A stretch of DNA of 46,036 nucleotides, taken from positions 1-46,036 of the IMG/VR virus record IMGVR_UViG_3300035670_000378, one strand, 5' to 3'. Shown piece by piece: positions 1 through 46,036 of this stretch; within the stretch, counting starts at the first letter, position 1, and every line of letters begins with the position of its first letter. Source of the stretch: a virus. The notes beneath the pieces are model-generated. The model was given only the letters and a program-made list of their open reading frames with translations, searched no databases and had not been told where the DNA came from. Both the position numbers and the translations under genes were made by a program.

Positions 1-114
1 CTCGTCCAGCCATTTCAGGTATTCTCGGTAGTCACGATTGCCACGGTCTGCCGGGATGAATGCGCCATCTGATAGGCGCAGTACAGCACCTGAGTCTGTG
101 AGTTGGTAAGACAT
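1..114 (-). CDS. Tail-fibre-adjacent protein, 5' end only (cut by the window edge)
   Basis: An ATG at 112-114 opens a frame that runs off the left edge after 38 codons. Its sequence is identical to the first 38 codons of the complete gene at 44643-45071, so it is the same gene seen again at the overlapping end rather than a broken gene. It follows the tail fibre by 19 bases. See the complete copy for a description. Confidence 0.8.
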   Translation of the reverse strand, partial: MSYQLTDSGAVLRLSDGAFIPADRGNRDYREYLKWLDE

Positions 115-1082
115 TAGCGTTTATCTGGTACGATTAGAGTTCTGAATCCAGGATAGTCTCACTCCAACTTACGGTGTACCGCCCGGCAGATGCAGCAGCT
201 ACGGTCCATCTGGTAAAGTTCTTACTACCATTGGCCACAGTTAGATTTGAAGAGTTTCCATAGACAGGGGTGTCTGTGGTTCTTGTTGGATTGACTCTCA
301 TTGTAGTTGGGTGGTGGTAGATACCAGCAAACCAAGCGCCCGTGGTTCCACTTGCATAGAAACTTGAGGAGTTTGAGCCAGCCTCATTACCTCCGGCAGC
401 GACATAGTAGTAGCGGTAGCAAAGGATTTCCTCTACTCCAAGTGGTCGTTTTTCAAAAGGCGTAGCAACCGGCCCTGGTTCCACCTGGACCTGAGCAATG
501 TCGAAGGTTCCGGATTGCTGGCCGAGGGTGTCGGTGCGGGCGTTGAAGTCGGAACCGGCGTCGAACCAGATAACAAGCGAAACCCCATCATTACTATCAG
601 ATCCAATAGTCTTTCCAGCAACAGAGGGTAGCGTAACTGTATGGGTAATCTTCTGCCAGCTTGTCGTTAGGGCTTTCTTGACTGCCCCAATGCCCGTCAC
701 TGCGGCACTGGGCGAGCCCCCTGTTCCAAAGTCTTGAACAAGCTCAACGGCGATGTTTTTTGCACTATCAGCCTTTGCCCAAAACGATACCGTGACCTGC
801 TGTCCTGCCAGAGTTTGCACACCTTCTATCGTCTGGAAAGACCGACAGTTATTAGCAGAACCTGCGACAGAGGTTACAACAGTCCGGAAGAAGAAGCTTG
901 GCTGGCCTGGTACATCCGTTTGTCCAAAAGTGAAAGACTGGCGGCTCGTAGTAAAAGTAGATCCGGTTCTAGCAGTCACCCACCGATCCGCTGTGTACTG
1001 ACCGGCTCCTGTAAAGCTCGTCCCCCTCTGCCAAATGTCAAAGTTGCCATTGATGATGGCGTTTCTGAACCCTGCCAGTGGG
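1..1082. repeat. Left copy of an imperfect terminal repeat (partner 44958-46036)
   Basis: This segment is homologous to 44958-46036. The first 127 bases are identical to 44958-45084. Positions 134 to about 510 carry only scattered changes. From about 515 to 1082 the copies diverge strongly but stay in the same reading frame, with a net difference of three bases. It covers the start of the fibre-adjacent gene and the C-terminal two thirds of the tail fibre. It most likely reflects the overlapping ends of a contig from a circularly permuted or terminally redundant genome, assembled from two haplotypes. Confidence 0.85.
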
Positions 1083-1732
1083 CCGCCATTGATCTCACTG
1101 ACCCGAGGAGTCAAGACGTTGGTGCCGATCTTGGATTGAGTAATGGCACTGTCAGCGATCTTGTCAGTGATAACAGCATCGTTGGCAATCTTGGCAGTGA
1201 TAACAGCATCGTTGGCAATCTTGGCAGTGGTTACACTCCCATCCAATGGGGTCCGCTGGTTGGTCAACCGGACATCGCTATCAACAACCGCTGTTCCGGC
1301 AATCTTAGACGGAGCAATGTCTGCGGTGTTGGAAACCTTGGCATTGGTCACCGCTCCGTCAGCGAGGGCCGTTGTTCCGATACTACCAGGGGTTAAGTTC
1401 CCAAGTTGAGCATCAGCAGCTATCTCTCTTGCTTCCTCTGACACGAAAAGCGCTTGGAGAAAGTTTTCGTTGAGCGCACTGCTGCGGATGCTGGAGTTTG
1501 GGAAAAAGGTGTTCTCAGCGGCGTCTGCTGTAGTTTCCCTTTCGATAATAATGGCAGCCCCATTGGCAGGAGCCACATTGAATTGGATCGTCGTGTCGTT
1601 GGCAAACGTAAAGGCAGTCGTCCCCGATCCGTTGACAGAGACCTTCACATGGTCTCGGTTGATGTAGGCAAATGTGATAGCGTAGAGGACGGTGCTACCA
1701 TCCCCTGTATAGCTGACCTTGATGTTAGACAT
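134..1732 (-). CDS. Tail fibre protein with T7 gp17-like N-terminus
   Basis: 532 residues. Residues 1 to about 115 match the T7 tail fibre N-terminal family that docks the fibre on the tail tube; the opening MSNIKVSYTGDGST followed by a YAITFAYINRDHVKV stretch is typical. Residues about 120-205 form a low-complexity shaft built on a ten-residue IANDAVITAK-type repeat. The C-terminal part begins with the cyanophage-type motif NGNFDIWQRGTSF...ADRW, contains a beta-rich, probably receptor- or carbohydrate-binding domain, and closes with a conserved tip. It directly follows the gp16-like gene (5-base gap), as in T7. A second, divergent version of its C-terminal 315 residues lies at 45091-46036. 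Function in host recognition is inferred from family and position. Confidence 0.93.
   Translation of the reverse strand: MSNIKVSYTGDGSTVLYAITFAYINRDHVKVSVNGSGTTAFTFANDTTIQFNVAPANGAAIIIERETTADAAENTFFPNSSIRSSALNENFLQALFVSEEAREIAADAQLGNLTPGSIGTTALADGAVTNAKVSNTADIAPSKIAGTAVVDSDVRLTNQRTPLDGSVTTAKIANDAVITAKIANDAVITDKIADSAITQSKIGTNVLTPRVSEINGGPLAGFRNAIINGNFDIWQRGTSFTGAGQYTADRWVTARTGSTFTTSRQSFTFGQTDVPGQPSFFFRTVVTSVAGSANNCRSFQTIEGVQTLAGQQVTVSFWAKADSAKNIAVELVQDFGTGGSPSAAVTGIGAVKKALTTSWQKITHTVTLPSVAGKTIGSDSNDGVSLVIWFDAGSDFNARTDTLGQQSGTFDIAQVQVEPGPVATPFEKRPLGVEEILCYRYYYVAAGGNEAGSNSSSFYASGTTGAWFAGIYHHPTTMRVNPTRTTDTPVYGNSSNLTVANGSKNFTRWTVAAASAGRYTVSWSETILDSEL
1167..1226 (-). repeat. 30-bp tandem duplication in the tail fibre shaft
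   Basis: Two near-perfect 30-base copies at 1167-1196 and 1197-1226 encode the ten-residue unit IANDAVITAK/D. Related degenerate units lie on both sides. The in-frame unit length allows fibre shaft length to change by slippage or recombination without disrupting the protein. Confidence 0.75.
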
Positions 1733-1737
1733 CTCGT

Positions 1738-4700
1738 TTAGTTAGGAGAGTTCAGGATCTGTTGGACTGCTTCGTACCGACCTGCTCTTGCCGCACGATT
1801 CAGGTTCTTGTTGTTGAGGACCCGCTGACGGAAGTCCATGTTGGTACGACTCATCTGCCGCAGGGCATTGTCTTTCACTCCAGTCCACACTGCCCACACC
1901 GACCTGTAGTGGGGTGGCATTTGTTCTGGGTTGTCTGGGTTGAACACACGACCACGGTGCGCTTCGGCAGCCTCTTTGAACTCTGGGGTCTTCATGACGG
2001 CCTCCAGTCGTTCCCTCAATCCCAGCTCGTACATGGTCCTGGTGAGCTCATTTCGGTCCTTGGCTGTGAGCTCCACGCCACCCAAACCGGTAGTATTGCG
2101 AGGAATACGGAAGTTGATGTCACTGAGCATCTTCTTGACCGGGTCGTTGTCTGCCGGCATGATCCGTACAGGAGACACAGCGTTGTAGAAGTTGCCTGCG
2201 AAGGAAGGAACCTCCTCACCTGTGAGAGGATCCACCCTGGTTGCCCCTTGCATAACCAGACCTCCAGTGGCCACATTCAACGCCCTTTGGAGCTCTCCAT
2301 CGACTTCCATGATGTAGGGTCGCATGGTGTTGTAGAGGGCCCTGCGGGCGCCAGCCATAGGCACGAAGTTGTTGAGGGTGTTGTAGATGGTACTTTCCAG
2401 CCCCTGAGGACTCATGTTCCGGGGGTTGAGCATGTCACCGATGGTGGCCAGTCCAGCCAAGAAGCTCTTCTCTGTCACAGCGGCAGCGATTGAGAAGCCC
2501 AGTTGGCCAATCAGCCGCTCAGCAGCATCAGCAGAACCCATCTTGGCAAGCATCACCGCATCCCCAGCAACGGACATGATCGAGCTGAGAGGTTCGATGC
2601 CTTGGTAGGAGACCCACTTGTTGCCGACTCGGATGCTCATGGGCTGGTAGCTCAGTAGCCATGCTTCTCGTTCTGCCCCTGGCGGCGGTCCGTTTCCGGT
2701 TAGGTTGTCGTTGAATGCCCAGATAGCCGGAGCAGCAACAGCCATAGCACCAATGGCCATACGACCCTGGTACTGGGCTTTATTGATCATGGCTGCTGGG
2801 GTCGTTGCATCATTGAGTAGGGCATCACGGGCCTCCTTGATGAAGAGGTTCAGTCCTGGTACATGGGTGCCACCGTACCGAAGCAGGTTGGCTGGGGTGC
2901 GGACGAAGGGAACCAGAACTCGGCCGAGCGGCATTTCTTCCAGGAACTTGGTCAGGTAGCCGATCATCGGTCCTGGGTCTTCTTGGAATGTAGCCTTCTC
3001 AGCAATCTCCAGTAGGTCTTGATCGAGGATGCGACCGGTCTCCGGGTCCATGCGCTTGCTGAACTCACGTAGGTAGGAGTCGACACCTTGGTCGAAGTTC
3101 CCAGCAAAGCGAGGATCAGTCAGAGCAGCCGCAGTGGCCTCCATCTTGATGTGCTGCCGTGCGACGATCGTCTTGAAGAAGTCGTCAGCAGCCGTCAGGG
3201 CACGGGTTGGCCAACTGAAGTACGGGTTGTGGTTGAAGTTGTAGAGGGCCTTGACCCAACCAACAGCAGTCTGCTCAGCCGGAGTGTTGGCCACAGCCTC
3301 CATGCGCTGGAGAATGGCCTGGGTCTCAAAGTCCTCAACGACGAACTTGTTCTTGGAGTTGATGGAGTCGCCAGTCTTGAAGGTGGTAGCCGCAACATTC
3401 CATGCCTCAAACACCGACTCTTGCATGGCCTTGTAGCCAGCAAAGGCGGCCCGGTAGGACACCTCATCACCTGTGAGCCCCTTGAGCAGCAGGGAGGTTG
3501 GGCGCTCCACAACAGCGTATGAGGTGCCCAGGAAGTTCCTCAGTTGACTGATTGGGCCAGAGAAGATGGAGTTATACATCACGTTCATGGCCTGCTCAGA
3601 GCCGAGACTGAGTACCAGGCGTCCGAACTTCACCGTCTTTGTGGGGTCACCACCGGCAAGGGCCATTGCCCGGGTCAGAGCCTGGATCTCCGCGTCTGCC
3701 TCGGGGCTTCCAATACGCTTGAGGTTGCGGATCTTGTCGACCCGCTTCTTCATTTCCTTGACACTCAGTAAGGAGTCAGTGTCGGACTCCACCCCAGCAC
3801 GACGCAGCTCGGCATCCGTGAGACCGAAGGATCGCAGGCCACCACCAAACTTGTTACCAGTCACCTTAACCAGAGTCACCATGGACTCCAGGCGATCCAA
3901 CATACGGTCGAATTGATTACCGTCTGATGCCCGGGCAAGGCGCATGGCGTCGGCATTGAGGGATAGCTGGTAGATGTCCTCAGCGGTCTGGGCAATCATG
4001 GTCTTCATGGCCACGACACCCTCCCTGGTAAGGATCCTGGTGGCTGCTGTCCCTTCTTCGTTGGTCAGAAGTTGGGTGGCACCACGTTCTTTGAGCAGCT
4101 CAACAATGTCAGGTGGATCACCATCGGTGTCTCGAAAGACTCCCATGATGTCTTCAACCAGACGACTGGAGCCCTCAACAACCGCATCGTCAGTGGTCTT
4201 GAGGCTCTTTGCGATTTCCTGGATGTCTACCCGTTGCTCAATGTCACGAACTACCTGCTCAGTAGCCTCATCCATGTTCATGAGGCGGTAGTTGGCATCG
4301 GTGAGGATGCGTTCGGAGCCTCCAATGGCAGGAGCGTTTCCCACGGAGTCTGCTTCACGTACGCCTGGACGACGTACAGCAGTTGGCAGGGCCCCAGAGG
4401 ACAGGTTTTCTTGCTGAACAAAGGCTTTGTTGACATCACCTTGACTCATGCTGGCGGCTGCTTCCTGAGGAAGGCGGCCTTCACCATCAGGGCGGTAGCC
4501 AGAAACGACCTCGTTTTCCAGTTGAGCTTTGGTCAGTTGCACCCGAGCCAGCTCATCCTCCATGCTGCGGAGGGTGGGGTCCTCGTCTGGGATTCCATTG
4601 GCCCTTGCTTCTTCAATGCTCTGTTGGAAGTCAGCTTCTTCCATGTTGAGCTTCCGCATTTCGGCTTCTTGGGCGTCCGACCACCGAACAGTTTCGATGC

Positions 4701-5733
4701 GGGCATCCTCAAGTCGCTTAGTTTCGAGCTCAGTCTTCTTTGTGGAGGCTGCTTCCAGTCCAGCCTTAAGGGCTTCTTCTTGGGATTTACCTTGACGGAG
4801 AAGAGCACGAGCCACGAATCGTCCGTGAACCATCCACATAAAGGAGTCAGCAACAGCACCAACCAGGCCCCCTTCGAGTACTGCTTTGGTGCGGGCTACC
4901 CACGGGTTGTCCTCGTCGTCTGCCGCCAAGGCAAACATAAACGTATCACGATACTGTTCTGGAACCATCTCCTGAACGAGGTTGCTCAGGTTGCCGTCCT
5001 CAGGATTGCTCAGTAGGAAGTCAGCAACAGCACCAGGGACAATGCCAGAGGCGATCGCACCCTTGAGGCCCCCTCCTTTTGTGCCAAGTTGCACGGCGGC
5101 TTGTGGAAGCCTACGGGCAGCAGCAATGCCTGTCAGGCCGAACGCCATCAGGTCACGACCAAGGCGGCCGATCTGGGTGTTGGGGGCCTGGAGGCCGAGA
5201 TCAGTCTTGGCAGCGACGTACTCAGCAGAGAATGGATTGTCCTTAGGATCAATACGTTGTCCGGTTGCTGCCTTGACGGCAGTAACAGCCGTGTCACCGA
5301 TGAGGGAGGAGGTGTCGATGATGCCTTCAACCACACGAGCCGCGCCACCGACAAGGACACGAACAGTCTCTGCGGCTGGGTCATTCTTGGATCTTTCCCG
5401 CATAACCCTATCTGCCTCCTGAAGCCGCTGACGCCCCTGCTGCTGGCGCTTACGGAACTGCTCAGGAGTTTCACCAGTTACCACCCCGGCAAGGCCTTCC
5501 TGGGCCCCCTGGACGAAGTCCTCCAGCCCTTGAGCCACTGGCCGGACAGCGTCCTTGAGCGGCTTGAGTGGGTCTTTGGTGCGTGCCTTCTTCTTTTCTT
5601 CCTCTTGTTTCTTCGCCTCGGCCTGCTGTCTTGCGGCCTCTTGTTGGCGTTTCTTCTCTTCCTCGTAGCGTTCCTGGGCTTCGACCCGAGAGTCGCGTAC
5701 CCCGGTGTTGTTAAGCTGTTCCCAAATGCTCAT
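1738..5733 (-). CDS. Internal virion (core) protein, T7 gp16-like
   Basis: 1331 residues, close to the 1318 of T7 gp16, and in the same place: after the gp14- and gp15-like genes and before the fibre. The N-terminus (residues about 15-55) is a highly charged E/K/Q/R coiled coil. The rest is helical, with Ala/Gly-rich segments around residues 180-240 that could insert in membrane. T7 gp16 starts with a murein transglycosylase domain; I see no such domain here, and a lysozyme-like domain sits in the upstream virion protein instead. In T7 these core proteins leave the capsid and build the channel that carries DNA across the cell envelope. Assignment rests on size, position and composition rather than on a catalytic motif. 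Confidence 0.85.
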   Translation of the reverse strand: MSIWEQLNNTGVRDSRVEAQERYEEEKKRQQEAARQQAEAKKQEEEKKKARTKDPLKPLKDAVRPVAQGLEDFVQGAQEGLAGVVTGETPEQFRKRQQQGRQRLQEADRVMRERSKNDPAAETVRVLVGGAARVVEGIIDTSSLIGDTAVTAVKAATGQRIDPKDNPFSAEYVAAKTDLGLQAPNTQIGRLGRDLMAFGLTGIAAARRLPQAAVQLGTKGGGLKGAIASGIVPGAVADFLLSNPEDGNLSNLVQEMVPEQYRDTFMFALAADDEDNPWVARTKAVLEGGLVGAVADSFMWMVHGRFVARALLRQGKSQEEALKAGLEAASTKKTELETKRLEDARIETVRWSDAQEAEMRKLNMEEADFQQSIEEARANGIPDEDPTLRSMEDELARVQLTKAQLENEVVSGYRPDGEGRLPQEAAASMSQGDVNKAFVQQENLSSGALPTAVRRPGVREADSVGNAPAIGGSERILTDANYRLMNMDEATEQVVRDIEQRVDIQEIAKSLKTTDDAVVEGSSRLVEDIMGVFRDTDGDPPDIVELLKERGATQLLTNEEGTAATRILTREGVVAMKTMIAQTAEDIYQLSLNADAMRLARASDGNQFDRMLDRLESMVTLVKVTGNKFGGGLRSFGLTDAELRRAGVESDTDSLLSVKEMKKRVDKIRNLKRIGSPEADAEIQALTRAMALAGGDPTKTVKFGRLVLSLGSEQAMNVMYNSIFSGPISQLRNFLGTSYAVVERPTSLLLKGLTGDEVSYRAAFAGYKAMQESVFEAWNVAATTFKTGDSINSKNKFVVEDFETQAILQRMEAVANTPAEQTAVGWVKALYNFNHNPYFSWPTRALTAADDFFKTIVARQHIKMEATAAALTDPRFAGNFDQGVDSYLREFSKRMDPETGRILDQDLLEIAEKATFQEDPGPMIGYLTKFLEEMPLGRVLVPFVRTPANLLRYGGTHVPGLNLFIKEARDALLNDATTPAAMINKAQYQGRMAIGAMAVAAPAIWAFNDNLTGNGPPPGAEREAWLLSYQPMSIRVGNKWVSYQGIEPLSSIMSVAGDAVMLAKMGSADAAERLIGQLGFSIAAAVTEKSFLAGLATIGDMLNPRNMSPQGLESTIYNTLNNFVPMAGARRALYNTMRPYIMEVDGELQRALNVATGGLVMQGATRVDPLTGEEVPSFAGNFYNAVSPVRIMPADNDPVKKMLSDINFRIPRNTTGLGGVELTAKDRNELTRTMYELGLRERLEAVMKTPEFKEAAEAHRGRVFNPDNPEQMPPHYRSVWAVWTGVKDNALRQMSRTNMDFRQRVLNNKNLNRAARAGRYEAVQQILNSPN

Positions 5734-5770
5734 GTGAGTTGGTTGCCCTCAGGCGTAGATGGTTAGCTGA

Positions 5771-5799
5771 GGGGGATACCCGCGCACAGGCATTCCCCC
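5771..5799 (-). other. G/C hairpin between the gp15- and gp16-like genes
   Basis: On the minus strand GGGGGA pairs with TCCCCC, with a second short GC pairing inside the loop. It lies in the 73-base gap just after the stop of the gp15-like gene. There is no T-tract, so an RNA-processing or mRNA-stabilising hairpin is more likely than an intrinsic terminator. Confidence 0.4.
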
Positions 5800-5806
5800 T
5801 TGTTAA

Positions 5807-8800
5807 TCAGCGGGGTTGTGTTCCGTGAAGGAACTGGAATCGGCGGCCATCAGGCAGCTCGATGATAAGGTGGTCAGTGCCCTGGTCCCCTTTGAAGGAA
5901 CCAACGACTCTTGCTCCGTTTTTGAGCATCACTTGAGTGCCCTTAGGCGCCGCGTAGTCATGACCGAAGGATCCACGTCTACGGTGGGCACGATCATCAT
6001 CGGTCGTAACTGACATGCGGGACATAGGTCCCCGGCGTCCATCAGGTAGGACAAGGTCAACGAAACGATCGAGAGATCCTGCTCGGTAGACAGGCAGGTT
6101 GCGGTCACTCTGGGTGGTGCCAGGGCGGACGGGTTTCACATCGATGTGTGGGCCTGTGGATCCGTATCCAAGGCTGTCCACCACATAGACGGTTCCACTA
6201 CTCGACCCCCTGGCCAGCCGAAAACCCTCGCGGGCCCTACGAAGCATCTGGGCAGCTTGGGTGGCTTCAATGCTGGATCGGTTACCAGCAATGCCTTCAA
6301 TGCCACTCCGGCCGGTGAAGTTTTTGATCACCGCAAACTCGTTGCTCAGGTCGTTGAGTGCAGCACCAATGTCGTCGCTTTCTCCTCGGAGGTAAGCGCC
6401 GAGGCGAGCACGCACACGGCTCTGAGTGAGTCGGGTAACAAACAGTTGATCCTGGACTGCCGGAGTGAACTTGGTGGTGTTCGGGTCGAGGCCCGCATCA
6501 CGCACCGTCTCTTCCAGTGTTCCACGGATGAACTGGTAGCGACCAACGGCCTTGTAGCCTTGACGCTGGAGATCCATGACCTGTTTAATGGTCAGGTTGC
6601 TGAGACCAGGATACCCAGCAGGGGTGTCGTTAGCAGTGCCCCGGTTGATCGCATTGTACTGTTGTGCGCCGCCCTCCGCGTTACCGATGATGTCCATGAG
6701 AGGACGGAGGGCTCGAACTTTACTGCCAAGGTCCGGGTCAGCACCTTGGAAGGATTGGGCTTGTTGTGAGGTTTGTTGAGCCTGGAGCCTACGTTGCTCT
6801 TGGCGTTGACGTGCGGCGTTAATTTCACGGAAGGCTCTGGTCTTCCGCCATGCAGGGACATTGGGATTGTCAATGATGGCAGCAGCAGCAGGGGCCAAGC
6901 GACGACGTTCAGCCGCCGATTGAGCCAGTTGCGCTTGCGTGATTTCTGTGAACGGTACGTTGTAAGCAATAGACTGATTCCTCAGTAGATTCTCAAAGCT
7001 CGTACCTGTGGCAGACATGATCTGCTGGGCTCGTGCCGTTGGCTCCTGGCCATTCATGAACCGTTGGGTGTTCTGGGTGAGCTCCTGGGGAGTCAGAACA
7101 AACGAGCTTCTGAGGTTTGGAGTGCGATTCTGGATCTCATAAGGGGCCACCTGGGTGAAGTCCCGAACAGGACGGGTGGCATTTTGAGGAACCGCCTGGG
7201 TGACGAATGGTGAGCGGGACAGGGGCCTGTTTGGCACCAACCGACCACTACCTGCATCGAACTTACCGCTGAAACGCGGATCGCTACGGTAACCATTCAT
7301 GAGGCTCTGGATGAGTCCATTGACATCAGCACTGCTGGGGGTTTGCCCTCTCGCAAGGAATGATGCCAGTTGGTTCCTCAGTTGAGTGGATACCTCAGCG
7401 GACAGGGTATCGACAAGCGGAGCCAGAATGGTCTGGACTTCGCCAATGTCAACAGCGGTCATGCTGAAGTTTTCACGGATCAGGGCCGTTGCTGCGTTGC
7501 GAACCACGGTGTCCTGACCCTTGGCAAGCTGAGTTGCCTGATCATCCGGCTTCATGGCACGGATTTTGTTGGCCTGATCTGGCTGGAGGGTCCCCTCAAG
7601 CACCATCTTTTTGAGCTGATCCTCAGTTGGAGGTGCTTGACCACGCTCGATGCTCTGGACGATCTGAGCGTAGGCAAAGGGATTGTAGTAAGCCCCCTGC
7701 ATTTCCAGTTGATTCAGGGCCTCCTGAGCCTTGAGATTGCCCTGTGAGGCGAGCTGCGCCAGGGTTTGCCGGGTCTGGTCGAAGGACTGTGTCAGGGCCT
7801 CCTTGTTAGTGCCAGCTCCTGCCAGGAGAGAGTTGTAGTCGGCAAGAACCCGATCAACAAGCTCATTCTGTTCTTCCTCCTTCTCAGCTTCAAACCTTTC
7901 CGCAGCAGCAGCAATCTGAGTCAGCGCCTTCTGGAACTCCTCCGGATACATGGACCCGAGAGTACCCATACCCGGATTGTTCGGGTTGATAGGCGTGAGC
8001 TCAAATGCCAACAGGAGGTCAGTGTTTTCAGTGACAGCACCAAGGGCAATGATTCGATCCACAAAGCGTCGGTTTGCTTCCCCTCGGGGAATGCCTTCCG
8101 CCTCGTAGGCCTTGATGGTGCTCTGGAAGAACTCCTGAACAGCAGCAGGATCCTCAGCAGATAGAGTCTGCCAAGATGTTCCGATTCGGCTATCCAGTTC
8201 AAACAGTGCGTTGTCTTTGTCCTCCTTCCTCCCCTGCGCCATGGTGTTGGCGATGATGGAGTTGTTGACGTTCTGGACAGTAGGAGTGAGGTGCTCAACC
8301 ATGAGGACAGGATTGATGCCCTTGAGGCCAGTAGCCTCGATGAACATCTGCTGCCCCACCGCTATGGCTGCTTGGATCTCTGCTGGACCCCTTGCCTCTC
8401 TGGGGGCGATCATCCTGCCATCAGGAAGAGGCACCGTGGCCTCTCGACTGTTCATGAACGTATCCATGACAGTCTGATACTGGGAGGCGGCCTTCTTGAG
8501 CGTCCCTACTGCCGCCCCATAGGCTTTCCAGCCTCGGAGGATGGGGCTGTTGACCCGTTGCTCTTCGGCAAGACCAAGGTCCACCTGAGCCGTTGCCTCG
8601 TTGAGCTGACCCTCATCAGCAGCAGCATTGGCTAGGACCTGCTCGGCCTGTTTGAACTGACGGAACTGGCCCTCTTCGATCTGGATCTCGCCATTCATGG
8701 CCATTGCGTACCCGATCTTGTAGTCGGATTCGTTCTTGGCCTTGACAGTTTCTGTTACAAAGTCAGAGAGAGTCTCACTGAATTGGGTCAGAGCCTGAGT

Positions 8801-9244
8801 CGTGGCGGCTCGATTGCGGGCGTTGTTTTCAAGGACACCGCTGAGCTGACTGAGGTATAGACCCTCTCTTTCCTTCTGCTGCTGGATGCCCATTCTTCGG
8901 GCACGGTCAGCCTGCTGGTTGGTAAACTCCCAGGCAGCCAGGGTTTGATTCAGTTGAATCTCATTGGCCGCCCGGTTGTTCGCCAGTTGGTTGCGCCCAG
9001 CAGTCTCGAAGTACTGTTGGGCTAGACCGGAGCTGCGTTGGTAGTTTTGTTGGACAGACTCTGATGCGGTGGCAAAGCTTCTTTGACGGAAAGCCTCTGC
9101 CCTTTCAATCTGTCTTGTCTGGTCGGCCGACTGCTGACGAACCGCAGAGGTTCTATCAACAGCAGCAACTGGGGAAAACCCTCGCGTTGAACGGGGACCA
9201 GTGAGCTGGACTCTCCTCCCTGCTGATTCGTAGATTTTGGCCAT
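5807..9244 (-). CDS. Internal virion protein, gp15-like, with lysozyme-like and M23-like C-terminal regions
   Basis: 1145 residues, against 747 for T7 gp15. Residues 1 to about 830 are helical and Q/A-rich, typical of a core protein. Residues about 845-960 look like a small phage lysozyme/transglycosylase: the motif GNAEGG (E857, candidate acid), then AVGRYQF (899-905) and a downstream FTPAVQDQLF. Residues about 1017-1145 have M23 peptidase-like pieces, GSTGPHID (1028-1035), then GHDYAAPKGT (1094-1103), then FLHG (1138-1141), in an order that looks permuted relative to usual M23 domains. A wall-opening role during DNA entry is inferred. Start MAKIYESAG follows the gp14-like gene after 29 bases. 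Confidence 0.85.
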   Translation of the reverse strand: MAKIYESAGRRVQLTGPRSTRGFSPVAAVDRTSAVRQQSADQTRQIERAEAFRQRSFATASESVQQNYQRSSGLAQQYFETAGRNQLANNRAANEIQLNQTLAAWEFTNQQADRARRMGIQQQKEREGLYLSQLSGVLENNARNRAATTQALTQFSETLSDFVTETVKAKNESDYKIGYAMAMNGEIQIEEGQFRQFKQAEQVLANAAADEGQLNEATAQVDLGLAEEQRVNSPILRGWKAYGAAVGTLKKAASQYQTVMDTFMNSREATVPLPDGRMIAPREARGPAEIQAAIAVGQQMFIEATGLKGINPVLMVEHLTPTVQNVNNSIIANTMAQGRKEDKDNALFELDSRIGTSWQTLSAEDPAAVQEFFQSTIKAYEAEGIPRGEANRRFVDRIIALGAVTENTDLLLAFELTPINPNNPGMGTLGSMYPEEFQKALTQIAAAAERFEAEKEEEQNELVDRVLADYNSLLAGAGTNKEALTQSFDQTRQTLAQLASQGNLKAQEALNQLEMQGAYYNPFAYAQIVQSIERGQAPPTEDQLKKMVLEGTLQPDQANKIRAMKPDDQATQLAKGQDTVVRNAATALIRENFSMTAVDIGEVQTILAPLVDTLSAEVSTQLRNQLASFLARGQTPSSADVNGLIQSLMNGYRSDPRFSGKFDAGSGRLVPNRPLSRSPFVTQAVPQNATRPVRDFTQVAPYEIQNRTPNLRSSFVLTPQELTQNTQRFMNGQEPTARAQQIMSATGTSFENLLRNQSIAYNVPFTEITQAQLAQSAAERRRLAPAAAAIIDNPNVPAWRKTRAFREINAARQRQEQRRLQAQQTSQQAQSFQGADPDLGSKVRALRPLMDIIGNAEGGAQQYNAINRGTANDTPAGYPGLSNLTIKQVMDLQRQGYKAVGRYQFIRGTLEETVRDAGLDPNTTKFTPAVQDQLFVTRLTQSRVRARLGAYLRGESDDIGAALNDLSNEFAVIKNFTGRSGIEGIAGNRSSIEATQAAQMLRRAREGFRLARGSSSGTVYVVDSLGYGSTGPHIDVKPVRPGTTQSDRNLPVYRAGSLDRFVDLVLPDGRRGPMSRMSVTTDDDRAHRRRGSFGHDYAAPKGTQVMLKNGARVVGSFKGDQGTDHLIIELPDGRRFQFLHGTQPR

Positions 9245-9273
9245 CTGTTGTTGACTCTAAGGGGGTAAGCTGG

Positions 9274-10296
9274 TTAGAACACGCCTGATGCTTGTAGACC
9301 CACACCAGTCTGAACGCCACCAATAATCGACCCACCGATTTGGCCAATAGTTCCAAGCACGCTGGGACCACGAGCGATCGGGACGGGACCCTTGATTGGC
9401 TTTGGTGGTTTGATGATGCGGCTCGGGACGATTGGTTGTACCTCGTTGATGATGGGCCTTGGTAGCAGTGGAGGTTCTGGGATGAATGCCCTTGGTATGT
9501 TGATTGGTCTGGGGATGTCGATCTTGTCCAGTGGCCTGAGCATTCGTCTGCTTTCTGCCTCGGCATTGGCGGACTGCTGAGCAAGCCATGCATCGTTCTG
9601 ACTGAGTGTGAAGTCAGTCTTGGCAAAGGCTAGGTTTGTGGCCAGGGTTCCTAGGTCTCTTGCATACTGCTGCTGAGCATCCATCTGTAGCCTGGCCATT
9701 GAGGCCCCAGTTCGTCCAGAAGCAGCAACAGCGCCCTGCTGTTTCTTGGTCTCCCTCAGAGCGTTTTCTGCCTCCACAGCGGTCGACATCTGCGCGAAGC
9801 GTACCTGTTGCTGGGCCCCCTCGTAGGCAAAGTTGGCGGCTTGTGAGTTGAGCCTAAGCTGCTCGGCATAGGCCTTTTCACTCTGAGCAAACGCCCGCAT
9901 ACTAGCCCGGTACTCAGCAGCCTGGAGGGTCTGCTGGAGCTGCCAGTCCATCTTCTGAGCAGCAGTACGATACTGCCAGTCCAACTCAGCGTTGGTCTTT
10001 TCACGGATGTAGTTGAACCGGTTGACAGCGTTTGTGAACTGCCATTCCTGGTTTGCGGTGGCCTGGGCAATGGCAAGTTCTTGCTGAGCCTTGGCCGTTG
10101 CATACGCCAACTGATTTCGAGAGTTGACAATCTCGGCTCTTCGGTCGCGGAGCTGCTGCTGGTAAGTGAACTCCGCTTGAAGAGTGTTGATTTTATTCTG
10201 GTCGCTTGCTGCTCTGTCTGCGTCGTTCTTTTGACCGATGGCGCCTGCGATGCCAGCAGCGGCCCCAACAACACCAGCAATAATTGGAAAAATCAT
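9274..10296 (-). CDS. Internal virion protein, T7 gp14-like
   Basis: 340 residues. The N-terminus (residues 1-20) is a hydrophobic, Gly/Ala-rich segment, followed by a long Q/A/E/R-rich helical region to about residue 250 and a proline/isoleucine-rich tail. This is the standard architecture of gp14-like proteins in T7-like cyanophages; T7 gp14 is thought to form the outer-membrane part of the ejection channel. Its ATG overlaps the stop of tail tube protein B (ATGA), indicating translational coupling. Confidence 0.88.
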   Translation of the reverse strand: MIFPIIAGVVGAAAGIAGAIGQKNDADRAASDQNKINTLQAEFTYQQQLRDRRAEIVNSRNQLAYATAKAQQELAIAQATANQEWQFTNAVNRFNYIREKTNAELDWQYRTAAQKMDWQLQQTLQAAEYRASMRAFAQSEKAYAEQLRLNSQAANFAYEGAQQQVRFAQMSTAVEAENALRETKKQQGAVAASGRTGASMARLQMDAQQQYARDLGTLATNLAFAKTDFTLSQNDAWLAQQSANAEAESRRMLRPLDKIDIPRPINIPRAFIPEPPLLPRPIINEVQPIVPSRIIKPPKPIKGPVPIARGPSVLGTIGQIGGSIIGGVQTGVGLQASGVF

Positions 10297-13208
10297 AGGA
10301 CTCTAATTCCCTTGGTATTGTAGGTGCCTTCCCACACCAATGAGTTCATGGCTGTAGGGAAAGGCGAATCAGCAATGAAAGAGATTTCGGTAAGGTCCCC
10401 ACGAGACATCACTGGGAATGTGTTCTTACCAGTACGCAGCATCGGGATGTTGTTTGCGAGCGTTACATTGGCTACTCGCTGTGGGATCTCAAGATCGAAT
10501 GGTCCTCTACCAACAGAGTTGACAAGAACCCTGAACGGCCCAGACTCAAAGCTGTCAATCTGGATCCGGTTGATGGTTGGGATGTTGATTGTGTCAGCGC
10601 GGCCGTCCTCCCCCTGCCGTAGGTAGAAGCTTGGCATCAGGGCGGTGGCCGAGTACTTCAATCCAAGAGCAATGCGAGTGCCGGTACGGTCTCCAGGAAC
10701 TACCACGAAGTAGCCGCTCATGTCCTGGTCAATGTCAGGCTCCTCTACGTTGCCCGGATTGAAAGGATCGAGGCTCACGACCACAGGCTGGCAGCCAGGA
10801 ATGTAGTAACCATCTTTGAACCTAATGGTGGACTCATCCGTCACCGCATCGTAGGTGACAGCAGGTAAGTAGTCGAATAGATCCAGGCGAACGTCGTAGA
10901 CCTTCCCTTCGAATCTGATGGCTCCTGTGGGGCTGTCGCTGATGAGGTTCATCTTGGCGACAACGGTGGGACCACCTGATGGACGAATCACAGCGTAGAT
11001 GTTCTCTTGGTAGAAGAACAAGCCTTGAACGGGTCCAGGCATCGTCCACTTGAACCAACTGGCCATCACCCGATCATTACCCCTGTCAAAGAACCTGAAC
11101 AGGTAGATGCTTTCAGGAGACCTCGTTGTACGTGAAGCCACAACGTTGAGGCTTTGGCTGACCTTGAGATCATTGATGTCCGCAGGAATGTAGGTAGGGA
11201 TGAGTCGGGTGATTTCTGTTGCCTGAACACGTCCCTGTCTTCCATCGCCTGGGGCCATTTCAAACATCATTGTGGCTCGCTCGTTCTCTTCCGCAAAGAT
11301 GAACGTGGACCCGGTGTCAACAGGACCAACCCTGAACGTCTCTGGGTAATTGGATACCTGATTGATTTCAGCAGAGGCAGCCGAGAATGCGTCGGTGTTT
11401 GTACCAAGGACGTACTGGGCGTTGTCTGCGAACAAGTAGAGGCCCTGGTTGGTAGAGATTCCAAACCTCAACTGAACAGGGGTCCTGCTTCCGCAGCTAA
11501 TGTCGATCGGATCGCTGTCCAGGAACTGAGCTGCCGAGTCGGCGTAGAAGTTGAAGAAGTCACCCGCCTTGGAGCAGGAAACGTTCTCACCAGACATAAT
11601 CACCAGACGGTTCTGGAAGAAGGACATGCCACTGATAGCTACCCCAATGAATGATGGGTTGGGGTTAGTCACCACATCTCCAACCTTACGATCAGTCCAT
11701 GACTGCTTGGCGAATGGGATGACAGACTGAGTGACTGTCTGAATGCCCGTCACTGTAAACGTGGCACCGTTGGAATCACTGACAACATCGCTCAGCGTGT
11801 AGCCACGTCCAATGCGGCTAGGCTCCACCAGATCAATCACCCCTGTCCTGACTGTCAAGGTAGTGAGGGGTGCTTCAAACTCCTGGATGACATCAGGGTC
11901 TACAGGAGCCGTGGCTACGAATGCGCCACCAACTGAGTAAGTGCTATCTCCAAGGGTGATTGGATCGGAAGTGGATGTTCTTGCAATTTCCACCCCACTG
12001 ACTTGCCAAGAGTATTCTTGCCTGTCTGCGAAGACTGACCACACTACCCGAGTCGTACTAGGAAGCACGCTTGTGGAGGACGAGGTATCGGTACGGGTTT
12101 TTGTAACCCGAAGGCGTAGATTGATTCCAGTGCCACCTGATACTGCAAACGTCTGGCCAACAGCATAGGAGGCCAGGCCTGGATCCAATACGGTTGCGGT
12201 TGTCACAGTGCCGGCGACATTGGCTGTTGCTGGCGTTGCAGTAGCGAGTGCCTCGGAGAACTCACGGAATGTGAAGGTCCCGTCTGCTTCTTGTATGAGT
12301 ACGTGAGGTAGGGTCGTTGCCTGAGCTCGTATCGGAGCGCCTGGTGCTGCGGTTTCGACCCACACACCAGAACCAGAGGCACCCCCGTTCGTAACCTGGA
12401 ACTCCAGCCAATAGCCAGGAACTCCGGATCCAGGTACTCCAACTTGAATCTTGTCCCCATTGAAGTACTGACGGGGAAGCTGACCAACGGACGGTACGAT
12501 TCCTGAGTAGGCCTCGATAGCATCACCACTCAGACCACCAGAAGCCCTGGCACTGAACGCAGCGTTGTCTGCTCTTCGGACACGAATGACGTTGCCAGTG
12601 GTTGTTGCCACATAAGCCGGGTTGGCGTTGATCAGGGCAGCGATGGCGTTCCGAACCAGATCCACATCAAGGTTACCGCTGGCAGGACTGGTATACGTAA
12701 ATGTAGTGGCATCAACCGTAACCGAATACTTGGTCTCATAGGAGACTGTGTTCAGCACAAAGAAGGCTGTTGGTGTGATGCTGGCAACAACAGCAGCATC
12801 CTGGAGTACTCGCACACCCCTGTTGACAACGAACACAAAGTCGTTGATCTGGAGCAGCTCGATCTGTGACTGATCGGTGTGCGCCGCATAGGCTAGGGCC
12901 GAGGCAGACAAGGCATTTACTGTCTGCTGAACGCTAGATTCTGCGTCCCAAATGCGAACCTGACCATTCTTGGCGATCTGAACAATGAACCTATTCTCGG
13001 AGTCCAGGAACAAGGAGAAGTAGGAACCATCTTCAGTTGCGTTTAAGAGGCGACCAATGGCTCGTGTGCCAGGACGCTTGAGAAGTCCAAAGGTAGGGTC
13101 AGGCAGATAGTTGTCGCACTCTCTCAGTTGCCCAGGTAGTTTGAGAGAATCCGGCTGCTGGGATACCCCACCGATCAGGTTGGAGATTTTCTGAGAGATT
13201 ACGGGCAT
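10293..13208 (-). CDS. Tail tubular protein B, T7 gp12-like
   Basis: 971 residues (T7 gp12: 794). The opening, with ISQKISNLIGGVSQQPDSLK and then GQLRECDNYLPDPTFGLLKRPG, is the diagnostic signature of tail tube B proteins. The protein is beta-rich throughout and builds the nozzle of the short tail. It lies between tail tube A and the gp14-like gene, as in T7. The extra length relative to T7 is in the middle (about residues 200-480), which is Thr/Ser/Val-rich and may carry inserted beta domains. Confidence 0.95.
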   Translation of the reverse strand: MPVISQKISNLIGGVSQQPDSLKLPGQLRECDNYLPDPTFGLLKRPGTRAIGRLLNATEDGSYFSLFLDSENRFIVQIAKNGQVRIWDAESSVQQTVNALSASALAYAAHTDQSQIELLQINDFVFVVNRGVRVLQDAAVVASITPTAFFVLNTVSYETKYSVTVDATTFTYTSPASGNLDVDLVRNAIAALINANPAYVATTTGNVIRVRRADNAAFSARASGGLSGDAIEAYSGIVPSVGQLPRQYFNGDKIQVGVPGSGVPGYWLEFQVTNGGASGSGVWVETAAPGAPIRAQATTLPHVLIQEADGTFTFREFSEALATATPATANVAGTVTTATVLDPGLASYAVGQTFAVSGGTGINLRLRVTKTRTDTSSSTSVLPSTTRVVWSVFADRQEYSWQVSGVEIARTSTSDPITLGDSTYSVGGAFVATAPVDPDVIQEFEAPLTTLTVRTGVIDLVEPSRIGRGYTLSDVVSDSNGATFTVTGIQTVTQSVIPFAKQSWTDRKVGDVVTNPNPSFIGVAISGMSFFQNRLVIMSGENVSCSKAGDFFNFYADSAAQFLDSDPIDISCGSRTPVQLRFGISTNQGLYLFADNAQYVLGTNTDAFSAASAEINQVSNYPETFRVGPVDTGSTFIFAEENERATMMFEMAPGDGRQGRVQATEITRLIPTYIPADINDLKVSQSLNVVASRTTRSPESIYLFRFFDRGNDRVMASWFKWTMPGPVQGLFFYQENIYAVIRPSGGPTVVAKMNLISDSPTGAIRFEGKVYDVRLDLFDYLPAVTYDAVTDESTIRFKDGYYIPGCQPVVVSLDPFNPGNVEEPDIDQDMSGYFVVVPGDRTGTRIALGLKYSATALMPSFYLRQGEDGRADTINIPTINRIQIDSFESGPFRVLVNSVGRGPFDLEIPQRVANVTLANNIPMLRTGKNTFPVMSRGDLTEISFIADSPFPTAMNSLVWEGTYNTKGIRVL

Positions 13209-13213
13209 CTTGC

Positions 13214-13813
13214 CTATCTAGCGATGGTCTGGAATGGGGTGTAGCTGATGTAGAAGTTTCTACCGTCTTCAACACCAAAGATGTTGGCCTGTGATGTTTG
13301 GGTGTCATAGGCCAGACAGTTGTTCCGCAGGATCAGCTCATCCTGAGTATTGAACTGAACCATGGCTTCTGAGCCCTGGACACGACCAGCAAACAGCCGA
13401 GTAGCCCGCTGAGTGATGTAAGCTTGGAATGGTTGAGGTAGATCCTCAAAACCAAACAGCCAGACCACATCACAGCCGATCACTGTGTTTGGTGGAAACT
13501 GGAAGGTGTGGGTCAGTTTGTCGTATAGTTTACCGTCACGGATCACCGTTTGATACACTTGACGATTCGATTGCTTGTTGTCTGAAAGCGAAAGAATGTT
13601 GGATGGCACGGAGATGATGCCGTCTACGTCAGAAACAAACGGGTAGTTGACCTCTGTATTGAAGTGCCAGCCTTCACCCAGGACTTCACGAGTTACTTGA
13701 TCCAGAGTCAGTTCAGCAATGGACAGCTCCGGGTTTGCCTGGTCTAGGGAAACGGCCGGGGCCTGTCCAATCCCCGCCAGCATTTGATTGACAGCTTCGA
13801 GTTTTGTAGTCAT
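13214..13813 (-). CDS. Tail tubular protein A, T7 gp11-like
   Basis: 199 residues, matching the 196 of T7 gp11. Family signatures are the opening LEAVNQMLAGIGQAPA, the GEGWHFNTE motif, and the RAT/LFAGRVQGS region near the end. It forms the ring that joins the portal to the nozzle. It follows the capsid gene after a 63-base gap with a terminator-like hairpin and precedes tail tube B by 5 bases. Confidence 0.95.
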   Translation of the reverse strand: MTTKLEAVNQMLAGIGQAPAVSLDQANPELSIAELTLDQVTREVLGEGWHFNTEVNYPFVSDVDGIISVPSNILSLSDNKQSNRQVYQTVIRDGKLYDKLTHTFQFPPNTVIGCDVVWLFGFEDLPQPFQAYITQRATRLFAGRVQGSEAMVQFNTQDELILRNNCLAYDTQTSQANIFGVEDGRNFYISYTPFQTIAR

Positions 13814-13833
13814 TATCTGACAGGGATAAATGA

Positions 13834-13870
13834 GGGAGGAGGGCCCCCGGACATTTCCAGTAGCCCTCCC
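13834..13870 (-). terminator. Hairpin after the capsid gene, positional analogue of T7 T-phi
   Basis: On the minus strand GGAGGGC (13869-13863) pairs perfectly with GCCCTCC (13844-13838), enclosing an 18-base loop that begins TACTGG, in the gap just downstream of the capsid stop. T7 has its late terminator at exactly this place. The downstream T content is modest (TCATTTATCC), so partial termination is plausible but not certain. Confidence 0.5.
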
Positions 13871-13876
13871 AGGTAT

Positions 13877-14911
13877 TCAGTTCACGTTGCGGAACTCACC
13901 AGCAACAGACACACGCACGGGGGCGGCGCCCATGGCCAGTTTGCCCACAATCACATCACCCTGGTAGATGACGCGGGTGTCGGCACCAGTGGTCTCCACG
14001 GAGGGACCGATGGCTTCCACCACACCAGCAGCTTCCCGATGGAAGATCAGGCCGCAGCTATTGTTGAAGTCGCCACCAGGGCCATCACCGTAGTTGTTGC
14101 GCTCACCAATGGCGTCCAGACCACCACCGCGAGCGGTAGAGATCGGGGCTTCAATGGCGGGGCCACTGGGGGACCCATAGCGACCGAGGAAGGGGATGTT
14201 GTTCGACTTGTGGATCTTGATGCCAGCGATCTCGTAGAGACCATCACCGCTGTTCAGCGAGCCCTGGCTGTTGCCATAGTCGCGGTTCAGGATGTTGGTG
14301 TCGACCTGAGAGATCAGGCTGTAGTACTGACGGGGGGACAGCACGGCATAGCGGCCATCCTTCGGAGCAGCGATCTCGTCCAGACGGGCAGCAGCCTCGA
14401 AGAAGCCATCCACCAGGGCCTGGGCGTCGTACTCATTGCCAGCACCCAGGTTCACCTGGAAGCCACCAGGCTCACCAGTCACGGCAGCAGTCTCGCTGGA
14501 GGCGAGGGACAGCACTCGGGCGATACGACGATCGTAGTGCTCCGCCAGGGCCTGACCAATCTGGCGGCTGATGGGGCCGCGCACTTCGTACTGGGCCAGG
14601 ATCTCGTCCAGACGATAGACGAAGGCATGGCTGACCAGTAGGTCGTCCATGGTGATCGTGGTTTCGGCCACCGGGGGGTTGCCAGTACCAAGGATGGCGG
14701 TGCCGGGCACGTGGTACTCGGCGGTCATGCGACCGGTGTGGATGAACTGAGCCTCCTTGCCGTTACGCAGGGTGCGGTTCATCACCTTGTCCTTGAAGAT
14801 GGTGGCGTTACGGAACGCCTCGTACACCTCACCAGTGAAGAGTTTCAGGTAGAGGGCACGCTCGGAGCCAGCCTTGTTAATCTGGCCGCTCCAGGTAGGA
14901 GTCGTAGTCAT
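13877..14911 (-). CDS. Major capsid protein, T7 gp10-like
   Basis: 344 residues, essentially the length of T7 gp10A (345). The opening (WSGQINKAGSERALYLK, then FTGEVYEAFRNATIFKD) and the segment MDDLLVSHAFVYRLDEILAQ are characteristic of podoviral HK97-fold capsid proteins. It lies between scaffold and tail tube A as expected. Codon use is strongly G/C-ending and more uniform than in neighbours, as often seen for the most abundant virion protein. The 380-base gap upstream carries strong RNA structure. I see no sign of a gp10B-like frameshift extension. Confidence 0.97.
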   Translation of the reverse strand: MTTTPTWSGQINKAGSERALYLKLFTGEVYEAFRNATIFKDKVMNRTLRNGKEAQFIHTGRMTAEYHVPGTAILGTGNPPVAETTITMDDLLVSHAFVYRLDEILAQYEVRGPISRQIGQALAEHYDRRIARVLSLASSETAAVTGEPGGFQVNLGAGNEYDAQALVDGFFEAAARLDEIAAPKDGRYAVLSPRQYYSLISQVDTNILNRDYGNSQGSLNSGDGLYEIAGIKIHKSNNIPFLGRYGSPSGPAIEAPISTARGGGLDAIGERNNYGDGPGGDFNNSCGLIFHREAAGVVEAIGPSVETTGADTRVIYQGDVIVGKLAMGAAPVRVSVAGEFRNVN

Positions 14912-15069
14912 TGTTGTTTGGGAATGAAAAAGAGTTTCAGATTCCCTTCATGAAGGAGTTATTGCGCGCTTTGTATTCAGTTGTATGGGTTGTCCGTTGT
15001 GAAGAGTTGTCCGACGCATCGGGCTCTGCACTCCAGTCGACTGGGTTTTTAACGAGGTCCCACCTCTAG
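14912..15069 (-). promoter_or_regulatory. Capsid leader region with short repeats
   Basis: The 158 bases directly upstream of the capsid gene hold no gene. Visible elements are a 12-base palindrome at 15033-15044 (ccagtcgactgg), a ten-base palindrome cttcatgaag just upstream of the capsid start, and the 8-mer gttgtccg at 14989 and 15006, with a third copy at 15104 inside the adjacent tRNA-like element. A late promoter is expected here by analogy with T7 phi10, but I cannot identify a consensus. Confidence 0.35.
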
Positions 15070-15139
15070 GGGGTCGTGCCGGAATCGAACCGACTTTCAA
15101 GGCGTTGTCCGCTTGTCCTTACCAAAGGACTCCCGACCC
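15070..15139 (-). ncRNA. tRNA-like element A (non-canonical anticodon arm)
   Basis: On the minus strand this 70-base element has an acceptor-like stem (GGGTCG with CGACCC), a perfect D-arm-like hairpin (GTCC, loop TTTGGTAA, GGAC) and a textbook T-arm (GTCGG, loop TTCGATT, CCGGC) in the correct spacing. The anticodon region is three bases short and does not give a seven-base loop with T33, so I cannot assign an anticodon. It could be a decayed tRNA or a tRNA mimic in the capsid leader. It ends 158 bases before the capsid start. Confidence 0.4.
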
Positions 15140-15170
15140 TTAGTGCCCCCGCGCCAAAGGCAGCAGAGGC

Positions 15171-15239
15171 GTACATACCCCGGCTCTCGAACCAGGTGTC
15201 GTCCCTTAACCAGCCACTTCGTAGATAGAGTGGATGTAC
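15171..15239 (-). ncRNA. tRNA-like element B (weaker cloverleaf)
   Basis: This 69-base element lies 31 bases upstream of element A. Its ends pair (GTACAT with ATGTAC). Near the 3' side a T-arm-like hairpin (CCTGG, loop TTCGAGAG, CCGGG) carries an eight-base loop containing TTCGA, and on the 5' side CCACT pairs with AGTGG. There is no recognisable anticodon arm. The size and layout match a degenerate tRNA, but other structured-RNA explanations are possible. Confidence 0.25.
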
Positions 15240-15292
15240 CTGGGTTACGACATTCCAGGCGCCGTTACAAGGCCACGGGCGCGGGCGCATGA

Positions 15293-16039
15293 TCACATCA
15301 GATCACCAGAGGCGGCAAGACGCTGCTCCACATCAAGGCGGTAGGCAGGATCTTCCCGGTACTTGGGATTGTTGATGGCTCGGGCAAGCTCGGCCTGCGA
15401 GCGGAAGGGCTTGACACCCTGGCCCTTCACAGCCTTGCCAGACACCGGGGCACCGTCATAGTCTCCGTTGGCCTTGAACTGTTGGATCAAGGACTTTACG
15501 GCAAAGGTGACTGCACCTCGATCACCATTGATCAGGATGTTGTCGTAGGCGGAGATCTCCTCTTGGCTGAGGTTTTCTGCTGCCCACTTGAGGGCCTGGT
15601 TGTAGAAGTCGATACCGCCAAGGGACTGAACAAGAGTCTGCTCTTCCTCAGCGGTAAGTCGATCTACTTGTACCCCTTCTTCTTCTTCGGAGCTGCCTTC
15701 TTCGGCGCTGCTTTCTTGGTCATCTTGGGCGCTGCTTTCTTCATCAGCTTGCCCATCGCTGCTACCGTCTTCATCATTGGAGGAATCCTCTTGTTTGGCT
15801 TGGCCCAGTTTCTTCTCAAGTTCCAGGTAAGCTTTCTCCAGGTCCTCAGCGGTCCTGAACTTACCAGCGTAGTTGAGCTGACTTTCGGCTTGTTTGCGTG
15901 CGTTTTCGTAGACCTCGGCCTCGACCTCCTGCTGCTCGTTGATCAGCTTTTCGCCAATCTCAAGGGCACGGGCTTCGGCCTCCTTCTGCCCCTCAAGGGC
16001 TTCCGGATTGTCGGTGGAATCGAAGGTGACTTGACTCAT
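15293..16039 (-). CDS. Capsid assembly scaffolding protein, T7 gp9-like
   Basis: 248 residues. A helical N-terminal half (residues about 15-75, E/A/Q-rich) is followed by a very acidic, serine-rich linker (residues about 83-125, with runs such as SSAEEGSSEEEEG) and a helical C-terminal part. This composition and the position between portal and capsid define the podoviral scaffold. It directs procapsid assembly and leaves before maturation. It is separated from the capsid by a structured 381-base gap instead of the usual short one. Confidence 0.93.
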   Translation of the reverse strand: MSQVTFDSTDNPEALEGQKEAEARALEIGEKLINEQQEVEAEVYENARKQAESQLNYAGKFRTAEDLEKAYLELEKKLGQAKQEDSSNDEDGSSDGQADEESSAQDDQESSAEEGSSEEEEGVQVDRLTAEEEQTLVQSLGGIDFYNQALKWAAENLSQEEISAYDNILINGDRGAVTFAVKSLIQQFKANGDYDGAPVSGKAVKGQGVKPFRSQAELARAINNPKYREDPAYRLDVEQRLAASGDLM

Positions 16040-16042
16040 GAA

Positions 16043-16291
16043 TCAGTAGAAGGTGGAAGTTACAGTACCGAAGGTGGGCTTGGTGATTCGAGTACCACGC
16101 CCGACTTTCGGACCCTTGAGGTTCTGACGGACATTAGGCTTACCGGCCGCCTTGCTTCGGGGTTCCAGTTTGGTGACAGTAGCCTCAGGGGCTTCCTGCT
16201 TTTCAACCTGAGTGGTTTCCTCAGAAGCTTGGACTGGGTCCTCCTTCGGCCGGGGGGCCGCCTTGCGGGGCTTGCTGCTGCTGTTGGTCAT
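16043..16291 (-). CDS. Small basic protein between portal and scaffold
   Basis: 82 residues, Lys/Pro/Ser-rich N-terminus and a C-terminal part rich in Gly, Arg and Thr (GPKVGRGTRITKPTFGTVTS). It starts 71 bases inside the end of the portal gene in another frame and ends 3 bases before the scaffold ATG. A gene of this size and composition in this slot is usual in T7-like cyanophages; T7 itself has small genes near here. Function unknown; a minor head component is possible. Confidence 0.75.
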   Translation of the reverse strand: MTNSSSKPRKAAPRPKEDPVQASEETTQVEKQEAPEATVTKLEPRSKAAGKPNVRQNLKGPKVGRGTRITKPTFGTVTSTFY

Positions 16292-17876
16292 TGAGCTGGT
16301 TTAGTGCGTCTGGATTTTTGGTTGGATCAAGGAGTGGCGATTTCAGGATCTGACCAGTTTGGTCTGTGATCGATTGCTGTTGGGCCTGATCAAGGGCCTG
16401 CTGCTGCTCCTGCTGCCTATCATCTTCAGTCTTGATGAGGCCAAGGGCATCAATACCCACGCTGGCAGCCAACCGCTTGGTGACTTCCTCCATGTTCACA
16501 AACTGCTGTATGGCCTCTGGGCCGAGCGTCTGCTGGAGAGTAGTCAGGAAGATGGCAAGAGCCTCTCTATCTTGACCACGGCCGATGCCTTCAATACCAG
16601 TGACTACGGTCGGGAAGATGATGCCCTTTGGAAGTTGTGGTAGTTGGCGCTCACGCTGGAGAACAAAGAGCTTCCTGCGAAGGTACGGCTGGAGCAGCTC
16701 AGTGGTGAGGTTCCCCAGGTTGCCACCGAGTTGTTCGTTGAGCTCCTGTTGGGTGGCTCTGATCTCTTCGGCGGTTGTTCTCTCGGAGTCCCTGACGTTC
16801 ATAATCAGGAAGGCTTCAGAGAGACGCTGGGTCAGCATCTGGATCATCTGTAGGACTGTTTGGAAGTCAGCCCTCTTGTCCACCTGAACCACCGTCACAT
16901 CCTCAGGACGGCCGGTGATCATTGCCCCATTGCGGGCCTTGGCCAGCTCAGAAGGCTTGATGGTGGCCGATGGTGCCACGAGGAATACAACCTTGGCAGA
17001 GGCCGCAGAGCCCTCCACGAGCGCCTGCATGAGGCCTTCAAGACTCTTCAGGTCCCCAAGGTACTCCTCAATCCGGCCACGCCCGTAGTCCTCGCCATCC
17101 ACCACGTTGAAGCGCAGCGGAAGCCAGGGGGTTTGGGTCTTGTTGGCAGAGCCTTCAGTCCCGGGGATGATCTCACCATCAGCCTCCTGGTGCCACTTCC
17201 ACTTACCGTCCTTGAGCTTGGCCCATGTATAGACAGCAACCTCATCCTCACCGACAAGCACGTCGCTAACAGGGCTTTGTGTTTCAGCCCCGGTGTGATT
17301 AGGTTTGGTTTCTTGGTTTGGCTGGAACTCAGGGGGAAGAAGGGTGCGATGGATTGACTCAACCGTAAGAACCTCGATTGGTTCCCCGTTACCATCCCTG
17401 GAACAAACGAACCGATCAATCGGATAGATCTTGGTTTGCTTGGGCCCAAGGAAGACAAGGACGTTACCAGCAACAACAAGATGCTTCATCGCCTGGAACA
17501 GGACTACCCTGTCTTGGGACTCAGCTAGGTGCTGATTGACAACCCGTTCCATTCGAGAAAGGGCTTGATCAATCTCGCTCTTTGCCCGAGCATCCAGCTC
17601 AGGATCTTTGGTGAACTCACCGTCGTTGATCTGGAGCTTGAAGAAGCTGGTGTTGACTGGGAACAGGCTCAGCATCAGCTTGCTGGCCATGACGTTGACG
17701 CCCTTGGCCCCCATTGACTGCCATGGGGTTGGCAGCTTTTGACCACTGTAGGTCCCTGTGGGAGGAATCAGGTAGGGTAAAGATACCCTGGCACAATCTC
17801 GTGCGGTGTCCAGGAACGTAGTCCTGTCTGCGGATAGATGGGCGTAGCGATCTGCCGCAGATCCTTTGTCTTTCAT
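16221..17876 (-). CDS. Portal (head-tail connector) protein, T7 gp8-like
   Basis: 551 residues (T7 gp8: 536). Diagnostic segments are DCARVSLPYLIPP near residue 30, the TPWQSMGAKGVNVMASKLML stretch and LFPVNTSFFKL that follow it, and the GRIEEYLGDLKSLEGL motif near residue 270. The last 80 residues are Gln-rich. The dodecameric portal is the DNA gate at the capsid vertex and docks the terminase. Its end overlaps the next small gene by 71 bases. Confidence 0.96.
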   Translation of the reverse strand: MKDKGSAADRYAHLSADRTTFLDTARDCARVSLPYLIPPTGTYSGQKLPTPWQSMGAKGVNVMASKLMLSLFPVNTSFFKLQINDGEFTKDPELDARAKSEIDQALSRMERVVNQHLAESQDRVVLFQAMKHLVVAGNVLVFLGPKQTKIYPIDRFVCSRDGNGEPIEVLTVESIHRTLLPPEFQPNQETKPNHTGAETQSPVSDVLVGEDEVAVYTWAKLKDGKWKWHQEADGEIIPGTEGSANKTQTPWLPLRFNVVDGEDYGRGRIEEYLGDLKSLEGLMQALVEGSAASAKVVFLVAPSATIKPSELAKARNGAMITGRPEDVTVVQVDKRADFQTVLQMIQMLTQRLSEAFLIMNVRDSERTTAEEIRATQQELNEQLGGNLGNLTTELLQPYLRRKLFVLQRERQLPQLPKGIIFPTVVTGIEGIGRGQDREALAIFLTTLQQTLGPEAIQQFVNMEEVTKRLAASVGIDALGLIKTEDDRQQEQQQALDQAQQQSITDQTGQILKSPLLDPTKNPDALNQLNDQQQQQAPQGGPPAEGGPSPSF

Positions 17877-17879
17877 GTG

Positions 17880-18671
17880 TTACGAGGCGATGTCAAGACC
17901 AAGAGTACCAGTCTGGGCCGGGGCCTTTCTAGTTCCAACCAGGCCAAGAGTCTGCCTCTGCTGGGAAGACTGCTGGGCGGCGCTCAGCCCGATTACTGCT
18001 GGGCGGGTGTCGATGGGGATGTTAGGTGGACGGTTGATGGTGGACAGCCGCTTGATGTCATCTTGAAGACGAGCGATTGTCCTTTCGGACTTCCTATTTC
18101 CTCGATTGTACTGCCGTCTAATAGCAGTCAGTTGCTGTTGCTGCTGACGGGTAGTTTGCCGCATCAGAGCCTGGTATCGCTGTTGCTGTAGGGTCGACTG
18201 CTGCGTGATTGTCTGGAGCTGCTGATTCAGCATCTGATTCTGGGCAGCCAGTTGGCCTGCAAAAGCACTCTGCTGTTGACTGACAAGTCCTTGGTAGAGT
18301 TTGGCTTCCTTTTTTTGCTGCTTCTTGATTCTTTTGTTGTACCCTTGGGTGTCACCACGTACATCAGCAATAGTCTGGACTGGGGTAGGCGCTGACTGTG
18401 CAGCCTCACGCCTCCTGTCTTGCTGGATTTTCCTGAATGACTCAGGACTGATTCCGGATTTGACAAGCTGGTTAAGGGTATCCCGTAGGTTAGCTGGGGA
18501 ACCAAGAAAGCTTTGATTTGTCAGACCGGAGTTCTTTGAGGCCAGCTCCTTAAGTCGGTTGGTCTCTTTTTTAGTCAGGTTCTGACCGCTCCTCAGTTTG
18601 TCGAGAAGAGCTGCCGCTTCCTCATACGGCTCTGCCACAGTTCTCTGGTTATTTAGCCATAGAGTTGTCAT
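17880..18671 (-). CDS. Q-rich coiled-coil protein upstream of the portal, candidate minor head protein
   Basis: 263 residues. Residues about 100-215 are a long Gln/Lys/Arg-rich coiled coil (runs such as QQLQTITQQSTLQQQRYQAL). The C-terminal tail is flexible and ends in GTLGLDIAS. It lies 3 bases before the portal start, where T7-like phages encode small head-related or host-range proteins (T7 gp6.7/gp7 region). No catalytic motif is visible. A virion protein role is inferred from position and composition only. Confidence 0.75.
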   Translation of the reverse strand: MTTLWLNNQRTVAEPYEEAAALLDKLRSGQNLTKKETNRLKELASKNSGLTNQSFLGSPANLRDTLNQLVKSGISPESFRKIQQDRRREAAQSAPTPVQTIADVRGDTQGYNKRIKKQQKKEAKLYQGLVSQQQSAFAGQLAAQNQMLNQQLQTITQQSTLQQQRYQALMRQTTRQQQQQLTAIRRQYNRGNRKSERTIARLQDDIKRLSTINRPPNIPIDTRPAVIGLSAAQQSSQQRQTLGLVGTRKAPAQTGTLGLDIAS

Positions 18672-18855
18672 TGTAGGTAATCTCCTTGAGTCGGCGGATC
18701 ACCTCAATGGCACCCGCTTTGAATCCTTGTTGGTAGTCATCTAGGCGGGTGCGTGGGTGGATGTCCGGGTAGGCATCCTCAAGTTGCTCAATGACACCGT
18801 TCAGGTATCGCCGTGAAAAGTCACTGGATACATCTGAAAGAGTGAGCTCATCCAT
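18649..18855 (-). CDS. Small hypothetical protein after nrdB
   Basis: 68 residues, MDELTLSDVSS... ending ITYNDNSMAK. I chose the ATG at 18855 because it overlaps the nrdB stop by only 8 bases; a longer reading would lie deep inside nrdB. It has an acidic first half, a YQQGFKAGAIEVIRRL helix in the second half, and overlaps the following gene by 23 bases. Function unknown. Confidence 0.7.
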   Translation of the reverse strand: MDELTLSDVSSDFSRRYLNGVIEQLEDAYPDIHPRTRLDDYQQGFKAGAIEVIRRLKEITYNDNSMAK

Positions 18856-19576
18856 ACTGGGGAAGGTCGGTGTTGGCAGCTTCAAAGAACGCAGGCATAC
18901 GAGCACGCTGAGTGTCAGATAGGCCCGGTGCCTTGCCACGCTCGTAGAGGGAATCCGATTGAGACAGCCAGAAGTCTTTATCCAGATACTTGTTGGGGTG
19001 GGATTTCAATCCATCAACTACCCATCCCACAGTCGCTCGACGAAGGCGATTGAGGCTTGGTGTGGACTTGAGGCCCAGCTCGGAACAGACCATGCTGTGG
19101 ATGGCGACGTGGGTCTGTTCGTCTCTGCTGATGTCGGCTGCGGTTGTGCGGATTCCGATGTCTCCGTTGAACCGGTAGAAGGGGAGGAGGACGAAGAAGA
19201 CACTGCGTTCAAGGATGGCTGCTTTGAGGATTGGATGCTCCGGTGCGTCCATCCATGCTTTGAGGATGTGGCGACCTTCTGCTTCGGCTTTGGCTTCCGT
19301 GCCGTGAGCGGAGACCACGTACTCCAAGGCCTGGTCGTGGCGCTCTTCGTCCATGATGTTGGACTGGAGGGCCTCCACCACACCAGGGGTCTTGGGCAGC
19401 TCCTTCTCAAGTCCCTGCTTGAGGAACTCAGAGACGGGCAGCTCCAGGGTGCGGAGGGCCAGGGCCCGGTAAATGGACTCCTCAGAGCCGTCTACCAGCT
19501 TTCCACGTTGAACAGCCACGGGGGTCCATTTCCGCTTCCGGTTGACCACCTGGGTGTAGGGAGACTGAGTCATCAT
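18848..19576 (-). CDS. nrdB: Ribonucleotide reductase class I beta subunit, short cyanophage type
   Basis: 242 residues, much shorter than cellular NrdB (about 375 in E. coli). It should house the metal-radical cofactor for the adjacent alpha subunit. Visible ligands are the helix C motif E77-x-x-H80, E123 (helix E, ILERSVFFV), and helix F motif E153-x-x-H156 (SRDEQTH); a first acidic ligand is probably E45 or E50. The position equivalent to E. coli radical Tyr122, four residues after the helix C His, is L84. So a canonical tyrosyl radical at that site is not possible. Start codons at 19576 and 19573 are adjacent; the first overlaps the nrdA stop (ATGATGA). Confidence 0.88.
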   Translation of the reverse strand: MMTQSPYTQVVNRKRKWTPVAVQRGKLVDGSEESIYRALALRTLELPVSEFLKQGLEKELPKTPGVVEALQSNIMDEERHDQALEYVVSAHGTEAKAEAEGRHILKAWMDAPEHPILKAAILERSVFFVLLPFYRFNGDIGIRTTAADISRDEQTHVAIHSMVCSELGLKSTPSLNRLRRATVGWVVDGLKSHPNKYLDKDFWLSQSDSLYERGKAPGLSDTQRARMPAFFEAANTDLPQYG

Positions 19577-21006
19577 TCAGCGCAAGAAGAACAGGAACCA
19601 TCCGTTGGGCAGAAACCAACAACCTCTTCATCGTCGGTCAGATGGGAGGTGTCGATCTCACTGAACTTGAAGAAGTCACGGAAGTCTTCATCAAGGGCGG
19701 CCAGGGCGTCATCCTTGGCCTGAGTGTCAGGCATGACCTGGAGGGCGTAGTAAAGAGACGTTTGTGGCGAGTTGAGCCACTCACTCAGGAACTTCTCGTC
19801 GTAGGTGACGACATCACTCCAACTGTTGAAGCTGTAGCCGTGGAACAGAAGCGTCTCCTGATAGAGACGAACGATTCCATCTACGACTCGCTTGTAGTCC
19901 TTCCAGCCGACTTCCGACGCGATCTCACAATCCGGCGGATAGTCATAGGACTGAACTCCAAACGTGCCAGAGTCCCGATCAACATGACGACTGATAGGAG
20001 GAGCAAGCTCTGGGGTAGTAGTGTAGCCACGCAGATCAGTGTACTGATAACTGCAAGAAGCTGTAGGCGCGATAGCGAACGCACGGACCATCCCAGCGCT
20101 GCGAGCGATGTCAGCAGCTTTACTGATGCCCTGCGCCAAGCAAGAAGCCAGAAGGTCGGCCTTGTTGGAGGGGTCGGGGATGGCGAGGAAGTAACGATCC
20201 AGGGCTCTTCCGAACTCTCGATAGCTGACTTCGTTTTGTGCCAAGAAGTTTGCAAGGCCCAGGAGTCCAAGCCCAACCTGCCTATCAATGGAAGGCGGGA
20301 GATACTCTCCAGTCTCTCCAACTCCCGTGCGGCTGTGCAGCCCAACGAGTTCGGACATACCCTCGGTGAAAGCATCAACGAGAGTTTCCGTGGTAGTGGC
20401 GCCGAGGTTAATGTGCTGGAGAAGGCAGGTTCCCCTTGATGGCAGATACACTTCCAGGCACACGTTTCCGTAGATTCGTTCTCCATTTTGATCGTAGCGG
20501 ATCTTGTTAAGCCAGATGTCCCCCTTTTTGATACCATCCAGGACGGCTTCAATCAGCTCAGGGCTGGACTTGACAAGGAACTCACTGTCGACATTGAGGC
20601 AACGCTTGACCCAAGGAAGTTCGGATCGCTTTGCCTGGATGAACTTGATGGCATCCGGGTGAGTGTAGTCAAGGTGGATGACCACAGCACCGTTCTTGTA
20701 GACACCACCACGACGCAGGGTCTCGTTCAGAGCGGAGTAAATGCGGGCGAAGGAGACAGGACCGGAAGCAGTCAGGCCACGACCATTGTCATCCCCCTCG
20801 GGGCGTAGCTTACTCAGGTGGATAGCGCAGCCAGCACCATTGCGGAGGGCGTGAGAGGCGAAGCGCCAGGAGGCTTCGATTCCGTTAGGCCCTTCCATTT
20901 CGTCTTCAACTACGAAGACAGTGCAGCTTACCGGCAAGCGTGAGGTTGGGTCGTCAATCCAGTTCTGGACTCGGCCGGTGCGAGCGATCGGACTGGTGGT
21001 GGTCAT
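19573..21006 (-). CDS. nrdA: Ribonucleotide reductase class I alpha subunit, short cyanophage type
   Basis: 477 residues against about 760 for E. coli NrdA; there is no N-terminal ATP-cone, so activity may escape dATP shut-off. Active-site residues are present: C28 (LPVSC), the N181-x-C183-x-E185 motif (NVCLEV), C194 (RGTC), the tyrosine dyad Y419-Y420 (SLYY) that relays the radical in class I enzymes, and a C-terminal redox pair C472/C475 (CSSCAE). The tyrosine dyad and the adjacent nrdB argue for class I. Enzymes of this cyanopodovirus type were earlier called class II. It reduces ribonucleotides to deoxyribonucleotides from host RNA turnover. ATGA overlap with mazG upstream and nrdB downstream. 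Confidence 0.92.
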   Translation of the reverse strand: MTTTSPIARTGRVQNWIDDPTSRLPVSCTVFVVEDEMEGPNGIEASWRFASHALRNGAGCAIHLSKLRPEGDDNGRGLTASGPVSFARIYSALNETLRRGGVYKNGAVVIHLDYTHPDAIKFIQAKRSELPWVKRCLNVDSEFLVKSSPELIEAVLDGIKKGDIWLNKIRYDQNGERIYGNVCLEVYLPSRGTCLLQHINLGATTTETLVDAFTEGMSELVGLHSRTGVGETGEYLPPSIDRQVGLGLLGLANFLAQNEVSYREFGRALDRYFLAIPDPSNKADLLASCLAQGISKAADIARSAGMVRAFAIAPTASCSYQYTDLRGYTTTPELAPPISRHVDRDSGTFGVQSYDYPPDCEIASEVGWKDYKRVVDGIVRLYQETLLFHGYSFNSWSDVVTYDEKFLSEWLNSPQTSLYYALQVMPDTQAKDDALAALDEDFRDFFKFSEIDTSHLTDDEEVVGFCPTDGSCSSCAE

Positions 21007-21371
21007 AGGAGGTCGTCGAGAATTGGGGGTTGGTAGTTGGGCCCTTTGAGGACTTTGCCATTGTCGTCCTTGATGGGTCTGCCATCCACGAGCTTACTCA
21101 TGTTGGACTCGTAGACCCGAGTGAGTGCGGTGTCCAGGTCCCAGCCACGAGCAGCAGCAAACTGGTAGCAGACGAAGACAAGGTCGCAAAGCTCTTTGAG
21201 CTGATCACTGAGCTCGTGGGTTCCATCAAGCTCACCTTCAAATGCCTCATCAAGCTCGCTGTACTCTTCGCGGATCAGGGCGAATTGGAGCTCGTGGACA
21301 TTCTCATCAGGGGTAGCCAAGGGCTGATCCATAGCCTTGCGGAACTGGATAGCCTCTTCGAGGTGCTTCAT
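21003..21371 (-). CDS. mazG: MazG-like nucleotide pyrophosphohydrolase
   Basis: 122 residues of the all-alpha NTP pyrophosphatase family. The metal-binding helices carry the E-x-x-E...E-x-x-D pattern in REEYSELDEAFEGE (near residue 35) and ELCDLVFV (near residue 60). Cyanophage MazG proteins hydrolyse (d)NTPs and have been proposed to alter host ppGpp levels, although recent work favours dGTP/dCTP as substrates. Coupled by ATGA overlaps to the DUF3310 gene upstream and nrdA downstream, consistent with a nucleotide-metabolism operon. Confidence 0.88.
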   Translation of the reverse strand: MKHLEEAIQFRKAMDQPLATPDENVHELQFALIREEYSELDEAFEGELDGTHELSDQLKELCDLVFVCYQFAAARGWDLDTALTRVYESNMSKLVDGRPIKDDNGKVLKGPNYQPPILDDLL

Positions 21372-21583
21372 CGGTTGCGGTCGTGCTGGAGGGTAGCGAT
21401 TTTCTTTTCGACGTAGGCTTTCACCTTGAGCCAGTCATCCAGCTCGGACTCGTAGCTCTTGTGGCCTGCGCGGCAGATGTACTTGATGATGTTGCCAGAA
21501 AGATAATCAAGCTGCTGATCCACAATGAAATCCCAAACTTGGATGCTACCACGCTTGTAGTGGGCAGGATCATACTTGCTCAT
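21368..21583 (-). CDS. DUF3310 family protein (T7 gp1.7-like)
   Basis: 71 residues. The pattern HYKRG, IQVWDFI, GNIIKYICRAGHK, then an acidic LDDWLKVKAYVEKKI helix is the DUF3310 signature. T7 gp1.7, from the same family, has nucleotide kinase activity on dTMP/dGMP; this short form contains only the core. I chose ATG at 21583 because the family match begins there, although the frame is open further. It overlaps the previous gene by 14 bases and mazG by 4. Confidence 0.85.
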   Translation of the reverse strand: MSKYDPAHYKRGSIQVWDFIVDQQLDYLSGNIIKYICRAGHKSYESELDDWLKVKAYVEKKIATLQHDRNR

Positions 21584-21860
21584 TGCGGTCTTGGAAGAAC
21601 TCTCGGTAGGCTGGGTTGTTGCGGATTTTCCAGAGGCTGTACTCGTTCCAGAGTCTCCCCACGGGTCCGCGATGGACGAGGGCTTGGCGGTCGAGCCAGA
21701 GACGGCAGCGGAGCACGGTCCGTAGATAAGTTCCTCCAACAGCCGTTGGGATGTGGGAGAGGAGTAGATCAATCGCATGGAAGACATTGCGGTCGATGAT
21801 GTAGATGACAACAATGATGACAGCCAGGTCAGCGGCTATCAGGGTTCCGGAGGTGTCCAT
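21570..21860 (-). CDS. Small membrane protein next to the exonuclease gene
   Basis: 96 residues. Residues about 6-23 (TLIAADLAVIIVVIYII) form one clear transmembrane helix; the rest is basic and contains paired aromatic motifs (RLWNEYSLWKIRNNPAYREFF). It overlaps the exonuclease end by 22 bases and the DUF3310 start by 14. No family recognised. Confidence 0.7.
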   Translation of the reverse strand: MDTSGTLIAADLAVIIVVIYIIDRNVFHAIDLLLSHIPTAVGGTYLRTVLRCRLWLDRQALVHRGPVGRLWNEYSLWKIRNNPAYREFFQDRNEQV

Positions 21861-22591
21861 AGGATCGGTTCCTTGGCGGTGGAGTTGTATTCACCGGGCC
21901 GGAGGATCCGAGCCAGGCGGGCGTTGCGGATAGCGTCCGCTTCTGTGAGACCTGCCTTGAGATAGGCCTCCAGGATGGCTGGCCAGGGCTCCTCAGCCTT
22001 GTCCAGTATCTTCTTGGCACCCACAGCACCTACGCCGGGGATGCCCTTGTAGCCGTCCACAGGATCGCCTGTGATGGTCTGGGTCCAGAACCAGTAGTCG
22101 GCCTCTTCGGGTGTCACGTTGAACTCCTCTTCGCCGTTGAATAGGCGGCAGGAGATCTGCTTCATGTCCTTGTCTGGGCTTACCAAGACGAAGTCAGAGG
22201 GGTCTAGGTGGCATTCCAGGCCAAGAGCATCGTCAGCCTCCAGCAGTGGGTATCGGACAACCTTGTAGTTGGCCTCAGCCCATTCCAGGAGTCTTCGGTA
22301 GCCAACCGGCTTACGCTTGGTCCGCTTACCCTTGTATTCGGGGTCAACAGTCTTGCGGAAGTTCTTGGTGTCTGAGAAGTAGAGGGTGACTGATTCCGTG
22401 TCGAAGCGTCGTTTGAGGCTTGTGATTTCGCTGTTGAATGAGCGGATCACCTCCTTGAAGTTGGAAGCTATGGTGATGAGGTCTTCGCCCCAGTCCAGCT
22501 CGGTTTCGTTGGCAGAGCAGGATCGGTAGGCGTAGAAGTCAGCGTCGATCCTCAGGTGGGTATCAGTGGCAGTCCGCCCAGCTTGAGCCAT
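21839..22591 (-). CDS. 5'-3' exonuclease, T7 gp6-like
   Basis: About 250 residues from the ATG at 22591 (MAQAGRTATD), which overlaps the polymerase end by 29 bases; an in-frame upstream extension overlaps the polymerase more deeply and is Ser/Pro-rich, so I reject it. Flap/exonuclease family residues are visible: RIDADFYAYRS near the start, FSDTKNFRK, the acidic ADDALG, SPDKDMKQI, and the helix-hairpin-helix-like DGYKGIPGVGAVGAKKIL. It removes RNA primers, degrades host DNA and supports recombination. Confidence 0.9.
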   Translation of the reverse strand: MAQAGRTATDTHLRIDADFYAYRSCSANETELDWGEDLITIASNFKEVIRSFNSEITSLKRRFDTESVTLYFSDTKNFRKTVDPEYKGKRTKRKPVGYRRLLEWAEANYKVVRYPLLEADDALGLECHLDPSDFVLVSPDKDMKQISCRLFNGEEEFNVTPEEADYWFWTQTITGDPVDGYKGIPGVGAVGAKKILDKAEEPWPAILEAYLKAGLTEADAIRNARLARILRPGEYNSTAKEPILWTPPEP

Positions 22592-24344
22592 GCTTGGCTT
22601 CCGCCGCGAGCGGGACCTTGAGCCCGAGGTCTTCTCCGACGATGGGCATGGTGTCGACGAGGATGCTTTCGATGAGGGGGACATAGGTTGGTGATACTGC
22701 GAGCTGCTGCTCGTCGTGGATAAAGCCGAGTGGTTGGTAGTCGATGCCAAGCTTGAGACCCTCATCGCTGATGCAGTTGTGAGTCTCCACCACCCAGTTT
22801 TTGCAGACGATGGCGCCGGCTGACTGGAGGAGGTAGTTGAGAGCGGCGTGCTTTTTGCCCTGGAGGCGGATTGGTCGTCCGTCTAGGCCCTTGAGCACAT
22901 CACCCTCGGCCTTCTTGGCAACGGCCTTGAGAAGCGAATCCAGGCCCGGAATCGCTTCAGTGAACTTGCGGCGGATCTCAGCACCGAGCTTTTTTGCCTT
23001 GGCCCCCTTAAGCAGGGGGTCTGTGGTCATGCCCAGCTTCTCGTCCCCACCTCCGTAGATGAAGCAGTAGGTGATCGACTTGACCGCCTTGCGGGACACC
23101 CCAACGGCATCGGCGTTGATCTGGTGAATGTCACCATTGACCACGATGTCAGCGAATCGGCCACCATCGAAGTAGGCCAGGTAGTGTCCGAGCATTCGGA
23201 GCTCCAAGCCTGAGGCATCTGCCCCGACCTGAACCATTCCATCACCAGGAAGGAATAGAGCTCTACATCGTGGGTCACTGGATACCTGCCCAAGGTTGGG
23301 GCGGCTGTGGGCATTGCGACCGGTGTTGGTTGCAAGCTGACAGGAGTGGTGGATCCTTCCTTCTCGGGTGACCTGTTTGAGCCAGGCATTTTGACCTTCG
23401 CTGAGCTGACCGATGGCTTTCTGGAGCTCCAGCAGGCGGGCGAAGGTGCGACTCTCCTCCGTGTCCATGGCCAGAAGAATGCTCTCATCGATCTTGGGAC
23501 GACCGGTGTCAGTAAACTCCTCAGGCTGCCAGTTACGCCAGGTCTTGAATGCCCAAGCAATGTGATCACGGGAGGTCGGATTGAACTCGACCAGCTTGGT
23601 GTAGGCCGCGTCCTTGATGTAGCCGTAGCCGGAGTGGTTGCGCTTGGCCACCGTTTCCTTGCCAGCCACGTAGGGGAAGGCTGCTCGCATGGCGTCTGCC
23701 AGCTTGTCCATTTCCCCACGGAGCTCACCCTCCAGGCGCTCAGCAGCCTTTACATCGAATGGCCACCCTAGTGTCTCCTGTTGGGCCATGATTCGACCAC
23801 ACTCGTGCTCCAGCTTGATGCTCTTGCCGTACTTCGGTATTCGCGGTTCAAAGACAGCGAATAAGTTGGCACTCACATGGACATCCTGCTCACAGTAGTC
23901 CTCCATGTCTTGGGACCAATCTGCCCAGTCGGTGGTCTTGCCGAAGTTGTCTTTGTAGTCCCCCAGGCGGTATCCCCAGGCCTCCAAGGAATGTCTCCCA
24001 AACAACTTTGGGGGCATACCAATTGGACGCTTACGGAAGTCCCTGTTGAGGATGTCAGGGTAGAGCAGTCGACTGAGGATGAGCGTGTCGATCACGTCGT
24101 TCCTGTATTCAAAGAAAGGGTACAAACTTTGAATAACGGGAAGGTCGAAGTAAACGATGTTGTGCCCAACAAGGAGCTTTGCCTCAGCCAGTAGATTCAC
24201 GCCCTCTGTGATAGGACGTGATGTACCCTGATCATTGAACCTGATCACCTGACCGGTGTCGAGGTCCTTGATGACAAGGCAGTGGATCCGGTTAAGACCT
24301 TGTCGTGGCAGGCCGTTGGTCTCAATGTCAAAGAGAAGGCGCAT
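22563..24344 (-). CDS. DNA polymerase, family A (T7 gp5-like)
   Basis: 593 residues (T7 gp5: 704). Residues about 1-170 are the 3'-5' proofreading exonuclease: DIETNGL at the start, HNIVYFD, and the CEQDV motif. Polymerase motifs are A (GADASGLELRMLGHYLA), B (SRKAVKSITYCFIYGGG) and C (GFIHDEQQLAV). The thumb is shorter than in T7, and I see no obvious thioredoxin-binding loop. It replicates the phage genome together with the primase-helicase and ssDNA-binding protein encoded upstream. Confidence 0.96.
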   Translation of the reverse strand: MRLLFDIETNGLPRQGLNRIHCLVIKDLDTGQVIRFNDQGTSRPITEGVNLLAEAKLLVGHNIVYFDLPVIQSLYPFFEYRNDVIDTLILSRLLYPDILNRDFRKRPIGMPPKLFGRHSLEAWGYRLGDYKDNFGKTTDWADWSQDMEDYCEQDVHVSANLFAVFEPRIPKYGKSIKLEHECGRIMAQQETLGWPFDVKAAERLEGELRGEMDKLADAMRAAFPYVAGKETVAKRNHSGYGYIKDAAYTKLVEFNPTSRDHIAWAFKTWRNWQPEEFTDTGRPKIDESILLAMDTEESRTFARLLELQKAIGQLSEGQNAWLKQVTREGRIHHSCQLATNTGRNAHSRPNLGQVSSDPRCRALFLPGDGMVQVGADASGLELRMLGHYLAYFDGGRFADIVVNGDIHQINADAVGVSRKAVKSITYCFIYGGGDEKLGMTTDPLLKGAKAKKLGAEIRRKFTEAIPGLDSLLKAVAKKAEGDVLKGLDGRPIRLQGKKHAALNYLLQSAGAIVCKNWVVETHNCISDEGLKLGIDYQPLGFIHDEQQLAVSPTYVPLIESILVDTMPIVGEDLGLKVPLAAEAKHGSSWADCH

Positions 24345-24370
24345 TTAGGTGAGGTGGTTGTGGGTGGTCA

Positions 24371-24610
24371 CTACGACTGCTCCAGCTCGGCGGCGATGGC
24401 GAGAAGCCCTTGCGCTGTATCACGTATGCCGTCTTTCCACCCGTCGCCCCAATCAGTTGATGGGGTTGAGTTGGCTTCAGACCGTTTGATGATGTCAGCA
24501 GCAGCTCGCAGGGTGGCGGCGGCAATCTCCCGTGAGTAACATTCAGGGTTAATCTCGTACTGCATGGCGGCATCCAGCACGGCCTGGGCAGCGGGTGATA
24601 GGTCAGTCAT
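24371..24610 (-). CDS. Small conserved cyanophage-type protein
   Basis: 79 residues beginning MTDLSPAAQAVLDAA, with a helical AAATLRAAADIIKRSE segment and an acidic end. Short proteins with this LSPAAQAVLDA opening recur in cyanobacteria and their phages, with no known function. I chose ATG 24610 because it overlaps the previous stop by 8 bases; the open frame upstream lies inside that gene. Confidence 0.7.
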   Translation of the reverse strand: MTDLSPAAQAVLDAAMQYEINPECYSREIAAATLRAAADIIKRSEANSTPSTDWGDGWKDGIRDTAQGLLAIAAELEQS

Positions 24611-24908
24611 CGGGCAGGGCCTCCAAGGCGCGAAGAAGGACGTTGTAGTGGGCCGCGCCGAGCTGGGCATCGATGTCATCCAGCACTGCCATCGCTTGTT
24701 GCTTCAAGCTCGGCGGCTTGGGGCGGCGATGGTTGCGCATCTGAGAAGTTGAGAGCCCTTGGTCACTGGCGTAACTCAGACACTCTTCCAGCTCCTGGTC
24801 GGCACCCCATTTGGCGGCGCGGGTAACGACAAGCTCAAGGCCGTCTTTTTCGCGGATCCACTGCTCCACCAGCTCCGGCGGTGGGGTGATTGGGTGATGT
24901 TTAGTCAA
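24603..24908 (-). CDS. Hypothetical protein with ITPPPELVEQW opening
   Basis: 101 residues. The first codon at 24908 is TTG, in a TTGA overlap with the primase-helicase stop; no ATG occurs near the start. The N-terminal ITPPPELVEQW motif is common in small cyanophage proteins; the middle has an ECLSYASDQG segment and the C-terminal third a QAMAVLDDIDAQL helix. Function unknown. Confidence 0.72.
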   Translation of the reverse strand: MTKHHPITPPPELVEQWIREKDGLELVVTRAAKWGADQELEECLSYASDQGLSTSQMRNHRRPKPPSLKQQAMAVLDDIDAQLGAAHYNVLLRALEALPDD

Positions 24909-26512
24909 AACGGATCATCCTCGTCAGTGTAGGTGGAATCAAAGGCAGAGGCAACATCTTCCTTCATACGTCCGGTGGAGGTATCAAAGGAGATTGTCCC
25001 TGCTGGCCCTGTCTGACCGTTGAAGCGGTTCTTGAGGACCCTGATGTTGCTGTGGTCTTCCCCAGAGCTGAGGTTCCTTTCAAGGGCAATCACCATGTCA
25101 GAGAGCTGTACGATCGAGTGTGAGCCTCTGAGCTGACCGAGGCTGACCTGCTGGCCGTCCTCATGGCCCTTGTCGCCCTGCGGCCTCTTGAGGTGGCTGA
25201 TCAATAGCATCCCCACTCCGGTCTCCTCCACAAAGGAACGGAGCTTGGTCATGGTGATGTCGATCAGCTTGCGCTCGTCATGAGACTCGTTACCGGACAT
25301 GAGGATCGAGAGGTGATCCAGGATGATCCAGCCGACCTCCTTAGCCATCGCCATGAAGCGACAGTCACTGAGGATCGCCTCGGGGTCAACCGAACCAAAG
25401 CCATCTCTGAGGAAAACTCTACCTGTCCCTAGAGATTCATCAAAGGCCTCCTTGAGTTCCTCCTCAGGAATCTCATTGTTGAGGTGTAGGGCCTTGTTGG
25501 CCTTGACCGACATGAGTCTGAGGGCGGTGCGTTGAAGGCTCTCCTCTAGGGCGATGTAGCCAACGCTGTGGCCCTGGTCGACCAGGTGCTGGGCTACTTC
25601 ACCACAGAATGTGGACTTGCCGACGCCGGAGCCGGCTGTAACGGTGACCAGTTCGCCTCTCCGAAGACCACCAGTGACACGATCAAGGGCAAGGAAAGGC
25701 CAATCAGCGTCCCTGCCATGTAGTGGCCGAGTAGCGAGATCGAAGAGATCTCTTCCATCAATGACGGTCTTTGGGCTGTAGCGTTTCTTGTTCCAGAGTG
25801 CTTGTCGGATTGCATCGGTGTCACGGGCGACGAGCGCCTCGTTTGCATCTTTGTATGGGTGAGTTGTGGCTATGTAGAGCTTGTCGTGCGGGAAGAGGGT
25901 CGCGCAGTCTTGCGCTGCCATCTGTCCAGCATCGTCGTTGTCGAACAAGAGGACGATTTCATCAAACCCCATCAGCCATTTGAGCTGGTGCTGGAGCGCC
26001 TTCTTGGCGGCTTGGGCCCCATTTGGAAGGCTTACAACCGGCCATGTTGGTCTTGCCTGGTAGACAGACAGGCAGTCGATCTCACCCTCGGTGATCACGA
26101 TGCACTTGCCTTGCCCCCATAGCTGCTGACCGAACAGGGTGTGGTCCTCGTTCTTGCCAGCCCACTTGAAGTCCTTGTCGGTGTCCCTGCTTTTGAAGGC
26201 GACCAGTTGACCAGCCTGGGTGTAGTAGGGGAACCGGATGGTGCGGGTGGATGAGTCGTAGCGGACGTTGAACTTCTTGCAGGTCTCCTCTGTGATTGCC
26301 CTGGTCTTGAGGGGGATGATGTCCCCAGTGAAGTCCATGTGGATGCGGGTGTTGGTGATGCGGCTTGTGATGTGCTCGCCTGTGGCCCCGGTGTGGTAGC
26401 CGCAGGAGAAGCAATGCTCATGACCATCTGTGTAGAGGCTGTTGGCATCGCTACTCCCGCAGCTCGGGCAGGGCTGGTGGCAGACGAACTCAGATTCGTC
26501 TAATGGAACCAT
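24905..26512 (-). CDS. DNA primase-helicase, T7 gp4-like
   Basis: 535 residues (T7 gp4A: 566). The N-terminal zinc ribbon uses C15, C18 (CPSC), C34 and C37 (CFSC). The TOPRIM primase core has VITEGEID and FDNDDAGQ. The C-terminal RecA-like hexameric helicase has Walker A SGVGKST, Walker B WIILDHLSI, the LLISHLKR motif, and the GSHSIVQLSD and KNRFNGQTG segments. It ends in an acidic tail (DEDDPF) like that of T7 gp4, which contacts the polymerase. The start overlaps endonuclease I by 13 bases. Confidence 0.96.
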   Translation of the reverse strand: MVPLDESEFVCHQPCPSCGSSDANSLYTDGHEHCFSCGYHTGATGEHITSRITNTRIHMDFTGDIIPLKTRAITEETCKKFNVRYDSSTRTIRFPYYTQAGQLVAFKSRDTDKDFKWAGKNEDHTLFGQQLWGQGKCIVITEGEIDCLSVYQARPTWPVVSLPNGAQAAKKALQHQLKWLMGFDEIVLLFDNDDAGQMAAQDCATLFPHDKLYIATTHPYKDANEALVARDTDAIRQALWNKKRYSPKTVIDGRDLFDLATRPLHGRDADWPFLALDRVTGGLRRGELVTVTAGSGVGKSTFCGEVAQHLVDQGHSVGYIALEESLQRTALRLMSVKANKALHLNNEIPEEELKEAFDESLGTGRVFLRDGFGSVDPEAILSDCRFMAMAKEVGWIILDHLSILMSGNESHDERKLIDITMTKLRSFVEETGVGMLLISHLKRPQGDKGHEDGQQVSLGQLRGSHSIVQLSDMVIALERNLSSGEDHSNIRVLKNRFNGQTGPAGTISFDTSTGRMKEDVASAFDSTYTDEDDPF

Positions 26513-26856
26513 TCAGGTGGAATGTTGTGGGAAGCCGCCCAGAGGAAGCCATGCTTCTCAGCCCAGGCGGCGTAGGTTGTCTTGGAGGCCTTTGTCAGGG
26601 TGTTGTAGGGCTGCTGGAACACCAGACGGATGTCCAGCTCCGGGTGGGCCTTGCGGACGGCCAGCATCTTGCGGCGATCCTCAGGCTTGAAGTAACCCTT
26701 GGCCTCGATGATCACCCCATTCGGGAGGATGAAGTCTGGGGTATAGACAGCCTCAAGCGTGTATGGAAGCTTGAGTGTTTCATACTCGAATGGGTGATCA
26801 TTTAGCTCCAGCCACCGGGCCAGCCTCTCTTCGAGCCGGGACCGGTAGTTTGTCAT
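26500..26856 (-). CDS. Endonuclease I (Holliday junction resolvase), T7 gp3-like
   Basis: 118 residues. The motif order YRSRLEERLARWL, TPDFILPNG, IIEAKGYFKPEDRRKM carries the PD-(D/E)XK-type catalytic residues of T7 endonuclease I (the E of SRLEE, D of PDF, E and K of EAK). It cleaves branched DNA and host DNA. ATG overlaps the SSB stop. Length is shorter than T7 gp3 (149). Confidence 0.93.
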   Translation of the reverse strand: MTNYRSRLEERLARWLELNDHPFEYETLKLPYTLEAVYTPDFILPNGVIIEAKGYFKPEDRRKMLAVRKAHPELDIRLVFQQPYNTLTKASKTTYAAWAEKHGFLWAASHNIPPEWFH

Positions 26857-27431
26857 CAGAAGGGCACGTCGTCCTCGTCGTCCTCACCCAGGTCGGCATC
26901 AGCCGGGGGCTGGTAGTTGGGGCTGCTGGCCTTGAAGCCCTCGCTGGAGCCAAACAGGGCAGCCACGTCTTCCGGCTCAAGCTCGCCTGCGTCAGAGCCA
27001 CCCCCGCTGGATACCAGCTTGATGATCTGAACGCCACGAACCTTGAAGCTGGAGCCAGCCTTGTTGCCGTAGACGTAAGGCTTCACGTCGACGATGACCT
27101 TGACCACAGTGCCCTTCCAGATCTGGGTATCCAGGTCCACAGGGGCCCCATCGGTGTCGACCCATGGGAACATGGGGGCAGTGCTGTCACCACCATAGGA
27201 GACCTTCACCAGGCCATCCTCGTCCCACTTGGGAAGAGCCTTTTCGTGGCGCTTACCACCGAGCTTGTTGGCACCCCAGGCGAGGCACTTTTCGTGCTGC
27301 TCCTCGAACTCAGAGAGGAGTTCAGGGGGGATACGGAAAGAGATGGTGCAGTTGTTGAACTTCCCACTCGGCTTGAGGGCATTGATGTAACCCTCCAGCG
27401 TGGTGGTGAAGATGAAGCGTCCTTCAGTCAT
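26856..27431 (-). CDS. Single-stranded DNA-binding protein, T7 gp2.5-like
   Basis: 191 residues from ATG 27431 (MTEGRFIFTTTLEG), which aligns with the gp2.5 start. A GTG at 27473, in a GTGA overlap with the previous gene, would add 14 residues; a purine-rich stretch sits too close to that GTG, so the choice is uncertain. The core is an OB-fold-like beta protein with a FPWVDTDGAPVDL region and a KGTVVKVIVDVKPYVYG strand pair. The tail is acidic and ends in an aromatic residue (DEDDVPF), the feature gp2.5 uses to contact polymerase and helicase. Confidence 0.92.
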   Translation of the reverse strand: MTEGRFIFTTTLEGYINALKPSGKFNNCTISFRIPPELLSEFEEQHEKCLAWGANKLGGKRHEKALPKWDEDGLVKVSYGGDSTAPMFPWVDTDGAPVDLDTQIWKGTVVKVIVDVKPYVYGNKAGSSFKVRGVQIIKLVSSGGGSDAGELEPEDVAALFGSSEGFKASSPNYQPPADADLGEDDEDDVPF

Positions 27432-27469
27432 GGGAACGTAGGTGTAGATGCGGTGTGGTAATGCGGAGA

Positions 27470-27781
27470 TCACTCCTCGTCATCGAACAAGGCACAGTCA
27501 TCATCCGGCAGCTCAGCCAGGTTGATGGCATCGATAGCCGCGTCGACATCGAAGTCCTCGTCAAGGACACAGGAGCGGCCCTGGTCGTAGGCCTCAAGAC
27601 ACATGGTCACGGGCATACCTTCGGAGGCAGCGATCACGAAGGCAGCGATTCCGGTCTGGTCAGCGAGGTACTCGATGAAGTCCTCACCCTCCTCGATGTC
27701 ACAGAACTCCTCGTAGAGGTAGGACACAACATCTTCGGACCAACCGGTGAGTTTGGTGCCTTGTTGAATGGGGTTGCTCAT
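27470..27781 (-). CDS. Very acidic protein directly after RNA polymerase
   Basis: 103 residues, strongly acidic; the end reads LPDDDCALFDDEE and the middle DIEEGEDFIEYLAD. ATG overlaps the RNA polymerase stop by one base (TGATG). No homologue recognised. Position between the polymerase and SSB is where T7 encodes its host-takeover proteins such as gp1.2 and gp2. A DNA mimic, an RNA polymerase regulator or an SSB-interacting factor are possibilities, none supported by motif. Confidence 0.8.
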   Translation of the reverse strand: MSNPIQQGTKLTGWSEDVVSYLYEEFCDIEEGEDFIEYLADQTGIAAFVIAASEGMPVTMCLEAYDQGRSCVLDEDFDVDAAIDAINLAELPDDDCALFDDEE

Positions 27782-30135
27782 CAGCAGAAGAGGTAGGTGG
27801 AATTGAGGGCATCCTCAATGTTGAGGGTGTTGATCATGACCTCAGGATCGAAGTCGACACCCAGTTGCTGGGCCCAGTCTTGAAGTATTGGCTGAGAGTA
27901 CATCTCTACGAATGCTTCACGGATCTTGGTGTTGGCCCAGTCCAGATCACAGGACCGCATGAGGATGCAGTCGTGGATCAGTGTGAAGGGAAGCTGGCAG
28001 TTGGCGTAGGTCAGGTGAAGCAGGGCAGCATCAAGGCTGTGGATCAGGTTGGGGGCTGACCCACCTCGGTGACCACTGCGGTCCACAGACAGCTCGTTCC
28101 AGGGCTTGAAGACCCTGGCCTGGACACGAGACCCAAGAAGCTTGGTCTGAACGACCTCGGTCTCCTTGACGCGGCAGTCCTGGGTGACGGGGAACCCGGA
28201 GGGGGTGACCCAGGTGACAGCCTCATGGCCTTGGTCGATGTGAGCAACAGCCGCCCGCTGGATGTATCCCATAGCTTTGATGGGGCCAGGAATAACCGCA
28301 GGGATGGCCTGCTGGAAGACAGCCTTGGTGACCAGCGACAGCTCCACAGGGGAACCATCCTCGAAGGTCTTAGGCAGCTCCTCGCGTATGTAGCCACGGG
28401 CGCTGTTCATGGTGACCCCATAGGGCGTGGTCATCACGGTGCGCTTGGTGACCTTGCGGTTCATCAGCGGGTGGTAGGCCTCAGGAAGGAACTCCTTGGC
28501 CTTCTCAGCCACGAGTGCATAGGCGTCAGTGGGTTTCTGGGTAGGAACCACGTTGACCATCTGGGCAGCCGACAAGTCCTTGGTCAGGGCACTGAGGTGC
28601 TGGAGACCAGAACAGGTGGCGTCGACCGACACAGGAAGACCTGAGGTCGATCGGGTTTTCTCGATCACGCAGTCGTTGTATTCGACACACGCAGCATAGA
28701 AGCACCAGGGCTCCTCAGCTTGCGACCACTCAGACAGGTTGTCCAAGGGGTCTTTGGCGATTCGAGAAATCAGATTGTGGTTGTTGTCGACCCAGGCTTG
28801 ACGCTCGTCCATTGGGGCCTTGTCCAGACCCCAGGTAGTGGCGACCTGAAAGGCAAGCCAATAGGGGTTGACATCACCCTCCTCAGCGAAGAGGAAAAGG
28901 CTCTTGTCAAAGTCTGTCCCTTGGGGGCTGAGGCTTGTGACAAGTGGATAAACCCTTCCACGGAAGTCGAAGCTCCAGGGAATCCAGAACGACTCCTCAT
29001 CGCGGTACTTGTTCGCTACGAACAGGCATTCACGAGTCCGGTAGTTCTTCTGGGAGACAGAGGCATTGTAGTCCTCTACCTTAGTCCTCAAGCTCTTGTA
29101 CTCCTTCTTGGCTTCATCAGAGGCTGTTTCCCAGTCAGGTTTGATTGGGGGTTCTAGGAGATCCAGGTTCTTGAAAGATCCCAGGGTCAGTCGCTTCTCT
29201 GCCATCACATTCGCTACGTCCAACACAGAGGTGTTGATTCTATAGGGAACCTTCTGGAGATTGTTCAGCATCTGGAGGGCTGGGGTGCCCTTCAGCACTG
29301 TGCAGTGACCTCCGCCCTTTACGCCCCGAATCAGGCCATGCCCTTGCCTCAACTCCGCAGTCAGGTAGCCGCCTTTGGCGGTGTCGGACCACTCGTTGGG
29401 CTCGCACAGCATGGGCCAGTGGCAGGCCGCCATGATCTCGGCCTGGTGGAGCAGAGACAGGCGGGCCCGCTCGAAGGCCTCTGTGGGTTTCAGGTACTTG
29501 GTAGGAACGGCTACACCCTTACGGGTATTGAGAACATCCGCTGGCTTGAACCAGCCGGTGGCGGTCACCAGTCGATCGATCAGCCATGCCCCGACCTTGT
29601 GGGACTGAGAGGGCGTCCATTTAGGCACCTGGGCGTTGACCCGCCGCATCTTGGCTTGAAAGCCCTTGAAGCGGTTCACGTAGCCCTTGTGTTTGTGCTG
29701 GTGCTGGAAGCGGAGTACCTTGTCGAAGTCATCGCTGTGCTCTTTCTGGAAGGCGGACAGGACGATCTCGTCCCGCACGTAGCGGCCCACGGTGGTGCAG
29801 GCCCTGCCGTAGGTGACTTGGTGCTGGATCAGGTTGAGGTCGAGCAGCACCTTGGCCGTGATGAGGGCCAGGGTGGCTGGATCGGTGTCCTTCACCAGTG
29901 CCACATCAGCAGCATCTTTGGTGGCCCACCCAGAGGTGATGCGGCTGAGCTTGCTACCGATCTCCTCAGTGATGTCGAACAGGCTCTGCCTGAGGAAGGC
30001 CTGCCCGTAGACAGTCGAGGAGGCATAGGACTTGTCCTCAGCAAGCTTGGTACGCTCACGCAGGCGAGCCTCTGCCTCCTGCTTAGCTTCAAGTTCCCGC
30101 TGGAATTGACGAGCGAGTTGATTGGTGGTTGCCAT
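27781..30135 (-). CDS. Single-subunit DNA-directed RNA polymerase, T7-like
   Basis: 784 residues (T7: 883), typical of cyanopodoviruses. Motifs in order: SFDFRGRVYPL, with SPQGTDFDKSLFLF following; the catalytic motif PVSVDATCSGLQHLSAL with D505; the O-helix KRTVMTTPYGVTMNSARGYI carrying the essential Lys and Tyr; HSLDAALLHLT; and motif C HDCILM with D722. The C-terminus YLFC resembles the FAFA foot of T7 polymerase. It transcribes the middle and late phage genes leftward. It is preceded directly by a small early gene (TGAATG). Confidence 0.97.
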   Translation of the reverse strand: MATTNQLARQFQRELEAKQEAEARLRERTKLAEDKSYASSTVYGQAFLRQSLFDITEEIGSKLSRITSGWATKDAADVALVKDTDPATLALITAKVLLDLNLIQHQVTYGRACTTVGRYVRDEIVLSAFQKEHSDDFDKVLRFQHQHKHKGYVNRFKGFQAKMRRVNAQVPKWTPSQSHKVGAWLIDRLVTATGWFKPADVLNTRKGVAVPTKYLKPTEAFERARLSLLHQAEIMAACHWPMLCEPNEWSDTAKGGYLTAELRQGHGLIRGVKGGGHCTVLKGTPALQMLNNLQKVPYRINTSVLDVANVMAEKRLTLGSFKNLDLLEPPIKPDWETASDEAKKEYKSLRTKVEDYNASVSQKNYRTRECLFVANKYRDEESFWIPWSFDFRGRVYPLVTSLSPQGTDFDKSLFLFAEEGDVNPYWLAFQVATTWGLDKAPMDERQAWVDNNHNLISRIAKDPLDNLSEWSQAEEPWCFYAACVEYNDCVIEKTRSTSGLPVSVDATCSGLQHLSALTKDLSAAQMVNVVPTQKPTDAYALVAEKAKEFLPEAYHPLMNRKVTKRTVMTTPYGVTMNSARGYIREELPKTFEDGSPVELSLVTKAVFQQAIPAVIPGPIKAMGYIQRAAVAHIDQGHEAVTWVTPSGFPVTQDCRVKETEVVQTKLLGSRVQARVFKPWNELSVDRSGHRGGSAPNLIHSLDAALLHLTYANCQLPFTLIHDCILMRSCDLDWANTKIREAFVEMYSQPILQDWAQQLGVDFDPEVMINTLNIEDALNSTYLFC

Positions 30136-30411
30136 TCAGATCTGCTGGAGGTTACGACGCAGGAGGTTGTCACATTTGGCTGGGGTTGCCCTTTTCACGG
30201 CAGCCTGCCACATGGCTTTTGCGGCTTGTGAGTCTGGGTCAGGGTACTTGATACCTTCCCGGTCCATAAAGCCGTAGAGGGTGGTCACCACCTTCTCCCA
30301 GGAGTGACCATCATTGATGAAACAAACAGCAGCAGTCTTAAGCTCAAGGGTCAGTGGCAGTTGGGAGACAGTCAGCAGAGCTGATGCGCTCAGGCTCAGG
30401 AATTGGGTCAT
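30136..30411 (-). CDS. Hypothetical early protein upstream of RNA polymerase
   Basis: 91 residues from the ATG at 30411 (MTQFLSLSASALLTVSQLPL). A TTG three codons upstream is also possible. The N-terminal 30 residues are hydrophobic and leucine/serine-rich and could associate with membrane; the C-terminal part is basic. It overlaps the previous gene by 68 bases in another frame, a long overlap for this genome. Function unknown. Confidence 0.65.
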   Translation of the reverse strand: MTQFLSLSASALLTVSQLPLTLELKTAAVCFINDGHSWEKVVTTLYGFMDREGIKYPDPDSQAAKAMWQAAVKRATPAKCDNLLRRNLQQI

Positions 30412-30697
30412 GGTGGACAACTCGACGAGTGTGGCGGGTGATGAGTACTTTAGACAGTGCCTGGATCAGTGCTTGGACTTCTTGGACTTCGTCCTCAGCA
30501 CCATCCAGTTGAAGCTGAGCCTTGAGGACACGAATAGGTGACGGTTGGTCGTCCTCGTCATCATCCTCATCGGCAGAGAGTACATCCTCGTGAGCATGAC
30601 ACCGTGCTCCAAGATCAATCAGGTGATCCATCGAGGAGTGGAGTAACTCATACAGGAGCTGATCGTAGTCGGGAAGGTTGTTGAGGTTGAATGCCAT
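30344..30697 (-). CDS. Hypothetical early protein with acidic cluster
   Basis: 117 residues. N-terminal segment NLPDYDQLLYELLHSSMDHLIDL is helical, followed by a dense acidic run (ADEDDDEDDQPSP), a helical EVQEVQALIQALSKV segment and a basic/proline end. The start is adjacent to the upstream stop (TGAATG). No family recognised. Confidence 0.72.
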   Translation of the reverse strand: MAFNLNNLPDYDQLLYELLHSSMDHLIDLGARCHAHEDVLSADEDDDEDDQPSPIRVLKAQLQLDGAEDEVQEVQALIQALSKVLITRHTRRVVHHDPIPEPERISSADCLPTATDP

Positions 30698-30895
30698 TCA
30701 GAGAATCACATCGCATGGGTAACGTTTGAGCCGGTTCTCAGCCTGGTAGGCCAGCATGACTGCCAACCCACGCTTACCGAGGTAGCTGTACTGACGGATC
30801 TTGTTCCGCTTTGCGAGTTTACGGAGCTGCCTCCATGACAAGGTGTCTTCAAGGATGGCGGCGATCTCCTCAGCATCGTTGACAGTCAGGTCCAT
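30698..30895 (-). CDS. Small early protein with SAP-like helical motif
   Basis: 65 residues from ATG 30895 (MDLTVNDAEEIAAIL), which overlaps the upstream stop by 10 bases. The central part, SWRQLRKLAKRNKIRQYSYLGK followed by RGLAVMLAYQ, has the helix-turn-helix-like spacing of SAP or Rho-N nucleic-acid-binding motifs (L-R-x-L-A...G/K-x-L-x-x-x-L). Binding to nucleic acid is an inference. A second protein with a clearer SAP-like region is encoded at 32230-32535. Confidence 0.65.
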   Translation of the reverse strand: MDLTVNDAEEIAAILEDTLSWRQLRKLAKRNKIRQYSYLGKRGLAVMLAYQAENRLKRYPCDVIL

Positions 30896-31044
30896 TCGGG
30901 TCGTTCCCACAGGGTGACAGCGCAGGGGTTGATTCCGGGAAACAGCTCTATAGCTGTCTGAATGGCTTGGCTCTTGGTGTAGGCCAGGATGCACGCAGGT
31001 TGTGGCGATCCGGGGATGACAACATCCCAGTGCTTAAGAGTCAT
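30886..31044 (-). CDS. Small early hypothetical protein
   Basis: 52 residues from ATG 31044 (MTLKHWDVVIPG), which overlaps the upstream gene by 11 bases. It looks like a compact alpha/beta miniprotein: a strand (KHWDVVIPG), a helix (SQAIQTAIELFPGI) and a final strand (CAVTLWERPEW). Function unknown. Confidence 0.62.
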   Translation of the reverse strand: MTLKHWDVVIPGSPQPACILAYTKSQAIQTAIELFPGINPCAVTLWERPEWT

Positions 31045-31285
31045 GTGGGGTCCTGGTTGTGGGTAGTCGGAAGCAAAACTCAAGATGCGCGGCCGAGATC
31101 TCATCACGAAGCTTTAGGACACGAGGGTCTTGAGTGATTGCTGCGGTTCGGAACAGCTCAGTGACCAGGATCCTCTCTTGGTTGGTCAGTGCATCAGACC
31201 CACCTCGGCGGATCTTCTCAAGCACCGCTCTGAACTGGATCCTGCGAGGATCGTCACCATTGGGGCGTGGAAGTGTGGCGGGCAT
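31034..31285 (-). CDS. Early hypothetical protein
   Basis: 83 residues. Basic N-terminus, then a helical region QFRAVLEKIRRGGSDALTNQERILVTELF and another short helix. ATG shares one base with the upstream stop (TGATG). It resembles small helical phage proteins without assigned function. Confidence 0.65.
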   Translation of the reverse strand: MPATLPRPNGDDPRRIQFRAVLEKIRRGGSDALTNQERILVTELFRTAAITQDPRVLKLRDEISAAHLEFCFRLPTTRTPHDS

Positions 31286-31590
31286 CAGACCAGATCAGGA
31301 AAGGAAGCGAAGGAGTTGATCATCACAGCCTGCTGATTGAAGCGGGCCTTGTAGTGGCTGGCGATGGCGTGAATGGCAATGCCATCCTCAAACTCATGGC
31401 TGATGTACGTGAGAACCCGACAAGGCTCAGGCTCTCCATTCCAGAAGCCCAGTTCGTCACGAATGCTAAAGCTCTTGAGCAGGGGGCACACCTCTGAGGT
31501 CACAAACAGGTTCCAGTCGTCCTCAGAGATAGGAGTACTGCCGTCCTGGTAAAGGCCGAAGGTGATGGTGTAGGTGGTGGCCACGGTCAT
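31285..31590 (-). CDS. Early hypothetical protein, possibly DUF3574-like
   Basis: 101 residues with a ferredoxin-like strand/helix pattern: YTITFGLYQDG, SEDDWNLFV, FSIRDELGFWNGE, RVLTYI. The first half resembles the DUF3574 layout (FG...G..vs..dW..F....v.P....f.v....G.W), but the match is only by eye. It starts 3 bases after the preceding stop. Function unknown. Confidence 0.68.
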   Translation of the reverse strand: MTVATTYTITFGLYQDGSTPISEDDWNLFVTSEVCPLLKSFSIRDELGFWNGEPEPCRVLTYISHEFEDGIAIHAIASHYKARFNQQAVMINSFASFPDLV

Positions 31591-31592
31591 GA

Positions 31593-31838
31593 TCAGACGA
31601 TGGTGAAGGGGAGTTTGTAGGGCCGATCCTCACGGGACCGGCGCCTTTGCGGCTTGTGAGACTGCCGCTTGGCCGGAGCAGTCATGTAGAACTCCGGCCG
31701 CCTGCGAGCATCATCCAAGAGCTGGAGCTCTTCATCCGAGGGGACGTACCCGAGCTCAGCGTTGGCCCAGGCACGCTGCCAGTCAAGAGCCAGGCCAGTT
31801 GCGATCGATGTGTGGAGTCCGGACACGGTGCTTGGCAT
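31593..31838 (-). CDS. Early hypothetical basic protein
   Basis: 81 residues. Helical middle (ALDWQRAWANAELGYVPS, DEELQLLDDARRRPEF) and a Lys/Arg-rich tail (KRQSHKPQRRRSREDRPYK) that could bind nucleic acid. The ATG at 31838 lies 56 bases inside the previous gene; no later ATG exists, so the real start might be a non-ATG codon further in. Confidence 0.6.
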   Translation of the reverse strand: MPSTVSGLHTSIATGLALDWQRAWANAELGYVPSDEELQLLDDARRRPEFYMTAPAKRQSHKPQRRRSREDRPYKLPFTIV

Positions 31839-32067
31839 TGAGGAGGATGCGGAGGATGGTCAGCTTACCCGTCAGGGTGCCAACGTCGGTGGGACCCAGG
31901 TTGGTGTCGCTGGTGACGATCCACTGTAGGTCGTCGACAATCCGGAAGATGTCGCGGGTGGTGTGGTCGAGGTGCTCAGCAGTTGTAGGACGGTTGTCCA
32001 TCTCCCTCTTCGCTCTCTTGTAGTCGGCAAAGAAGTCTGCTTCGTCGGGTGAGCTGTAGACGGTCAT
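31783..32067 (-). CDS. Early hypothetical protein
   Basis: 94 residues from ATG 32067 (MTVYSSPDEADFFADY), which makes an ATGA overlap with the upstream gene. Mostly helical: YKRAKREMDNRPTTAEHLDH, DIFRIVDDLQWIV and GTLTGKLTILRILLNAK. Function unknown. Confidence 0.68.
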   Translation of the reverse strand: MTVYSSPDEADFFADYKRAKREMDNRPTTAEHLDHTTRDIFRIVDDLQWIVTSDTNLGPTDVGTLTGKLTILRILLNAKHRVRTPHIDRNWPGS

Positions 32068-32225
32068 CGGTTGGAAGCGTAGGAGGGGTTGGTGGTGCGG
32101 AGGTGGTCGGCCACCCACCCAGGCAGGCGGCCATAGCGTGGATCCACAGGGCCAGCATAGGTGGTGCTGGTGGGTTGCGGCTTGTGGTTGAGCCGGTCGT
32201 GGTGAGCGAGAGCGAGCAGGGACAT
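32064..32225 (-). CDS. Small early protein
   Basis: 53 residues from ATG 32225 (MSLLALAHHDRLNHKP). The end of the protein reads PGWVADHLRTTNPSYASNR. It starts 4 bases after the SAP-like gene ends and finishes with an ATGA overlap. The coupling on both sides supports it as a gene despite its size. Function unknown. Confidence 0.6.
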   Translation of the reverse strand: MSLLALAHHDRLNHKPQPTSTTYAGPVDPRYGRLPGWVADHLRTTNPSYASNR

Positions 32226-32229
32226 GACC

Positions 32230-32535
32230 TCAGAGGGTGGGGTTGACGGAGAGCTCAGCCAGCATAGCGACCAGATCCGCTTTGCGTGCGGAGCGGTAGG
32301 CCTTGCTGGGCAGGCCGAGGGTGACACAGGTTTGACGGAGGTCCCTAACAGTCAGCACCTCCAGCAGGGAGGCGTAGTCGACCGCAGGGCGGCCATTGTC
32401 GACCGCCGCAGGGGCAGACTCAGGGGCAGACTCACGGCCAACGAACCAGGACCAGAAGTGAGGCCAGGCCCGCAGCACCAGGGCGTGAACGGTGGCCACC
32501 ACAAAGAGGGCGGCAGTGATGATGCGGTTGTGCAT
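32230..32535 (-). CDS. Membrane-anchored protein with SAP-like C-terminal domain
   Basis: 101 residues from ATG 32535 (MHNRIITAALFVVATVHALV). Residues about 5-25 form a single transmembrane helix, followed by an aromatic membrane-interface patch (WPHFWSWFVG) and an Ala/Pro/Glu linker. Residues about 58-95 (LEVLTVRDLRQTCVTLGL, then SKAYRSARKADLVAMLAEL) match the SAP/Rho-N pattern L-x-x-L-x-x-x-C-x-x-x-G-L...K-x-x-L-V-x-x-L. This predicts a DNA-binding module tethered to the inner face of the host membrane. Expression early in infection is inferred from position. The domain call is by eye. Confidence 0.72.
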   Translation of the reverse strand: MHNRIITAALFVVATVHALVLRAWPHFWSWFVGRESAPESAPAAVDNGRPAVDYASLLEVLTVRDLRQTCVTLGLPSKAYRSARKADLVAMLAELSVNPTL

Positions 32536-32872
32536 GGAAGGCGATGCAGGGTGTGTGCGTGTTGTGCCCACTGGGTGGTGGGCAATGGCTGCCGGAGGGT
32601 TTGCACCTCCGGACCCGCTTTGACGGATCAGCGTGGCCCCCCTACTTCAAGCGCCGAGGGGCAGGCGATGCACCGGGATTGTCGGGCCAGGTGCGGTCCC
32701 ATCTATTCAGTCCGTCCGTCGTGGCCAGCACTCTCACCCAGGATCTGCCAGGTGGAGGCCTGCTGGTTGGCTTCCGGTGTGTCGTGAACCCACACTAGGG
32801 GCTCAGTGGTCGTCTGGTGGTGGTCTCGTTACAAACCGACACAATCGAGGCGTGCGGCTTGTGAACCCATCA
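32536..32872 (-). other. 337-base early intergenic region with a perfect hairpin and possible miniature genes
   Basis: A perfect 7-bp stem (CCGGAGG with CCTCCGG, seven-base loop) lies at 32592-32612 just ahead of the SAP-like gene. Two tiny frames abut: GTG 32795 to TAG 32703 (30 residues, beginning VWVHDTPEANQQ) followed immediately by ATG 32702 to TGA 32628 (24 residues with a CIAC pair). Neither has a clear ribosome-binding site. I see no other gene. The hairpin may be an RNA-processing site or a terminator between early transcripts. Confidence 0.35.
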
Positions 32873-33463
32873 TCAGAACCTAAGGGGGTTGGACTCGTGG
32901 AGGGCCAACACCCGCAGGCACTCACGGCTCAGCCGCTGCTCGGGGAACTCACCCTCAAAGATAGACACGGCAGCCTGGCCAGCCACCTCAGAAGCGATGA
33001 TGGGCCAGATTTGAGGCGGGGCGGTGTGGAGGTGACCCAGGGTGGTGGCCAGCTCACCCTGCCAGGTGTCATCGACCCCAAGCTTGGCGTGCATGTGGTC
33101 GTGAACCGCCCTGAATGCCAGGTTCTGGTTGGAGGTCATGAGGCCAGCCACCGGGGCAGTCCCCAGCGTCGACACGGGCATGACGCGCTTCTCGCCGGGG
33201 AGGATGGGCCCAGTGAGGGCAGACACCGCCACAGTCAGGGGAACCTCTCGGTCGACAAAGTCGATGCGGGCAGGGATGCCAGCGAACTCCACAGCCAGCC
33301 AGGTGTGGAACATCCAGAGTGTATCTCGGTCGAGGGCGATCTCGTCACCGAGTCTGAATGCCCCGGCCATCGTGGGCAGGAAGCTGGCATCATCGGCCAG
33401 GCGTTGGGCCTGGTGACGGATGGAGAGGGCCAGGCCCTCGGGAATCGTGGTGGTGGTGAACAT
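32873..33463 (-). CDS. Early hypothetical protein with HDHMH motif
   Basis: 196 residues. N-terminal part is helical (LALSIRHQAQRLADDASFL). Around residue 120 lies NLAFRAVHDHMHAKLG, a short histidine-rich motif recurring in uncharacterised actinobacteriophage and cyanophage proteins, followed by an EG-rich helix and a C-terminal LRVLALHESNP. The clustered His/Asp residues could bind metal. No enzyme assignment is justified. Confidence 0.72.
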   Translation of the reverse strand: MFTTTTIPEGLALSIRHQAQRLADDASFLPTMAGAFRLGDEIALDRDTLWMFHTWLAVEFAGIPARIDFVDREVPLTVAVSALTGPILPGEKRVMPVSTLGTAPVAGLMTSNQNLAFRAVHDHMHAKLGVDDTWQGELATTLGHLHTAPPQIWPIIASEVAGQAAVSIFEGEFPEQRLSRECLRVLALHESNPLRF

Positions 33464-33536
33464 CGGAGGAGGTGCGTCGGATGTACAAAGAGCCTAGTCG
33501 GTCGGGTGACATGTGCCACCCAATGTGTCACAGGAC
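33464..33536 (-). other. Hairpin between two early genes
   Basis: GTGACA (33531-33526 on the minus strand) pairs with TGTCAC (33511-33506), with an additional GGGTG/CACCC pairing possible. The upstream leader of the following gene carries CACCTCCTCCG before ATG but no strong promoter. No gene fits in these 73 bases. Confidence 0.35.
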
Positions 33537-33788
33537 TTAACGGAAGCGTTTGGCCCAGCGAGTCCTGCCCCAGCCCTGGCGCATGATGCCTTGATCGACA
33601 GGCGGGGCAGGCGGCTCAGTCCAGCGAGGGCAGCCAGCTTGCCACCAGTCCAGCAGCGCAGCCTCACCATGGCGGGCGCGAATCCAGGTGATGTAGTCGG
33701 CTTCCCAGTCGCGGCTTGTGAGCCCTGCCTGTAGCAGGTCCCAAGGGCTGGGCAGCGATAGGTCAGTGCCGGGGATGGTGTTGAGCAT
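33537..33788 (-). CDS. Early hypothetical tryptophan-rich protein
   Basis: 83 residues with eight tryptophans (for example ALLDWWQAG and GWGRTRW). Segment SPWDLLQAGLTSRDWEADYITWIRARHG looks helical. The end is basic (WGRTRWAKRFR). It follows the first early gene after 56 bases. No family recognised. Confidence 0.65.
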   Translation of the reverse strand: MLNTIPGTDLSLPSPWDLLQAGLTSRDWEADYITWIRARHGEAALLDWWQAGCPRWTEPPAPPVDQGIMRQGWGRTRWAKRFR

Positions 33789-33844
33789 GGGTCGGGTGTG
33801 GTGATGGTGTGGGCCCAGCCGCAGCCAGGCCCTGAGATAGGGGC

Positions 33845-34477
33845 TCAGTCAACCAGACCGAGCAGTCGACGGTAGGTTACCCAGGTAACAGCCTGCACCT
33901 GAGCAGGGGTCAGCTGCTCGCCACACAGGGAGGCACTGCGCTTGGCCACCAGCACGTAGGCACGGGCGATCTCCGCATAAAGCTTGACGCCGAGACTAGG
34001 GGTCTTAGTGGTGGGCACACGCTCACCGAGCCAGATTGCGTAGGCGTGGCCGTCAACACACACAGCGTCGGACACACCAGTGATCGACAGGAAGAAGGCG
34101 GTCACCTTGCGGCCATTCAGGATCCGGGCGATGGTCTCACGGTCTGGCGATTCCAGTCGCAGGATGGCGGCAGCCTTTGCCCGGTTGGCCCCATAGGTGC
34201 AGACCTTGACAGTCTCGGGGTCAGTGCCAACGGCCCAAGCTTTGATCATGCTCTCAGCATCCGCGCAGTTGCGGGCCCAGCGGTTGTTCGGGCTGAGGGC
34301 AGCAATCACTCCAACGGCCTGCTCAAAGGTGCATCCGTACGTGTGGGCGAGTCGGCGGCCCAGTCGCTCAGCGCGTGCATACCACTCGATGCCGGCAGAC
34401 AGGTCGGCCTGAGACGCGAGGGCGAGCGTGGCCGCGATGTGGCGGGTGTTGGCGCGGCGGGTGGTGGTGGTGGTCAT
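33845..34477 (-). CDS. First early gene: conserved phage protein, helix-hairpin-helix glycosylase-like
   Basis: 210 residues. Segments AALSPNNRWARNCADAESMI, YGANRAKAAAILR, LNGRKVTAFFLSITG and VCVDGHAYAIWLG form a pattern shared by uncharacterised proteins of cyanophages and actinophages. The K-x-x-x-F...VDGH arrangement recalls the helix-hairpin-helix and catalytic Asp of HhH-GPD DNA glycosylases, but this is a weak, by-eye resemblance. It is the promoter-proximal gene after the repeat-rich terminus region and should be the first expressed. Confidence 0.75.
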   Translation of the reverse strand: MTTTTTRRANTRHIAATLALASQADLSAGIEWYARAERLGRRLAHTYGCTFEQAVGVIAALSPNNRWARNCADAESMIKAWAVGTDPETVKVCTYGANRAKAAAILRLESPDRETIARILNGRKVTAFFLSITGVSDAVCVDGHAYAIWLGERVPTTKTPSLGVKLYAEIARAYVLVAKRSASLCGEQLTPAQVQAVTWVTYRRLLGLVD

Positions 34478-34619
34478 CGGTCGGTGATCGAACTGGACAC
34501 AGCATGACCCATCGGCTGGCTGCCGTCAACCATCGGCGGCTGGTCGCTGCCTGTCACCGGCTGAGATGGCTTGCGCTGCAACGGATCTCGGGATTGTCAA
34601 GGTTTGTTAAGCGGTGGCT

Positions 34620-34667
34620 GATTCTCAACAACGATGGCTTATTGATTCTCAACAAGGGCTGCTTATT
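34620..34667. repeat. 24-bp tandem direct repeat
   Basis: Two copies of a 24-base unit beginning gattctcaacaa and ending gcttatt, at 34620-34643 and 34644-34667, followed by gagaat. Because gattctcaa is the inverse of ttgagaat, the array also forms a hairpin. Similar short repeat arrays flank the terminal repeat in T7. Confidence 0.75.
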
Positions 34668-34717
34668 GAGAATGGTCCACAGATCCAGGTACAAAACACA
34701 TAACGCAAGCGTTGTAT

Positions 34718-34765
34718 GCGCATAGTGTGAAATGCGCATAGATCCACACGCGCATAGGCACGGCG
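34718..34765. repeat. Three gcgcatag boxes with 16-bp period
   Basis: The 8-mer gcgcatag occurs at 34718-34725, 34734-34741 and 34750-34757, each exactly 16 bases apart, with unrelated spacers. This regular spacing suggests a protein-binding array (terminase, repressor or replication protein). Confidence 0.65.
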
Positions 34766-35029
34766 CGTGCGCGTCACCTGCCCACGTCCAGAGCCTGCGT
34801 ACCTGCCTAACACGCAGATACGCAACGCCCCAGATCCATTGCGCCGCAGCGGGTTTGGGCTTGTCCATGCTGGTTTGGACACGGGCTTGGACACAACATC
34901 GCGTGCGCGGGGGCGGGCGCGTGCGCGTTACATGGCGGGGGCACCCCCCACGGGGGGGATTCGGCGGACCTGAAGGCGCTTTGGGGGTTCACATTTTTGT
35001 GTCAAAATCCCAGGAGGCCCCTGTAAGCC

Positions 35030-35107
35030 CCTAGAAGGCCCCTCTGTTGGGCTTCGGGTGTACTGACACCCGGAGGACGGCAGAGGGGTCATACAGGCGC
35101 TTCTAGG
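35030..35107 (-). terminator. Nested inverted repeats after the last late gene
   Basis: Three nested pairings: cctagaag (35030-35037) with cttctagg (35100-35107), cccctctg (35039-35046) with cagagggg (35081-35088), and cgggtgt (35055-35061) with acacccg (35066-35072) closing a four-base loop. It starts two bases after the stop of the last late gene, so a strong termination or processing structure is likely. There is no clean T-run. Confidence 0.5.
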
Positions 35108-35109
35108 CG

Positions 35110-35436
35110 TCACTCACGGTCGTATCCGACTTCACGGTCAACCCACGGGGCACTGATCCGCATTTCAGGCAGACCTTCAACCTCCGAGGGCTTCTCCTCG
35201 ATCTGTGCGTCTTTCCACGTCACAGTCGGGTTCAGGAGCTCCTCCTGCTCATGCCAGTCCTCCACCGCCTCAGTGACCCGTTGCTTGGTCAGGTAATGGA
35301 GGTACTTGTCTTCCAGCCAGATGAGGAGGCCAAGCACGAGGTGCCTGACCCCAAGTGGCCACATGAACGTTTGTCGGTAGATCTCCTGAAACTGTTCGGT
35401 CCTTGGCTGATCAAAGTCCATCGCCGTCGTCGTCAT
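35110..35436 (-). CDS. Hypothetical protein at the end of the late unit
   Basis: 108 residues. The N-terminal third is amphipathic and hydrophobic (TFMWPLGVRHLVLGLLIWLEDKYL), possibly one membrane-associated helix; the rest is acidic (WHEQEELLNP, EEKPSEVEGLPEMR). ATG is at 35436, with an alternative at 35421. It overlaps the preceding 63-residue gene by 26 bases. T7 encodes a small protein (gp19.5) after its terminase, but I see no sequence link. Confidence 0.68.
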   Translation of the reverse strand: MTTTAMDFDQPRTEQFQEIYRQTFMWPLGVRHLVLGLLIWLEDKYLHYLTKQRVTEAVEDWHEQEELLNPTVTWKDAQIEEKPSEVEGLPEMRISAPWVDREVGYDRE

Positions 35437-35602
35437 TGGCTTCCCGGTAGGTCAGTCCAGGCCGATCAATGCCCGGTACTGGCCCAGCAGGTTGACCACT
35501 CTCTCGAAGGACCCTTTGAGCCTCGAACCAATAGATGGACCCTGGAGGGGCGGTGGCGATGATTCGACGGGCTTGACTGACGGTGAGGTTGATTCGGGAC
35601 AT
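35411..35602 (-). CDS. Small protein overprinted on the 3' end of thyX
   Basis: 63 residues, MSRINLTVSQARRIIATAPPG... ending DDDGDGL. A good ribosome-binding site (GAGG nine bases before ATG) precedes it. It shares 151 bases with the end of thyX in a different frame. It is helical with a YWFEAQRVLRESG segment. Either this is a genuine overlapping gene or the thyX tail is an extension over an older small gene. Confidence 0.55.
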   Translation of the reverse strand: MSRINLTVSQARRIIATAPPGSIYWFEAQRVLRESGQPAGPVPGIDRPGLTYREANDDDGDGL

Positions 35603-36231
35603 AGCAGTGCCTCAGTGATGGTTGGAAGATGTTCTTGCATGATTCCCTTGACGGCAAGAGCAATCTCTCTGTGCTCCTTCTGGGTCTCTACTCCTGACCT
35701 GATCTGGACGTAGTGGATCCACGACCGGATGGTCCCTGCCATGTAGAGGCGGGTAGGCGTCTGAAGGGGAAGCACCTTTCTGGCACACTCCTTGGCCACA
35801 CCAGCATCCAAGAGACGGAGATAGAGATCCTGAGACTCCTCAAACAGGTCAGCGATCTCTGCCTGGAACTGGAGGAGCTCCGGGTTGTACTCGTAGACCT
35901 CGATGCTGTTCTGTTTGTTCTTGTGGTCCTGGAGACGAAGCTCAGGGACAGTGGCAACCCCTAAGGCACTTGTCGGAGAGTACCGCTGACTGAACTCCTG
36001 GAAGGAGAAGCTCCGATGGCGGAGGACTTGAGCAGCAATGTCCCTCGTGGTATTGATCTCTACACACATCGAGGCCATCTCAAAGGGACTCCAGTGCTTG
36101 TGCTTGGCCAGGTATCGGATGAGTCGGTCTGGACTCTTTCCCTCCTCCTGGCTCTTAGGGTTAGACACCCTGGCACAGTAGACGATCTGTGACTCTGCTT
36201 CTGGAGTGATCCAGACAAGCTTAGCTGTCAT
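35452..36231 (-). CDS. thyX: Flavin-dependent thymidylate synthase
   Basis: 259 residues. The ThyX signature RHRxxSxxxxSxR is present at residues 71-83, followed by the dUMP/FAD-binding segment RKVLPLQTPTRLYMAGT and RSWIHYVQIRSG near residues 151-180 and EIALAVKGI. It makes dTMP from dUMP with folate and FAD, feeding phage DNA synthesis alongside nrdA/nrdB. About 50 residues after the usual family end (beyond residue 210) are a Ser/Pro-rich tail that overlaps another gene. It sits after terminase, far from the other nucleotide genes. Confidence 0.95.
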   Translation of the reverse strand: MTAKLVWITPEAESQIVYCARVSNPKSQEEGKSPDRLIRYLAKHKHWSPFEMASMCVEINTTRDIAAQVLRHRSFSFQEFSQRYSPTSALGVATVPELRLQDHKNKQNSIEVYEYNPELLQFQAEIADLFEESQDLYLRLLDAGVAKECARKVLPLQTPTRLYMAGTIRSWIHYVQIRSGVETQKEHREIALAVKGIMQEHLPTITEALLCPESTSPSVKPVESSPPPLQGPSIGSRLKGSFERVVNLLGQYRALIGLD

Positions 36232-36406
36232 AGCGGTGATGGTTGGTGGATAGGTGGTGACGGTGTATAGCTGTCTATGACAGTCAGATTCTGATGGTCA
36301 TAGCCGCCTTTTAGGAAAGCCTCAGGGGGGTTCCACCCCCGCTCCTCCTCAGTAGGTAATGGTCAAGTGAGTGAGGAGAAGAACTATGTCAGTGGCTTCG
36401 CTTGTT

Positions 36407-36426
36407 GGCCATAGTGATGGTCGTGC
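36407..36426 (-). promoter_or_regulatory. Sequence resembling the T7-type promoter core
   Basis: On the minus strand CACGACCATCACTATGGCC resembles the T7 class III core (ACGACTCACTATAGGG) with a two-base insertion and a missing A. It lies upstream of thyX in a gene-free region. I did not find matching copies upstream of other genes, so this is weak. Confidence 0.2.
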
Positions 36427-36526
36427 TCACTTAACGCTCGCCTTCGGCTCGCTAACCATAGGTCTATTATTGGTCTCCCTCCCCCCTTTTATTCCCCCCT
36501 CCCTCTTGTGTTGTCGGTAAGGAAGA

Positions 36527-36546
36527 GGGGTCGATTGTCGAACCCC
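36527..36546 (-). terminator. Bulged hairpin downstream of terminase
   Basis: On the minus strand GGGG-T-TCGA pairs with TCGA-CCCC around a three-base loop, followed by TCTTCC. It lies about 75 bases after the terminase stop. Strong stem but weak T-tract; a terminator or RNase site. Confidence 0.4.
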
Positions 36547-36619
36547 CCTTAAACCGCTTCCACCGCTGGAAGGAGGAGCACCTAATCCTGGTCTTCCAGC
36601 AATGTGCAGTGACCTCCTG

Positions 36620-38380
36620 TCAGTTGATGGGGTCTACCCAGCTCTCAACCCTGTCAGAGCCTTGCTTTACGAGGGAGAAGTCCCCTCCAAGGACCAGCAT
36701 GTCGGTGGCCATGGTTGGGTTGGTCAGGAAGGCGTCCAGCATTGCGTTCCACTGGGCCTTACGCTTGGCCTTGTCCTGTTCGATCTGGCTGACCGCCATG
36801 ACATCCTGAAAGTACTTGACTCCAAGGGCCAGGCAGTCGATCCTGTCGTCGTGCTTAACCGCCCCCTTTTCCCGACACATCCTAGTCATCTGGTACATGA
36901 GCATCCTTGGGAGTCTCTCCTCGGGGGCCATGCTATGGTTAGATTGATAATCCCAGGTGATCAATCGGGTGTCAATGATTAACCGGTGTTGCTGGAGGAC
37001 TGGTTCCAGTGTGTCGATGATTCGATCCTCCTTCCGGGTGGTTGATCGGACCTCCTCAAAGGCCATACCGATCCGCATCTCTATGGCGTGCTTCTTCATG
37101 ACCTCCATCACGAGGCCATCACCGAAGTTGCTTTCGATCAGGCAGGTTGTGGCTCCGTACTTCTTGCCCAGACGCAGGATGTCGGTCAGGGTCTTGTCGG
37201 AGTATCCGTCTGTGGAGGCGTAAATCCCGCGAAGGAACAGGTTGCCGTTAAGCTGTGACAGGACCATGGCTACGGTCTCGTCCTTACCCCTACCAGACGG
37301 GTCAACACAAAGCAGAGTCTCACCGAATGGCTGACTTGGTCCGGTCTCAGCAGGCCCATGCCAGCGGTCCCCCGGAAGGGCCACAGCGGGAAGATCCAGC
37401 AGAGTGGTCTTGTCAGCTCTCCAGACAAGGGAAGAAGGGCCTGTCTCCTGGTCAAGGGGCAGGGCGATGATGTCGGACAGCTTGAGGGGGAACTTGAGAG
37501 CGTCGGACAGGGACGTGTCCAGCATGAACTGGAGCATGAAGTTGCTCCGAGACATGCTCTGTTCCCGCTCCAGCAGGTTCAGCTCCGAGAAGCGGGTGTC
37601 GGTAGGCTTCCAGGTCAGCTCCTCCAGTCCATGCTTGTCAATGTCCTCTTGGAGCTCCTGAGCAAGTACGTCCTCGTACCCAACAAGGCTGCGTGGGTAG
37701 CGAGCAGGCCACACCATGGGCGTGTAGCCACGCTCACGGAGAGTCCGGTAGATGGTGAAGGTGGTCTGAGGAGTACCGAGAAACACAACCCGACTGTCCG
37801 GCTTTGGAGTCAAAACTGATTCAAACTCTGTAACAAGTTGAAGGAGTTTTTCTCGCATTAAGTCAGTGGCTGAGTTATTCGGAACTTCAATGTCGTCTGC
37901 AATTATTATGTCAGCACGACTACCAGTGAGCTGTCCGCCTATACCTACACTCTTTACGGAAGGGCTTTGGGCAGGACGACACCCAGCAACATCGAAGCTG
38001 ATGCGACTCCATCGCTGATCGTCATCAACAGGAGCCAGGTGATTGAGCCAGGGGAAGTCGAGGATACATCTTTGGCAAAAGATCGAAAAGTCATCAGCCC
38101 TTTGCTTTGATGCCGACACCACCATGATTTTCTTGTCCCTGTCTCGAAACAAGGTCCACAGCACAAAGGCGGCTGTTACCCAGCTCTTTCCGCACCCACG
38201 GAACATTTGAAGCTGGATCCGTTTCCCCCCATGCTGAAGGTACTTGGCCATTGCCAGTTGGGCTCTTGTTGGTTTTGGAAGACTTAGGGACTTCCAGGCC
38301 AGGCTTAGGAACACACGAAAGTCATTCCTGAGTAAATCTTCGGAGATAGTCTGACGCTTTGTTGAGGATTCTGTAGTCAT
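36620..38380 (-). CDS. Terminase large subunit (DNA maturase B), T7 gp19-like
   Basis: 586 residues, the length of T7 gp19. ATPase: Walker A-type FRGCGKS (residues 60-66; Arg-Gly-Cys in place of a classical P-loop, as in T7 FRGIGKS) and Walker B ADIIIADDIE; between them SPSVKSVGIGGQLTGSRAD is near-identical in pattern to T7. Nuclease domain: CVDPSGRGKDE, IESNFGDGL and DRIDCLALGV acidic residues. It packages and cuts concatemeric DNA at the portal. The start lies 59 bases inside the endonuclease VII gene. Confidence 0.97.
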   Translation of the reverse strand: MTTESSTKRQTISEDLLRNDFRVFLSLAWKSLSLPKPTRAQLAMAKYLQHGGKRIQLQMFRGCGKSWVTAAFVLWTLFRDRDKKIMVVSASKQRADDFSIFCQRCILDFPWLNHLAPVDDDQRWSRISFDVAGCRPAQSPSVKSVGIGGQLTGSRADIIIADDIEVPNNSATDLMREKLLQLVTEFESVLTPKPDSRVVFLGTPQTTFTIYRTLRERGYTPMVWPARYPRSLVGYEDVLAQELQEDIDKHGLEELTWKPTDTRFSELNLLEREQSMSRSNFMLQFMLDTSLSDALKFPLKLSDIIALPLDQETGPSSLVWRADKTTLLDLPAVALPGDRWHGPAETGPSQPFGETLLCVDPSGRGKDETVAMVLSQLNGNLFLRGIYASTDGYSDKTLTDILRLGKKYGATTCLIESNFGDGLVMEVMKKHAIEMRIGMAFEEVRSTTRKEDRIIDTLEPVLQQHRLIIDTRLITWDYQSNHSMAPEERLPRMLMYQMTRMCREKGAVKHDDRIDCLALGVKYFQDVMAVSQIEQDKAKRKAQWNAMLDAFLTNPTMATDMLVLGGDFSLVKQGSDRVESWVDPIN

Positions 38381-38717
38381 CTTGTAGTAAGCCTATTCCC
38401 CTGTTGCATCGGTCACACAGCAGTCCCCTGACGGATCCGGTGTCGTGACAGTGATCAACACACAGGCGGGTGTTGCGTTTTGAGTTCTGCTCCAGACCGC
38501 AGATGGCACACACCCCCTGCTGCTCTTCTAGCATCCTTTCGTACTCATCGAGTCCGATGCCGTAGTTTCTCACCATCTGGTCGTTGTGCCAGCAGGTTTT
38601 ACAAAGGGTCTGGTGCTTCTGGCTGTCCTTTCGAAAAAAGTAGTCGGATAGCGGCTTTGTGAGGTTACAGCGTCTACACGTCTGTGTATGCTCCTCTAAG
38701 GCGGCTTGATTGGTCAT
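38322..38717 (-). CDS. Endonuclease VII family nuclease with extra zinc knuckle
   Basis: 131 residues. The C-terminal two thirds match T4 endonuclease VII-type recombination nucleases: YGIGLDEYERMLEEQQGVCAIC (C70, C73), CVDHCHDTGSVRGLLC with D88/H89, then C101 and C104 in CDRCNRGIG. The N-terminal part carries a second zinc site (C14/C17 and C39/C42), common in HNH relatives from phage. It resolves branched DNA and might help the adjacent terminase by clearing branches before packaging. It overlaps the terminase start by 59 bases; alternatively it is a free-standing homing endonuclease. Confidence 0.9.
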   Translation of the reverse strand: MTNQAALEEHTQTCRRCNLTKPLSDYFFRKDSQKHQTLCKTCWHNDQMVRNYGIGLDEYERMLEEQQGVCAICGLEQNSKRNTRLCVDHCHDTGSVRGLLCDRCNRGIGLLQDDYRILNKASDYLRRFTQE

Positions 38718-38732
38718 AAGGTAGTAGGAGAC

Positions 38733-38775
38733 CAGAAAGGGGCCAGAGGCACCTTGTAGGCGCTTCTAGGCCCCT
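38733..38775 (-). terminator. Intrinsic-terminator-like hairpin before endonuclease VII
   Basis: On the minus strand AGGGGCC (38775-38769) pairs with GGCCCCT (38744-38738), with an inner GCGCC/GGTGC pairing, followed by TTCTGGTCT. It follows the stop of the basic virion-type gene by 8 bases. The loop contains the 14-mer GCCTAGAAGCGCCT that recurs at 35095-35108. Confidence 0.5.
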
Positions 38776-38783
38776 CTCACGGG

Positions 38784-39551
38784 CTATCGGATTTCAGTGG
38801 TGTACCGGTTGCCACGCCAGGTGAAGGTCTTTTGCCCAGCCTTGCGTGCCTGACGGAAGGCATCATCGAACTTCATCTTGTCGATGCCCGGCTGGGTGAG
38901 GCGCTTAGGCACGGAAGGACCTGGGGCGGGCCCGGTAGGCTTTCCTTTGAGAGTCCCATCGGCCGTGTTGCGGGAGGTCAGGCCTTCGGCAGCCACAGCA
39001 ACAAGAGCTCCACCACGGGCAGCACCAGCCACGTTGCGAAGGGTACGGGCCCAGGCCAGCTTGTTGCTCATCGCAGTGGCAGCGACACGAGCACCTCGCT
39101 TGGTCTGGGCCTGTGCCACGTTGCGTTGGCCCTGTTGGCGGGCCCGAGCCTCAGCGGCTGGGTTGGACTTACCAACGGTGGTCTGACGTTCCACCTGGGC
39201 CCCAGTCCGGGGAAGGTTGACACCGGCCCGTTGGGAGTTAGGCATCTTGACGGGGCCACGGCTGGCACCACCGGCGGTGCTCTTGCCTTCGGCCATTCGG
39301 CGTGCCTGGACGGCCTTGGCGCGGGTCACCCGCATGGTGTTGCTGCGGCCATTGGTGATGGCTCGCGGGGAGGAGGAGGGAGTCCGAGACTGGGTCACTC
39401 GGGCCCCACTGGAGCCGGAAGACTTGCCATTGCTGGCAGAGGTCACTCGGGCATTGGACACCCGAGCACGAGCCTTGCGGCCTTTGTCAGTGCTGACGGT
39501 TTTCTTGGTCTTCCGCTTAGAGCGGTCGCGTGCGGAGGTTACTCGTGCCAT
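38784..39551 (-). CDS. Highly basic cyanophage protein with TFTWRGNRYTTEI terminus
   Basis: 255 residues, about a quarter Arg/Lys. Residues 1 to about 150 are a low-complexity Ser/Arg/Ala/Thr-rich region with recurring ARVT-type motifs (at least five); the end FDDAFRQARKAGQKTFTWRG is a short conserved motif seen at the C-terminus of many phage proteins. Abundant positive charge suggests DNA or nucleic-acid contact inside the head. Located with the minor structural genes before endonuclease VII. Exact role unknown. Confidence 0.75.
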   Translation of the reverse strand: MARVTSARDRSKRKTKKTVSTDKGRKARARVSNARVTSASNGKSSGSSGARVTQSRTPSSSPRAITNGRSNTMRVTRAKAVQARRMAEGKSTAGGASRGPVKMPNSQRAGVNLPRTGAQVERQTTVGKSNPAAEARARQQGQRNVAQAQTKRGARVAATAMSNKLAWARTLRNVAGAARGGALVAVAAEGLTSRNTADGTLKGKPTGPAPGPSVPKRLTQPGIDKMKFDDAFRQARKAGQKTFTWRGNRYTTEIR

Positions 39552-39556
39552 GGTGT

Positions 39557-40021
39557 TCAGTTGACGGAGGTGACTCGGAGGCTCAGACCGGATCCGGCGA
39601 CGGTTGCTTCGCTGAGAAGGTCACCGACGACGTATCCTTGGCCGGGGGCTGCTACAGCCACAGAGGTGACCACACCCGCAGTTTGGGTAAGGTTGGCGGT
39701 GGCACCACTACCGAGACCGCCGGTCAGGGCTACCCCCGTTCCATTGGAGTAGCCAGTGCCCCCACTTACGATGGCCAGGGTCAGAATGCCACCACCTGCT
39801 TCACGGGTGGTAGCACGGCCCACCCGACGGACAGCCACCTCACGGTCTGCAATGGCAATCGCGGCAATGGCTTCGTGAGCCTGAGCCACCGTAGTGGCTG
39901 CGGTGATGCCGGTGGAGGTTTCCGTGGCAATGGTTTCGATGGTCTGGGCCTGGCAACGCCGACCAGGGGCGTTGGAGATGTCTCCGTAGGCAGAGACGAG
40001 TTCTGCTGCTTTGGTAGTCAT
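39557..40021 (-). CDS. Putative minor structural protein, glycine-rich C-terminus
   Basis: 154 residues from ATG 40021 (MTTKAAELVSAYGDISN). The first half is helical and alanine-rich (AHEAIAAIAIADREVAVRR); the second half (IVSGGTGYSNGTGVALTG and onward) is the GTGY repeat pattern found in phage fibre and tail proteins. I chose this start over an upstream ATG that lies within the HNH gene and encodes an unrelated extension. Confidence 0.78.
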   Translation of the reverse strand: MTTKAAELVSAYGDISNAPGRRCQAQTIETIATETSTGITAATTVAQAHEAIAAIAIADREVAVRRVGRATTREAGGGILTLAIVSGGTGYSNGTGVALTGGLGSGATANLTQTAGVVTSVAVAAPGQGYVVGDLLSEATVAGSGLSLRVTSVN

Positions 40022-40026
40022 GTTGA

Positions 40027-40347
40027 TTAAGCTGCAATGTGAGAGATGACTCGGCTGAAGTTGCCGAGGTCGAAGGAGTCCTGATTGATCCACCAGGACA
40101 GCCAGTGAGCGGAGCCCTTGGCCTGATTACAGGCACGACAGGCGGGAACAAGGTTGCGGGTCTCGTCCCGGCCGCCTCGGGTCTTGGGGCGAACGTGATC
40201 CAGAGTCAGGTTGTCGTCCGATCCACAGTACGCGCATCGGTTCCCCCAGGAAGCTTTGATGTCTTGTCGCCAAAGACGCTTTGCTTCGGAAGCAGTCATG
40301 ACAATCAGCTCCTGGAGGTAGTGGTCTGGAGTAGGCAGGGGGGCCAT
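40027..40347 (-). CDS. HNH endonuclease
   Basis: 106 residues with a complete HNH core: C38-x-x-C41 (CAYC), D50-H51 (LDHV), N65, and C70-x-x-C73-N74 (CRACN). ATG 40347 is the first start; an internal ATG at residue 17 (MTASEAKRLW) is also possible. HNH nucleases encoded near terminase genes assist packaging in some phages; others are mobile homing enzymes. Which applies here is unknown. Confidence 0.9.
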   Translation of the reverse strand: MAPLPTPDHYLQELIVMTASEAKRLWRQDIKASWGNRCAYCGSDDNLTLDHVRPKTRGGRDETRNLVPACRACNQAKGSAHWLSWWINQDSFDLGNFSRVISHIAA

Positions 40348-40360
40348 AAGAAGTTGTGAA

Positions 40361-40489
40361 TTACTTCTTCTTTTTGGGGAAGCCTTTCTTCATGTTGTCG
40401 TAGGCCTTTTTGGAAATAGTCGACTTGCTCTTAGGCCGACTGGTTCCTGCCTTCTTGCGTTTGTTGATGTTGTGGTAGAGGCCTTTCAT
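40361..40489 (-). CDS. Very small lysine-rich cyanophage protein (MKGLYHNINKRKKAGTS)
   Basis: 42 residues. It begins MKGLYHNINKRKKAGTSRP, continues with a KSKSTISKKAYDNM segment and ends FPKKKK. This opening is a recurrent small protein of cyanophages and other tailed phages, so it is a real gene despite its length. ATG overlaps the stop of the preceding basic gene (ATGA at 40486-40489). Function unknown; nucleic-acid binding is likely from charge. Confidence 0.85.
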   Translation of the reverse strand: MKGLYHNINKRKKAGTSRPKSKSTISKKAYDNMKKGFPKKKK

Positions 40490-40752
40490 TTCTTTGTACT
40501 CTTACCGTTGTGACCATTGCGAGCCCTGTTCTTTCGAGGGCTTTCCCTGACCAGCTTACCGGACTTGGTGTGGGAGAGGTCTGGCCCTCCCTTACCGGCA
40601 ATGCCTCTACGGCGGCGTTCGGTCCACCGCTCTTCTGATGCCTGCTTCACAGCAGGTTTCTTGTTGTACTTGCGTTGGTAGGCAGCTTTCTTGGCAGCAG
40701 CCTTGGGGTTTTCGGCGTAATACTTGGCCGACTTACTTCGGGGGGTAGCCAC
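40486..40752 (-). CDS. Small basic cyanophage protein (GKGGPDLSHT motif)
   Basis: 88 residues from GTG 40752 (VATPRSKSAKYYAENP), with GAGGACAGGA upstream; a TTG five codons earlier is an alternative. Conserved features are KSAKYYAENPKAAAKKAAYQ, RRRRGIAGKGGPDLSHTKSG and the ending KNRARNGHNGKSTKK, a pattern typical of cyanophages and some algal viruses. Strongly basic; probably binds nucleic acid. Overlaps the membrane protein upstream by 20 bases. Confidence 0.85.
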   Translation of the reverse strand: MATPRSKSAKYYAENPKAAAKKAAYQRKYNKKPAVKQASEERWTERRRRGIAGKGGPDLSHTKSGKLVRESPRKNRARNGHNGKSTKK

Positions 40753-40975
40753 TGGTCCTGTCCTCAATGAGTTTACGGATGAGGCGGATCTCCTCCGTCA
40801 TAGCCTGCTGTGCTCTTGTCTGATCGGAGATACTGGTTTCCAGACGTTTCTCGATCTGTTGGACATGAGCCGAAAGGGAGGAGCTTTGAACCAACAGACT
40901 CACGGTTGTGATTCCGCTCCACCCAGCGAGGGCAGCAATGCCAGCCAAGATTGCGCCCCTAACCTGTTCAGTCAT
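40733..40975 (-). CDS. Small membrane protein with coiled coil, spanin or holin candidate
   Basis: 80 residues from ATG 40975 (MTEQVRGAILAGIAALAGWSG). Residues about 8-30 form one transmembrane helix; the remainder (AHVQQIEKRLETSISDQTRAQQ and on) is a predicted coiled coil. This is the topology of an i-spanin or of a small holin-like protein. It lies between terminase small subunit and the basic gene; T7 likewise encodes Rz (gp18.5) right after its small terminase gene (gp18). The order match supports the spanin idea; no overlapping o-spanin lipoprotein is obvious. Confidence 0.75.
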   Translation of the reverse strand: MTEQVRGAILAGIAALAGWSGITTVSLLVQSSSLSAHVQQIEKRLETSISDQTRAQQAMTEEIRLIRKLIEDRTSGYPPK

Positions 40976-40982
40976 GTTGGGT

Positions 40983-41213
40983 TCACTTGATCGCACGCTC
41001 CACGTCCTCCAAATCGACTTCGATTGATTCCAGGAGGGCCGCAAGGGGTGAACCAGATACTGGCACCCCGGTGATGTTGTTTTTGGACAGCCAGTCGATG
41101 GCAGCCTTGATGTCTTGGGTGGAGCAGTCAGCTCCTTGTTTGATTCTGCTCGTGAGCTCTTCCGTTACTAGGCGGTGTAGCTCGTTGAACTGAGTTTCAT
41201 TGGCTCTTGTCAT
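40983..41213 (-). CDS. Terminase small subunit (DNA maturase A), T7 gp18-like
   Basis: 76 residues (T7 gp18: 89). The sequence FNELHRLVTEELTSRIKQG, then DIKAAIDWLSKNNITGVP follows the family pattern of an LH helix, a D-I-x-A-A helix and N-N-I. ATG 41213 (MTRANETQ) overlaps the stop of the preceding gene (ATGA); a longer frame exists but its extra residues lie inside that gene. It recognises concatemer DNA and works with the large subunit at 36620-38380, from which it is separated by six small genes. Confidence 0.88.
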   Translation of the reverse strand: MTRANETQFNELHRLVTEELTSRIKQGADCSTQDIKAAIDWLSKNNITGVPVSGSPLAALLESIEVDLEDVERAIK

Positions 41214-42706
41214 AGTGCACGACGTACATTTCCTTTTGTGTATTGGCCGAGTGTCCATGTAAAGGTACGTCTCATGACTCGACCTCGTGAGCCAGTTACG
41301 ACCCTACTCTTGCTAAATCCCCGCAATTTGAAAGTTGTGAGGTTAAAATCTCCCAACCCAGATTGAAGTGTGGCTCCCAGTAACCAAGTACTTGGCTGAC
41401 TTAGAATGACAAAGCTACCGGTCGCGGCTTCTAACGTCAGAGACAGTGCTGAGTTGTAGTTAATGTTGGCACTGATTCCAGTAACGGTGATCGTGCCTAA
41501 ATCAGCAGGAAGAATACGTTGAACAACCTGACTGGAGGCTTGGCCGCTTAAGGTAAATGAGGCTGAATTGACTTCTAACTTACTTGCCTTAAGTATGTCA
41601 ACATTTTGACCACTTAATAAGAAGTTACCTACAAGTCCATTTAGTCTGCTTTGTTTTTCTAAATCACCAACCTGGCCAGTGGTCTGATAAGTACCAGTGC
41701 CCCCCAGGAGCAGCCATGATCTCCTGAGGGCAGCTTGATTACCTGTAACGCTAAACGCTCTGACTTCAGCAACTAGACGAGCCGTCTCACGTAGATCAGC
41801 AGCAATACCTGTGAGGGTATAGGCCCTGACCTCTGCCAGGAGACGCCTTGCAGGGCGCAGGTCGATTAGGTTGCCAGTAACAGCAAAGACCTGAGCCGCT
41901 GCTGGTAGACGAGCATTATGACGTATCGAAGCGTCTATGCCGGTCTGCGTATAGCTACCAACATCAGCAGTTAGAACCTTGTTGGGGTTGGCGGTTTTGT
42001 TAATGCCCGCATCAATGCCCGTGAAGGCGTAAGAGCCTACTGTTGCAGATAGGGTATACCCCTTGAATAGGCCAGCGGCGATGCCAGTCTGAGTAAAGGA
42101 TCCCGCTTCTGCAAGCAGACTTAGTGCTGCATCAAGCAGCTCAACCGTCCTAGCCCGCCAGCCACTGGAAGCATTGACGGTGACTGATGTAGCAGACCAA
42201 CTAGAAACAGTACCAGCGGTGTCGTGGTTTGCCGCTTCCGTACCAGTAGAGGTACGGTTGGTCATCCCAGACGGAGCACCTTGGACGTTAGTAGCTGTAC
42301 GGTGGCCTGCAAAGCCTGCTACCCAGCTAGTATTGTTGCTCCGCTGCATGGTGACAGCGGGGTAGCTAATCGAGGTGCCGGTAGATCCAGCATTGTTGTT
42401 GCCACCTGGACGCCTTGTTCCCCGGTAAACAACAGCAATCAGCTCAGTTGCGTTTGTCCAAGTACCGGAGGTGGTGTTAGTGGCTGTAGCTACGGCATAG
42501 TGAAGGCGCGAGCTGTTGGTATTACCACCACTAGCAGTACCAATAATCGTCCAGGTTGGAACCGTACCCCCAGCAGCCGGAACAGTGGGGGCAGTGTTGT
42601 TGCCGCCCCTGTAGGCAAAGATCAGGATCAGGTCACCAATCTGGTGTGCAGGTATAGTTACTGTAGTACCAGCGTTCCCTTGGGAGCCGACATGAGAAAT
42701 TGCCAT
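41210..42706 (-). CDS. Putative virion surface/tail protein with about eleven 22-residue repeats
   Basis: 498 residues. Residues 1 to about 195 are a Thr/Ser/Gly-rich beta-sandwich-like domain (ISHVGSQGNAGTTVTIPAHQ, GDLILIFAYRGG). Residues about 197-455 are 10-12 copies of a 22-residue unit with consensus L-x-A-x-x-G-s-F/Y-x-x-T-G-i-x-A-x-l. The end is basic (TGSRGRVMRRTFTW). The repeat region is visibly more A/T-rich than neighbouring genes, suggesting a different history. Such repeats would fit a beta-solenoid spike or decoration. Function not known; a structural or adhesin role is inferred. Confidence 0.78.
   Translation of the reverse strand: MAISHVGSQGNAGTTVTIPAHQIGDLILIFAYRGGNNTAPTVPAAGGTVPTWTIIGTASGGNTNSSRLHYAVATATNTTSGTWTNATELIAVVYRGTRRPGGNNNAGSTGTSISYPAVTMQRSNNTSWVAGFAGHRTATNVQGAPSGMTNRTSTGTEAANHDTAGTVSSWSATSVTVNASSGWRARTVELLDAALSLLAEAGSFTQTGIAAGLFKGYTLSATVGSYAFTGIDAGINKTANPNKVLTADVGSYTQTGIDASIRHNARLPAAAQVFAVTGNLIDLRPARRLLAEVRAYTLTGIAADLRETARLVAEVRAFSVTGNQAALRRSWLLLGGTGTYQTTGQVGDLEKQSRLNGLVGNFLLSGQNVDILKASKLEVNSASFTLSGQASSQVVQRILPADLGTITVTGISANINYNSALSLTLEAATGSFVILSQPSTWLLGATLQSGLGDFNLTTFKLRGFSKSRVVTGSRGRVMRRTFTWTLGQYTKGNVRRAL
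41342..42118 (-). repeat. About eleven degenerate 66-bp protein-coding repeats
   Basis: DNA encoding the 22-residue repeats of the gene at 41210-42706. Copies are diverged at DNA level but clear in protein (for example LLAEVRAYTLTGIAADLRE and LVAEVRAFSVTGNQAALRR are adjacent and closely related). Recent duplication is limited to that pair. Confidence 0.7.
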
Positions 42707-42721
42707 CAGGGTTCCTCCCTA

Positions 42722-43156
42722 TTAGGCAAGGGTCAGGATGCCATTCACCTGATCGAGGTCAACAGTCAGAGTCTCCCCGTCGCCAATCGTCACCGAGCTG
42801 CCATAGTCCCACCAACCAATGAGTGGGTCAGCCGGGGAGGTCGGAGTGTCGTTGTAGAGGATCGCATAGCGGGCCGTGAAGCCTGCCCCACTGCCCGTCC
42901 ACACGGGGTCAGTACCGCCGATAAGACGGAAGGTTCCGCTGGTCTGGGAGCCAGTGATCGTGCCGACAGAGATACCACCAGAGGTGTAGCCACCACCAGT
43001 CGTAAGTTCAGTGATCTGAGACCGGGTAGCGTGAGTAGCCAGGGGTGCCGTGTTACTCAGAGCAACCCGCAGCACATGGGAAGTACCAGTCTGTAGTTGA
43101 TGCACGCCACTAGCGAGATCCTGAACAAACTGGTCGTATTTGTTGAATGTAGCCAT
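42722..43156 (-). CDS. Conserved phage virion-type protein
   Basis: 144 residues. It starts MATFNKYDQFVQDLASGVHQL, then an immunoglobulin-like beta series (LRVALSNTAPLATHA, GGGYTSGGISVGT, RYAILYND, GWWDYGSSVTIGDGETLTVDL). This protein family is widespread in phages near head and tail genes, with no assigned biochemical role. A good ribosome-binding site (AGGA five bases before ATG) is present, and a GC hairpin lies upstream. Confidence 0.8.
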   Translation of the reverse strand: MATFNKYDQFVQDLASGVHQLQTGTSHVLRVALSNTAPLATHATRSQITELTTGGGYTSGGISVGTITGSQTSGTFRLIGGTDPVWTGSGAGFTARYAILYNDTPTSPADPLIGWWDYGSSVTIGDGETLTVDLDQVNGILTLA

Positions 43157-43194
43157 GGTGTCCTGTGCTTAATTATTAGGGTCTTTGTGTGTTT

Positions 43195-43222
43195 AGCCGC
43201 TCCAATACTTTGTGAGGCGGCT
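43195..43222 (-). terminator. GC hairpin between small gene and virion-type gene
   Basis: On the minus strand AGCCGC (43222-43217) pairs with GCGGCT (43200-43195) and is followed by AAACACAC. It sits in a 73-base gap after the 63-residue gene. Without a T-tract it may be a processing hairpin. Confidence 0.35.
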
Positions 43223-43229
43223 CTATTAC

Positions 43230-43421
43230 TTAGACCCCGGTGTTGATGTTGTTGGTGATACGTCCGGGCCAGGCAGGATGGGTATCGTTGCGCTCGATGA
43301 CGGTCTTGACCCAGCCAAACTCATCACTCACATAGGTCCAGACTTGAGTAGTCGTGGCGGGGGTAAAGGTGTCGCCAGGGGTTGGGCTTACTGGGAACGT
43401 GGGATAGACAGGATGAGACAT
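43230..43421 (-). CDS. Small hypothetical protein after endolysin
   Basis: 63 residues, MSHPVYPTFPVSPTPGDTFT... ending NNINTGV. ATG shares one base with the endolysin stop (TAATG). Motif TPATTTQVWTYVSDEFGWVKTV resembles the short beta domain of tail and baseplate accessory proteins that recur in cyanophages. Function unknown. Confidence 0.75.
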   Translation of the reverse strand: MSHPVYPTFPVSPTPGDTFTPATTTQVWTYVSDEFGWVKTVIERNDTHPAWPGRITNNINTGV

Positions 43422-44416
43422 TATGCGTTCTCCTTGATAAGGTTGATGAGCTTGACTGGGTAGGTTGGGTCGGTGGCATAGCCCTCACGACGTAGCATGT
43501 GGCACGCTTCCTCCCAGTGAGGGGCGTTGTTGATGCCCCGGAAGCCCTTGTAGTCCTTGTACCAGAGTCGGATGAGGTCAGCTATGGACTCTTCTGGGGT
43601 TCCATAGTCCTTGAAGGTGTCGGTGATGGTCACCCACTTGCCGTTCAGGAACTCCTTTGTCTCCTTGGAGGAGCCGATCGAACCCTTGATGCCGAAGAAG
43701 TTGTTCTTGCCGGAGGTGTACTTACCCCAACCACTTTCCAGGGCCCACTGGGCAGCGACTACCTGGGGGTATTTGGCCCCCTCAAACGCAGCAACAGCCT
43801 CCACAGCCTTCCAGTTCGGTTGATACTTGGGGGCGTTTGGCTTTGGAGCAGTAGGTTTGGGCACTTCTACCCGCCGAATGTCCATAAACCACCCACTGCC
43901 AGGACCTTCGACCTCCCAGCGTGGTAGCCAGTTGCGGAGAGAGTACTTGACTGCCTTACCACCGGACCCGATTCGGACGTACCCACCGTTAACGTTGTCC
44001 AGTTCCCCGTAGGGGTCGTGGAAAATGCCGTGAGTGGAGGTGAGGCCGATCAAAAGAATCCAGTGTCCCCCTCCTCGCGGGGCATTGGCAGGTCCATGAT
44101 GAAGGAACCCGACAGGAACCGGCAGACCAGCAAGGAGACGGTCACGAAGACTCTGCAAGGATCCATTCCGATGGAACGTAGCCCTCACGTTGTATTGACT
44201 GGCCGCCCTGATCTGCGCTGCTGCGTTAGTGGTGTCCCCATACTTGAGGACGGTTCGGAGGTAGTCGTCGTCTGCGTTGGAGCCTAGGAGGGCCTGGGGC
44301 CACAGGTATTTGATACCCATGGCCATGGTCGAGCTGAAGCACATCCTGTCGGCGTGAGCCGTGCGACTATCCGTTTGTGGATAGTACTGAGGCACGTTCA
44401 GGATGATGTCACTCAC
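43421..44416 (-). CDS. Bifunctional endolysin: C39-like peptidase plus GH73-like glucosaminidase
   Basis: 331 residues, starting with GTG in a GTGA overlap with the holin-like gene. Residues about 1-180 are C39-peptidase-like: VPQYYPQTDS, the nucleophile region RMCFSSTMAM (C26), GGGHWILLIG with H118, and HDPYG with D135 as third member. A proline-rich linker (residues 184-200) leads to a glucosaminidase domain: VVAAQWALESGWGKYTSGKN with catalytic E227, NNFFGIKG, and FKDYGTPEESIADLIRLW. It cleaves cell-wall peptide and glycan at lysis. T7 uses an amidase (gp3.5) instead. Confidence 0.9.
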   Translation of the reverse strand: MSDIILNVPQYYPQTDSRTAHADRMCFSSTMAMGIKYLWPQALLGSNADDDYLRTVLKYGDTTNAAAQIRAASQYNVRATFHRNGSLQSLRDRLLAGLPVPVGFLHHGPANAPRGGGHWILLIGLTSTHGIFHDPYGELDNVNGGYVRIGSGGKAVKYSLRNWLPRWEVEGPGSGWFMDIRRVEVPKPTAPKPNAPKYQPNWKAVEAVAAFEGAKYPQVVAAQWALESGWGKYTSGKNNFFGIKGSIGSSKETKEFLNGKWVTITDTFKDYGTPEESIADLIRLWYKDYKGFRGINNAPHWEEACHMLRREGYATDPTYPVKLINLIKENA

Positions 44417-44637
44417 AGGCGGTTGACCTCACTTTGAAGTTCCTTGAGCTTTTCCTTGAGGGTACGGATGGCGTCGTCTTCCTTGCGGAACAGTTTGAGT
44501 TGGCCCACAATGCCTTGAGCCACCTGCACGAGGTTGTTGCCCTTGATGGGGAGGTAGGGGACCAGCTCATCCAGGAGGAAGAGGATCAGGAAAGCGGCTG
44601 CCTCGACGGACAGCTTGATGCCGAAGAACTCGATCAT
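44413..44637 (-). CDS. Holin-like small membrane protein
   Basis: 74 residues from ATG 44637 (MIEFFGIKLSVEAAAFLILFL). One hydrophobic segment (residues about 9-30) is followed by a charged coiled-coil tail (RKEDDAIRTLKEKLKELQSE). The frame is open further upstream but that part overlaps the neighbouring gene. Located just before the endolysin and coupled to it (GTGA), a position typical of holins. It could also be a non-lysis membrane protein. Confidence 0.75.
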   Translation of the reverse strand: MIEFFGIKLSVEAAAFLILFLLDELVPYLPIKGNNLVQVAQGIVGQLKLFRKEDDAIRTLKEKLKELQSEVNRL

Positions 44638-44642
44638 TTGTC

Positions 44643-45071
44643 TTAAGGGGTAATGGTATAGATCTGGTCGAGGTTGCTTGAAGCGAGTACCGCTTGAAGC
44701 TCGGCCAGTTGCTCCTCCGTAAAGGAGCCGATCGAAAGGATTGCCAGCATGGACTGCTGGATCGCAGCCTCGTAGGGCCTGCCCGCTTTGGCATCCCCCA
44801 GCAGCGCGATGAACTCGGTGCCAAGGGTATTCATGGGCAGCGACACCATCGACTGCTCGCGGATGGCGGCGTACAGGCTGCTGGCCATCAGGCCCTCCCA
44901 GAAGGCGTTGTAGTCCGGCGCTGGGGGAGGCACTGGAACGGGCTCGGGGGTGTTGCCCTCGTCCAGCCATTTCAGGTATTCTCGGTAGTCACGATTGCCA
45001 CGGTCTGCCGGGATGAATGCGCCATCTGATAGGCGCAGTACAGCACCTGAGTCTGTGAGTTGGTAAGACAT
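44643..45071 (-). CDS. Tail-fibre-adjacent protein, probable fibre assembly or accessory protein
   Basis: 142 residues. The N-terminus SYQLTDSGAVLRLSDGAFIP and the motif ADRGNRDYREYLKWLDEGN with a following Pro-rich linker (PEPVPVPPPAPDYN) are typical of the small proteins encoded beside tail fibres, related to fibre assembly chaperones. The rest is helical (MLAILSIGSFTEEQLAELQ). Its first 38 codons are repeated without change at 1-114. It lies 19 bases after the fibre stop. Confidence 0.8.
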   Translation of the reverse strand: MSYQLTDSGAVLRLSDGAFIPADRGNRDYREYLKWLDEGNTPEPVPVPPPAPDYNAFWEGLMASSLYAAIREQSMVSLPMNTLGTEFIALLGDAKAGRPYEAAIQQSMLAILSIGSFTEEQLAELQAVLASSNLDQIYTITP

Positions 45072-46036
45072 TAGCGTTTATCTGTTACGATTAGAGTTCT
45101 GAATCCAGGATAGTCTCACCCCAACTTACGGTGTACCGCCCGGTAGCTAGCGCACTTACAGTCCATCTGGTAAAGTTCTTACTACCATTGGCCACAGTTA
45201 GATTTGAAGAGTTTCCATAGACAGGGGTGTCTGTGGTTCTTGTTGGATTGACTCTCATTGTAGTTGGGTGGTGGTAGATACCAGCAAACCAAGCGCCCGT
45301 GGTTCCACCTGCATAGAAACTTGAGGAGTTTGAGCCAGCCTCATTACCTCCGCCAGCGACATAGTAGTAGCGGTAGCAAAGGATTTCCTCTACTCCAAGT
45401 GGTCGTTTTTCAAAAGGCGTAGCAACCGGCCCTGGTTCCACCTGGACCTGAGCAATGTCGAAGGTTCCAGATTGGTGACCTAAAGTATCGGTGCGGGCAT
45501 CAAAGTTGGAACCGGCGTCGAACCAAATGAGCAGACGCAGAAAATCATTAGCATCTGTGCCAAGGGTTTTTCCGCTTATTGACGGTACTGTCACAGTGCG
45601 TGTAATCTTCTGCCAGTCAGTACTCAGTGTGACTTTAAGCGTGCCAATTCCTGTTACATCAGCACTGGGCGAGCCTCCAGTGCCAAAGACCTGAGCAAAC
45701 TCAATAGCAATAGGTTTTGCTGCGTCGGCTTTTGCCCAAAAGCTAAGAGTAATTTGCTGGCCGGCAAAGGTTCTGACATCCTCTATTCTTTGCTGTAGGT
45801 TAACTGCGTTTGCAGCACCAGCTACTGAGCCAACAACCGTTCTACAGAAGAACTGAGGATTTCCCGGAACGTCCGTTTGTCCAAGAGTGAATGGCTGTCT
45901 ACTTTGCGTACTTGTAGATCCGATTCGCAGGTTAATCCATCTATCGGCTCCATAGCCGCTTGTGGAAAAACTTGTTCCCCTCTGCCAGATGTCAAAGTTG
46001 CCATTGATGATGGCGTTCCTGAACCCTGCCAGTGGG
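44958..46036. repeat. Right copy of the imperfect terminal repeat
   Basis: Partner of 1-1082. The offset is 44957 at the left side and 44954 at the end, meaning a net three-base, in-frame length difference inside the variable fibre domain. Homology persists to the last base of the window. Confidence 0.85.
45091..46036 (-). CDS. Tail fibre, second allele, C-terminal part (cut by window edge)
   Basis: 315 codons, open to the right edge without a stop, in frame with the fibre motif PLAGFRNAIINGNFDIWQRG. Compared with the copy at 134-1732, the entry motif and the last 110 residues (from about GTFDIAQVQVEPGPVATPFE) are almost the same, with tip changes such as SALAT for AAASA. The intervening 190 residues differ at roughly a third of positions, with many synonymous and amino-acid changes but no frame damage. 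It is therefore a functional-looking alternative fibre domain. Confidence 0.88.
   Translation of the reverse strand, partial: PLAGFRNAIINGNFDIWQRGTSFSTSGYGADRWINLRIGSTSTQSRQPFTLGQTDVPGNPQFFCRTVVGSVAGAANAVNLQQRIEDVRTFAGQQITLSFWAKADAAKPIAIEFAQVFGTGGSPSADVTGIGTLKVTLSTDWQKITRTVTVPSISGKTLGTDANDFLRLLIWFDAGSNFDARTDTLGHQSGTFDIAQVQVEPGPVATPFEKRPLGVEEILCYRYYYVAGGGNEAGSNSSSFYAGGTTGAWFAGIYHHPTTMRVNPTRTTDTPVYGNSSNLTVANGSKNFTRWTVSALATGRYTVSWGETILDSEL

Follow-up and report, generated by a model that had tools for sequence, protein, structure and literature searches.

Two tail fibre alleles at the overlapping ends of a T7-like phage record

Extent and identity of the end overlap

We wanted to understand why both ends of a catalogued virus genome encode the C-terminal part of a tail fibre, in two forms that agree at their flanks and disagree in between. 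The stretch of DNA that was analysed in full, referred to here as the window, is IMG/VR record IMGVR_UViG_3300035670_000378, with a length of 46,036 nucleotides. An earlier sequence-only reading had held that positions 1-1082 and 44958-46036 are homologous, and comparison of the window with itself by blastn confirmed this, returning that pair as a single repeat with 82% identity; the rest of the window genome outside the end pair is single copy. The match is exact from 1 to 127 (44958 to 45084), and mismatch begins at 128. Up to position 511, the two copies are near-identical, with 12 differences, four of which are isolated (128, 163, 352, and 396). We noted that the other eight are packed into 17 bases near the fibre C-terminus (187-203 and 45144-45160), where one allele reads AAASA and the other SALAT, the rest of the tip being near-identical. 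As had been proposed, the middle of the fibre is strongly diverged, with about 63% DNA identity over 512-1022, and the final 60 bases of the overlap return to 97% identity, with 2 differences (1034 and 1064).

The coordinates of these features are collected in Table 1, in which the complete fibre at the left end is called allele A and the one at the right end allele B. As claimed, neither frame is interrupted and their lengths differ by a single codon, allele B having 314 amino acids against 315 in allele A counted from the same residue. In allele A, residues 5-108 matched the T7-like fibre N-terminal domain PF03906 (60.4 bits; cut-off, 25.2); the domain is absent from allele B because the contig end removes that part. 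The gene adjacent to the fibre had been described as equal at both ends; the match is indeed exact, but the left end holds just the first 113 bases of that gene.

Table 1. Coordinates of the end overlap, the fibre alleles and the neighbouring genes in the window
Feature	Positions	Strand	Basis or remark
Exact overlap, first copy; k=127 branch vertex with 1 in-edge and 2 out-edges	1-127		Overlap and graph
Exact overlap, second copy; circle closes here, unit of 44,957 bp	44958-45084		Overlap and graph
Tail fibre allele A, complete, 532 aa	134-1732	-	PF03906 N-terminal domain, middle domain (predicted CBM4-like), C-terminal tip
Tail fibre allele B, C-terminal 314 aa, ended by contig end	45091-46035	-	ORF and profiles
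Shared tip and anchor, allele A; near-identical to B	134-511	-	dS/dN and alignment
Shared tip and anchor, allele B	45091-45468	-	dS/dN and alignment
Diverged block, allele A; about residues 236-408, predicted CBM4-like beta-sandwich	512-1022	-	Alignment and fold
Diverged block, allele B; one codon shorter	45469-45976	-	Alignment
N-side anchor, allele A, PLAGFRNAIINGNFDIWQRG; motif kept family-wide	1023-1082	-	2 of 60 bases differ from B
N-side anchor, allele B, reaching contig dead end	45977-46036	-	Alignment and graph
Gene after the fibre, phrog_28714	44643-45071	-	First 113 bases repeated at 1-113
Internal virion protein before the fibre	1738-5733	-	77% identity in nearest relative, L080

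Assembly graph and gene order at the record ends

We rebuilt a k=127 graph using only the window sequence, in which low-coverage branches cannot show. The graph consists of one circle, a small bubble, and a 728-base dead-end tail, with four special nodes, including a vertex (1 = 44958) that is entered by one path and left by two. Past this vertex, the bubble runs to 204 (= 45161) and is followed by a 148-base shared stretch and a fork that leads either into the genome or into the dead-end tail. The record is, then, one turn of a 44,957-bp circle carrying allele A followed by a dead-end branch carrying allele B. Comparison with the ends of ten other long records showed that half of them (G001-G005) share end sequence, in four of these five cases (the IMG/VR records G001-G004) as an exact overlap of 127 bases that closes the record; a divergent end overlap like that of the window was seen in none of the ten. 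Because the overlap is exact over 127 bases, and is so in other IMG/VR records as well, we conclude that the contig ends mark a branch of the k=127 assembly graph and are not biological termini. One of these records, the T7-like G002, closes by its exact 127-base overlap inside its own fibre gene (a 1007-aa frame; L194 and L195), and a single such record is too few to claim fibres as a usual break point.

In simulations with COBRA, contig ends of length maxK occurred at assembly breaks with both metaSPAdes and MEGAHIT, and COBRA judges contig joins by such maxK end overlaps (PMC10914622). The window resembles these breaks in that its exact end overlap equals the largest k-mer and its end lies at a graph branch, but it differs from them in overlapping itself after a full circle, with both branches in one record. 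A direct terminal repeat is identical at the physical ends and, in T7-like phages, lies outside the fibre region. Such a repeat was considered and rejected, since only 127 bases are exact and divergence lies beyond them, and since the record ends of Syn5, S-TIP28, and S-CBP2 lie past the large terminase.

Profile searches of the window detected a single-subunit RNA polymerase (phrog_414) and T7-type structural genes in order, among them an adaptor (phrog_449), capsid (phrog_267), tube (PF17212), and terminase (phrog_38), in an order that matches S-CBP2. The window is therefore a metagenomic assembly of a T7-like podovirus of the Autographiviridae with cyanophage kin, about 45 kb in genome length and probably a cyanophage itself. 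Its gene content and order are those of S-CBP2, Syn5, S-TIP28, and S-B28, most fully of S-CBP2: RNA polymerase, primase/helicase, DNA polymerase, portal, capsid, tail tubes, internal virion proteins, fibre, lysis genes, and large terminase. It differs from these cyanophages in its portal, which is at most 63% identical (S-CBP2), and in having a circularly permuted record, with its ends at the fibre. In all four cyanophages, just one fibre of the window type lies contiguous with the internal virion protein on one side and with lysis or packaging genes on the other. Further, in the nearest relative, L080, the sequence continues through the fibre to the start MIEILGIKLTYEAAAFL, which resembles the window gene at 44413-44637, a likeness judged by eye. 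This gene order in the cyanophages and L080 indicates that base 1 of the window adjoins base 44957 and that the contig ends are not the physical ends of the phage. The DNA likeness between the L080 fibre and that of the window is restricted to the N-terminal part, which shows that fibres get replaced in this lineage.

Wider searches added little. An exact 31-mer scan found no near-identical record in viral_contigs, the best fibre relatives being about 70% identical; no second contig with allele A or B was found in viral_contigs or genome_contigs, from which very near records may be missing; window 1-12000 matched nothing at the DNA level in the phages collection; and a host genome search returned distant domain relatives only. 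Neither Rfam nor tRNA scans detected anything in the window. We also noted that the ribonucleotide reductase region (18848-21006) holds two overlapping frames, of 477 and 242 amino acids, of which only the first, 477-aa frame matches a reductase family in Pfam; the S-CBP2 reductase is one gene of about 748 codons, and the window enzyme is possibly split or shortened.

Origin of the two fibre alleles

Within this one fibre gene, dS leaps from 0.02 in the tip to saturation in the middle. Over the 120 codons of the tip, 9 changes were nonsynonymous and 2 synonymous, with a dN of 0.034 and a dS of 0.023; the diverged block had a saturated dS and a dN of 0.27, far below dS. The regime switches at about residue 408, on an anchor found family-wide (VEPGxxATPFExRP...LCxRYY). 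At the other side of the block, the 51-nt core of the NGNFDIWQRG anchor is 92% identical between A and B in DNA, against a family median of 69%, and exceeds in this all but 0.3% of family pairs. This suggests that B rejoins the sequence of A at the N-side anchor, just before the contig stops. The conserved far flank that had been claimed extends over the last 60-70 bases or so before B ends and contains synonymous differences, so that it may reflect a return to identity.

The pattern is the reverse of that seen in the family. Among 54 homologues, the median pairwise identity was 56% in the middle domain and 12% in the C-terminal tip, whereas A and B are 91.5% identical in the tip and 66% in the middle; of the 516 pairs whose middle identity resembles that of A and B, just 5 have over half of the tip in common. 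The diverged block of B is 70% identical to that of L007 and 69% to that of L085, compared with 66.5% to A, and a tree of the diverged block only grouped A and B in 40% of bootstrap trees. Strong grouping of A and B as sister alleles appeared only when the identical anchor was included, and that tree was dropped as biased. An exchange of the block with the copies of other phages, rather than divergence in place, appears to fit these data best. The near-identical tip and downstream gene start beside a strongly diverged middle domain point to domain exchange by homologous recombination, and we infer that recombination gave rise to the difference between the A and B blocks. Comparable mosaics occur elsewhere: a 1.2-kb fibre cassette with conserved ends and a diverged centre is 87% identical between the otherwise unrelated contigs L006 (1657-2829) and L016 (7991-9181), and L004 and L109 match at the two anchors and over 1.1 kb downstream, with a domain centre that megablast left unaligned. 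We also observed tandem fibre arrays with the same CBM4-like domain (L049:4201-11900, L061:4902-13419, and L044:3524-7476), which reach seven fibre genes, the number present in both L049 and L061, and represent a true array architecture in other phages.

Taken together, the exact 127-base overlap, the gene order of relatives that closes the circle, and the mosaic block make it very probable that the window derives from a population of T7-like, cyanophage-like phages in which two fibre haplotypes are present, the record being the circle with allele A plus a branch into allele B. An exchangeable fibre segment in a population was one of the two readings that had been offered, and it is the one that these data support. 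One haplotype would have swapped its CBM4-like middle domain by homologous recombination within conserved anchors, leaving A and B with a common downstream gene start and tip and with old, strongly diverged middle domains. The assembler would have closed the 44,957-bp circle carrying A, met the k=127 branch point again, entered haplotype B, and come to a dead end. The two haplotypes would then have coexisted in one sample, and allele B could come from a phage that differs further upstream of 46036.

The other reading on offer, a real duplication, would mean a single genome in which the fibre, and at minimum the beginning of the next gene, is present in two tandem copies, and whose assembly broke in the repeat. 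Such a genome would give the same k=127 graph signature, and arrays with a CBM4-like domain do exist in other phages (L049 and L061). However, the array copies examined are diverged along their whole length (DNA identities mostly about 67-83%) and lack the long identical flank of the window, the inspected relatives hold a single fibre of this type, flanked by the internal virion protein on one side and lysis genes on the other, and the duplication would demand a truncated or duplicated neighbouring gene as well; we therefore regard it as improbable. It is very improbable that the B tail is an assembler chimera, taken from another phage species with nothing but the tip and the neighbouring gene in common with the window. 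Although B ends about 60 bases into the N-side anchor, and phages that are otherwise unrelated can have a domain cassette in common (L006 and L016), those last 60 bases are again 97% identical to A and the 51-nt core 92%, which suggests that B rejoins A, and the k=127 graph of the window, to which low-coverage branches are invisible, has no second in-branch in the neighbouring gene. Generation of fibre variants by a diversity-generating retroelement or by a DNA inversion or recombinase system would agree with variation limited to part of the fibre gene, but a variable block that spans about 510 bases, contains a one-codon indel and is saturated at synonymous sites is unlike adenine-targeted change, and we give this explanation next to no credence. 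No reverse transcriptase (RVT_1) and no resolvase, integrase, or serine/tyrosine recombinase family was found in the window; with the end pair as the only repeat in the blastn self-comparison, and no inverted copy there, both the retroelement and an invertible fibre system were rejected.

The exchanged domain and comparison with known systems

The swapped middle block is, by structure prediction, a CBM4-like beta-sandwich domain. The AlphaFold model had a mean pLDDT of 88.5, and the top PDB matches of the middle domain in Foldseek were the CBM4 structures 1k42 and 1gui; PF02018 (CBM_4_9) scored 26.1 bits for A, against a cut-off of 25.9, and fell under the cut-off for B. The predicted fold suggests that the domain may bind glycans. 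The sequence-only reading had taken the variable part for the receptor domain and the layout for that expected of host-range switching, and neither view is supported by our results. The middle is conserved family-wide, and the hypervariable part of the family, which presumably faces the receptor, is the tip that A and B have in common. Further, dN is far below dS in the block, and the differences between A and B fall where the family itself varies (mean column entropy, 2.17 against 0.87 bits), with no enrichment in loops found, and thus show no sign of selection for new binding. Host-range switching is neither shown nor favoured; exchange of a shaft or adsorption domain beneath a common tip seems likelier. 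A broader scheme, in which a CBM-like shaft domain and a receptor tip are separate exchange units in this phage group, the tip being kept and the domain swapped via short anchors, is a tentative and rather doubtful generalization, hinted at by the layout of a kept tip and a swapped domain in the pairs L006/L016, L004/L109, and L078/L013/L085.

A fibre gene that varies between strains can thus leave its mark in a catalogue as a record longer than the genome, with two alleles at the ends, and, read literally, such a record would be mistaken for a duplicated fibre or a linear genome of about 46 kb. By the same token, whichever part of a fibre differs need not be the receptor domain. In marine metaviromic islands, tail fibre and carbohydrate-binding genes vary among co-occurring phages that are near-identical elsewhere (Mizuno, Ghai & Rodriguez-Valera 2014, PMC3909814); the locus shows as poor read recruitment in a population where the remaining genome recruits at high identity. 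The window is probably a new instance of this known kind, and its fibre mosaicism is ordinary for phages. In both, the fibre varies and the T7-like N-terminal fibre domain is conserved; in the islands (PMC3909814), however, it is the C-terminal region that varies, whereas the two alleles of the window have a common C-terminal tip and diverge in the domain preceding it.
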